A DNA stretch of 44,415 nucleotides from Melioribacteraceae bacterium (lineage in GTDB: Bacteria; Bacteroidota; Ignavibacteria; Ignavibacteriales; Melioribacteraceae), in NCBI GenBank assembly GCA_026983955.1, contig JALSTB010000114.1, positions 1 through 44,415 of the forward strand. Reading direction: 5' to 3'. This document shows positions 1 to 44,415 of the stretch, one piece after another. Under the pieces are notes generated by a model. It was given only the letters and a program-made list of their open reading frames with translations, did not search any database and was not told where the DNA came from. Every line of letters starts with the position of its first letter. The stretch's first letter is position 1. A program made the position numbers and the translations under genes.

Positions 1-2
1 AT

Positions 3-773
3 TTGGTTATTGATATAATTGCTTTCGCCGTTGCCTTGGGAAATCCGCCTTTGCCTTTGAATTATCTGTTCGGATATCCATTCAAAAAAATTTTCATTGT
101 TTCCATGCTAACAGCCGGACAAATTCTGCGGATTTATATTATCTTTTTGGTTTGGCAAATGTTAATTGGAAAAAAAACTTCAATCTATTCAAAAGCTGCC
201 GGAAATACCGTTTTATTGATTATTTTGTTCATTGTATTGACGTACATAAATAATTTGAGATATAAACCGCTGGAACCTGATAAACTGGAAAAATCGAAAT
301 ACGATGTAGCGGTTGTACTTGGCGCTGCAGTTTGGCAGAAAAATAAACCGAGTCCTATTTTCAGAGGTAGAATTGAAAAGGCGTTTGAATTATTGAAAAA
401 AGGGATTGTAAAAAAAATTCAAGTTACCGGTGGAAACGCCCCGGGCGAAATAAGTGAAGCGAAAGCTGCGTTTAATTATTTAATCGAAAAATTCAATATT
501 GATAAAAGCCTTGTATTTATTGAAGAAAAAACCTCCACAACTTCCGAACAAGTGCAATTTATCAAAAGAAATTTGGTGGAAAAAAAGGGTTTGAGAAACA
601 TCTTGATTATATCGGATAGATTTCATTTAAGAAGGGTTTTGGAAATGTGCGATTTTTTTAATACAAATGCATATGGAATTTCATCCGATTATGAATTAAA
701 TTGGAAAGAATTATTTTTATATAGATTCCGTGACAGCATCGGAGTGTTGATTTTTTGGCTGTTTGCAGTTTAA
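3..773 (+). CDS. YdcF/ElyC/SanA-like DUF218 membrane protein, probably 5'-truncated
   Basis: The protein has N-terminal hydrophobic segments (roughly residues 1-20, 30-52 and 65-82), then a soluble DUF218-type domain from about residue 100. The domain shows a VVLGAAVW strand-loop, a VTGG loop near 144, a glutamate-rich stretch (STTSEQ) and an ISDRFHLRR motif near 200, the pattern of the YdcF/SanA/ElyC family. These proteins are tied to envelope integrity and lipid-carrier metabolism, but their chemistry is poorly defined. The reading frame is open to the window edge and the only start seen is a TTG at base 3, so the true start probably lies upstream. The gene precedes the leucine-dehydrogenase-like gene by 29 bases. 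Family assignment is solid; the substrate is unknown. Confidence 0.75.
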   Translation: MVIDIIAFAVALGNPPLPLNYLFGYPFKKIFIVSMLTAGQILRIYIIFLVWQMLIGKKTSIYSKAAGNTVLLIILFIVLTYINNLRYKPLEPDKLEKSKYDVAVVLGAAVWQKNKPSPIFRGRIEKAFELLKKGIVKKIQVTGGNAPGEISEAKAAFNYLIEKFNIDKSLVFIEEKTSTTSEQVQFIKRNLVEKKGLRNILIISDRFHLRRVLEMCDFFNTNAYGISSDYELNWKELFLYRFRDSIGVLIFWLFAV

Positions 774-802
774 AATAATAAATCTTTAAGTGGGAAAAAT
801 AA

Positions 803-1879
803 ATGAAAGATTTTGAGATACTCGAAAAGTTCGGTCATGAACAGGTAATTTATTGTTCGAATAAGGAAGCCGGATTACGGGCAATTATAGCAATCCACGA
901 TACAACATTAGGCCCGGCTATAGGCGGCACAAGGATGTGGAATTATGCAACTGTGGAAGAAGCATTGAAAGATGTATTGAGACTTTCGCGTGGAATGACG
1001 TACAAAGCTGCGGTCTCAGGATTAAATCTCGGTGGCGGGCAAGCGGTAATTATAGGAGATTCTGAAAAGGATAAAAGCGAACTGTTGTTCAGAACTTTCG
1101 GGAAGTTCGTCGACGGCTTGGGAGGAAGATACATTACCGCCGAAGATTTGGGTACGAATGTAAAAGACATGGAATATGTGCGAATGGAAACCAAACATGT
1201 AACCGGAATCTCACGGGCGCTTGGTGGCTCGGGCGATCCCGCACCGGTTTCCGCTTACGGTGTTTATCTCGGCATGAAAGCTTGTGCCAAAGTCCGGTGG
1301 GGAACCGATTCCCTCGAAAATAAAAAAATTGTAGTGCAAGGAGCCGGACATGTTGCACGCTATTTATGCGAACATCTGCATAACGAAAACGCGGAAATTT
1401 ATATTGCCGATATCATTCCGGATAAAGCCGAAAAGTTGGCTCGTTCGCTCCGGGCAAGTGTTCTGCATGCATCAGAAGTTTATGATTTCCCCGGTGATAT
1501 CTTTGCACCAAGCGCTTTGGGCGGAATCCTTAATGATGAAACCATTCCCAAATTAAAATACGAAATTGTTGCCGGCGCAGCAAATAATCAATTGGAAGAT
1601 GAAGACAAACATGGCAAAATGTTGATGGAAAAAGGAATTTTGTATGCACCGGATTATGTGATAAATGCGGGTGGATTAATAAACGTAGCCAACGAGCTTG
1701 AAGGTTACCGGCAAGACAGGGCACTTAAGCGTGCGGAAGGAATTTACGATGTGATTATGAATGTCCTTAAAATTTCACAAGATAAAAATATACCTGCAAA
1801 TAAAGCTTCGGATATGCTTGCCGAAGAAAGACTTACAAAAATCGGTAGAATCCGTACAATTTATTCATCAAAAAGATAA
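803..1879 (+). CDS. bcd: Leucine dehydrogenase-like protein (Glu/Leu/Phe/Val dehydrogenase family) with Lys80 replaced by Gln
   Basis: At 358 aa it matches leucine dehydrogenases, which reversibly deaminate branched-chain amino acids with NAD+. It lines up with Bacillus LeuDH throughout: IHDTTLGPA..GGTRMW near 31-46, RGMTYK with substrate lysine K68, ITAEDLGT with D115, a GAGHVA nucleotide-binding turn near 180, IFAPSALGG, and the C-terminal YAPDYVINAGGLINVA. The glycine-rich motif that normally reads GGGK, carrying the general-base lysine K80, reads GGGQ here (codon CAA at 1040-1042). All other key residues look intact. By family knowledge a neutral residue here should abolish or strongly reduce amino-acid deamination. 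It may be a catalytically altered or regulatory homologue, or a sequencing error (CAA versus AAA). nusB follows 14 bases downstream. Confidence 0.85.
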   Translation: MKDFEILEKFGHEQVIYCSNKEAGLRAIIAIHDTTLGPAIGGTRMWNYATVEEALKDVLRLSRGMTYKAAVSGLNLGGGQAVIIGDSEKDKSELLFRTFGKFVDGLGGRYITAEDLGTNVKDMEYVRMETKHVTGISRALGGSGDPAPVSAYGVYLGMKACAKVRWGTDSLENKKIVVQGAGHVARYLCEHLHNENAEIYIADIIPDKAEKLARSLRASVLHASEVYDFPGDIFAPSALGGILNDETIPKLKYEIVAGAANNQLEDEDKHGKMLMEKGILYAPDYVINAGGLINVANELEGYRQDRALKRAEGIYDVIMNVLKISQDKNIPANKASDMLAEERLTKIGRIRTIYSSKR

Positions 1880-1893
1880 AATTTAAATAAATT

Positions 1894-2376
1894 ATGTTTC
1901 AGCCACCCAGAAAATCCAAAAGAAGAATATTGCGTGAAAAAGCCTTGCAAATTTTGTACGGCAATGAACTGAACGGCGATAATCTGGATAAGACCATAAA
2001 CCAGGTTCTGGGCGATGTTAGTTTTGCAGACAGGGATTTCAGCCTTTCACTGGTAAACAAAGTAATCGAAAACCAAAAAGAACTGGAAGAGCTTATAGTT
2101 GGAAAACTTTCCAATTGGGAACTGGAGCGAATTGCTTTGATTGACAGATTGCTTTTAAGATTGGGAATTGCCGAATTGTTGTTTTTCCCGGAAATCCCTC
2201 CCAAAGTTACGATGAATGAAATGATAGAAATTGCGAAAGAATACAGTACCGCCAAGAGTGGAAAATTTATTAACGGAATTTTGGATGCAATTCTTAATGA
2301 TTTGAAAAAAGCCAACAAACTGAAAAAATCGGGTAGAGGACTGATTGAACAATCCTTCCACAAAAAATCTTCCTAA
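1894..2376 (+). CDS. nusB: Transcription antitermination factor NusB
   Basis: This 160 aa protein has the all-helical NusB fold signature: a basic N-terminus with RRILREKALQILY (residues 10-22), a central ELEELIVGKLSNWELERIALIDRLLLRLGIAELL block (about 65-100), and FINGILDAIL near the C-terminus. NusB binds the boxA RNA element with NusE (ribosomal protein S10) and supports rRNA antitermination and rRNA maturation. The tail is longer and more lysine/serine-rich than usual, and its last 32 bases overlap the start of the MFS transporter gene. It sits 14 bases after the leucine-dehydrogenase-like gene, consistent with co-transcription. Confidence 0.93.
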   Translation: MFQPPRKSKRRILREKALQILYGNELNGDNLDKTINQVLGDVSFADRDFSLSLVNKVIENQKELEELIVGKLSNWELERIALIDRLLLRLGIAELLFFPEIPPKVTMNEMIEIAKEYSTAKSGKFINGILDAILNDLKKANKLKKSGRGLIEQSFHKKSS

Positions 2377-3661
2377 TGAGATAAAAGAAAGCAAGTTCAA
2401 AATTTTTATTTGGACGCTTTTCGATTTTGCCAATACTTCTTATTCTATTATCGTTGTAACCTTTATTTTTGCGGTTTATTTCAAAGAAGTAATTGCTTCG
2501 AACAAACCGGTAGGCGATTTGTTATGGAGTTTAGGTATAAGCATTTCAATGATAATTACCGCAATTATTTCTCCGGTACTCGGTGCAATTGCCGATTATT
2601 CTTCCGGCAAAAAAAGATTTCTCTTGTTTTTTACTTTAATCTGTATTGTTTCAACGGCATTAATGTATTTTTTGAATCAAGGTGATATCCTTTACGCTTT
2701 GATTCTTTTTATTCTTGCAAACATCGGTTTTGAAGCCGGATTGGTTTTTTACGATGCTATTCTGCCTGAACTGACTCAACCTAAAAATTACGGCAGGGTT
2801 AGCGGGTACGGATTCGGCATGGGATATCTCGGCTCACTTGTTGTTTTAATGTTGGCGGTCAGTTTTATTCAACGGAATTTAATTAAAGAAACTTTTCCAC
2901 TTTCGGCAGCCTTCTTTTTGGTATTTGCTGCTCCGCTTTTCTTCGTTATTCATGATACTAGAAAAAAAATTGAGAATAAGGAATCGTTTGTTAAAATCGG
3001 TTTCGGCAGGGTGATTTCCACCATTAAACATTTGAAATATTATAAGAATTTGGTCGTATACCTTCTGGCTTTCTTTTTTTACATCGAGGGAGTAAACACT
3101 GTAATTTTCTTTGCGGGGAATTATGCAAAAACCACGCTGAATTTTTCAATGACGAATTTAATCTACTTCTTCTTGATTGTTCAAACCACGGCTATTTTGG
3201 GCGCTGTTGTTTTCGGCATCATATCGGATTCCGTTGGACAAAAAAAAACAATAACCGTAACTTTGTATATTTGGCTGTTTACCATTTTTGTAGCTTACCT
3301 TACAAGCGGAACAGGCGGAATTGTTAAATCGCTTGGAGAAATTTTCGGTACAACTGTTGAAGGATTCAGACAAGGTTCATTTTATGCTGTTGGGCTTTTA
3401 GCCGGAACGGTTATCGGAGCCACACAGTCAACCAGCCGCAGTCTTATGTCCAAACTGACGCCGTTCGACAAGAAAACTGAATTTTTCGGTTTTTATTCAC
3501 TTTTCGGTAAAAGCTCTGCTGTATTAGGTCCTCTGGTTTTCGGTTTGGTCAGCTACATAACCGGAAGTCAAAGATACGCAATTTTATCCATTGCATTCTT
3601 CTTTATCGTTGGTATGATTATCCTTAAATATGTTGAGGATCCCGATGCAGGAAAAAGTTAA
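2345..3661 (+). CDS. MFS transporter, UMF1/Atg22-like family
   Basis: A 438 aa integral membrane protein with about 12 predicted TM segments. The N-terminal TLFDFANTSYS motif (residues 16-26) is typical of the UMF1 family of major facilitator transporters, which includes fungal Atg22, a vacuolar amino-acid exporter. Further family-like features are the FYDAILPEL and YGRVSGYGFGMGYLGS motifs and the late GATQSTSRSLMSKLTP motif. The TTG start at 2345 lies inside nusB and is preceded by GAGGA (2336-2340) four bases upstream. No later start would keep the conserved N-terminus, so the 32-base overlap is likely real and suggests translational coupling. The substrate is not evident. It converges on the M50-type gene with only 12 bases between stop codons and no visible terminator. 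Confidence 0.85.
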   Translation: MNNPSTKNLPNEIKESKFKIFIWTLFDFANTSYSIIVVTFIFAVYFKEVIASNKPVGDLLWSLGISISMIITAIISPVLGAIADYSSGKKRFLLFFTLICIVSTALMYFLNQGDILYALILFILANIGFEAGLVFYDAILPELTQPKNYGRVSGYGFGMGYLGSLVVLMLAVSFIQRNLIKETFPLSAAFFLVFAAPLFFVIHDTRKKIENKESFVKIGFGRVISTIKHLKYYKNLVVYLLAFFFYIEGVNTVIFFAGNYAKTTLNFSMTNLIYFFLIVQTTAILGAVVFGIISDSVGQKKTITVTLYIWLFTIFVAYLTSGTGGIVKSLGEIFGTTVEGFRQGSFYAVGLLAGTVIGATQSTSRSLMSKLTPFDKKTEFFGFYSLFGKSSAVLGPLVFGLVSYITGSQRYAILSIAFFFIVGMIILKYVEDPDAGKS

Positions 3662-3673
3662 TCCGCTTTAACT

Positions 3674-4405
3674 TTATTTCGATGACTTGAATCCTTTACC
3701 GTAACTGTGCCGGATTAGCAGAAAAACAACCGCTGCTGAAATTATCAACCATACAAGCCCGAAAACGATTGCAGGAATTCCGGAAATTCCCTCCAACAAT
3801 TTTGCATCGGTTATCCGGTCGGAGTTCGAAAGTATATCTTCTTTGATGTCGGTTAAAACGTAAAGAGAAGAAATCATTCCGATTGTTTTCATCAGATATG
3901 AGTGAACTTTTTTGTTAAAATATCTGGGAGATAATATAAGAAGTGCTGCGAAAAACAAAGATGCAAACACCGTTGCTGAGCCTTGCAGAAGATTTGCAGT
4001 GAATATCAGCAGTATAATTGCGATTGTTGTGCAAATATATTTACTCAATTTTTGATTATATGCCGATACATAAAGAACGGAACCGAAAAACAAACTTCCC
4101 AGATAACCGGCAAAAGCAATAAGGAAGCGGTTGCCGCCCTCGGTTACCGTTACTCCGCCCAAATAATAATTTATTTTTATCACATCCACTTTCCCACCGG
4201 TGAAAAAAGCGGCAAAAGCGTGACTTATTTCATGCAGCAGAATAACGAATAATTTAACTGGATAAATAATGATTGTATCCCAAAACAGAATCGTAAAAAT
4301 CACAATGCCGGCAATAATCATCAACTCGAAATTTTTATCTTGTCCCTTGTTTGATTTAGCCCGGGTTTTTCTTTTGGTATTTTTAGTGTTTTTCGACTTT
4401 GCCAT
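3674..4405 (-). CDS. M50B-type membrane metalloprotease-like protein
   Basis: The protein is 243 aa with a very basic, lysine-rich N-terminus (residues 1-24) followed by about six TM segments. A zinc-type HEISH motif at 58-62 lies within a TM helix and is followed by AFFTGGKVDVIKI, the arrangement of the M50B-like site-2-protease relatives. A YLGG strand and an FAGYLGS segment follow, as in these proteins. The classical NxxPxxxLDGG second motif is not recognised; a D-rich stretch near 188-200 might supply the third ligand. The substrate is unknown. On the minus strand a TATATTTG element (4442-4435) lies about 30 bases upstream of the ATG, a good match to the -7 box of Bacteroidetes-type promoters, although no -33 box is visible. 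Confidence 0.72.
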   Translation of the reverse strand: MAKSKNTKNTKRKTRAKSNKGQDKNFELMIIAGIVIFTILFWDTIIIYPVKLFVILLHEISHAFAAFFTGGKVDVIKINYYLGGVTVTEGGNRFLIAFAGYLGSLFFGSVLYVSAYNQKLSKYICTTIAIILLIFTANLLQGSATVFASLFFAALLILSPRYFNKKVHSYLMKTIGMISSLYVLTDIKEDILSNSDRITDAKLLEGISGIPAIVFGLVWLIISAAVVFLLIRHSYGKGFKSSK

Positions 4406-4475
4406 ATTTTTACTAAATGAATACTAATTAACTGCAAATATACTTCTGGGAAATCAATAAATCACCTTGATATTT

Positions 4476-4507
4476 TTTGATTTTTTATACGGGAAAATTT
4501 ATTTTAG
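4476..4507 (+). promoter_or_regulatory. Putative Bacteroidetes-type promoter of the tRNA pair
   Basis: TTTG at 4476-4479, a 20-base spacer, then TATTTTAG at 4500-4507, one mismatch from the TAnnTTTG -7 consensus. The expected transcription start is about five bases before tRNA-Gly. The same 20-base spacing recurs upstream of several other genes in this window. Confidence 0.5.
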
Positions 4508-4517
4508 AATATGAAAA

Positions 4518-4590
4518 GCGAGCGTAACTCAGTTGGTAGAGTGTCAGCTTCCCAAGCTGAAAGTCGCGGGTTCGAATCCCGTCGCTCGCT
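4518..4590 (+). tRNA. tRNA-Gly (anticodon CCC)
   Basis: A 73-base cloverleaf. The acceptor stem GCGAGCG pairs with CGCTCGC, with discriminator U as expected for bacterial tRNA-Gly. The D arm contains AGTTGGTAGA. The anticodon stem TCAGC/GCTGA encloses loop TTCCCAA, giving anticodon CCC, which reads GGG. The T arm is GCGGG-TTCGAAT-CCCGT. The terminal CCA is not encoded (CGG follows), so it must be added after transcription. Confidence 0.95.
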
Positions 4591-4705
4591 CGGGAAATTG
4601 ATTTGCATAAAAGAAAATATTCGATTAAGTTTACAATCTCAATTATAAGTTCATTTTACTTATTGATAAGATTAATTCCAACTCCGGTTGGATTATGGTT
4701 TTCAG

Positions 4706-4780
4706 GGGGCCTTAGCTCAGTTGGTTTAGAGCACCTGCCTTACAAGCAGGGGGTCAGAGGTTCGAGTCCTCTAGGCCCCA
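4706..4780 (+). tRNA. tRNA-Val (anticodon UAC)
   Basis: A 75-base cloverleaf. Acceptor GGGGCCT pairs with AGGCCCC, with discriminator A. D stem GCTC/GAGC carries the loop AGTTGGTTTA. Anticodon stem CCTGC/GCAGG encloses loop CTTACAA, giving anticodon TAC (Val). T arm is AGAGG-TTCGAGT-CCTCT. CCA is not encoded. It lies 115 bases after tRNA-Gly and is directly followed by a strong terminator, so the two are probably one transcript. Confidence 0.95.
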
Positions 4781-4783
4781 CAC

Positions 4784-4820
4784 AACCCCGCAACGGTAAA
4801 GTTGCGGGGTTTTTTGTTTT
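4784..4820 (+). terminator. Rho-independent terminator of the tRNA transcript
   Basis: An 11-bp GC-rich stem, AACCCCGCAAC (4784-4794) with GTTGCGGGGTT (4801-4811), a 6-base loop, and a T-rich tail running to 4820. It starts four bases after the tRNA-Val discriminator. Confidence 0.9.
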
Positions 4821-4856
4821 AAAATAAAGTTAATAATGAAAAGGAATAAAAAAAGA

Positions 4857-4913
4857 CTTGTTTTCTTTGCAGATAAATTCTATCTTTCGAACCAAAAATT
4901 AAAAAATTCGAAA
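4857..4913 (+). promoter_or_regulatory. Putative promoter and overlapping operator of the tetR-efflux operon
   Basis: CTTG at 4857-4860, a 20-base spacer, then TATCTTTC at 4881-4888, near the TTTG/TAnnTTTG promoter consensus. An inverted repeat, TTTCGAA (4885-4891) with TTCGAAA (4907-4913), overlaps the end of the -7 element and ends four bases before the tetR TTG codon. Its position suits an operator for autorepression by the TetR protein encoded next. Binding is inferred, not shown. Confidence 0.45.
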
Positions 4914-4917
4914 AATT

Positions 4918-5517
4918 TTGAAAAAATATCTCGAGAAAAAAGAATCCATAAAAAACGCCGGCAGGGAATTGTTTGTGACGTACGGATTCCAGAAAACAAC
5001 CCTTGAAGATATTGCCGCAAAAATCGGATTGAGAAAAAACTCTCTTTATTATTATTTCCCCGACAAAGAAACTTTATTCAAAGAATTAATTGAAGACGAG
5101 GTAAATTATCATTTCGAGAGATTAAGAAAAATTGTTGCTTCCCAGAAAAGCTCAAAAACAAAAATTTTATCAATCATCAAAGAACTTACAAATTTTGTCC
5201 ACGAAAGGGGAAATAAGTATTCCATAACAATGAAAGCCTTTCTTGAAATCAATCAAATTGTGGAAAATGATTTTCCCGAATTTAAATATCAAGTCTCCGA
5301 AATCATAAACAATATTCTCAAGGAAGGCATTAATAATAAGGAATTCAAAAAACACAATACCAAACAAGTTGCCGACGATATTGTTTTTTTGGTTCGTTCG
5401 ATAGAATTGAACTATTTTTATAATTCCCGCGTTCAATTCGTTTATGAACTCGATTTCGACATGTTATATAAAACAATGAAAAGAATTACAAATTACATTT
5501 TTAATGGACTACAGTAA
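4918..5517 (+). CDS. TetR/AcrR-family transcriptional regulator
   Basis: This 199 aa protein has a canonical TetR N-terminal helix-turn-helix: AGRELFVTYGFQKTTLEDIAAKIGL (about 14-38) followed by the recognition-helix region SLYYYFPDKETLFKEL (43-58). The C-terminal ligand-binding half is poorly conserved, as usual. It is the first gene of a TolC-adaptor-RND cluster and probably represses it, releasing DNA when a pump substrate binds. The start is taken as TTG at 4918: an in-frame TAA at 4900-4902 excludes a longer product and no ATG precedes the conserved helix. There is no obvious Shine-Dalgarno sequence. A palindromic operator candidate overlaps the promoter just upstream. Confidence 0.88.
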   Translation: MKKYLEKKESIKNAGRELFVTYGFQKTTLEDIAAKIGLRKNSLYYYFPDKETLFKELIEDEVNYHFERLRKIVASQKSSKTKILSIIKELTNFVHERGNKYSITMKAFLEINQIVENDFPEFKYQVSEIINNILKEGINNKEFKKHNTKQVADDIVFLVRSIELNYFYNSRVQFVYELDFDMLYKTMKRITNYIFNGLQ

Positions 5518-5538
5518 TTTACAAGACGAAGGTTTAAA

Positions 5539-6966
5539 ATGATAAAAAAAACAAGTACGTTAATTTTCATTTTTCTGATATCCCTTTTGGTTGCAACGGC
5601 AAAAGCACAGAAAACTGCTATTACCTTGGATGAAGCGATTGATATTGCGCTGGAATCAAATAAACAAATTAAAATATCGCAACTTGAAGTGAAAAAAGCA
5701 CGTGCAGCTGTTAGCGAAGCTTTCGGTTATGCATTACCTACGGTGGATGTTTCAGCCGGACTTACAAGGTTTCTGGAAAAACCGCGTGTGCCGTTCCCCG
5801 ATTTTCAATCGTTATTGGGAAATTCGGTCTATAGCATTTTATTTAACGAAGGTGTTTTGCCTTTCGACAAAACGAAATTCCGCCCGCTCGAAACAAAATT
5901 GCAGAGTTTTGCACAAACAAATAATTACGAAGCAACCATTACGCTTACTCAAATTATCTTTAACTCCGCCGTGTTCAGAGGTATTGGCGCATCGGCTATT
6001 TATCTCGATTTGGCAAAGGAAAGGTTAAAAGCCACGGTTTCCGAGACCGTCTTTAACGTAAAAAAATCTTTTTATGGTGTGTTGCTATTAAAGGAAATGC
6101 TGAATATAACAAAAGAGCGGCTGCAAAATGCCGAAGAGAATCTGCGGAATCTTAAATCGATGAATGAAAAAGGATTGGTATCCGATTTTGACGTTATGCA
6201 AGTGGAAGTCCAAGTGGAAAACATCAGACCAAAAGTAATTGAACTTGAAAACACGTTGTTAAAAGCTAAAGACGGACTTAAAATAACATTGGGTTTAAGC
6301 CAGCACGATAAACTTGACGTTACGGGTAAGTTCATTTACGATGCAAAAGAGTACGGGAGCGATTCTTTGCTGATTCGTGAAGGGCTTGAAAATAATTATA
6401 ACCTAAAAGTATTAAAATTAAAAAAACAAGTTGACGATGAATTTGTGGAAATTGACCGTTCCGATTATTGGCCTACAATTGCCCTTTTCGGTAATTATAA
6501 ATTTGCCGGCAGTTCCGATAATTGGGACTTTCAAAATTACACCTCTTCCATGATTGGAATTAATTTTTCCATCAACCTTTTCAAGGGAAGAAGAGTTGTA
6601 AACAAAGTCGAACAATCGGAAATAGCGGCTTTCCAAACGTTGGAACAAATTGAATTGACAAAAGACTTTTTACAACTGCAAATCAAAGAAAAGCTGAACC
6701 AGTTGAATCAAATAAAATCTCAAATTGAAGCTCTCGAAAGAAACGTATCGCTTGCCGCCAAAGCTTACGATATTGCCAAAGTAAAATACAGAGAAGGCTC
6801 CGCTACCCAGTTGGAAGTTAAAAATGCCGAGGTTGAGTTGAGCCTTGCAAAAACCAACCGAATTAAAGCTATACACGATTACGTTTTGGCGCAAGCCGAG
6901 TTGGAAAATTTGTTGGGTAAAGTTGACACAAAATATTTTGTAAAATATAAAGATTATTTAGAATAA
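5539..6966 (+). CDS. TolC-family outer membrane efflux protein
   Basis: A 475 aa exported protein with a signal peptide of about 23 residues ending ...TAKA-Q. Two repeated outer-membrane-efflux (OEP) halves follow, beginning ITLDEAIDIALESNKQIKISQLEVKKA, with long alpha-helical coiled stretches rich in E/K/L/A around 185-240 and 390-450. Such proteins trimerise into an outer-membrane channel and periplasmic tunnel for tripartite pumps. The ATG is preceded by GAAGG. It lies 21 bases after tetR and 18 bases before the adaptor gene, so it is almost certainly part of the pump operon. Confidence 0.92.
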   Translation: MIKKTSTLIFIFLISLLVATAKAQKTAITLDEAIDIALESNKQIKISQLEVKKARAAVSEAFGYALPTVDVSAGLTRFLEKPRVPFPDFQSLLGNSVYSILFNEGVLPFDKTKFRPLETKLQSFAQTNNYEATITLTQIIFNSAVFRGIGASAIYLDLAKERLKATVSETVFNVKKSFYGVLLLKEMLNITKERLQNAEENLRNLKSMNEKGLVSDFDVMQVEVQVENIRPKVIELENTLLKAKDGLKITLGLSQHDKLDVTGKFIYDAKEYGSDSLLIREGLENNYNLKVLKLKKQVDDEFVEIDRSDYWPTIALFGNYKFAGSSDNWDFQNYTSSMIGINFSINLFKGRRVVNKVEQSEIAAFQTLEQIELTKDFLQLQIKEKLNQLNQIKSQIEALERNVSLAAKAYDIAKVKYREGSATQLEVKNAEVELSLAKTNRIKAIHDYVLAQAELENLLGKVDTKYFVKYKDYLE

Positions 6967-6984
6967 AAATTCCGGGAAGATAAA

Positions 6985-8034
6985 ATGAAAATACAAAAAC
7001 GTGGTATTTGGTTTACATATTTTTTTGTCGTCTTGTTGGCTTTGTCGCTTTCCGCTTGCGGTGGAAGTGAAAAGAAAACAAAAGCCAAAAGTATAGAAGA
7101 AATACAAAAGGAAGAAGGGGTTCCTGTAGTTGTAGAAGTTGTTAAAAAGAAACCTTTTGCCAAGCAGTTCAGTTTCTTCGGTACGTTGGAAGGAATTAAA
7201 CAAACGGTGGTCGGGGCTATGATTGGCGGGAGAATTGAGAAGATCAATTTCCGTCCGGGTAGCTTTGTGAGAAAAGGGGATATAGTTATTGAATTCCCTG
7301 AAGATTCCCCGGCTGCAAAATACCAACAGGCAAAAGCCGCATATGAAAATTCCAAGAAAAATTATGAACGGATAAAAGCTTTGTACGAAGCGGGCGAAAC
7401 TTCAAAAGCCAATTTCGAAGGCATTGAGGCTAAGTATTTGGTGGACAAAAGAAACTACGAGACTATGAGACAATTGTTATTCCTCGATGCTCCGTACAAC
7501 GGTGTGATAACGGAAATGATGGTTGACGAAGGCGATAACGTTAAAGCCAAAACGCCTCTTTTCACAATTGCACAACTTCATAAATTGAAAACAAAAATTT
7601 GGCTTTCACCAGAAGAAGTACACTTAGTTAAAAAAGGTATGCCGGTTAAAGCCAAATATAACGGGAAAACTTACAAGGGTAAAATCCAAGACGTATCCGT
7701 GGGTATTGATCCGTTCAAACAAGCGTTCGGCGCAACTGTTGTTTTTGATAACCGGAACGGTGATTTGAGACCCGGCTTAACTTTGGAAGTAATTGTTCTG
7801 GTTTACCAAAATAGGGAAACGGTTATTGTTCCGTTGAATCTTGTAAAGCAAGATGAGCAAGGTGATTATGTTTTTACAATATCCAACTCCAAAGTGAAAA
7901 AATCGTACGTGACGCCCGGGCAAAAAAGCGGTCTGTTTGTCGAAATTTCAGAAGGGTTGCAACCCGGCGACAGTTTAATAATAAAAGGTGTCGACAGGGT
8001 TTTTGAAGGAACCAAGATTAAAGTGATTGAATAG
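6985..8034 (+). CDS. RND efflux periplasmic adaptor subunit (lipoprotein, HlyD/AcrA type)
   Basis: A 349 aa protein with a lipobox, LSAC with C25, after a hydrophobic signal sequence, so it is probably lipid-anchored. It has the membrane-fusion-protein order: lipoyl half (GTLEGIKQTVVGAMIGGRIEKINFRPGS), a short helical hairpin (about 110-150), the second lipoyl half (LDAPYNGVITEMMVDEGDNV), then beta-barrel and membrane-proximal domains (LRPGLTLEVIV, IVPLNLVKQDEQGDYVF). It would bridge the TolC-type channel and the RND permease. Its stop codon overlaps the AGGAGGGG ribosome-binding site of the permease (8033-8040). Confidence 0.92.
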   Translation: MKIQKRGIWFTYFFVVLLALSLSACGGSEKKTKAKSIEEIQKEEGVPVVVEVVKKKPFAKQFSFFGTLEGIKQTVVGAMIGGRIEKINFRPGSFVRKGDIVIEFPEDSPAAKYQQAKAAYENSKKNYERIKALYEAGETSKANFEGIEAKYLVDKRNYETMRQLLFLDAPYNGVITEMMVDEGDNVKAKTPLFTIAQLHKLKTKIWLSPEEVHLVKKGMPVKAKYNGKTYKGKIQDVSVGIDPFKQAFGATVVFDNRNGDLRPGLTLEVIVLVYQNRETVIVPLNLVKQDEQGDYVFTISNSKVKKSYVTPGQKSGLFVEISEGLQPGDSLIIKGVDRVFEGTKIKVIE

Positions 8035-8046
8035 GAGGGGAATAAT

Positions 8047-11000
8047 ATGTTTTTGGTAAAACTGTCGCTTGAAAGACCCGTCTTAACAACCGTTGCTATT
8101 TTGATCTTTATTATCTTCGGAGGCTTGGCTTACTTCGGATTAAATTTGAATCAGATGCCGGACGTAGAAATCCCGTTTGTAACCGTTTCCACCGTTTATC
8201 CGGGTGCCGGACCGAAAGAAATTGAAAATTTGATAACGAAAAGAATCGAAGATGCCGTCTCGACTATAAGCGGAATTAAGCGGATTGAATCGTATTGCCT
8301 CGATGGTGTGGGAATTTCTTTAATCGAATTTCAATTGGATAAAGATGTTAACGTTGCCAATCAAGAAGTAAAAGACAAAGTCGAAACGATAATCAACCAA
8401 CTGCCCCGTGAAGCAAAAAAACCGATTATACAAAAATTCGACTTTTCCGCTTTCCCCATAATCGATCTCGTGTTGAACGGTCCGGTTGAACCACACACAT
8501 TATACGAATTGGCCGATAAAAAAATAAAAGACAGGCTTTCACAAATTAGCGGTGTTGCAAATGTAAACATTACCGGCGGGCAGCAAAGGGAAATCCGTGT
8601 TGTATTGGATAATAAAGTGGTTTATGAAAACAGAATTTCACTTCCGCAGTTGCTTCAAATTTTGGGTGCTCAAAATCTGGATATACCGGGCGGTTATTTT
8701 CAAAACGGCGATCAAGAATATTCGGTACGTTTTAAAGGACAATTTACCAGCGTAGACGAAATTAAAAATCTTCTTGTTCGCACACCTTTCGGAAATAAAA
8801 AACTGGGACAGATTGCCAAAGTTAAAGACAGTGGCAAGGATGTAAGACTCAGATCCGTTTACTTCGATGCCGGTACAAAAATCCGGGATGAGAATGTTGT
8901 ACGGCTTTCAATTATCAAAAGTACGGACGGTAACGTTGTAAAAGTTGCCGATGCGGTAAAAGCTATACTGCCCGAACTACAGGCATCCCTTCCCGACGGG
9001 ATAAAAATTACAATGGTTAACGATAAATCGGAGTTTACCCGCAGTACGGTTGACGATACGATGAGTAATATTATTTTAGGTGTTATTTTTACTTCCGTAA
9101 TTCTATTTCTTTTCCTTGGCGATTTGCGTTCTACCTTCATAGTTGCGTTATCAATGCCCGCATCAATTATTGCAACCTTTTGGGCGCTGCAGTTGATGGG
9201 TTTAACTTTAAATATTATGACCTTAATGGGTCTTTCGGTTTCGGTCGGTGTTTTGGTTGCCAATTCCGTTGTGGTGCTCGAAAATATTTTCAGACACAGA
9301 AATATGGGATTGGATTCCAAAGAAGCTGCATTAACCGGTACAACCGAAATTGCAGTTGCGGTAATTGCCGCCACGGCAACGAACCTTGTTGTATTCCTCC
9401 CAATTGCCAATATGTCTTCAATCGTTGGAAGGTTTTTAAGGGAACTAGCGCTCGCAGCATCGTTTGCCACTATCTTCTCACTTCTGTTTTCATTTACTCT
9501 CACTCCGATGCTTGCAAATTTGTTGATTTCCAAAAAGGAAAAAGAAGGCGGATTCAAATCCAAGCTGAACGCATTTTATGCAAAGTGGGATGAGTTTTAC
9601 CGCACGCTATTAAAAAAATCACTTAAAAACAAATTTGTGTCGTTTGTTGTTGTTGGAGTTTCTTTTATTTTGCTTGTGCTCTCCGTTGTTGTTTTCGGTC
9701 CTAATTTGGGTTTCGATTTTATCCCGCATTCGGATGACGGCAGAATTTCAATTACCGCGGAACTTCCGCAAGAATACAATATTCATGAAACCGCAATGAC
9801 ATTAAAACAAATAGAAGATAGAATTAAACGGCATAAAGAAGTAGTGCATATCTTAACCGACTTGGGCAAAATAGACAATTTGAATACAGGCACCAATCTC
9901 GCCCGCATGGAAGTTAAATTGGTTGACCAATCGGAACGCGATATTAAATTGCAAGATATGATTAATATTTTCGTTTCCGAACTTGCCGATATTCCGAACG
10001 TAAAAATTACTGTCGATTTCGGTTCGAAGGAAGGAAGACAAGGTGCACCGATTCAGTTTTTCGTGTTGGGGCAAGATTTGGATAAACTTGAAGAATTAAA
10101 AGATATTATTTTTGAAAAGATAAAAGATGTTCCCGGATTGATTAACCTCGATCAGAGTTCACGGAAAGGTAAACCGGAAATAACCATCATTCCCAAAAGG
10201 GTAAAATTAGCTCAAACGGGAATCACCGCACAAGAAATTGCTTTAACCGTACGGTCGGCAATAGAGGGAATGCAAACTTCCAAATACCGTGAAGCGGGTA
10301 ACGAATATGATATCACGGTAACGTTGAACGAAAATTCGGTTAACAGTCCGGAAAAAATCGCTTCAATTCCAATTGTTGCACGGAACGGAGCCGTTTACAG
10401 AATTGCCCAACTTGCCGATGTGAAATTCACGCGCGGATTCTCCAAGATTTTGCACAGGGATAAATATCCCGCAATCCAATTTACCGGCTCGCCGGTTCCG
10501 GGCACTCCGCTTGGAGATGTTACATCCGAAATTGACAAGCGGTTGAAGGAAATTGACTTTCCGCAAGGATACAAAATAAAATGGACCGGAAATGTTGAAA
10601 TGATGAACGAAATGCTCGCCGATTTTGCTTTTGCTTTTATTTTGGCAATGGTGCTCACATACATGCTGCTTGCAGCAATTCTTGAAAGTTTTATTCAACC
10701 TTTCTTTATTCTGCTTACCGTTCCGCTTGCATTAATAGGCGTACTTGCCTCACTCTTTTATACGAATATTCCCTTTGCAATTACTTCTTTAATGGCTATT
10801 GTGATGTTAATCGGTATCGTAGTGAATAATGCTATATTGATGCTCGATTATACAAACCAGTTGGTACGGGAAAAAGGGATGAAAATAAAAGACGCGTTAA
10901 TTCAAGCGTGTCCCACAAAACTTAAACCGATTATAATGTCTACACTGGCAATAATCTTGGGAATGCTGCCAATGGCAATCGGAATAGGCGCTGCCGGTAA

Positions 11001-11115
11001 GGAAATGAGAATGCCTTTGGGTGTTGTAAGTGTTGGCGGATTGTTGGTTTCAACTATACTTACGCTTTTTGTAATTCCGGCGTTCTATTATTTGATATCA
11101 AAAGAAAAATCCTGA
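8047..11115 (+). CDS. RND-superfamily efflux permease (AcrB/HAE1-like) lacking canonical proton-relay residues
   Basis: A 1022 aa inner-membrane pump with the standard 12-TM layout and two large periplasmic loops: FLVKLSLERPVLTTVA at the N-terminus, TVYPGAGPKEIE in the porter domain, and a C-terminal FVIPAFYYLISK. In AcrB, TM4 carries Asp407-Asp408 and TM10 carries Lys940, which drive proton-coupled transport. The corresponding motifs here read GVLVANSVVVLEN (A405-N406) and GIVVNNAILMLD (N927-N928), so neither the acidic pair nor the lysine is present. The TM10 form is common in relatives, but loss of every TM4 aspartate is notable. A strong AGGAGGGG site sets the ATG start. It is last in the tetR-tolC-adaptor-pump operon; the substrate is unknown. 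Confidence 0.93.
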   Translation: MFLVKLSLERPVLTTVAILIFIIFGGLAYFGLNLNQMPDVEIPFVTVSTVYPGAGPKEIENLITKRIEDAVSTISGIKRIESYCLDGVGISLIEFQLDKDVNVANQEVKDKVETIINQLPREAKKPIIQKFDFSAFPIIDLVLNGPVEPHTLYELADKKIKDRLSQISGVANVNITGGQQREIRVVLDNKVVYENRISLPQLLQILGAQNLDIPGGYFQNGDQEYSVRFKGQFTSVDEIKNLLVRTPFGNKKLGQIAKVKDSGKDVRLRSVYFDAGTKIRDENVVRLSIIKSTDGNVVKVADAVKAILPELQASLPDGIKITMVNDKSEFTRSTVDDTMSNIILGVIFTSVILFLFLGDLRSTFIVALSMPASIIATFWALQLMGLTLNIMTLMGLSVSVGVLVANSVVVLENIFRHRNMGLDSKEAALTGTTEIAVAVIAATATNLVVFLPIANMSSIVGRFLRELALAASFATIFSLLFSFTLTPMLANLLISKKEKEGGFKSKLNAFYAKWDEFYRTLLKKSLKNKFVSFVVVGVSFILLVLSVVVFGPNLGFDFIPHSDDGRISITAELPQEYNIHETAMTLKQIEDRIKRHKEVVHILTDLGKIDNLNTGTNLARMEVKLVDQSERDIKLQDMINIFVSELADIPNVKITVDFGSKEGRQGAPIQFFVLGQDLDKLEELKDIIFEKIKDVPGLINLDQSSRKGKPEITIIPKRVKLAQTGITAQEIALTVRSAIEGMQTSKYREAGNEYDITVTLNENSVNSPEKIASIPIVARNGAVYRIAQLADVKFTRGFSKILHRDKYPAIQFTGSPVPGTPLGDVTSEIDKRLKEIDFPQGYKIKWTGNVEMMNEMLADFAFAFILAMVLTYMLLAAILESFIQPFFILLTVPLALIGVLASLFYTNIPFAITSLMAIVMLIGIVVNNAILMLDYTNQLVREKGMKIKDALIQACPTKLKPIIMSTLAIILGMLPMAIGIGAAGKEMRMPLGVVSVGGLLVSTILTLFVIPAFYYLISKEKS

Positions 11116-11515
11116 AAGCGTTACGGTTGCAAAGTATTTAATTTAATATTGAATTCAACCGGCTGACGGATAACTATCGGTGTTTCCCGGTTTAATAAAA
11201 AATAACAGTTTTTGTTACAAAATAAATTGTTAATAAATGCTATATTTGAAAACCGTAAAAATTAAGATAAACCGGAAACTTTCATGGTAATTTTCTTTAT
11301 AACAAATTGATATTTTCGATAAGCGATTAATATTATAGCTAAACGTATAAAGCAATTGATGAATGATTCCGGATAATTATAAAATTTTTTCCAAATACCG
11401 ATAATTTTTCTCTATTTTCTTGTGTAATTGATTAAATTTTTTTTTAAGTTTTAACTTATTATAAGGTAGTTTTGGTAAAAAGAGAAAAATTTTTTTCGTA
11501 TTAAGAGGAACCCAA
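11116..11515. other. 400-base AT-rich intergenic region, no gene seen
   Basis: It separates the efflux operon from the polysaccharide-export pair. No convincing ORF or Rho-independent terminator is visible. There is an isolated TATATTTG at 11241-11248, a short palindrome TTGAATTCAA near 11150 and a dyad TAAGTT-TT-AACTTA near 11444-11457. A better promoter candidate lies at 11443-11474. Confidence 0.6.
11443..11474 (+). promoter_or_regulatory. Putative promoter of the polysaccharide-export pair
   Basis: TTTA at 11443-11446, a 20-base spacer, then TAGTTTTG at 11467-11474, an exact TAnnTTTG match. This implies a leader of about 35 bases carrying an AAGAGGAA ribosome-binding site before the ATG at 11516. 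Confidence 0.45.
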
Positions 11516-12034
11516 ATGCTAAAGAAAATCACATTTCTTTTCCTGATATTTCCGGTCTTTGTTTTTGCTCAAGTTAAAGATTACCAACTGGGGTCGCCGG
11601 GCATACTTAAAGGTCAGCGTTACGGCGCTTATTACGATTACTCCGACCCGGAAGCAGTTAACATTAAAGTTTCCGTATGGGGTTGGGTTAAGTATCCGGG
11701 TAAATACAAAGTGCCCGATTTTACTTCGGTAGCCGAATTGATTTCTTATGCAGGCGGACCTACAGACGATTCGGATTTGGAACATTTGCGAATTTACAGA
11801 ATAGATGATAACAACAAGCAAAAAATGATAATGTTCGACTATAACGATTTGATGTGGGAAGACCAATTGGAATACAGACACAGAAGGGTTCCCAGCTTAA
11901 AACCCGGTGACGTTCTCATAATTCCCGGAAGTCCAAGACTCTATTTCCGGGATTGGTTCAGTATCAGTCTGTCGGTTTTCTCGGCGCTTATCCAATTAAC
12001 AATTTTAATATTAAACATTACAAAATCAAAGTAG
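11516..12034 (+). CDS. Small SLBB-domain polysaccharide export protein
   Basis: A 172 aa protein with a signal peptide of about 18 residues ending FVFA-Q, one SLBB-like beta-grasp domain (VSVWGWVKYPGKYKVPDFTSVAELISYAGGPTDDSD lies at about 52-87) and a C-terminal hydrophobic helix at about 148-168. Wza-type outer-membrane exporters normally have an N-terminal polysaccharide-export domain before one or more SLBB repeats; that domain is absent here. It could be an accessory periplasmic ring or a membrane-anchored partner of the following tyrosine kinase. The 16-base spacing to that gene supports a joint role in capsule or exopolysaccharide export. Confidence 0.75.
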   Translation: MLKKITFLFLIFPVFVFAQVKDYQLGSPGILKGQRYGAYYDYSDPEAVNIKVSVWGWVKYPGKYKVPDFTSVAELISYAGGPTDDSDLEHLRIYRIDDNNKQKMIMFDYNDLMWEDQLEYRHRRVPSLKPGDVLIIPGSPRLYFRDWFSISLSVFSALIQLTILILNITKSK

Positions 12035-12050
12035 AAAACAGAGGGAAAAA

Positions 12051-14339
12051 GTGAAAGGTAAAAACAACCCTTTATATACAGACCCGAACGTTGATATTAT
12101 GAAAGATTATTTCGACGAAGGTGATACACATACAATTAGGGATTATATCAAAATTGTTCGGGATAATTTGATTCCGGTTATTCTTATTAGTCTTGGTGTG
12201 CTGCTCGCTTCCATAATTTATGCGATTACGGCTAAAGATATTTACAGGTCGGAAACCGTACTTAAAATTTCCCAACCGAAAGGAAATATTTTGGAAGCTC
12301 CGTTGTTGCCGGAATTCGGAAATTACGGCGCCGACAGGTTTATAGCAAACGAAATCGAAACAATGAAAAATATCACAATCCGTGAACAGGTTGCTCGCGT
12401 TATATTGGATTCCTTCAAAACTGCAGGGCACAAAGATAAATTTGCAATGATTTTCAAGCGCAACTATTTCTCGGATGAAAACGACTCCCTCAAATCCATT
12501 TACGAAATTGCCGATATGCTTGAGGACATTATAAATATTGAACAAAAACGCGGACTTGATTTCATCGAATTGTCGGCGGAATCCCCGTCACCTTACGAAG
12601 CGGCGTTGTTTGCCAGAACTTATGCCAATGTTTATCATCAATTCAATCTGCTTGACAACAGAAAACAAGTTACAAAAATCCGCGAGTTCCTTGCCGAACA
12701 AAGGGATGAGAAACTGGAAGAATTACGACTTGCCGAAAATAAATTGAAAACCTATAAATTGACCAGCGGTTCAATTGAATTGGAAGAACAAGCAAAATCC
12801 CTCATCGAAACGATCACGGATTTGGAGGCGAAACTTAATGCAACGGCAATTGATTTGGCGATATCCAAAGAAAAGCTTGATCAATATAAATCGGAATTAA
12901 ACAGAATCGATCCGACGCTCTCACAATATTTGGAAAATAAAGCATCCGAACCTTACATAACTAAACTTCAAGAAGAAATAGCATTGATTGAAACTCAACG
13001 GGACAGGGCAATTGCAAGTTTGGACGGTCAAAAATCCAATAAAGATGTTATTAATAAATATGATCAGAAGTTAAAGGAACTCAAAAGCAAACTGAAGAAA
13101 AACGTTGCGGAATATCAAGCATCCATACTTGCGGCAAGTCCCGAAGAAATAAAAGATCTTTCAAGAAAAATTTTTGAAGAGGAAGTATATTACAATTCGC
13201 TTAAATCTTCCCACGACAAAATGAAACAATTTATCCAAAGATATGAACAAAAATTTAATGCTTTACCCGCAAAATCAATCGACTTGGCAAGATTGAGCAG
13301 GGAAGTATCTGCTTTGGAAAAATTGTATTTGTTACTCGAAGAGAAATACCAAGAAGCATTGGTTAACGAAAAATCCACAACCGGAAACGTACTTATTTTG
13401 AACGAAGCCAGAATCCCACGGGAAGCGGCAAAGCCGAACAGAAAATTAATAATTCTAATCGGCCTTGTTTTGGGATTGGGTCTCGGATTCGGATACGCCT
13501 TGATGAAAAATTATTTTGACAGAAGAGTTAAATCGCCGGAAGATATCGAAGAAAGAAATATAGAGTTGTTAGCCTGGATTCCGAAAATCGAAAAATTCAC
13601 TGTCAACGGTTCGGGCGAAGGTTCCGAGTTTATTGTTGCAAAGAAAAGCGATTCCGTTGCAAGCGAGGCTTTCAGAGCACTTAGAACAAGGATACGCTAT
13701 TCAAGATTTGATAAAGAAAACAAAGTAATTTTGATAACTTCTTCGGCACCCGGCGAAGGTAAATCACTTGTTTCCGTAAATTTGGCCGGTAGTTTCGCGC
13801 AAGTGAACAAAAGAACGGTTATTGTGGATTGCGACTTGCGTAAACCGAGAATTCACACAATCTTCAACCAGAAACGTTATCCGGGCTTTACCGATTATTT
13901 TGTAGGAAAAGTGGCTTATGAGGAAATCGTAAGACATTCGGATGTGGAAAATCTGGATTACATCACTGCCGGAACCATTCCACCGAATCCGTCGGAAATT
14001 CTGGATTCGAGAGGAATGAAATCCTTTTTGAAAAAATTAAGAACAGAATATGACATAATAATTTTGGATTCACCACCGCTGGTAACGGTAACCGATGCCG
14101 AAATTCTTTCCCGTATTGTGGATGAAAGTATTCTTGTCGTTTCCGCTAATCAAACCGATATCGATTTGATGGAAAAAGCCGTTTATTTGTTGAAGCGGGA
14201 CGGACGCGATACATTCATCGGGGTACTCCTTAATAATTTCGATTTCAAATCGAGTTACGGCTCTTATTACAAATATGCTTATTCATATTCCAGAAACGGG
14301 GAAAGCAAAAAGAAAAAGAAAAGTGTTTTTTCAAGGTAA
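12051..14339 (+). CDS. Polysaccharide co-polymerase with fused bacterial tyrosine kinase (Wzc-like)
   Basis: This 762 aa protein has an N-terminal Wzz domain with TM1 at about 38-60, a long periplasmic coiled coil (about 200-430) and TM2 at about 463-483. A cytoplasmic BY-kinase domain follows: Walker A APGEGKS (566-572, K571), Walker A' VIVDCDLRKP (D593, D595) and Walker B IIILDSPP. The last 30 residues hold six tyrosines (Y736, 739, 740, 742, 744, 746), then a lysine run, the classic autophosphorylation tail. Such proteins control chain length and export through phosphorylation cycling. The start is GTG with a GAGGGAAAA site upstream. No glycosyltransferase, flippase or polymerase gene lies beside it, and a terminator follows. 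Confidence 0.92.
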   Translation: MKGKNNPLYTDPNVDIMKDYFDEGDTHTIRDYIKIVRDNLIPVILISLGVLLASIIYAITAKDIYRSETVLKISQPKGNILEAPLLPEFGNYGADRFIANEIETMKNITIREQVARVILDSFKTAGHKDKFAMIFKRNYFSDENDSLKSIYEIADMLEDIINIEQKRGLDFIELSAESPSPYEAALFARTYANVYHQFNLLDNRKQVTKIREFLAEQRDEKLEELRLAENKLKTYKLTSGSIELEEQAKSLIETITDLEAKLNATAIDLAISKEKLDQYKSELNRIDPTLSQYLENKASEPYITKLQEEIALIETQRDRAIASLDGQKSNKDVINKYDQKLKELKSKLKKNVAEYQASILAASPEEIKDLSRKIFEEEVYYNSLKSSHDKMKQFIQRYEQKFNALPAKSIDLARLSREVSALEKLYLLLEEKYQEALVNEKSTTGNVLILNEARIPREAAKPNRKLIILIGLVLGLGLGFGYALMKNYFDRRVKSPEDIEERNIELLAWIPKIEKFTVNGSGEGSEFIVAKKSDSVASEAFRALRTRIRYSRFDKENKVILITSSAPGEGKSLVSVNLAGSFAQVNKRTVIVDCDLRKPRIHTIFNQKRYPGFTDYFVGKVAYEEIVRHSDVENLDYITAGTIPPNPSEILDSRGMKSFLKKLRTEYDIIILDSPPLVTVTDAEILSRIVDESILVVSANQTDIDLMEKAVYLLKRDGRDTFIGVLLNNFDFKSSYGSYYKYAYSYSRNGESKKKKKSVFSR

Positions 14340-14376
14340 ATAAGTTGAAAAATAATTGTTTGGAATTTATTATTTT

Positions 14377-14402
14377 ATCCCCACTTTGTGGGGATTTTTT
14401 TT
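14377..14402 (+). terminator. Rho-independent terminator after the tyrosine-kinase gene
   Basis: An 8-bp stem ATCCCCAC (14377-14384) with GTGGGGAT (14388-14395), a TTT loop and eight consecutive T residues. It ends the SLBB-kinase transcript before putP. Confidence 0.92.
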
Positions 14403-14427
14403 GCCTTTTAACAAAATGTGAAAAATT

Positions 14428-15912
14428 ATGAATGAAATTACACTCAATACCGATATTCTTATCTCTTTCGGAATTTATTTTATTGCCATGTTGGCTATTG
14501 GCTGGTATTTCTATAAACGTACACAGAACCTATCCGATTACATCCTTGGCGGGAGAAGTTTGAATGTTTGGGTTACTTCATTAAGTGCGCAAGCTTCGGA
14601 TATGAGCGGATGGTTGCTTCTGGGTTTACCGGGATATGCTTATTTGGCCGGACTGGAATCGGCGTGGTTGTTACTCGGTTTGATTGTGGGAACGTACGCC
14701 AACTGGAAATTTGTTGCTTACAGATTAAGAAAATATACTGAAATTGCAGGCGATTCTTTAACATTGCCCGATTTTTTCCAAAACCGTTTCAAAACCGATT
14801 CGAACATAATCAGAATTGTCTCCGCCATTTTTATTTTGGTCTTCTTTTTGATTTACACCGCATCCGGATTCGTCGCCGGTGCGAAATTATTCAATACGGT
14901 TTTTAATTTTCCATACGTCACTGCCTTATCAATAGGGGTTTTTGTTATTATAGCTTATACGTTTTTAGGTGGATTTATGGCAGTGAGCTGGACGGATGTA
15001 ATTCAAGGTACAATTATGTTTTTTGCCATAATTATCGTTCCGGTTTTGGGAGTTTTTGCCATTGGAAGCCCTGCCAATTTTTATGAAGCCATTCAGATCA
15101 AAAATCCAAATTATTTGAGTTGGTTAACAAATTCCAATGGCAATCCGCTCTCCGCTATTGCCATAATTTCACTCCTCGGTTGGGGATTGGGTTATTTCGG
15201 CCAACCGCATATACTGGCTCGTTTTATGGCAATAAAAAAATCGGAGCAAATAAAATATGCACGAAGAATTGCAATGATTTGGGTTGTCATTTCGCTGTTA
15301 AGCGCCGTTATTCTCGGAATGGTTGGTTTTGTATATATCGAACCTGCTCTTAGCGGGGCGGCATCGGAAACCGTTTTTATGGTTTTGGTACATCAACTGG
15401 TACCGTCAATTTTTGCCGGTGTTTTGCTTTCTGCAATCTTAGCTGCGATTATGAGTACCGCCGATTCGCAATTATTGGTAGCTTCATCAGCTTTTACCGA
15501 AGATATTTACAGGGCTTTAATCAAAAAAGATGCTTCGCAAAATGAATTGGTGTGGGTTAGCAGAATTTCCGTACTCGCAATTGCTGTTATTGCCTTTTTG
15601 ATAGGCCTTAATCCCGATTCAACGGTTTTGGAATTGGTTGCTTATGCCTGGGCGGGATTTGGATCTGCATTCGGTCCCATTATTATTCTTTCTTTATATT
15701 GGAGAAGAATGACGGAAAAAGGCGCTATCGCAGGTATAATTGCAGGCGGTTTAACCGTTATTATTTGGAAACAATTAACCGGGGGAATTTTCGATTTATA
15801 TGAAATGGTTCCCGGCGTGTTTGCCGGCTTTCTGGCGTCTTTTCTGTTCAGTTATTTCGATAACATGCCTTCCGGTGAAGTTTTGGCCGAATTTGATTCG
15901 GTAACCAAATAA
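14428..15912 (+). CDS. putP: Sodium/proline symporter (SSS family)
   Basis: A 494 aa polytopic protein (about 13 TM helices) closely following PutP. The TM2 motif SLSAQASDMSGWLLLGLPG (51-69) contains the Na+/proline site equivalents, including D58 and M59. The TM9-like motif AIMSTADSQLLVASSAFTEDIY carries the serine and threonine that bind Na+ in the LeuT fold. SDYILGGRSL and GWGLGYFGQPHILARFMAI are also typical. It imports L-proline with sodium for nutrition or osmoprotection. It is transcribed alone after a terminator; two minus-strand small genes converge on it. Confidence 0.93.
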   Translation: MNEITLNTDILISFGIYFIAMLAIGWYFYKRTQNLSDYILGGRSLNVWVTSLSAQASDMSGWLLLGLPGYAYLAGLESAWLLLGLIVGTYANWKFVAYRLRKYTEIAGDSLTLPDFFQNRFKTDSNIIRIVSAIFILVFFLIYTASGFVAGAKLFNTVFNFPYVTALSIGVFVIIAYTFLGGFMAVSWTDVIQGTIMFFAIIIVPVLGVFAIGSPANFYEAIQIKNPNYLSWLTNSNGNPLSAIAIISLLGWGLGYFGQPHILARFMAIKKSEQIKYARRIAMIWVVISLLSAVILGMVGFVYIEPALSGAASETVFMVLVHQLVPSIFAGVLLSAILAAIMSTADSQLLVASSAFTEDIYRALIKKDASQNELVWVSRISVLAIAVIAFLIGLNPDSTVLELVAYAWAGFGSAFGPIIILSLYWRRMTEKGAIAGIIAGGLTVIIWKQLTGGIFDLYEMVPGVFAGFLASFLFSYFDNMPSGEVLAEFDSVTK

Positions 15913-15935
15913 ATACTGTTGTATTTAAAATGAAA

Positions 15936-15963
15936 ACGCACGCTTCAAAAAAGAAGTGTGCGT
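15936..15963 (-). terminator. Hairpin terminator for the minus-strand small-protein genes
   Basis: An 11-bp stem with one wobble pair: ACGCACGCTTC at 15936-15946 and GAAGTGTGCGT at 15953-15963. On the minus strand the stem is followed by TTTTCATTTT, a plausible U-tract. On the plus strand no T-run follows, so it is mainly a minus-strand terminator, though it may also protect the putP 3' end. Confidence 0.6.
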
Positions 15964-15997
15964 CTTCACTTGGAGGTTGGTTACTAGGTAAAAAACT

Positions 15998-16174
15998 TTA
16001 TAAAAGCATTAAAGATATAATCAAAAGAACAACATACATCGAAACCAAACCTAATATAATCGATCTTCGTTTCCGTATTTTTTCTTGAATTATCATGTCG
16101 TCTTCATGAAGATTTTTGCTTTGAAAATCTTTGCTGAGAGTGTTCCAACGTTTATGCAGTAGGGTTTTTTCCAT
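15998..16174 (-). CDS. Small single-pass membrane protein, 58 aa, unrecognised
   Basis: An ATG-initiated frame of 58 codons plus TAA. It begins MEKTLLHKRWNTLS, has a charged cytoplasmic-type first half (including NLHEDDMIIQEKIRKRR) and ends in one strongly hydrophobic helix (about residues 38-58) after a positive KIRKRR cluster, so it looks like a tail-anchored or single-pass inner-membrane protein. It lies 26 bases after a second small membrane gene on the same strand and before a hairpin terminator. Hydrophobic-helix architecture with flanking charges, tandem arrangement and an upstream promoter make it more likely real than random. No family is recognised. Confidence 0.55.
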   Translation of the reverse strand: MEKTLLHKRWNTLSKDFQSKNLHEDDMIIQEKIRKRRSIILGLVSMYVVLLIISLMLL

Positions 16175-16200
16175 TATATTACCTGTAATTTGTTACTAAA

Positions 16201-16323
16201 TTATTTCTCGATAATTTTTTCGTAAAGTTTATCGGAGCTGCGAGGGAAAATTTTGTAAAGAATATTAAAAAGAATGAAAACCATTAAAAGAATGATTATG
16301 CTGAAGATGTCGATATTTCCCAT
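16201..16323 (-). CDS. Small single-pass membrane protein, 40 aa, unrecognised
   Basis: An ATG-initiated frame of 40 codons plus TAA. It starts MGNIDIF, has one TM helix at about 6-24 and a charged tail (FPRSSDKLYEKIIEK). AGAGGA at 16334-16329 stands five bases before the ATG, a good ribosome-binding site. A CTTG-N20-TATATTTG promoter lies just upstream. It resembles in size the small accessory subunits of membrane complexes or sodium symporters, but no specific family match can be claimed. It is followed by the 58 aa gene in an apparent two-gene operon converging on putP. Confidence 0.6.
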   Translation of the reverse strand: MGNIDIFSIIILLMVFILFNILYKIFPRSSDKLYEKIIEK

Positions 16324-16351
16324 GGTTGTCCTCTTTTTTGAATCCTCATTT

Positions 16352-16383
16352 CAAATATATAATAAATTTTAACATATTGCAAG
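16352..16383 (-). promoter_or_regulatory. Putative promoter of the two small membrane-protein genes
   Basis: On the minus strand, CTTG (16383-16380), a 20-base spacer and TATATTTG (16359-16352), an exact TAnnTTTG match. The leader before the 40 aa gene would be about 20-25 bases and contains its AGAGGA site. The remaining bases up to 16528 hold nothing else recognisable. Confidence 0.55.
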
Positions 16384-16528
16384 TAAATAAGTTAAGAAAT
16401 TTATATAAAGTAAAATTCTAAATAGGATAGTTAAAATATTGTTTTTTCATAAAGCGGAATGCGAAAAAATATGGACACGGCATCTTAATTGATTAACGGT
16501 AGCGTGGAATTAAGCTTTTCCGCGTTAA

Positions 16529-17773
16529 TTACTCGTACAAAAAATATTTTTTTGCCCTGTTTCTGAATTCTTCTTGATCTTTGTTCAAGTAATCTCTGAT
16601 TTTGTCGAAGGACGAGTGTTTTGTTAACTCTTTTCGAATGTAAGCCGAACCTATGGCTTTATCGAATGCTTTCTGCTGATTCAATGTTGACATTTCAAAA
16701 AGATTTTTTCCGGGATAAAGCTTGCGTAACACTTCCATTGCAATGAATTGAATTTGCAAAAGATTTACTTTCCGGTAATCGGTTATATGGATTTGAATTC
16801 CGTGCAAATGTTTTCCTTTTCCGAATGCATAATACGGAGTGTAGTGGATTGGACGGAAGATTACGCCTTCAAGAGCTTTTTCATTCATTCCCCGGGCAAA
16901 TTTTTCAGCATCAATCCATTCCGCCGCAATGGTTTTAAATGGCAAAGTATAACCGACACCGATTGATAATGAGTTCCGCAGCTCACCAAGAACACCGGTT
17001 GCAACATAATAAAATGCGGTTTCCCAAGTTGGAATATGCGGGGAAGTGGGAATCCATAATAAACCGGTTTCTTTAAAAGTCATTTCACGTTTCCAGTTTT
17101 CCATAGGAACCACAGTGAGTTTGCACTTTATCCCGTTTGCCAATAAACCTTCACCGTTAATGAATTTCGCAAGTTCACCGCAAGTAAGTCCGTAAACATA
17201 CGGAATGGGATATTTACCGATAAAAGAACGGAGTGAATCTTCAATTATATTACCTTCGATTCTTTTACCGCCAAGCGGGTTGGGTCTGTCCAATACAACA
17301 AATTCAATATTATTTTCAGCTGCCGCTTCCATTGCCAAGCCCATCGTACTTATAAAAGTGTATGACCGCGCTCCGATATCCTGGATATCGTAAACCAGTA
17401 CATCAATGCCTTTGAGCATTTCCGGTGTGGGTTTTCTGGTTTTACCGTACAAAGAAAAAACGGGCAAGCCGGTTTTTGAATCGATATAGTTTCCTATTTT
17501 TTCTCCGCCTTCCACGTTCCCGCGCACTCCGTGTTCGGGACCGAAAAGAGCGACAAGGTTCAGTGAACCGGCTTCGAACAAAATGTCTATTGTCGATTTA
17601 AGATTGCTGTCGGTTCCCGTTGGATTGGTAATCAATCCGACACTTTTTCCTTTAAGTATTTCAAAGTTGTTGTCTTTCAGTACTTCAATTCCAGGTTTCA
17701 CTTTGCCGCTTTGGGCAATTATTGTAGAAATGAACGCAATGAATATTATTCCCGCCGAAGCAATTTTTTTCAA
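16529..17773 (-). CDS. namZ: Exo-beta-N-acetylmuramidase NamZ-like (DUF1343, GH171)
   Basis: A 414 aa secreted protein with a signal peptide of about 20 residues (ending IIAQ). The mature part has DUF1343 hallmarks: GIEVLKDNNFEILKGKSVGLITNPTG, LFGPEHGVRGN, LVYDIQDIGARSYTFISTM (about 130-148), LDRPNPLGG, and WIPTSPHIPT. Characterised members release N-acetylmuramic acid from the non-reducing end of peptidoglycan fragments, serving cell-wall salvage. The start is TTG at 17773, overlapping the upstream stop codon by four bases (TTGA) and preceded by AAAAGGAG nine bases away. It is the third gene of a hutI-led operon, an odd pairing of histidine catabolism with muropeptide recovery. Confidence 0.85.
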   Translation of the reverse strand: MKKIASAGIIFIAFISTIIAQSGKVKPGIEVLKDNNFEILKGKSVGLITNPTGTDSNLKSTIDILFEAGSLNLVALFGPEHGVRGNVEGGEKIGNYIDSKTGLPVFSLYGKTRKPTPEMLKGIDVLVYDIQDIGARSYTFISTMGLAMEAAAENNIEFVVLDRPNPLGGKRIEGNIIEDSLRSFIGKYPIPYVYGLTCGELAKFINGEGLLANGIKCKLTVVPMENWKREMTFKETGLLWIPTSPHIPTWETAFYYVATGVLGELRNSLSIGVGYTLPFKTIAAEWIDAEKFARGMNEKALEGVIFRPIHYTPYYAFGKGKHLHGIQIHITDYRKVNLLQIQFIAMEVLRKLYPGKNLFEMSTLNQQKAFDKAIGSAYIRKELTKHSSFDKIRDYLNKDQEEFRNRAKKYFLYE

Positions 17774-18354
17774 TGATTAATCTCCTTTTGCAGTAGTGAA
17801 AATATTTGATTGGAATAATTAAAAATACTTTCCGAAAGCATACCGGACCGTTTGGATATGTTTCCGGCAAGTCCGGCATTGTTTTTACCGGGAAGAGATT
17901 TTATTGTAAATAAAATATTTCCGGTGGCTGCATTAATCAAATTGGCGGATGCATATACTTCGTTGTGTTGATATTTTTCCGAAAATTCGGCAACGGAGCG
18001 GATCATTGAAATTACTTCGTAAGCATGTTTCAGGAAATCGATAAATATTTCCGATATTTGTTCTTGTTTTCCGGAAGTTGCAAAATCCCCGGGAAAATTA
18101 ATCCCATTTGACATGGATTTGAAAATTCCGGAGAGTTCGGAAAATCTTTTTTCATAATGTTCAAGTTGCAGTTGGATTCTTGATAATCTTTTATTTGCTT
18201 CCGTATATTCGCTTGATTTTGTCGCTTCGAAACAAACGTCTGCACTCAACCGGCAAGCGGTACTTGCCATAAAAGCCGATACGGAAAAGTTATCTGTTAC
18301 CGGTTTTGTCGAAATTAATTCGTCCAGAAAATTTTCGGCGATTGACGGTTTCAT
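17770..18354 (-). CDS. Divergent cyclodeaminase/cyclohydrolase (FTCD_C-like) family protein
   Basis: This 194 aa, mostly helical protein fits the FTCD C-terminal/FchA family in length, helix pattern and position beside hutI. Its N-terminal FLDELISTKP aligns with the usual FLDELASxxP, and the later EVYASANLINAATGNILFTI resembles the conserved SDxxVAAxLAxAAxxGAxxNV region. However, the folate-binding PGGGS loop is missing: the sequence continues VTDNFSVSAF. The acidic catalytic segment is also not recognisable. Normal members remove ammonia from formiminotetrahydrofolate or hydrolyse methenyl-folate. This copy may be inactive or repurposed. It sits one base after hutI and overlaps namZ by four bases. 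Family assignment is tentative. Confidence 0.5.
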   Translation of the reverse strand: MKPSIAENFLDELISTKPVTDNFSVSAFMASTACRLSADVCFEATKSSEYTEANKRLSRIQLQLEHYEKRFSELSGIFKSMSNGINFPGDFATSGKQEQISEIFIDFLKHAYEVISMIRSVAEFSEKYQHNEVYASANLINAATGNILFTIKSLPGKNNAGLAGNISKRSGMLSESIFNYSNQIFSLLQKEINH

Positions 18355-18355
18355 T

Positions 18356-19600
18356 TTACGGTTCCTTTTTATAAACCAGTTTACCTTTTTTGACTGTCAT
18401 CCAATTGAGATTTTTCCCAACGTTGTAAACAATGTCTGCGTATTCGTTCGTATCGAAAATAGCAAAGTCGGCATTTTTACCGGTTTCGATGCTGCCGGTT
18501 TCTTTTTCCTTGCCCAGTGCTTTGGCAGCGTTTATGGTTACCGCAGAAATTATTTCTTCGACGGACATTTTCATTTTAATTGCCGCGAAGCTCATTATTA
18601 AGTTCAGATTTTGAATGTGTGAAGAACCCGGATTATAATCCGTTGCAAGTGCGACGAGTGCACCGGAATCGATTAATTTTCGTGCCGGTGCGTAATCATA
18701 ATCCAAGAAGAAAGAAACTCCGGGTAATAACACCGCAACGGTATCCGAACCGGCAATGGCATGAACTTTATCTTCCGGCAGAACTTCCAGATGATCCACG
18801 CTTACCGCATTGTGTTTCAAAGCCGTTTCAAGTCCGCCGATGTTATTAAACTGTTCGGTATGCAGTTTTAATTTCAATCCAGCGTCTTCCGCAGCCGAGA
18901 AAATTACGTCCACTTCACCGGCGGAAAATGCCGTCGATTCGCAAAAAGCATCACAGAATACGGCAAGATTCTGTTCGGCAATGTATGGAATCAATTCATT
19001 TGTAATTATATCGATATATTTTGCATGATCGTTTTTGTATTCAGGCGGAAATGTGTGCGCACCGAGGAAAGTTGGAACAATATCGATCGGGAAAATATCA
19101 TTCAATTTTCCAATAACTTGCAATAATTTAATTTCGTCGTAAAAACTTAATCCGTATCCGCTTTTTATTTCGAGGGTTGTTATACCTTGGGCTATAAAAT
19201 ATTTCACACGTGGAATCACAAGCTCCAGCAGTTCCTCGAATGAAGCTTTTCTGACGGCTTGAACCGTTGTGTTAATTCCGCCGCCAGCTTTGGCTATCTC
19301 TTCGTAAGATTTGCCTTGCAAACGTAATTTAAATTCGTTCGCCCTCGAACCGGCAAAAGCCGTGTGTGTGTGGCATTCTATTAAGCCGGGCAATACGGTT
19401 TTACCGCTCAAATCCAAAACTTCGTCATATTTTCCAGTTGCGTTACGCGTATGAATGAGTTCAACTATTTTACCGTTTTCCGTCACAATTGATGTATCTT
19501 CCAAAACCCCGATTTCCGAAGCCTCGTGCCCGCGCTTTTCATTTTTTCCGTTGGTATCAACCGTAACAATCTGCGCCGGATTCTTAAATAATGTTTTCAT
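18356..19600 (-). CDS. hutI: Imidazolonepropionase
   Basis: A 414 aa amidohydrolase-fold enzyme that hydrolyses 4-imidazolone-5-propanoate to N-formimino-L-glutamate, the third step of histidine degradation. Signature motifs are present in order: PGLIECHTHTAFAGSRANEF (metal ligands H77 and H79), AGGGINTTVQAVR, TLEIKSGYGL, FLGAHTFPPEY, LKLHTEQFNNIGG, SVDHLE, and ATDYNPGSS (third-metal-site Asp). The length is normal. No hutH, hutU or hutG lies in the window, so the rest of the pathway must be elsewhere. It heads a tight minus-strand operon and is divergent from glgA across 139 bases. Confidence 0.95.
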   Translation of the reverse strand: MKTLFKNPAQIVTVDTNGKNEKRGHEASEIGVLEDTSIVTENGKIVELIHTRNATGKYDEVLDLSGKTVLPGLIECHTHTAFAGSRANEFKLRLQGKSYEEIAKAGGGINTTVQAVRKASFEELLELVIPRVKYFIAQGITTLEIKSGYGLSFYDEIKLLQVIGKLNDIFPIDIVPTFLGAHTFPPEYKNDHAKYIDIITNELIPYIAEQNLAVFCDAFCESTAFSAGEVDVIFSAAEDAGLKLKLHTEQFNNIGGLETALKHNAVSVDHLEVLPEDKVHAIAGSDTVAVLLPGVSFFLDYDYAPARKLIDSGALVALATDYNPGSSHIQNLNLIMSFAAIKMKMSVEEIISAVTINAAKALGKEKETGSIETGKNADFAIFDTNEYADIVYNVGKNLNWMTVKKGKLVYKKEP

Positions 19601-19668
19601 TTTAAAACCAGTTTTATAAAATGACGGATTAAAATGTTTTTACAAAAAAAATAACAAAACTGCTAATT

Positions 19669-19709
19669 ACAAAAATTTTTGTCAATAATAAAGCATTTTA
19701 GTAAATTTA
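19669..19709 (+). promoter_or_regulatory. Putative glgA promoter with overlapping 14-bp palindrome in the hutI-glgA divergent region
   Basis: TTTG at 19678-19681, a 20-base spacer and TAAATTTA at 19702-19709, one mismatch from TAnnTTTG. A perfect palindrome ACAAAAATTTTTGT spans 19669-19682 and includes the -33 box, so it could be an operator shared with the divergent hutI operon. At this A+T content a 14-bp palindrome is only moderately improbable. Confidence 0.4.
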
Positions 19710-19739
19710 TATTTTAAAAATCACGGACTCAGGTAAAAA

Positions 19740-21230
19740 ATGGCAGCTCCAAAACAATTAAAGATCCTTTTTGTCACATCTGAAGTTGTACCTTTTGTTA
19801 AGACAGGCGGTTTGGCGGATGTATCTTCGGCTTTACCGCAAAAATTGCAAGCGTTAGGTCATCATGTAAGAATTTTAATGCCGAAATACGGTGCTATTGA
19901 TGAGAGGAAATACAAAATTCACGAGGTTGTCCGGTTGAAAGACCTTTCGACCGAAATAGGAAAAAACGAAGTAATATTTTCCATCCGCTCATCTTTTTTG
20001 GTTGGTGCCAGAGAACGGGTTCAACTTTATTTGCTGGATAACAAACATTATTTTGGAATCAGAAGAAGTTTGTATTCCGATCCAATTACCGGAAAGGATT
20101 TTCCCGATAACGACGAGAGATTTATTTTACTTGCGAAATCGGTTTTCGAGTTGATTAAAAAACTCGGGTGGGTTCCCGATATTATTCATTGCAATGATTG
20201 GCAAGGGGGATTGATTCCGGTTTACTTAAAAACTTTGTATAAAGACGATCCGTTATTCCAAAACGTAAAAACAATTTTTACTATTCACAATTTGGCTTAT
20301 CATCCGGAATTTCCCAAGTCCACTTTTGCCAAAACGGGTTTGCCCGAAAACCTTAATTCCCCAAAAGGTTTGCTTAACGGAAATAAAATCAGTTTCCTGA
20401 GAAGCGGTCTTTTGTTTGCCGATGCAATAACAACCGTTAGTGAAACTTACGCAAAAGAGATTAGCAAGAAGAAAGAATATTCGGGCAACGTTTTTGATGT
20501 TTTGAAAAAAAGAAAAGACTCACTTTACGGAATTACAAACGGAATTGATACGCGCGTATGGAATCCCGAAACGGATAAAATTATTCCCAAAAAGTACTCC
20601 GTTAAAAATATCGCCAATAAAGTAGAGAACAAAAAAGCCCTTTGTGAAAAATTCGGTTTGAAATTCGACGAGGAAAAACCTGTAATCGGAATGATTTCCA
20701 GAATGTATGATGAAAAAGGATTCGATCTTGTTCAGAAATCATTTAAAGAGATGATGAAACTGGATGCATATTTCATTTTGCTCGGTACCGGCGATAAAAA
20801 GTACCACAGGTTTTTCGAAACCGCTTTGATGAAATATCCCGAACAATTTTCATGCTACATTGGTTTTGACGACAGTTTGGCGCATCTGATTGAAGCCGGT
20901 GCGGATATGTTGCTTATGCCTTCTAAAAAAGAACCTTGCGGACTCAACCAAATGTACAGTTTGGTCTACGGCACCATTCCGATTGTACGTGAAACGGGCG
21001 GATTGGCAGACACAGTTAAAAAGTTCGACGAAAAAACCGGCGCGGGTAACGGATTCGTTTTCAAAAAATACGAGACCAAAGACATGATTAGGGAAATTCA
21101 GCGGGCTATTAAAATTTTTAAAGATAAAAAGACCTGGCAAAAGTTGATGAAGACCGGTATGAAATCAAATTTCGATTGGGTGAAACCGGCGAAAAAATAT
21201 ATTGAAATCTACAAAAAAGTGATTGGTTAA
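19740..21230 (+). CDS. glgA: Glycogen synthase (GT5)
   Basis: A 496 aa protein with the GT5 starch/glycogen synthase fold. The N-terminal sugar-nucleotide loop is VKTGGLADV (K21-V28), followed by HHVRILMPKYG, IIHCNDWQGGLIPVYLK, FTIHNLAYHPEFP, and the C-terminal GMISRMYDEKGFDL and MLLMPSKKEPCGLNQMYSLVYGTIPIVRETGGLADTV blocks. It extends alpha-1,4-glucan chains using ADP-glucose, though some members use UDP-glucose. The first gene of its operon, it overlaps the gmhB-like gene by 8 bases. No glgB or glgC is present. Confidence 0.95.
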   Translation: MAAPKQLKILFVTSEVVPFVKTGGLADVSSALPQKLQALGHHVRILMPKYGAIDERKYKIHEVVRLKDLSTEIGKNEVIFSIRSSFLVGARERVQLYLLDNKHYFGIRRSLYSDPITGKDFPDNDERFILLAKSVFELIKKLGWVPDIIHCNDWQGGLIPVYLKTLYKDDPLFQNVKTIFTIHNLAYHPEFPKSTFAKTGLPENLNSPKGLLNGNKISFLRSGLLFADAITTVSETYAKEISKKKEYSGNVFDVLKKRKDSLYGITNGIDTRVWNPETDKIIPKKYSVKNIANKVENKKALCEKFGLKFDEEKPVIGMISRMYDEKGFDLVQKSFKEMMKLDAYFILLGTGDKKYHRFFETALMKYPEQFSCYIGFDDSLAHLIEAGADMLLMPSKKEPCGLNQMYSLVYGTIPIVRETGGLADTVKKFDEKTGAGNGFVFKKYETKDMIREIQRAIKIFKDKKTWQKLMKTGMKSNFDWVKPAKKYIEIYKKVIG

Positions 21231-21822
21231 TTTCAATTTGGCAGGAAGAAACGTTGCTGTATTTCTCGATAGGGACGGTACAATAAATTACGACCCGGGT
21301 TACCTCGGGGATCCGGAAAAAGTTGAACTTCTTCCGGGGGTTGGTGAAGGGATTGCAAAACTTAAAAATGAAACCGGCGCCAAAATAATTGTTATCTCAA
21401 ATCAATCCGGTATTACACGTGGATTGATCAGCGATTCCGATGTAAATGCGGTTAATACGAAAATCAATGAATTGCTTGCTAATTACGGAACGGAAATTGA
21501 CGCATTCTACTATTGTCCGTTTCATCCCGAATTCGATTCGCCCGAAAAAGCCAAATGCCGGAAACCTTCGCCGGAGATGATTCTTAAGGCTGCAAAAGAT
21601 TTCGATATCGATTTGACCGGATCTTATATGGTGGGCGATATGATTACGGATGTTGAAGCAGGTTACAGAGCAGGAACAAAAACGGTACTTCTAACATCTA
21701 ACAAGGAAGAATCTGAAAATTTAACGTTGCAAAACAAAAGTATTATGCCCACTTTTGTAGCTACAAATTTTTTGGATGCTTGCAAATTTATTATTGATGA
21801 TTTTCTAAGGAGAAATAATTGA
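21223..21822 (+). CDS. gmhB: HAD-family histidinol/heptose-bisphosphate phosphatase (GmhB-like)
   Basis: A 199 aa HAD phosphatase. FLDRDGTIN carries nucleophile D16 and acid-base D18; IISNQSGITRG-like residues (VISNQSGITRG) and the late MVGDMITDVEAGYRAGT acidic motif complete the active site. GmhB removes the 7-phosphate of D-glycero-beta-D-manno-heptose 1,7-bisphosphate for lipopolysaccharide core synthesis. The zinc loop reads CPFHPEFDSPEKAKCRKP: Cys and His of the first pair are present, but the CxC of E. coli GmhB is reduced to AxC. The TTG start at 21223 overlaps glgA; a second TTG at 21238 is possible. It overlaps the next gene by four bases. Confidence 0.82.
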   Translation: MVNFNLAGRNVAVFLDRDGTINYDPGYLGDPEKVELLPGVGEGIAKLKNETGAKIIVISNQSGITRGLISDSDVNAVNTKINELLANYGTEIDAFYYCPFHPEFDSPEKAKCRKPSPEMILKAAKDFDIDLTGSYMVGDMITDVEAGYRAGTKTVLLTSNKEESENLTLQNKSIMPTFVATNFLDACKFIIDDFLRRNN

Positions 21823-23009
21823 AACTTCCACGAGTTTTCGGATTTATCCTCGGCTTAATATTGTTTGTCTCTTTAACTGCTTGTGATGACGACCCGGCTT
21901 CGCTTGGTGTTGATTTACTTCCCGGTTCCGATTTTTTGAATTTGGTTCACGCAGACAGTCGGCAACTGAACTTACCTCAAAACGTTTCCGTTTTTACCGA
22001 TTCAATTTCGACCGGAAGTTCCAGTAGAATATTGCTTGGTAAATTTGAAAATCTGGAAGCCTGGATGTTGATCAAATTTAATTTTGTTTTACCCGATTCA
22101 ATTACGAATGCATTAAAAAACGGTGAGATAACAATTCTGAACAGCTGGATTGAATTGCAACCCAATTATATTTTAGGTGATTCCGTCTTTAATAATTTTA
22201 CCTTTGAAGTCAGAAGGATTAACGCCCGGTGGAATCCGAATACATTTACAGCCGACAGTTTGATCACGCTCGATTATGACAATACCAATCTCGCAAGAAA
22301 TTTTTCATATTCCGATACAACCATCCGGTTCGATTTTTCGAACGATGTTGTTTCCGGTTGGTTGAAAAGGCAAGTGGACGATACTCAACCGGACGATAAC
22401 GGAATACTGTTTGTCCCGCTTACCGGGAACATGGTATTGGGCTTTCAGGCTTTAACCTTCAAGCCGGAAGACCCGCAACCGGTGCTGAAAATTGTACTGG
22501 AAAAACAAGGTGAATTTACCGATACAATTTCGGCTACACCAACGAGCGATTTACACGTAATAAAAGGAAGCCAACCGCAAAGCATTCCGGGAAGTTTTAT
22601 TTTGCAAGACGGTTTGCCTCTCCGGGCAAAATACCGCATCGATTTGAGTACGTTGCCTCAAAACAGTGCCGTAAACAAAGCACGGTTAACGTTTTTTATA
22701 AACAAGGAAGCCACAGTTCAAGGCAGTGTGCCAAGCGATTCTCTGGAACTATATATTTATTCCGATTCATTGAAAAATTCGGTGGAAAGACGATACGGTC
22801 GAGTTGTTCTCAAACGGCAAGCCGATGCATACAGCGGTGATGTGACTTCATTCATACAACGATGGCTAAACGGTTTGGATAATCAAGGGATGAGAATCAA
22901 TTTAACGGATGAAGCCAGAGCGTTATCTAAAATTGTTTTGTATTCTCCCTCAGCTGCAGATACGGACAAAAAACCTTTACTTGAAATCGATTATTTGATA
23001 AAAAAATAA
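21819..23009 (+). CDS. DUF4270-like outer-membrane lipoprotein
   Basis: A 396 aa lipoprotein: signal sequence to LTAC with C22, followed by DDDPASLGVDLLPGSDF. This start, and the position next to glgA, match the DUF4270 family frequently encoded beside glycogen synthase in Bacteroidetes. The rest is beta-rich with repeated paired modules resembling DNRLRE-type domains (FIQRWLNGLDNQGMRINL is one conserved-looking strand pair). The acidic run right after the cysteine resembles lipoprotein surface-export signals of the phylum, which is inference. The TTG start is fixed by AAGGAG seven bases upstream and by the four-base TTGA overlap with the gmhB-like gene. The function is unknown. Confidence 0.7.
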   Translation: MKLPRVFGFILGLILFVSLTACDDDPASLGVDLLPGSDFLNLVHADSRQLNLPQNVSVFTDSISTGSSSRILLGKFENLEAWMLIKFNFVLPDSITNALKNGEITILNSWIELQPNYILGDSVFNNFTFEVRRINARWNPNTFTADSLITLDYDNTNLARNFSYSDTTIRFDFSNDVVSGWLKRQVDDTQPDDNGILFVPLTGNMVLGFQALTFKPEDPQPVLKIVLEKQGEFTDTISATPTSDLHVIKGSQPQSIPGSFILQDGLPLRAKYRIDLSTLPQNSAVNKARLTFFINKEATVQGSVPSDSLELYIYSDSLKNSVERRYGRVVLKRQADAYSGDVTSFIQRWLNGLDNQGMRINLTDEARALSKIVLYSPSAADTDKKPLLEIDYLIKK

Positions 23010-23031
23010 ATTATTTAAAAAAGAAAAGTTT

Positions 23032-24294
23032 ATGAAAAAAACAAAAGTTGTAATTTTATTCTCTCTTGCAATTCTGTTAAGCGGAATCTCTTCCGGTATT
23101 TCTTTCGCTCAAGGCGGTTCGGTTTATACACGTTACGGGGTTGGCAATATTTTCAATACTTATTCCGCAAGAAAGTCGACAATAGGACCGGGCGTTTCCG
23201 TGTTCGATAAGTATTTTCTAAGTCCCGTTAACCCCGCTTCATTTGCAAATTTGAAAATCACGAGATTCAGTACAGGTATGAACTATGTCGGTTACAGTTT
23301 GTCGGGTGCAGCTGACAAAGCATTTTATTCGAATACCGATTTTACCGGGTTCTCATTGGGTTTTCCGCTTCAAAGGGATTACGGTGTTTCATTGGTTTTG
23401 GGAATCTTGCCTTACTCGAAAGTTCAATATGCAGTTACCCAAAAAAACATTCAATTAAATGCCGATACAAAATACGATTTGAATTTACAAGGCAGCGGCA
23501 GTATCAACAAATTCTTTATCGGAACTTCATACAAAACCGGCTTCGGATTTAATTTGGGTGCAACCTTCGAAGTTTATACCGGCAGTATTAAAAGAACCTC
23601 GGATATTGCATTTGAACAATTTTCGGATTTTAGCAGTGCAGGATATGAATTAAAACTTGCCTATAACGGTTTGGGTACCACACTTGGCATTATCTCAAAT
23701 GATTTATCGTCAATATTTAATTATTCTAAAATAAATAATTTAAGATTTGGTATTGCTTATAATTTTACGGGCGAGTTGAACACAGACACAACATTAACTT
23801 CTTTTACTCAATTGGGTTCTTCAACGGTAGCCGAAGGACTGACCAAAACCCGGCTCCCTTCAAAATTATTAACTGGATTAAGTTTTGCTTGGGATGAAAA
23901 CTATCTTATTTCTGTGGATTATGTGCTTCAAAACTGGTCGGGTTACACATATAACGGCTTCAAAGATAAGCACTTACAGGATTCCTACGCAATTTCAATC
24001 GGGATGGAATACCACCGCGGGCGCGAAACTTCAACAAGATTTTGGGAACTGTTCAGGTTATGGGGCGGTTTAAGATTTGAAAAGACCCCGTATCTGATTA
24101 ACGGAATTAGTGTTGAAGAATATAGCATCAATACCGGTTTTTCGATTCCCCTCGGTTTGAGAAGTTCCATAGATGTCGGATTTTCTTATGGAATTAGAGG
24201 TTCAAATGAGTTAAATTTAATAAAAGAAAATATTATTAAATCATATATTTCCGTAAATTTGGGAGAAATTTGGTTCATAAGACAAGAGAGATAA
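23032..24294 (+). CDS. Predicted outer-membrane beta-barrel protein
   Basis: A 420 aa protein with a signal peptide of about 26 residues (ending SFAQ). Many alternating hydrophobic/polar strands rich in Y, G, N and S follow. The mature start, GGSVYTRYGVGNIFNTYSARKS, resembles an N-terminal motif seen in uncharacterised Bacteroidetes/Ignavibacteria barrel proteins. The C-terminal strand ends SVNLGEIWFIRQER rather than the canonical terminal Phe. It lies 22 bases after the DUF4270-like lipoprotein gene and 16 bases before the TPR gene, so the three may form an envelope module. Its specific role is unknown. Confidence 0.65.
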   Translation: MKKTKVVILFSLAILLSGISSGISFAQGGSVYTRYGVGNIFNTYSARKSTIGPGVSVFDKYFLSPVNPASFANLKITRFSTGMNYVGYSLSGAADKAFYSNTDFTGFSLGFPLQRDYGVSLVLGILPYSKVQYAVTQKNIQLNADTKYDLNLQGSGSINKFFIGTSYKTGFGFNLGATFEVYTGSIKRTSDIAFEQFSDFSSAGYELKLAYNGLGTTLGIISNDLSSIFNYSKINNLRFGIAYNFTGELNTDTTLTSFTQLGSSTVAEGLTKTRLPSKLLTGLSFAWDENYLISVDYVLQNWSGYTYNGFKDKHLQDSYAISIGMEYHRGRETSTRFWELFRLWGGLRFEKTPYLINGISVEEYSINTGFSIPLGLRSSIDVGFSYGIRGSNELNLIKENIIKSYISVNLGEIWFIRQER

Positions 24295-24310
24295 AAAAAG
24301 GAGTGTAAAA

Positions 24311-25597
24311 TTGAAAAAGTTAGTATTCTTTTTTATTGTTTCGATCCTTTCTTTGGGAAGTGTTCAAGCGGCAGAAAATCATTCGTTAAACACTACAGTT
24401 GCCGAAAGCGACAGTATTAACTTAATGGCCGAAGCAAGTCTGTTTTTCGAAGCCTACAAAAACAAACAATTTGACGATTGGACAATTGAGAAAGGGTTCA
24501 ACATAATAAACACAAAACCCGATGCTTTTCAACAGTACCATTTGCTCAGGAAGCTCGATAAAGTAATTTGGGCTGTTCACGACGACAGTACAACATCGGA
24601 AGAACATAAAAAAGAATTGGCCGATACCGTACTTTATTTATATAATATTGCCGTAAAATATGATACTGCCAATGCCGGAAACTATTTGGTAAGAAGAGCT
24701 TACGTTTTGGAAAACTGGCTTCATGCGCCGGCGGATACGGTAATAGCCGCATACGAGAAGGCATTTGCCACAGGTCAAAAAATTACGGCAAAATCATATT
24801 ACATGGACAGATTGGGACAACTTTATGCCGAAAACGCTTCGGATGATAATGATTACCAAATGAAAGCTTTGAACATTTATCTTAAACTTTCCGAAGAGGA
24901 ACCGGATAACCAACGATGGATTCAAATGATTAGCTCGTTGGCCGAAGATGAAGATCAACTTTTGGATGCTTTGAAAAAAAGTTGGGAATCCAATAAAGAT
25001 AATACGGAAAAAGCCTGGGCTTATGCAATTCAAAGTATCAAATTCCAAGCATGGGAAAGAGCGATCGAACCGTTGGAATACCTGGTTGAAAAACATCCCG
25101 ATGTTATCAACTATTGGAAAGAATTGGCTCGCGCTTATGATAAAGCCGGAATGACGGACAAAGCTATTTCCGCCTATAAAAAACTGATTAAACTTCAACC
25201 AGATAACAGGGATAATTACCTGAATTTGGCTCTGATTTATAAAAATATCGGACAATTGGCCGTCGCCCGCTCCTATTTACACAAAGCAAGCAAAGTTAGT
25301 CCCGATTGGGATTATCCTTATTACGTCGAAGGCACTCTATACGAACAAGCCGCTAGGGAATGCGGTTTCGATTTTGAAGACAAACTCGTTTACCTTTTGG
25401 CAATAGAGATGTACAGAAAAGCAAAAAACATGGGCGGACAATGGTCATCGCAAGCAGCGGAAAGAATTGATGCACTTAAAAATTCAATACCGACTAAAGA
25501 AGATTATTTCTTCCGTCACTACAAAAACGGTGACAAAATTAAAATTAAAGGTAAATGCTACGATTGGATTAACAAATCGGTTACGGTTAGATTTTAA
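24311..25597 (+). CDS. Exported TPR-repeat protein
   Basis: A 428 aa protein with a signal peptide of about 21 residues (ending SVQA-A) and helical tetratricopeptide repeats through most of the mature chain. The clearest repeats are at about 240-340 (WERAIEPLEYLVEKHPDV, then DKAISAYKKLIKLQPDN, then IGQLAVARSYLHKASKVSP). TPR arrays scaffold protein-protein contacts, likely periplasmic here. The start is TTG with AAGGAGTG seven bases upstream. A terminator follows, so it ends the glgA-led operon. The partner is unknown; the adjacent beta-barrel is a candidate. Confidence 0.78.
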   Translation: MKKLVFFFIVSILSLGSVQAAENHSLNTTVAESDSINLMAEASLFFEAYKNKQFDDWTIEKGFNIINTKPDAFQQYHLLRKLDKVIWAVHDDSTTSEEHKKELADTVLYLYNIAVKYDTANAGNYLVRRAYVLENWLHAPADTVIAAYEKAFATGQKITAKSYYMDRLGQLYAENASDDNDYQMKALNIYLKLSEEEPDNQRWIQMISSLAEDEDQLLDALKKSWESNKDNTEKAWAYAIQSIKFQAWERAIEPLEYLVEKHPDVINYWKELARAYDKAGMTDKAISAYKKLIKLQPDNRDNYLNLALIYKNIGQLAVARSYLHKASKVSPDWDYPYYVEGTLYEQAARECGFDFEDKLVYLLAIEMYRKAKNMGGQWSSQAAERIDALKNSIPTKEDYFFRHYKNGDKIKIKGKCYDWINKSVTVRF

Positions 25598-25617
25598 TTA
25601 AATATATAATTCAATTT

Positions 25618-25646
25618 AACCCCGAAATTATTCGGGGTTATTTTTT
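25618..25646 (+). terminator. Rho-independent terminator after the TPR gene
   Basis: A 9-bp stem AACCCCGAA (25618-25626) with TTCGGGGTT (25631-25639), an ATTA loop and a T6 tract at 25641-25646. Confidence 0.92.
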
Positions 25647-25679
25647 GTAATTTTAATTAACAAAAAAGAAGATAAAACC

Positions 25680-26987
25680 ATGTTGGAACATCTGAAAAAC
25701 GACCCGGAAATTTTTAATGTAGTTAATCTTGAAATCGAAAGGCAATCGGATTATTTGGAACTGATTGCATCCGAAAATTTTGTAAGTCTGGCGGTGCTCG
25801 AAGCAGCCGGCTCGGTATTGACAAACAAATATGCGGAAGGATATCCCGGCAAAAGATATTACGGTGGTTGTGAATATGTTGATATGGCCGAGAATATTGC
25901 AAGGGAAAGGCTAAAAAAAATCTTTAATGCGGAATATGTAAATGTTCAACCTCACAGCGGCTCGCAAGCAAACATGGCCGTTTATATGGCATTGCTCAAT
26001 CCCGGCGATACTTTTCTCGGTTTGAGTTTGGATCATGGCGGGCATTTAACCCACGGTTCCTTTGTGAATTTTTCGGGTAAAATTTACCGCGCCGTGGGAT
26101 ACAAACTGAATGAAAAAACCAAAACCTTGGATTATAATTACATCGAAGATTTGGCAAAGAAAGAAAAGCCGAAATTAATTGTTACCGGAGCAAGTGCCTA
26201 TTCACGGGATTGGGATTATGCCAAGTTCAGGGAAATTGCCGATAAGGTTGGAGCTTATTTGATGTGCGATATGGCTCACCCAGCAGGATTGATTGCAAAA
26301 GGTTTGCTGAATAATCCTATTCCTTATTGCGATGTGGTAACATCAACTACCCACAAAACTTTGAGAGGTCCGAGAGGAGGAATAATTTTAATCGGTAAGG
26401 ACAGGGAAAATCCGATGGGAATCAAAACACCGAAAGGTGACCGGGTGAAATTAATGTCGGAGGTATTCGATAGTATAGTTATGCCCGGAATTCAAGGCGG
26501 ACCTCTAATGCATATAATTATGGCAAAAGCAGTGGCGTTCGGAGAAGTATTGCAAGATTCTTTCCAAACTTATGCGGAACAAGTAGTTAAAAACGCCAAG
26601 GTTCTTGCCGGAAAACTGATGGAATTGGGATACGATATCGTTTCCGGTGGAACGGACAATCATTTAATGCTTGTTGATTTAACTAATAAAAATATAAGTG
26701 GTAAAAAAGCCGAAAAGGCGCTCGAAAAAGCGGGAATTACGGTTAATAAAAATATGATTCCGTTCGATACGAAAAGTCCGTTCGTTACAAGCGGAATTAG
26801 AATCGGAACACCGGCTGCAACAACAAGGGGAATGAAAGAAGAGCAAATGATACAAATTGCCGGATTGATTGACAGGGCAATTAAGAATTTTGAAAACGAA
26901 GATGAATTGAGTAATATTAAAAAAGAAGTAAAAAATCTTTGCGCTCAGTTTCCTCTTTACACCGAGCTAAGAAACAGAATTGCATAA
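25680..26987 (+). CDS. glyA: Serine hydroxymethyltransferase
   Basis: A 435 aa PLP enzyme interconverting serine and glycine with tetrahydrofolate, the main one-carbon source. Signatures: [11 protein letters not shown] near 27-37, [38 protein letters not shown], and the Schiff-base lysine K226 in [15 protein letters not shown]-terminal [10 protein letters not shown] substrate motif is present. Normal length is about 415-435 residues. It is followed immediately, with no spacer, by tatC. Confidence 0.97.
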
Positions 26988-27746
26988 GTGGGTTCTCAAA
27001 AAGCAATCGAAAATAATCAAGCACCCGCCGAAGTGGCGGAAATGTCGTTTCTCGACCATCTGGAAGAATTGCGCTGGCGGGTAATCTATGCCTTAATCGG
27101 TTTGGTAATTGGAACAATTATAGCATGGATTTTTATTGATTACATCGTTGAAGGGTTTTTATTGATACCGGCCAAAAGTGCCGGCATACATCTTCAAAAC
27201 TTACGCCCCTTCGGTCAGCTTTTTCTCTATTTCCAAGTCGCAATGATTGCCGGATTCATTATAAGCTTGCCCAATATTTTTTATCAATTTTGGAAATTTG
27301 TTGCTCCGGCACTGAAAGAAAACGAAAAAAAATATATTTCATCAATTGTAATATTTTCAACAATATGTTTTCTTATCGGTATTCTGTTTGCGTATTATGT
27401 AATGTTGCCGATAACACTTAAATTTGCGGCACAATTCGGAACCGAGCAAATTGAAAATAACTTTGCTATTAAAGAATATTTATCAATCATTATCAGCATT
27501 ATGCTGGCTGCGGGTTTGGTGTTCGAATTACCGATGCTTTCGTTTATTCTTTCCAAAATCGGAATTTTAACACCCAAGTTGATGCAAAAATACAGACGGC
27601 ACGCAATTGTTGTAATCATGATTTTAGCCGCAATCCTTACTCCGGGTACGGACCCCGTAGCTCAATTGTTACTTGCCATACCGTTGGTTTTATTATATGA
27701 AATAAGTATATTCGTTTCGAAAATATTTCAGAAAAAAGTTGAATAA
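26988..27746 (+). CDS. tatC: Sec-independent (Tat) translocase subunit TatC
   Basis: A 252 aa membrane protein with six predicted TM helices. The N-terminal MSFLDHLEELRWRV motif (about 19-32) is the family's signal-peptide-binding segment. Family-like FWKFVAPALKENEKKY and the late ILTPGTDPVAQLLLAIPLVLLYE are present. TatC recognises twin-arginine signal peptides and, with TatA, moves folded cofactor-bearing proteins across the inner membrane. The GTG start directly follows the glyA stop codon. ActB, encoded 2.3 kb downstream, has a twin-arginine signal and would be a client. No tatA/B is present in the window. Confidence 0.95.
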   Translation: MGSQKAIENNQAPAEVAEMSFLDHLEELRWRVIYALIGLVIGTIIAWIFIDYIVEGFLLIPAKSAGIHLQNLRPFGQLFLYFQVAMIAGFIISLPNIFYQFWKFVAPALKENEKKYISSIVIFSTICFLIGILFAYYVMLPITLKFAAQFGTEQIENNFAIKEYLSIIISIMLAAGLVFELPMLSFILSKIGILTPKLMQKYRRHAIVVIMILAAILTPGTDPVAQLLLAIPLVLLYEISIFVSKIFQKKVE

Positions 27747-27749
27747 ATA

Positions 27750-28721
27750 GTGAATCTCTCATTAATAAGCAGACCAATAAAAGACGAGCTTGATCATTTC
27801 AATTCTTTATTTAAAGAGTCTTTGCGCTCAAAGGTTGGAATTGTAGACCTTATTGCAAAATACATTATAAAGCAAAAAGGGAAAAAAATAAGACCTTTGC
27901 TGGTTTTGTTGTCCAGTAAAGTTTCGGGCGGGGTAACGGAAAGAAGTTACCGGGGCGCCATTCTGGTTGAACTTTTACACACTGCCACATTGGTTCACGA
28001 TGATGTTGTCGATTCTGCTGAAAAAAGAAGGGGATTGCCCTCAATCAATGCAATTTGGAAAAACAAAGTTGCGGTGTTAATGGGCGATTATCTGCTTTCC
28101 CGCGGATTGCTGATTGCAGTTGAAAATGATGATTTCGATTTTTTGAAAGTAATTACCAATACCGTTAAAAGAATGTCTGAAGGTGAACTGCTTCAAATAA
28201 ACAAAACCCGCAAACTCAATATTGACGAGAAAACCTATTTCAAAATCATATCCGATAAAACGGCATCGTTGCTTTCAACATGTTGCGAAATTGGGGCGGC
28301 AAGCGCAAGTGCCGACCCCGGAAAAATTGCTGCGATGAGAAACTTCGGTGAGAACCTCGGAATAGCATTCCAAATTAGAGACGATATTCTGGATTTTATC
28401 GGAACAAGTAAAATAATTGGAAAACCCTTGGGCGGTGATATCAAAGAGAAAAAAATCACTCTTCCTTTAATCTATGCGCTAAGCAATGCCGATAAGAGCA
28501 CCGCTTCTTCAATAATCAAATTGATAAAGAACGGAAAAGACAAAAACAACGTGATGAAGGTAATTGAATTTGTAAAGGAAAGCAAAGGAATAGAGTATGC
28601 TTATTCCGTTGCGAGAAATTATACGCGCGAAGCAAAAAAATGCTTGGAAAAGTTCCCCGCATCGGAAAGTAAATTGGCTTTGGAATCTCTTGTCGATTTT
28701 GTAATTGACAGAAAAAATTAA
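27750..28721 (+). CDS. Trans-polyprenyl diphosphate synthase
   Basis: A 323 aa isoprenyl synthase with the first aspartate-rich motif DDVVD (84-88, in LVHDDVVDSAEKRRG), a second motif DDILD (in FQIRDDILDFIG), and GKKIRPLLVL near 43-52. It condenses isopentenyl diphosphate units onto an allylic primer. Length and sequence suit a long-chain synthase supplying the menaquinone side chain, which would feed the quinol oxidase route downstream, but chain length cannot be read from sequence alone. GTG start, three bases after tatC. Confidence 0.9.
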   Translation: MNLSLISRPIKDELDHFNSLFKESLRSKVGIVDLIAKYIIKQKGKKIRPLLVLLSSKVSGGVTERSYRGAILVELLHTATLVHDDVVDSAEKRRGLPSINAIWKNKVAVLMGDYLLSRGLLIAVENDDFDFLKVITNTVKRMSEGELLQINKTRKLNIDEKTYFKIISDKTASLLSTCCEIGAASASADPGKIAAMRNFGENLGIAFQIRDDILDFIGTSKIIGKPLGGDIKEKKITLPLIYALSNADKSTASSIIKLIKNGKDKNNVMKVIEFVKESKGIEYAYSVARNYTREAKKCLEKFPASESKLALESLVDFVIDRKN

Positions 28722-28755
28722 GCGTTCCAACACAAAAAATCCGAATTAACTGATT

Positions 28756-29118
28756 ATGTTTATCCATTCGCTCGGGAAAAGATTCAAAAATTTTTTTCGA
28801 ATTAAAATATTTTCAATTAAAAGAAAAAAGAATTATGCGGCACCGGGGAATGATGATGAAAATACAAAAACTTGGTTTTACGAAAACGGTAGTGTGAAAG
28901 CCGTGTGCCGCTACCGGAACGGAATGCTGCACGGAATTTCCGTCCATTATTACGAAAACGGGAACGTGAAATTAAAAGAAACCTATAAAAACGGCATTCT
29001 TGACGGAATGACAAAACTCTACGACGGGGAGGGAAAGTTGTTAAAAGAAAAATATTTTAAGCGCGGTGAACTGGTAAAGGAGAAATTTTACGGTATAAAA
29101 GATAATTTATCTGAATAA
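28756..29118 (+). CDS. MORN/YwqK-like repeat protein
   Basis: A 120 aa protein with a basic N-terminus (residues 9-30, rich in K, R and F) and about three YwqK/MORN-type repeats: YENGSVKAVCRYRNGMLHG, YENGNVKLKETYKNGILDG, then a DGEGKLLKEKYFKRGELV strand pair. Proteins of this group are often labelled antitoxin-like, but no toxin gene is visible. The ATG at 28756 follows the prenyl synthase by 34 bases. The function is unknown. Confidence 0.7.
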   Translation: MFIHSLGKRFKNFFRIKIFSIKRKKNYAAPGNDDENTKTWFYENGSVKAVCRYRNGMLHGISVHYYENGNVKLKETYKNGILDGMTKLYDGEGKLLKEKYFKRGELVKEKFYGIKDNLSE

Positions 29119-29185
29119 ATTTTTGAAAACAACGAAAAATATTTTGCAATTAAACAAATATTTTTTATTTTCACTTTGTCATTTT

Positions 29186-29201
29186 TATTCAAGAATGAAT
29201 A
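29186..29201. promoter_or_regulatory. Possible FNR/CRP-type dyad upstream of the act operon
   Basis: TATTCA (29186-29191), four bases, TGAATA (29196-29201): a perfect 6-4-6 inverted repeat with the half-site spacing of FNR-type sites, about 110 bases before actA. No regulator gene is nearby. Binding is inference only. Confidence 0.25.
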
Positions 29202-29246
29202 GTCTGAATTTTGTGGGTAATCGTCATACCTTTGACGTAGTAAAAC

Positions 29247-29277
29247 ATTGGTAATTTTTCCCTCTTATATAATTTTT
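29247..29277 (+). promoter_or_regulatory. Weak promoter candidate for the act-cox operon
   Basis: ATTG (29247-29250), a 19-base spacer and TAATTTTT (29270-29277), each one mismatch from TTTG/TAnnTTTG. The leader would be about 30 bases with AGGAA before the actA ATG. The other 193 bases of this gap contain no gene. Confidence 0.3.
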
Positions 29278-29311
29278 TTTTGGTTTAATACTGAAATAAA
29301 TTAGGAATTAA

Positions 29312-29881
29312 ATGAACAATAAGTTACTGGATTACGCTTTAAGAGTTCGCCTTCCTATTACACTGTTTGTTATTGCTCTTGCATTCACTGTTACGTTTTA
29401 CGTCTCTAGAGCCGAAAGAGACGGCATAGGTTATCAACCGGATCAACCTATAAAATATTCACACAAACTGCATGCGGGCGATTTACAAATTGATTGCCAA
29501 TATTGCCACACCGGCGTTACAAAAGGAAGGCATGCTTTGGTTCCAAGCGTAAATATTTGTATGAATTGCCATACAATAGCACGCAAGGACAAACCGGAAA
29601 TAATTAAACTTACCGAGTACTATAAGTCGGGTAAACTGCTGCCGTGGAAACGTGTGCACAAAGTTCCCGATTACGTTTATTTCAACCACAGCGTTCATGT
29701 TAACTACGGAATTAAATGCGAAACTTGTCACGGTGATCCCAGAAAAATGGAGAAAATCGAACAAGTTAAAAATTTTAACATGACGGGTTGTTTAAATTGT
29801 CACAGAAATCCGGAAAAACAACTTCCGTACCTCGCAGATGTTAAAAAAGGTCCGGAAAATTGTTTCGCTTGTCACAGATAG
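29312..29881 (+). CDS. actA: Alternative Complex III subunit ActA, pentaheme cytochrome c
   Basis: A 189 aa protein with an N-terminal TM anchor (about 13-31) and five CxxCH motifs at 62-66, 83-87, 136-140, 160-164 and 184-188, so it binds five c-type hemes in the periplasm. Extra histidines (HKLHAG, FNHSVHV) supply distal ligands. In ACIII, ActA collects electrons from the ActB iron-sulfur chain and passes them towards ActE or the oxidase. The usual ActA is of similar size. It starts the respiratory supercluster; the next frame begins 10 bases after its stop. Confidence 0.93.
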   Translation: MNNKLLDYALRVRLPITLFVIALAFTVTFYVSRAERDGIGYQPDQPIKYSHKLHAGDLQIDCQYCHTGVTKGRHALVPSVNICMNCHTIARKDKPEIIKLTEYYKSGKLLPWKRVHKVPDYVYFNHSVHVNYGIKCETCHGDPRKMEKIEQVKNFNMTGCLNCHRNPEKQLPYLADVKKGPENCFACHR

Positions 29882-29891
29882 GAAAAATAAA

Positions 29892-30047
29892 ATGGATAGA
29901 AAAAGATTTTTTCAAAATTTAGGCAAAGGGGCATTATTCGTTGCGTTGTTGAAAGCTTTCCCTTTTAAGTTTTTCAATAATGTAAACAGAAATGCCAAAA
30001 AAGTAAAAGTAAAAATTCATCCTTCAGCAATTAAAAGAAATAAATAA
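29892..30047 (+). CDS. 51-residue small protein between actA and actB, with Tat-like N-terminus
   Basis: The frame between actA and actB is open further upstream, but the sensible start is the ATG at 29892, preceded by AGGAAAA and lying just past the actA stop. The protein begins MDRKRFFQNLGKGALFVALL, which resembles a twin-arginine-type signal (RKRFFQ followed by a short hydrophobic segment), then a basic tail ending IKRNK. It has no cysteine, so it carries no heme or cluster. It sits eight bases before actB, tightly inside the act operon. It could be an assembly factor, a small subunit or the relic of a longer Tat substrate. Small size limits certainty. Confidence 0.55.
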   Translation: MDRKRFFQNLGKGALFVALLKAFPFKFFNNVNRNAKKVKVKIHPSAIKRNK

Positions 30048-30055
30048 GGTTTATT

Positions 30056-33000
30056 ATGGCTAAATCTTTTGATAAATCCGGAACGAAATTTTGGAAAAGT
30101 TTAAAAGATTATTACGACGATCCGGAAATTTTAAAAAAGAAAGCAAATGAATTTAACGACGGTGTTACGGACGATTTTGATCCCGGTAAACTGAACGGAA
30201 TCTCGAGGCGTAAGTTTATTGCTTTACTTACGGCTTCCGCCGCTTTTACCGCAACTTCATGCACGGATTACAGAGACAAAGGGGAAATTGTACCTTACAA
30301 CAAACGTCCGGAAGAAATTCTGCCGGGCAAACCGAATTATTATGCGTCCACTTGTAAAGGTTGTGAACTTGAATGTGGAATTCTGATTAAAACCCGTGAG
30401 GGACGACCGATTAAGGTGGATGGTAATCCCGAGCACCCCGTTTCACAAGGTAAAATTTGTGCAAAAGGTCAAGCATCAATCCTTAATCTTTACGATCCCG
30501 ATAGATTGACCGAGCCTGTGAAGGGAAGTATGGCTACAACTTGGAAAAAAGCGGATTCCGAAATCATCAAATTGCTAAAAAGTGCAGTTGATGAAAACGG
30601 TGAAATTGCAATTGTTTCCAAAATTATCAACTCTCCCTCGACCTTAAAAGCCATTGAAGAATTTAAAACCGCATATCCCACCGCCAAAGTTTATTTTTAC
30701 GAATATTTCGGTGACGATTTCAAAAGGAAAGCCTGGGAAAAATGTTACGGAACTTCCGCCCTGCCTTCGGTAAAATTAAATGAAGCAGATGTTATTCTTT
30801 CCCTCGAAAGCGATTTCCTCGGACGTGAAGGAAATTATATAGAAAATGCAAGACTTTATGCCGAACGTAAAGACATTATGAAAGGAACCGACTTTAACAA
30901 ATTATATGTCGTTGAAGGCGGGATGTCGTTAACCGGAATGAATGCGGATGTAAGAATAAGAATGAAGCCGGAATATCAAACCGAGTTTCTGCTTTCTTTA
31001 ATAAATGAATTGGTTGCCGGAAATCATGTTCCGGGAGCATACAGAACCGGTGAAATTTTAAACACGGTCGGTGGATTTACATTGAGCGGTTTTGCTCAGA
31101 AATATTCCGTCGATGAGAAAAAATTAACGGAATTAGTTAAAGATTTGGTTGATGGTAAAGGTAAATCGATAATACTTGCCGGAAATACAATGCCCGAAGA
31201 AGTTCATGTTTTGTCGAACCTCTTAAATGAAATGCTGGGCAATACTGCATTGTATGATTATTCTTCGGTTCATCTTAAAAACACGGCGCCGTCATCAAAC
31301 GAAGAAATGAAGCAGCTCGTTGAAAAAATGAGCAACGGATCGGTTAAGGTTCTCATTCATTTCGATTCGAATCCCGTTTACCATTTACCAAAAGATTTGA
31401 ATTATGAAGAGAATGCCCGTAAAGTGCCGGCGGTTATCACGCTTTCGGAAGCGCCGAATGAAACCGTGTCCGTTTCAACTTATACTTTACCGCTGAACAA
31501 TCCGCTCGAATCCTGGGGTGACAGTATTGTCAGATCGAACGTAATTACATTGCAACAACCGGTGATTGCACCTTTGTTCAATACAAGGGAGAAAGAAGCG
31601 GTTCTTTTAACGTGGGCAAGCGGCGATCCGGAAAAATATAATTTCGATATTTACCACAAGTTCGTTCAGAATAATTTTAAAAACGGAATTTACACGAAAA
31701 ATAAATTTGCCGTCGATTTCGATACATTTTGGTATTCCGCTTTGCACGACGGTTTTGTTGAAGTTAACGGTGAACAAAGTCCGCCCAATTTTAACATTTC
31801 AGCAGTCACAGGAATTTCACCATCGGTCAAAGAAGGAATATCGGTGCATCTGCAACCGAATTATTATTTGGGTGACGGCAAGTTTTCCAATAACGGATGG
31901 TTGCAGGAAATTCCCCATCCAGTTACAAAAGTTGCTTGGGATAACTTTGCCGCTATGTCTTTGGCGACTGCAGAAAAACTTGGCGTTACTTTCAACGATG
32001 TTGTTAAAGTTAGCGTGAACGGTAGTGAAGTGGAATTGCCCGTTATGATGCAGCCGGGAATGGCTGACGATTTAATAGTGGTGGAAGGTGGTTACGGAAG
32101 GAAAAATTCCGGAGAAGTAGCGCAAGATGTCGGGTTTAATATCAATACGTTAATTGTCACTGCCACCGCTTCACCGTTTGTTCTGCAAGCGGCAAATGTC
32201 TCGAAAACAGGCAAAACTTACAAGTTGGTTTCCACACAAGAGCATAATTTCTTGGTCGATCCTTCCTTGCGGGAATTTCATAAAATCAGAAAAATTATAT
32301 TCGAAGGGACTTTGGAAGAATATGAGAAGGATCCCAAGTTTTTAAAGGAAGAAGAAAAAGTTCTGAAAGGTATTACGCGGGAACACGAATACCCCGGTTT
32401 GAAATGGGGAATGGCGATCGATCTTAATAAATGTATTAGTTGCGGAATTTGTGTGGCATCGTGTAATGTGGAAAACAATATTCCGGTTGTAGGCAAAGAT
32501 CAAGTTGAAGTGGGACGTGAAATGCAATGGATGCGAATCGACCGGTATTATTCCGGTGAACCTGAAGACCCGCAAGTCAGCAATCAACCGATGCTTTGCC
32601 AGCATTGCGATAATGCACCTTGCGAAAATGTATGCCCGGTTAATGCAACAAACCACAGTCCCGATGGAATTAACCAAATGGTTTACAACAGATGTGTTGG
32701 AACAAGGTATTGCTCTAACAACTGCCCGTACAAAGTAAGAAGATTCAACTTTTTCGATTTCCGAGACCATTTTGCCGATGCTTATTACCAAAACGATATT
32801 ACGGCTTTGGCACACAACCCCGAAGTTACGGTCAGGTCGCGCGGAGTAATGGAAAAATGTACTTTCTGTATTCAAAGGATTATGGAAGCAAGGGAAGATG
32901 CAATCAGGGAAGGAAGGGAACTGAAAGGTACCGATGTTCAAACGGCTTGTCAGCAAGCGTGCCCGTCAAATGCGATTATCTTTGGAGATATTAACGATCC

Positions 33001-33124
33001 GGATTCCGAAGTTTCCAAATACAGAAATCATGATATCGGTTATCATGTTTTGGAAGAATTATACGTAAAACCAAATATAACTTATATGGCTAAATTGAGA
33101 AATACTCGTTCGGAGGATGTATAG
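30056..33124 (+). CDS. actB: Alternative Complex III subunit ActB, molybdopterin-like/iron-sulfur fusion, Tat-exported
   Basis: A 1022 aa protein with a late twin-arginine signal, [17 protein letters not shown] (48-64, R51-R52), ending in a lipobox-like cysteine C69. The front lobe follows the molybdopterin oxidoreductase fold, normally cofactor-free in ACIII. Here it keeps a complete C100-x2-C103-x3-C107-x27-C135 motif of the kind that holds a proximal [4Fe-4S] cluster. The rear lobe from about 793 is a NrfC/PsrB-like ferredoxin with [11 protein letters not shown] (C793-C803), [36 protein letters not shown] and CQQACPS, normally three [4Fe-4S] and one [3Fe-4S]. It passes electrons from the quinol site of ActC to ActA. 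Its stop codon overlaps the actC GTG by one base. Confidence 0.95.
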
Positions 33125-34491
33125 TGAGTAGCATTGATTATACTCAAGAATTACCGGTTATTGAAGGTCGCCCCACGCTTAAGGAGATAAATGAGTTAAT
33201 AGCCAAACCTTTGGACCAAAAGCCGGATAAGAAATTTTATATAGCGCTGTCAATTACCTTAACGATGTTGCTTGCCGGAGCGATAGCGCTTGGATTTACT
33301 TTCTATTACGGCGTAGGTCTGTGGGGAAATAACAATCCCGTCGGTTGGGGCTTCCCGATTGTAAACTTTGTGTTCTGGGTTGGTATCGGTCATGCCGGAA
33401 CTTTGATTTCGGCTATATTGTTTCTCTTCCGCCAAAAATGGAGAAACGGTATTGCAAGATTTGCCGAGGGAATGACAATTTTTGCAGTGATGACAGCGGG
33501 GCTCTTCCCATTGATTCACGTCGGTAGACCTTGGTTGGCCGGATATTTAATTCCTTATCCCAATCAACATTCGCTTTGGGTGGATTTTAATTCACCGCTC
33601 TTGTGGGATGTTTTTGCGGTATCCACTTATTTTACCGTGTCATTTATCTTTTGGTATGTGGGTTTAATACCCGATTTTGCATCTTTAAGAGACAGAGCGG
33701 TTGGCAAAGTTAAAAAAACAATTTACTCCATTTTCAGTTTGGGTTGGAGGCATTCCAACAGACACTGGTCGCACTACGAAATGGTTTACCTGGTACTGGC
33801 CGGTTTCGCTACTCCGTTGGTGCTTTCGGTTCATACCATTGTTAGTTTCGACTTTGCCGTATCGATTTTGCCCGGTTGGCACGCTACAATTTTCCCGCCG
33901 TATTTCGTTGCGGGTGCCGTATTCTCCGGTTTCGCTATGGTGCAAAATGTTCTTATTTTTATCAGGAAAATTTTCAATTACGAGCATATTATTACGTTGG
34001 ACACTCTTGAAAAAATGAATAAGATAATTATTTTGACCGGTTCAATGGTTGGTTATGCTTATGCAATGGAATTTTTTACGGCATGGTACAGTGGTGTTCA
34101 ACCGGAACAATTTACATTTATTAACAGGGCTTTCGGACCTTACGCTTGGGCATATTGGATAATGGTTTCTTGCAATGTGATTTTCCCGCAGTTATTCTGG
34201 ATTCGTAAAATCAGAAGAAGTATTCCCGTTATGTTTGTAATTGCGGTTTTAGTTAACGTTGGAATGTGGTTCGAAAGATTTGTAATTACCGTAACTTCCT
34301 TGCATCGTGACTTTTTACCTTCGAGCTGGGCGTATTTCAAACCTACTGTGGTTGATGTTGCGATTCTTATTGGCAGTTTCGGATTTTTCTTCACTTGGAT
34401 ATTGTTATTTACCAAATCGTTACCAGTAGTTTCAATAGCAGAAATAAAAGCTGTAAACGAAGGTGCGCAACCTTCTCATGGGGAACATTGA
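33124..34491 (+). CDS. actC: Alternative Complex III subunit ActC, NrfD-like quinol-binding membrane protein
   Basis: A 455 aa membrane protein of the NrfD/PsrC family with about ten TM helices. Hallmarks include [43 protein letters not shown] and [15 protein letters not shown] in the first half, and [32 protein letters not shown] in the second. ActC holds the menaquinol oxidation site and forms a proton path with ActF as its paralogue. GTG start, overlapping the actB stop codon. One base separates it from the actDE start. Confidence 0.95.
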
Positions 34492-34492
34492 A

Positions 34493-35632
34493 ATGAGTGA
34501 TAAAATTTTATATTCATTAACAGGACTTTTCGATACTCCGGATGAAATAATCGCCGCTGCCGAAAAAGTGCAGTCGGAAGGTTATACTAAATATGATGTA
34601 AATACACCGTATCCAGTTCACGGCATGGATTCGGCAATGAAACTGCCGATGTCAAGATTGCCTTACGTGGCAATGGTTGTCGGTATAACAGGAATGTTCT
34701 TGGCTCTGTTTTTTATGTGGTGGACAAATTCGGTTGATTACCCGCTGGTTATTGGCGGAAAACCTTATTTTGCATTTCCGGCTTATGTGCCTATCATGTT
34801 CGAAGTAACCGTTCTTTCGGCATCAATTGCCACTGTGGTTACCATGATAGCCATAGTTTTCAAATTCCCGAATAATAGCCATCCTCTGATGGATACGGAG
34901 TATATGAAAAACGTTTCGGTTGATAAGTACGGTATAAGTATTGCTGCCGACGATCCGAAATTTGATTTTGATAAAGTTAAATCTCTTCTCGAATCACTTG
35001 GAGCAAAAAATATTACTCCAATTTATTACAAGGAAGAGGACTTAAACTTCAAACCGAAAACATTTGAACCCAAGTTTGTTATTGCAATGATAGTGTTGTT
35101 TGCAGCTGTTTCGGCTGTAACTTACATAACATTGAATAAATTAATGTACTTGCCTCCGTTCGATTGGATGATGGAACAATCGAAAGTGATTGCCCAGGAA
35201 CGAAGCGATGTATTTGAAGATGGCAGGGGAATGCGAACGCCTGTGGAAGGAACGGTAGCCAGAGGATTTTTGCCTTATAAATTTAAAAATAATCCCGAAG
35301 CAGCCGGGAAATACTTGGTTAATCCTTTGGCTGCAACGGAAGAAAATTTGAGCTTGGGTGAAAAGAAATTTGATATTTACTGCAGTCCTTGTCACGGTTA
35401 TTTGGCTGAAGGAGACAGTAGATTGAAAGGACAGTTCCCGAGTCCGCCCAGTTTACATTCGAAAAAAGTGAGAAATTGGAGCGACGGCAGAATTTATCAT
35501 GTAATTACCGAAGGGCAAAATGCAATGCCGTCTTATGCATATCAATTAAGTCGTAAAGAAAGATGGGCGGTTGTACTTTACATTAGAGCCCTACAACGTT
35601 CATTAAATGCTAAGGAGTCTGATTTACAATGA
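34493..35632 (+). CDS. actDE: Fused ActD-ActE subunit of Alternative Complex III
   Basis: A single 379 aa frame joins two subunits normally encoded separately. Residues 1-185 are ActD (DUF3341): SLTGLFDTPDEIIAAAEKV, two TM helices, then KYGISIAADDPKFD. After a linker, a TM segment (about 192-213, FVIAMIVLFAAVSAVTYITL) leads into an ActE-type monoheme cytochrome c with CSPCH at 297-301 and a distal Met in GQNAMPSYAYQL. Usual ActE is a separate lipoprotein; here a TM helix replaces the lipid anchor. ATG at 34493 is chosen over a longer frame from 34463 that would overlap actC, because it begins the conserved ActD sequence. It overlaps actF by four bases. Confidence 0.9.
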   Translation: MSDKILYSLTGLFDTPDEIIAAAEKVQSEGYTKYDVNTPYPVHGMDSAMKLPMSRLPYVAMVVGITGMFLALFFMWWTNSVDYPLVIGGKPYFAFPAYVPIMFEVTVLSASIATVVTMIAIVFKFPNNSHPLMDTEYMKNVSVDKYGISIAADDPKFDFDKVKSLLESLGAKNITPIYYKEEDLNFKPKTFEPKFVIAMIVLFAAVSAVTYITLNKLMYLPPFDWMMEQSKVIAQERSDVFEDGRGMRTPVEGTVARGFLPYKFKNNPEAAGKYLVNPLAATEENLSLGEKKFDIYCSPCHGYLAEGDSRLKGQFPSPPSLHSKKVRNWSDGRIYHVITEGQNAMPSYAYQLSRKERWAVVLYIRALQRSLNAKESDLQ

Positions 35633-36819
35633 GTGATTCACCGGATGTAATCAATTATACCAAAAAAGAATTACCGTCGAATTTTGTAAAGTTCGGTTAC
35701 GCCGCTTTTGTAGCCGGTCTCGTTCTCGTAATTCTATCGCTGTTTGTCGATAATGTGAGAAGTGCTTTTAGCGGTGTTATGCTTTTAATGTTTGTTGCCA
35801 GTATCGGTGTCGGTTCGTTATTTTGGATAGTAGCCGAATATTTAAGCGGCGCCGTTTGGAGTACTCCTTTCAGGCGTGTGGCGGAATTTCTGGGAGCGGT
35901 CTTGTTCGTTTTGCCTGTAATTGCTTTACCCGCATATTTTAATATGCACGATATTTTTCATTGGACACACCAAGAGGTTGTAAAATCCGACCATTATCTC
36001 TCAGCCAAAGCACCGTATCTAAATGTACCGTTTTTTACAATCAGATCAATAGTATTCATCGGAATTTGGGTATTGTTTTATTATTTGATTACTAAAAATT
36101 CAAGATTACAAGATTCAACTAAAGATCAAAATTTGACCAGAAAAAATATTAAACTTTCAGCGGTATTCGTTCCGTTGTTCGCCTTGTCTATAACGTTTTT
36201 TGCCATAGATTGGTTGATGAGTCTCGAACCGCACTGGTTCTCTACGATTTTCGGTGTTTATTATTTTGCGGGCACCGTTCTTGCCGCCATGGCTGCCATA
36301 ACATATATTGTTGTTACTCTAAGTGAAAAAGGTTACTTTTTCGAAGGAGTTAAAGCCGATCATTATTACAGCTTCGGTGCTCTGTTATTCGGATTTGTGA
36401 ATTTTTGGGCATACATTGCTTTTAGCCAGTTTCTGCTTATTTGGTATGCAAACCTTCCCGAAGAAACTATTTGGTACCTCCAACGTTGGGAAGGTTATTG
36501 GATGTATTTTTCCATAGCTTTGATTTTTATACATTTTATAATCCCGTATTTCGGACTTTTGGCCCAACCGTCCAAAATGAGTCCGAAACGGCTTAAATTT
36601 ATGTCGCTTTGGATATTATTTGCCCATTTCTTCGATATAATGTGGATGACTATGCCTACTTATCAAGAGTTCGGTTATATTCCCGGATGGATTGAATTGG
36701 GTTATGCTTTGTTCGCTATCGGATTGATTCTGGTAGTTTTTAATTGGAAAGCCAGTAAAGAAAACCTTGTCCCTGTTGGCGATCCGAAATTAAAAAGAGG
36801 AATTAATTTCAGACTATAA
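35629..36819 (+). CDS. actF: Alternative Complex III subunit ActF, NrfD-like membrane protein
   Basis: A 396 aa protein with about ten TM helices, a paralogue of ActC. Motifs include FWIVAEYLSGAVWSTPFRRVAEFLGA, FHWTHQEV, FAIDWLMSLEPHWFSTIFGVYYFAG, and FNFWAYIAFSQFLLIWYANLPEET-like sequences typical of ActF. It lacks a full quinol site in characterised enzymes and is thought to form the second proton-path half. It overlaps the actDE end by four bases, consistent with coupled translation. Confidence 0.94.
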   Translation: MSDSPDVINYTKKELPSNFVKFGYAAFVAGLVLVILSLFVDNVRSAFSGVMLLMFVASIGVGSLFWIVAEYLSGAVWSTPFRRVAEFLGAVLFVLPVIALPAYFNMHDIFHWTHQEVVKSDHYLSAKAPYLNVPFFTIRSIVFIGIWVLFYYLITKNSRLQDSTKDQNLTRKNIKLSAVFVPLFALSITFFAIDWLMSLEPHWFSTIFGVYYFAGTVLAAMAAITYIVVTLSEKGYFFEGVKADHYYSFGALLFGFVNFWAYIAFSQFLLIWYANLPEETIWYLQRWEGYWMYFSIALIFIHFIIPYFGLLAQPSKMSPKRLKFMSLWILFAHFFDIMWMTMPTYQEFGYIPGWIELGYALFAIGLILVVFNWKASKENLVPVGDPKLKRGINFRL

Positions 36820-36835
36820 AATTTTGTGAAAAACT

Positions 36836-37765
36836 ATGAACGAAAAAAGAAAAATTGAACCTGAAGTGGATTTCAACGACATGTTGAAAAATCCGCACAG
36901 ATTATTCGGATTATTCTACATACTTGTTTTCCTTGTAATTCTTGCGGGTGGAATTTATTATGTGAAACATCTCGATCAAATAGCATTTAACCGGGGCGGT
37001 TATACCGTGCCGGATATAGATTTAAGCGAATTTAAAAAAATCGAAAGAAAAAAAGGCGGGGTGAAACCGGCAATCGATATCGCTTCCATTAAGAATTCGA
37101 GCAAAGAAGATATTGCGAAAGGAAAGGAATTGTTTGTCAAGAATTGTTCGGCTTGTCATGGTACTGAAGGTAAAGGCGACGGACCAGCCGGAGCCGCATT
37201 GAATCCCAAACCCCGTAATTTCACAAAATTGGAAAATTGGACTAATGGTCCCGACATTTTTAACATGTATAAAACCCTTCAGGAAGGTGTGCCGGGAACC
37301 GGAATGACGGCATATGAATTTTTACCTCCTTCCGATAGAATTTCGATTATTCATTTCATCAGAACGCTAGCAGATTATCCTGAAATTACTGATGAACAGA
37401 TTAAGAAATTGGATGAAAAATATCAATTGTCAAAGGGCGTGATTGAGCCTAATACCGTACCGTTACCTATTGCTATGAAAAAGATTTCCGAAGAGGAATC
37501 GTTGGTATTGAAGAAAAAGGATGAGTTGGTTGATAAAGTACAAAACGACAATAGTAATGAAGCAATGTTGCTGAAAAAAGTAGCTAACAATCTCAATAAT
37601 GTTATATATCTCTTTGCTTCCCATAAACTTAATAACGATTATGAGAATTTTGTCCGTAAAGTAGCAAGTGATCCGGTTACTTACGGATTTAATTCTTCAA
37701 TCCTTAGGCTCAACGAAGAAAACCTTAAAGCCCTGTATGATTATTTGAGTAAGTTGGCTGGCTAA
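36836..37765 (+). CDS. Membrane-anchored monoheme cytochrome c
   Basis: A 309 aa protein with one N-terminal TM anchor (24-43) and a periplasmic class-I-type cytochrome c domain: CSACH at 104-108 and a likely axial Met in GTGMTAYEF near 157. The C-terminal 130 residues are helical and lack motifs. It lies 16 bases after actF and 13 before sco, so it is an extra carrier within the ACIII-oxidase locus. It could shuttle electrons from ACIII to the oxidase, replacing a soluble cytochrome c. The role is inferred from position. Confidence 0.85.
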   Translation: MNEKRKIEPEVDFNDMLKNPHRLFGLFYILVFLVILAGGIYYVKHLDQIAFNRGGYTVPDIDLSEFKKIERKKGGVKPAIDIASIKNSSKEDIAKGKELFVKNCSACHGTEGKGDGPAGAALNPKPRNFTKLENWTNGPDIFNMYKTLQEGVPGTGMTAYEFLPPSDRISIIHFIRTLADYPEITDEQIKKLDEKYQLSKGVIEPNTVPLPIAMKKISEEESLVLKKKDELVDKVQNDNSNEAMLLKKVANNLNNVIYLFASHKLNNDYENFVRKVASDPVTYGFNSSILRLNEENLKALYDYLSKLAG

Positions 37766-37778
37766 TTAACAATTTTAT

Positions 37779-38555
37779 ATGAGCATTAGAAATTACCTAA
37801 CACTAATTGTTTTGGTGTGTGGAGTATTTTATTCAAACACCGGAGCAAAAGAATATCAAACCGTTGATATTGGTATTGATGAAAATCGCGGTGGCTATTT
37901 GCCACTTGATGCCACTGTGGTAACTTCAACGGGCGATACGGTTGCGCTGCGTGATATAATTAAAAAACCTGTATTGCTTGATTTGGTATATTATGAATGT
38001 GCGGGAATTTGTCATCCCCTATTGCAAGAATTGACTTGGGCGGTAGATAGATTAAATATGGTGCCGGGAAAAGATTTTGAAGTAATTACCCTGAGTTTCA
38101 ATCCGGGGGAAGACTACCGCACTGCCCGTAAGTGGAAAAAATCATATTTGCAAAGTATGAAAAGGGAATTCCCGGAAAATGCATGGTATTTCCTTACCAC
38201 CGACAGTTTGAACATTGCCAAGGTTACAAACGCAGTGGGCTTCAAATATCAACCCCGGGAAGGGATGTACGTCCATGCCGGATGTATTGTAGCCATATCG
38301 CCGGAAGGAAAAATTTCAAGATATATTTATGGTGATTCGTTTAATCCTTTTGATTTGCAAATGGCATTGATTGATGCACAAAAAGAGGAAGTAAGACCCA
38401 CTTCGGCAAAGCTCTTGCAATTTTGTTTTAGTTACGATCCCGAAGGTAGAAAGTATACGCTTAATATTACACGTATTGCAGGAAGTCTGATTTTATTGGG
38501 TATTTTAATTTTTTTGGTGGTATTAATATTTAAAAGAAAAACTAAGGAGACATAA
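37779..38555 (+). CDS. Sco/SenC-type copper chaperone
   Basis: A 258 aa thioredoxin-fold protein with a signal sequence (to about 23), the copper ligands C74 and C78 (YECAGICHPL) and H166 (MYVHAGC), and a C-terminal TM helix (about 232-252) that tethers it to the membrane. Sco proteins load copper into the CuA centre of oxidase subunit II, encoded 2.6 kb downstream. Its stop codon abuts the coxA ATG with no intervening bases. Confidence 0.92.
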   Translation: MSIRNYLTLIVLVCGVFYSNTGAKEYQTVDIGIDENRGGYLPLDATVVTSTGDTVALRDIIKKPVLLDLVYYECAGICHPLLQELTWAVDRLNMVPGKDFEVITLSFNPGEDYRTARKWKKSYLQSMKREFPENAWYFLTTDSLNIAKVTNAVGFKYQPREGMYVHAGCIVAISPEGKISRYIYGDSFNPFDLQMALIDAQKEEVRPTSAKLLQFCFSYDPEGRKYTLNITRIAGSLILLGILIFLVVLIFKRKTKET

Positions 38556-40202
38556 ATGGCTAACGGAACTGCTGTTATAGCAGGTAAAAGCTTTTATGAA
38601 GAAGGCACAACAAAATCCAAAAGCGGGATTGCTTCGTGGATTTTCAGTACCGATCATAAAAGAATTGGCCTGTTATATCTAATTTCCATTGTTTCATTTT
38701 TTATTATTGGTGTAATTATTGCCGAATTAATACGTTTGGAGTTAATTGCTCCCGGAGAAACAATTGTTGATGCGGAGACATACAATAGATTATTCACGCT
38801 GCACGGCGTAATAATGATCTTCCTTTTTATAATTCCGGGCATTCCGGCTGTTTTCGGGAATTTCTTCCTGCCTATTCAAATAGGTGCAAAAGATGTTGCT
38901 TTCCCGAGGTTAAACTTATTGTCGTGGTGGTTATATATGACCGGTGCTGTTCTGGCAATAACTTCACTCTTTTTGCCGGGCGGACCAGCAGATACGGGAT
39001 GGACATTTTACGTTCCTTACAGCGTGCGTACAGGGTCAAACGTCATTTTTGCTTTACTCGCAGCTTTTATACTCGGTTTCTCATCAATTTTAACCGGTTT
39101 GAATTTCGTAACCACTGTGCACCGACTGAGAATAAAAGGGATGTCATTTTTCAAAATGCCTTTAAATATTTGGGCTTTGTATGCTACCGCATGGATTCAA
39201 GTAATTGCCACACCTATTATCGGTATTACGTTGCTGTTGATAATTATTGAAAGGACTTTCGGGGTAGGAATTTTCGACCCGACCCTTGGTGGCGATCCGG
39301 TTCTTTACCAGCATTTGTTTTGGATTTATTCACATCCCGCAGTTTACGTTATGATATTGCCCGCAATGGGAGTGGTTTCCGAAATAATTGCCACATTTTC
39401 GAGAAGAACCGTTTTCGGATATAAAATGGTTGCGTTTTCTTCGCTTACCATTGCTTTTGTGGGTTATCTGGTTTGGGCGCACCACATGTTTACCGCCGGT
39501 TTGAGTGAAACCGCAGCAGTTGTTTTTTCATTACTAACTTTTATAGTAGCAATACCAAGCGCCATTAAAGTGTTTAACTGGGTTGCAACTATGTACAAAG
39601 GCTCAATCGATCCGAGAACACCGTTTAAATGGGTAATGGTTTTTATATTCCTTTTTTCTATCGGCGGATTGACCGGTTTGGTTTTGGGTTCGTTGGCAAC
39701 CGATGTTCACCTTCACGATACTTATTTCGTTGTGGCGCATTTCCATTTTGTAATGTTCGGCGGGGCTGGTACAATATTCTTCGCGGCAATGCATTACTGG
39801 TTCCCGAAAATGTTCGGGAAAATGTACAACGAAAAAATTGCCGATATTGGTGTGTATATGTTTTTGATTTCTTTTTTAACCCTTTATTTCCCCATGTTTT
39901 TATTGGGGTATAACGGTCAACCGAGAAGGTATTTCGATTATTTGCCGCAATTCCAAACCCTTCATGTTATTTCCACAATTGGTGCATGGATGATGTTAAT
40001 AACAATTACACTGGTAGTTTGGAATTTGATTCATGCATTACGCAAAGGGGAGAAAGCACCCGACAATCCGTGGGGTGGCGTTACACTCGAGTGGCAAACT
40101 TCTTCTCCACCACCTTTGGAAAATTTTGAAGAAATGCCGAATGTGCCTAATGAACCTTACGATTTCAGTCATTTAACGGGAATTAAAGATGGAAGCAAAT
40201 AA
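38556..40202 (+). CDS. coxA: Cytochrome c oxidase subunit I (A2-type heme-copper oxidase)
   Basis: A 548 aa protein with 12 TM helices. The active-site stretch [12 protein letters not shown] (Y258, S259, H260, Y264) has the His-Tyr cross-link pair, but lacks the Glu of A1 oxidases (HPEVY); the Tyr-Ser form defines the A2 group, as in Rhodothermus caa3. [21 protein letters not shown] keeps a D-channel aspartate, and [21 protein letters not shown] carries heme and CuB histidines. It reduces O2 and pumps protons. It overlaps coxC by 14 bases. Confidence 0.97.
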
Positions 40203-40815
40203 TATTTCTGAACATGTAACCCACAGGCACCGCGACGATGTTGGAGCCAAACTTGGTATGTGGTTGTTCTTGTTTACCGAATTGTTACTCTTCGGCGGTA
40301 TGTTTTTGGCCTACGCCGTTTACCGGATGAAATATCCGCAGCAATTTCATATTTCCGCTATGGAAATGAATACAACTATGGGAACACTTAATACCATTAT
40401 TCTTTTGACGAGCAGTCTTACAATGGTACTCTCAATAGCAGCAATGCAAAAAAGAAATAAATTCCTTTCCATAATCTTTTTGTTATCAACTTTATTTTTA
40501 GGGACTTTATTTTTAATTAATAAATATTTTGAATGGTCACATGAAATTTCCAAGGGGATTTATCCGGGCAGCGAAGTTTTGCTTTCGAAACAAAACGGGG
40601 AAATTTTATATTTCGGTTTATACTATGCTATGACCGGACTGCACGGATTACATGTGATTATCGGAATGATCGTATTGGTGTTTATGTTGGTTTTTGTAAT
40701 TAACGACAACATAAAATGGGATGATTATGTAAAATTGGAAAATGCCGGATTATATTGGCATTTGGTAGATATTATCTGGATTTTCTTATTCCCCTTATTC
40801 TATTTAATTCAATGA
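40189..40815 (+). CDS. coxC: Cytochrome c oxidase subunit III
   Basis: A 208 aa membrane protein with about five TM helices. [26 protein letters not shown] (about 21-46) is the start of the subunit III core; [11 protein letters not shown] and [20 protein letters not shown] are the canonical late motifs. It stabilises subunit I and proton uptake. The frame begins in the coxA 3' end (14-base overlap) and ends seven bases before the subunit IV gene. Confidence 0.95.
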
Positions 40816-40822
40816 GGTCATA

Positions 40823-41119
40823 ATGCAAGAAAAAAATACTGGAAATTCTCATCATATAATCGATTACAGCACTTATGTATTCGTTTGGGTAATGTTGGTG
40901 GGTTTAACAGCCCTTACCGTTACCATAGCGGGTATAAATTTAGGCGATTATACATTAGTTGTTGCCTTGTTTATCGCTTTGATAAAGGCTTCGCTTGTAA
41001 TTGCAATATTCATGCATATTAAACTTGAAGAACCGATTTTTAAAGTCTTTATCGCAATTATTCTGGCTACATTGGCAGTTATTTTTATATTAACGTTTAT
41101 TGATTACACTTTTAGATGA
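40823..41119 (+). CDS. coxD: Cytochrome c oxidase subunit IV family protein
   Basis: A 98 aa protein with three TM helices, matching the small prokaryotic subunit IV family: STYVFVWVMLVGLTALTVTIA (about 16-36), then ALFIALIKASLVIAIFMHIKLE, then a last helix. Only a structural role is known. It is placed between subunits III and II. Confidence 0.88.
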   Translation: MQEKNTGNSHHIIDYSTYVFVWVMLVGLTALTVTIAGINLGDYTLVVALFIALIKASLVIAIFMHIKLEEPIFKVFIAIILATLAVIFILTFIDYTFR

Positions 41120-41131
41120 GGTAAATAAAAC

Positions 41132-41740
41132 ATGCTTTACTTGGAAGTAACCTCCCACGCGGAAAAAGTGGACAGCGTAATGTTATACATTACGGTTATC
41201 TCCTTGATTTTTTTGATCGGTATAACAGCAACAATGTTATACTTCGTTTACAAATACAACCGCAAAAGAAATCCCGAAGCTAAAAATATCCATGGAAATT
41301 TTTGGCTGGAGTTCGTTTGGATAGTAATCCCCACAATTCTGGTTTTAACAATGTTCTATTACGGCTATGTTGGATATAAGGATATAAAAGCCGATCCCGG
41401 GGAAGATGCCTTAACCGTTCGCGCAGTTGCCCAGATGTGGAAATGGGAATTCGTCTATGAAAACGGGAAAAAATCCGATACTCTGTATGTCCCTTCCGGC
41501 AAACCGGTAAGATTGTTATTGGTTTCGCTCGACGTAAACCATTCACTTTATATCCCGGCATACCGTGTAAAACAGGATGTTGTTTTGGGCACTACCAACA
41601 AATTGATTATTTATCCCGAAAAAACCGGTGATTACGATATTGCTTGCGCCGAATATTGTGGATTGAAACATTCGATGATGTATACAAAACTTCGCGTAGT
41701 GGATGAAAATAATTTTAATGATTGGTACGCAAAAAAATGA
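41132..41740 (+). CDS. coxB: Cytochrome c oxidase subunit II with CuA site
   Basis: A 202 aa protein with two TM helices (about 17-40 and 61-82) and a periplasmic cupredoxin domain. The binuclear CuA ligands are complete: H137 (VNHSLY), and C172-x-E174-x-C176-x3-H180-x2-M183 in CAEYCGLKHSMM. Aromatic entry residues are in QMWKWEF. Unlike many caa3-type enzymes, no cytochrome c domain is fused to its C-terminus, so electrons must arrive from a separate cytochrome. The gene is last among the oxidase subunits instead of first, an unusual order. It overlaps ctaB by four bases (ATGA). Confidence 0.95.
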   Translation: MLYLEVTSHAEKVDSVMLYITVISLIFLIGITATMLYFVYKYNRKRNPEAKNIHGNFWLEFVWIVIPTILVLTMFYYGYVGYKDIKADPGEDALTVRAVAQMWKWEFVYENGKKSDTLYVPSGKPVRLLLVSLDVNHSLYIPAYRVKQDVVLGTTNKLIIYPEKTGDYDIACAEYCGLKHSMMYTKLRVVDENNFNDWYAKK

Positions 41741-42606
41741 ATATTAGGGAAACGATAAAAATATTAATGGAGCTTTCGAAATTCCGGATTACCGTTTTCG
41801 TTGGATTTTCAACTTCCGTAGGATATATTCTCGCTTCCGGTAAACTTGATCCGTTTATGATTGTGCCCACGTTTGGAGTGTTTTTGTTGGCATGCAGTTC
41901 GTCGGCATTAAACCATTATCAAGAGCGTGATGTTGACGGTTTGATGGAAAGAACAAAACAAAGACCTTTACCCGCCGGAAAAATTTCCGTTCGTAATGCT
42001 CTGTTGTTTATTGTTGTATCTTTTATAACCGGTTCGGCAATTTTGTATTTTAGTGCAAATACAATTTCACTTTTATTAGGTTGGTTGGCTTTTATTTGGT
42101 ATAATCTTGTTTATACGCCGCTTAAAAGGAAATATGCATTGGCGGTAGTTCCCGGTTCACTTATTGGAGCACTTCCGCCGATGATAGGATGGACGGCAGC
42201 GGGTGGTAATGTTTTCGATCCCCAAATATTGGCTTTAAGTCTCTTTTTCTTTATTTGGCAAATACCTCATTTTTGGCTGCTGCTCTTGCTTTACGGTAAA
42301 GAATACGAAAAAGCGGGGTTCCCTTCGCTCACAAGTGTATTTAGCGATAAACAGTTAATGAATTTAACATTTGTTTGGATTGTTGCATTATCAATATGTT
42401 GCCTGTTAATACCGTTTTTCGGGTTTACAAAAAGTTTAATTACAATTATTTTATTAGTAATTTTAGGAGGATGGTTAATTTTTTCTTCCGCCAAGCTTTT
42501 ATATTTTATAAATGCGGTACAAGTTAAACGTGCGTTTATGAGAATCAATATGTATATATTATTTGTGGTTCTTTTAATTTCAATAGATAAATTAGTAATA
42601 ATTTAA
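41737..42606 (+). CDS. ctaB: Protoheme IX farnesyltransferase (heme o synthase)
   Basis: A 289 aa UbiA-family membrane enzyme with about nine TM helices. NHYQERDVDGLMERTKQRPLPAG carries the polyprenyl-phosphate/Mg2+ aspartate motif, and WYNLVYTPLKRKYALAVVPGSLIGALPPMIGW is typical of CtaB. It farnesylates protoheme to heme o for the oxidase. The ATG at 41737 overlaps the coxB TGA (ATGA); a TTG at 41722 would add five residues but is less likely. No heme a synthase (ctaA) is present here, so heme a formation must rely on a gene elsewhere, or the enzyme uses heme o. Confidence 0.93.
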   Translation: MNIRETIKILMELSKFRITVFVGFSTSVGYILASGKLDPFMIVPTFGVFLLACSSSALNHYQERDVDGLMERTKQRPLPAGKISVRNALLFIVVSFITGSAILYFSANTISLLLGWLAFIWYNLVYTPLKRKYALAVVPGSLIGALPPMIGWTAAGGNVFDPQILALSLFFFIWQIPHFWLLLLLYGKEYEKAGFPSLTSVFSDKQLMNLTFVWIVALSICCLLIPFFGFTKSLITIILLVILGGWLIFSSAKLLYFINAVQVKRAFMRINMYILFVVLLISIDKLVII

Positions 42607-42623
42607 TAAGGGAATTTAGCAAT

Positions 42624-43928
42624 ATGGACTTTCTACAAAACATCGTATTACCGCAATCGGCTGAACATATTGAATTAATCAGAGGTTTGATAATAGTTTC
42701 ATTTGTGATTTTATTACCGTATTTGGCATTTGTAACAGGTTCCGTATTTTATTCTTTGCTGTATGCCGGAAAAGGAATTAAACAAAATAATTTATTACCG
42801 CTTTTGTTGGCAAAAGATTTGAGTGAGCAAGCGGCATTCAGTTTCTGGCGTTTATTTGCATTAATCGTCATCCCGGTTTTGGCAATCATTTTCGGATATG
42901 CTCAATTACTTAAAGATTCGGGCTCCCTCGCCGCAGAGTATTTGGTGCTCGGGTTATTGTTTTTCATCAGTGCCGTTGTAGCCATTTATGCTTACAATAA
43001 CACTTTTAATTTAATTGAAGAAAACAAAGAAATTCAATTCGGTAAAAACAAAGTATTCAAAACCATCGGTTGGCTCGGTTTCTTTTTATTATTGATCGGC
43101 GTTTATATTACAATAAGTTCGATACAACTTGCAATTGAAAAAGTTTACTGGGGAATGCCGGAACAAATATCGGCAGTTTCTTTTTCCACGCCAACCATAG
43201 TGGACTTTTTCTTATTTCTGGTTTTTGCTTTGGCTATTTCGCCGGTTGTTTTACTTGCCGTTTATTTCCGTCCGAATTCCACTAAAAAGGCAAACGAGGA
43301 ACATAAACAATACATTAAAAACTTTGCGCTAAAGTCCGCATTGATTTTCTCGGTTATTCTACCCGTTTACATGCTTCTTGGAGTTGTATCATTACCGGAA
43401 TACTCATTGAACAACGTATCTTTCTTCGTTACCTTGGTTGCTTTGTTATTAATGATTTTTGCAGCAAGTTACATTTATGTTATGAGAAGGGATAACAACG
43501 GAGAATACGCACCTCTTACACTTTTTTTGTTCCTTCTGATTTTTGCTCTCGTTATTTTCAAAGATCATTATGCGATGGGCACCACAACAAAAGAACATGC
43601 TAAACTGCTTGCGGCAAAATATGAGGAATATCAAGCGGAAGTTAAAAAAGAATTGGGTATAGCAGTTGAAGAGAAAATTGACGGAGAGCAAATTTATAAC
43701 ACGATTTGCTCCGCTTGCCACAGCTTCGATAAAAGAATAGTAGGACCTCCGTACAACGAAACACTTGTTAAATACGAAGGGAAAATGGATGATCTGGTGG
43801 ATTTTATTCTAAACCCGAGAAAAGTTAATCCGGATTATCCGGCAATGCCCAATCAAGGGCTTAAACCGAATCAAGCAAAAGCTGTTGCGGAATTTATTAT
43901 GAAGCACTACCAAGAAAATAAAAAATAG
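42624..43928 (+). CDS. Eight-TM membrane protein with C-terminal cytochrome c domain, unrecognised architecture
   Basis: A 434 aa protein. About eight TM helices (near 18-45, 75-95, 103-124, 147-170, 193-215, 236-256, 265-285, 297-313) are followed by a charged linker and a cytochrome c domain with CSACH at 362-366 and a likely axial Met at 408 (YPAMPNQGL). The membrane part contains almost no histidines, so it is unlikely to bind b-type hemes, and I do not recognise its family. It is the last gene of the ACIII-oxidase operon, 17 bases after ctaB. It may be a membrane-integrated electron carrier or an additional oxidase subunit that replaces the fused cytochrome c of caa3 enzymes. The function is inferred from context. 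Confidence 0.8.
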   Translation: MDFLQNIVLPQSAEHIELIRGLIIVSFVILLPYLAFVTGSVFYSLLYAGKGIKQNNLLPLLLAKDLSEQAAFSFWRLFALIVIPVLAIIFGYAQLLKDSGSLAAEYLVLGLLFFISAVVAIYAYNNTFNLIEENKEIQFGKNKVFKTIGWLGFFLLLIGVYITISSIQLAIEKVYWGMPEQISAVSFSTPTIVDFFLFLVFALAISPVVLLAVYFRPNSTKKANEEHKQYIKNFALKSALIFSVILPVYMLLGVVSLPEYSLNNVSFFVTLVALLLMIFAASYIYVMRRDNNGEYAPLTLFLFLLIFALVIFKDHYAMGTTTKEHAKLLAAKYEEYQAEVKKELGIAVEEKIDGEQIYNTICSACHSFDKRIVGPPYNETLVKYEGKMDDLVDFILNPRKVNPDYPAMPNQGLKPNQAKAVAEFIMKHYQENKK

Positions 43929-43957
43929 ATGATATTTTCATCATTGAATTATAAATT

Positions 43958-43993
43958 GCATGATTAATTTTTAAAGAAAGAAATTAATCATGC
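43958..43993 (+). promoter_or_regulatory. Perfect 13-bp inverted repeat enclosing the prmC ribosome-binding region and start codon
   Basis: Left arm GCATGATTAATTT (43958-43970) pairs exactly with right arm AAATTAATCATGC (43981-43993), separated by the 10-base loop TTAAAGAAAG. The prmC ATG (43990-43992) is inside the right arm and the purine-rich AAAGAAAG lies in the loop. As RNA, the hairpin would hold the start codon in a stem; as DNA, it could be an operator. No T-run follows, so it is not a standard terminator. Confidence 0.55.
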
Positions 43994-44415
43994 TAACGGT
44001 GCTCGAATCGATTAAACTGTCCGAAGAATATCTTCAAAAAAAGGGGATTGAATCCCCGCGGATAAATGCGGAACTTTTGTTAGCCGGCATCTTGAATTGT
44101 AACCGGCTGGACTTGTATCTTAAATTCGATCAACCACTCTCGGAAAAAGAAAAAACACTATACAGAAATTATATTGCCAGAAGGGGCAAAAAGGAGCCCC
44201 TTCAATATATTTTGGGTAAAGTCGATTTTTTCGGTTTGAAATTAAAAGTAAACAATTCCGTATTAATTCCCCGCCCGGAAACGGAATTGCTGGTTGAATA
44301 CATTTTAAATGATTTAAATAGTAAAGAAGAAATTTCTGTACTGGATATTGGTTCCGGCTCGGGGAACATTTCCATTGCATTGGCCAAAAGCCTGCCTCAT
44401 GCGGAAATTACCGGA
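43990..44415 (+). CDS. prmC: Release-factor glutamine methyltransferase PrmC, truncated by window end
   Basis: The first 142 residues of PrmC/HemK, which methylates the glutamine of the GGQ motif in release factors RF1 and RF2. The N-terminal helical domain (about 1-75) is followed by EPLQYILGKVDFFGLKLKVNNSVLIPRPETELLVE and the S-adenosylmethionine motif VLDIGSGSGNISIALAK near 120-136. The catalytic NPPY motif would lie beyond the window. The ATG at 43990 is the only good start and is inside an inverted repeat. It is separated from the cytochrome gene by 61 bases. Confidence 0.93.
   Translation, partial: MLTVLESIKLSEEYLQKKGIESPRINAELLLAGILNCNRLDLYLKFDQPLSEKEKTLYRNYIARRGKKEPLQYILGKVDFFGLKLKVNNSVLIPRPETELLVEYILNDLNSKEEISVLDIGSGSGNISIALAKSLPHAEITG

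Follow-up and report, generated by a model that had tools for sequence, protein, structure and literature searches.

The window, by which is meant the whole stretch of 44,415 nucleotides that was analysed, contains a respiratory operon whose genes all lie on the forward strand. Its first genes are those of ACIII: an ActA-like multiheme cytochrome c (29312-29881; PF14522, PF02085), an ActB-like molybdopterin/FeS protein (30056-33124; profile match), ActC of the NrfD family (33124-34491; PF03916), an ActD-ActE fusion that includes a cytochrome c (34463-35632; PF11821 and PF13442) and ActF (35629-36819). They are followed by a monoheme cytochrome c (36836-37765; PF00034), in which an N-terminal hydrophobic segment can be recognized by eye, and by a Sco copper chaperone (37779-38555; PF02630). 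The oxidase genes come next: CoxA (subunit I, 38556-40202; TIGR02891, 669 bits for a cut-off of 670.75), a short form of CoxC (subunit III, 40189-40815) that matches positions 68-255 of the 258 positions of the COX3 profile, CoxD (subunit IV, 40823-41119; PF03626) and CoxB (the CuA subunit, 41132-41740; profile match). CoxB has 202 residues and is made up of the COX2/cupredoxin domains alone, lacking the cytochrome fusion of the caa3 type. After the heme O synthase CtaB (41722-42606; TIGR01473, 210.9 bits for a cut-off of 210.3), the operon ends with the gene studied here (42624-43928), an open reading frame with an ATG start that encodes 434 amino acids. This last position had been anticipated in the original prediction, and the profiles confirm the operon for every gene except ActF, which has no Pfam or NCBIfam match and was named by its position. 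The operon includes no bd partner gene; a CydA (PF01654) is encoded elsewhere in the same genome (C177).

The protein had been described from its sequence as an eight-TM membrane protein with a C-terminal cytochrome c, and both its predicted structure and its Pfam matches bear this out. The AlphaFold2 model, made from 68 aligned sequences (mean pLDDT 91.3, pTM 0.80), shows eight long helices (13-54, 74-95, 103-133, 143-171, 189-215, 225-255, 264-290 and 296-321) that are taken as membrane-spanning, some extra helices (57-71, 181-186 and 323-343) and, set apart from these, a C-terminal domain. K+R residues number 3, 2, 3 and 2 in the loops that follow helices 1, 3, 5 and 7, respectively, against 0 in the N-terminus and 1, 1 and 0 in those that follow helices 2, 4 and 6, a pattern that fits an N-out/C-out topology with a periplasmic cytochrome. 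The linker after helix 8 (residues 322-352) carries charges of both signs, with six K+R and seven D+E.

The C-terminal domain (residues 352-434; 43677-43925) is a class I cytochrome c similar to c551/c552. It is the only significant match of the protein to Pfam and NCBIfam (PF13442, 27.7 bits for a cut-off of 27; PF00034, 27.2 bits for a cut-off of 21.3), and the matches of a PDB sequence search are likewise confined to this domain and the linker (residues 336-428). Three features mark it as a member of its class: its structure matches c551/c552 in VIA-align with Z about 10 (10.1 for 351c), the CxxCH heme c attachment motif (CSACH, residues 362-366; 43707-43721) is invariant in the 68 aligned homologues, and so is Met408 (43845-43847), the distal methionine and likely sixth heme ligand; the CSACH motif and a likely Met408 ligand had both been pointed out in the original prediction.

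Fold, ancestry and heme sites of the membrane domain

The membrane domain (residues 1-337; 42624-43634) had been assigned to an unknown family. This is no longer the case, as its predicted model has the fold of cytochrome bd subunits and its profile can be linked to CydA-like proteins. In VIA-align, residues about 10-337 were matched to ten bd oxidase chains, which were taken as subunit I on account of their length, with Z scores of 23.1-25.6 over 303-312 residues and rmsd values of 3.2-3.8; the best match is 7oy2_C (Z 25.6, 308 residues, rmsd 3.6), and 5doq_A has the same fold with Z 24.6 (307 residues, rmsd 3.2). The sole Foldseek match below 0.001 is to the qOR-2 type bd oxidase of M. smegmatis, one chain of which gives E 5.3e-4 and, relative to target length, TM 0.61. 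In VIA-align, the next-best folds are those of subunits C and F of ACIII, at Z 17.4-18.2, followed by polysulfide reductase C (Z 15.6). ActC and ActF, of the NrfD fold, were considered as relatives for this reason and set aside, since their hhalign probabilities are only 0.2-3.1%; all the hhalign controls (ActC, ActF, CoxA, CtaB and CoxC) remain at or below 3.1%.

The sequence relationship is less direct. The protein itself matches neither PF01654 nor PF02322. One of the 68 family members matches PF01654 (E 0.0074), a result that stands among ten other scattered Pfam matches, found in one or two members each, some of which are stronger (AA_permease, 4e-5; Tetraspanin, 1.7e-4); none of these was used as evidence. 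Compared straight to CydA with hhalign, the membrane domain reaches only 8.6-15.4%, and 0.2-0.3% with CydB. The connection is made by a family of CydA-like proteins with a C-terminal cytochrome c (11 aligned sequences, L172-L182), to which the membrane domain of the family aligns with 89.5% (E 2e-6), or 94.3% (E 1e-7) when two distant homologues, L157 and L158, are added to it. The CydA-like family in turn aligns to CydA with 96.8-97.8%, and a set of three second subunits (L157, L158 and L178) does so with 85.6%. In each of the two genomes that encode these distant homologues, the gene immediately upstream is that of a CydA-like protein bearing a C-terminal cytochrome c of its own. These profile comparisons support the descent of the membrane domain from the bd superfamily, through intermediates rather than by a direct match.

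The CydA-like proteins, which we assume may correspond to the bd 'OR-C' groups, resemble the protein studied here in having a bd-type membrane domain and, in 7 of 11 cases, a C-terminal CxxCH. They differ from it in being nearer to CydA and in showing no link to ACIII in the stretches that were read. A histidine of the CydA His19 type is present in 7 of the 11, and L179-L182 lack both this residue and the CxxCH.

This histidine, the N-terminal heme ligand, which we take to be His19 in the E. coli CydA numbering, is replaced in the protein by Leu30 according to the sequence alignments, while L157 and L158 have a histidine at the position equivalent to Leu30, aligned with the N-terminal His of CydA. 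The original prediction had noted that the membrane domain has nearly no histidine. This is true of the protein itself, where residues 1-337 contain four (H15, H227, H315 and H325), but H15 (42666-42668) is kept in 66 of the 68 homologues (Asn in the other 2), a conservation that a single sequence could not reveal. It is the sole conserved histidine of the domain; Q94 (67/68) and Y285 (66/68) are also conserved. With regard to the b558/b595 ligands, a comparison of sequences shows H15 as the only conserved histidine. Since Leu30 occupies the position of His19 and only H15 is conserved, the protein is apparently not a bd oxidase, and the b and d hemes are presumably absent from its membrane domain. 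Compared to CydA/CydB, the whole membrane domain shares the fold, as judged on the predicted model, whereas the protein differs in Leu30, in its C-terminal cytochrome c, in the lack of a Pfam bd match and in the lack of a bd partner in the operon. A clear hit to a characterized enzyme family, which would have spoken against the original prediction, was found for the fold only, and extends neither to the heme ligand tested nor to a direct sequence match.

One could still consider that the membrane domain binds a b-type heme and forms a distinct quinol-reactive subunit. The bd fold and the conservation of H15 could be read in this way, as could the histidines that are in the majority at position 97 of the 68-row alignment and at position 129 of a 20-row alignment. 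Nevertheless, the protein of the window has neither H97 nor H129, and the leucine at the His19 position and the replacement of H15 by Asn in two homologues make this hypothesis improbable.

Distribution and co-occurrence with ACIII and the oxidase

In a sample of 198 genomes from the phylum, the near full-length homologues among the matches listed come from the class of the window (Ignavibacteria, according to the titles of the named loci) and from one genome outside it (G147); the other out-of-class matches listed are mostly lone cytochrome c domains. A contig scan confirmed 155 relatives, and gene neighbourhoods were counted for the best 80 of them. CtaB lies directly upstream in 71 of these loci, whereas the gene is located between CoxB and CtaB in 4, after CoxB in 2 and after CoxD in 1; in all, a cox gene or ctaB adjoins it in 78 of the best 80. 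The gene had been suspected to be an electron-transfer subunit connected to its operon, and this neighbourhood, along with the lack of a fused cytochrome in CoxB, makes such a role probable. A location far from the oxidase genes in most relatives, which would have contradicted it, was observed in just 2 of the 80. A cox neighbour is also lacking in L044 and for the distant homologues L157 and L158, which are among the further loci that were read. L044, L093 and L125 contain full-length homologues with no ACIII or cox genes within the stretch read. The neighbours are NrfA- and NapC/NirT-type cytochromes and a hemerythrin in L044 and nitrate reductase subunits in L093, and the same gene set as in L093 was recognized by eye in L125. 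These contexts suggest that the family may have a part in another route as well, possibly the respiration of nitrogen oxides.

The presence of the gene was then compared to those of ACIII and the oxidase in 97 related genomes, with E-values below 1e-100 required for CoxA and below 1e-40 for CoxB, and at least 60% identity for ActC. The gene is present in 83 genomes, ActC in 83, and CoxA or CoxB in 73, none of which lacks the gene. As would be expected from a subunit of ACIII, which should be encoded and co-occur with it, ActC is found in 81 of the 83 genomes that bear the gene; two have the gene only (G032 and G066), two have ActC only and 12 have neither. In one of the two ActC-only genomes the contig ends in ActF (G054) and in the other an unreadable stretch follows ActF (G027). 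The ten genomes that have the gene and neither CoxA nor CoxB all have ActC. The gene tracks ACIII more closely than it tracks the oxidase, as judged from these counts; Fisher values, which take no account of common descent, were given no weight.

These ten genomes also show what remains at the locus when the oxidase core is missing. In nine of them CoxC and CoxD are still upstream of the gene, while CoxA, CoxB and CtaB are gone from the locus or reduced to fragments. Eight of the ten loci consist of ACIII, the cytochrome, CoxC, CoxD and the gene, with CoxD directly upstream. In one of these, G002, CoxC is preceded by a CoxA remnant of 74 aa. The ninth locus, that of G086, has a Sco fragment before CoxC and a CoxB fragment after CoxD, the latter separating CoxD from the gene. 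The tenth locus, in G007, has ACIII, the cytochrome and the gene only, with neither CoxC nor CoxD. That CoxB, suggested in the original prediction as a docking partner, would be essential finds no support in these genomes, and a role restricted to CoxB was rejected because the gene persists in its absence. The nine ACIII loci that keep CoxC and CoxD are L246, L247, L248, L249, L166, L049, L047, L052 (with the CoxA fragment) and L250 (with the Sco and CoxB fragments).

The oxidase-less state requires seven changes, at least four of them forced by starred branches, on a tree of ActC, ActDE and ActF (58 rows) obtained by a quick search without bootstrap; gain and loss cannot be separated by the tree alone, and it is the remnants of CoxA in G002 and of Sco and CoxB in G086 that point to loss. 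In several lineages, oxidase subunits III and IV would outlive subunits I and II. Downstream of the gene in G068 lie a metal ATPase and a fused CcoN-CcoO, so another oxidase may take the place of the missing one.

The cytochrome domain has been kept in five of the ten core-less genomes (G002, G016, G029, G086 and G088) and is absent from the other five (G007, G020, G028, G043 and G068). A simple rule by which the domain would be lost whenever CoxA and CoxB are lost is contradicted by G016, G029 and G088. The cytochrome-less proteins of G020, G028, G043 and G068 have 342-365 aa and are encoded beside ACIII, CoxC and CoxD. Pairs of these copies are under purifying selection, with a dN/dS of 0.14 for G043 and G020, and of 0.13 for each of them against G028, where dS is saturated. 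The copy of G007 is similar in position and length to one found in G039, a member of the same genus, in addition to the standard copy. In G039 (L046), both copies are in one operon (5473-6495 and 11678-12832): the one right after the ACIII cytochrome is cytochrome-less, and the standard copy ends the operon, truncated in its heme motif where the contig stops.

These copies bear on the possibility that the protein chiefly serves CoxB as a membrane-anchored donor cytochrome c, with the bd-like domain as a mere anchor. The c551-like domain, the CoxB without a fused cytochrome and the adjacency of CoxB or CtaB in 77 of the best 80 of the 155 loci would all be congruent with such a donor. Yet, an anchor without cargo is not expected to be kept, and the persistence under selection of the membrane domain alone, in genomes lacking CoxA and CoxB, makes this explanation unlikely.

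A further hypothesis for this neighbour of CtaB comes from the absence of the heme A synthase CtaA: COX15-CtaA is absent from all 97 relatives, and PF02628 has no match in the six frames of the genome of the window (G000), even though CoxA and CtaB are present. Moreover, of the 27 class-level genomes sampled beyond the order, the gene is present in 9 and CtaA in 18, with both in one (G178) and neither in one (G182). The protein could therefore be imagined to replace CtaA. A single conserved histidine in the membrane domain, the fold of bd subunits and the retention of the gene in 9 operons without CoxA and CtaB at the locus led us to reject this idea, which we regard as very improbable. The oxidase type provides a further reason: according to passages of PMC5492636, the M. 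roseus oxidase is a cc(o/b)o3 enzyme of the A2 subtype that shares 66% identity with an oxidase of unusual heme content from D. vulgaris, in which case a heme A synthase may be unneeded. The lack of COX15-CtaA in the genome of the window agrees with an oxidase that contains no heme A. The distributions of the gene and CtaA also fit the A2-subtype assignment, and may be a sign of the oxidase type, not of a heme function for the gene.

A possible docking and electron-relay subunit of ACIII

On this comparative evidence, it seems rather likely that the protein is an ACIII-bound subunit for docking and electron relay, which works with CoxC and CoxD. The bd-fold membrane domain, devoid of the CydA His19-type heme site, would join CoxC and CoxD in providing a scaffold for docking on ACIII, and the tethered c-type heme, on the periplasmic side, would receive electrons from the cytochromes of ACIII and pass them to the CuA site of CoxB. 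This is the task that the cytochrome fused to CoxB would carry out in caa3 oxidases. The likeness to caa3 subunit II would lie in this tethered cytochrome for the CuA site; the difference is that here the protein is separate, with an eight-helix domain of its own, and its CoxB has no cytochrome. In the F. johnsoniae ACIII-oxidase structure, according to a review (PMC8361435), the two complexes meet through oxidase subunit III, which lacks helices 1-2. The partial COX3 match of the CoxC in the window is what would be expected from a similar short form, and the retention of CoxC, CoxD and the bd-fold protein with ACIII is expected if the three form the side that faces ACIII. Two observations count against this proposal: the two other monoheme cytochromes of the operon (ActDE and the one at 36836-37765) could relay electrons as well, and the cytochrome domain is not strictly tied to CoxB, given its even split among the ten core-less genomes. 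In addition, the locus of G007 has lost both CoxC and CoxD, the full-length homologues of L044, L093 and L125 stand apart from ACIII and cox genes within the stretch read, and no such subunit is described in the available excerpts on the ACIII-oxidase assemblies of F. johnsoniae and R. marinus. Among the papers listed in the literature searches, which also supplied PMC5492636, PMC3534657, PMC8552683 and PMC8361435, none presents a bd-fold ACIII subunit in its title or the first lines of its abstract.

A bolder version of this docking role, which we put forward tentatively as a possibility, is that CoxC, CoxD and the bd-fold protein are not part of the oxidase, but an exchangeable output adapter of ACIII. 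Such a set could outlive the repeated loss of the catalytic core (CoxA/CoxB, CtaB), shed its cytochrome and dock ACIII to other acceptors, as for instance the cbb3 oxidase encoded after it in G068. If this were true, a bd-oxidase fold without the heme site would be a structural part of a complex III-IV assembly. The protein would be a case of a cytochrome bd fold reused in a non-catalytic manner in a different respiratory assembly.

The identity of the electron carrier from ACIII to the oxidase becomes a testable question in Melioribacter roseus, whose orthologue is probably MROS_0033. In G011, counting ORFs from the beginning of the contig puts the orthologue 33rd, and ORF 31 resembles a sodium:solute symporter by eye; in the relevant passages of PMC3534657, Mros0031 is listed among the SSS transporters and Mros0039-0033 make up the oxidase cluster, which is why the two genes were equated. 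MROS_0033 is labelled as a class I soluble cytochrome c551/c552 in parts of both PMC3534657 and PMC5492636, and according to the latter it was reliably identified in aerobic cells only, as were CoxI, CoxII, ActC and ActDE. If the correspondence is right, the 'soluble' label misses the eight-helix membrane domain, and what was published as a soluble cytochrome would have to be corrected to a membrane subunit.

An arrangement of a different kind was noticed around the CydA-like proteins with a C-terminal cytochrome c. In L174-L177 their gene adjoins that of a cytochrome b, recognized by profile in L174 (PF00033) and by eye in the other three, with a Rieske domain next to it in L175 (profile match), which places a bd-type cytochrome carrier beside a bc-type complex in these four loci.
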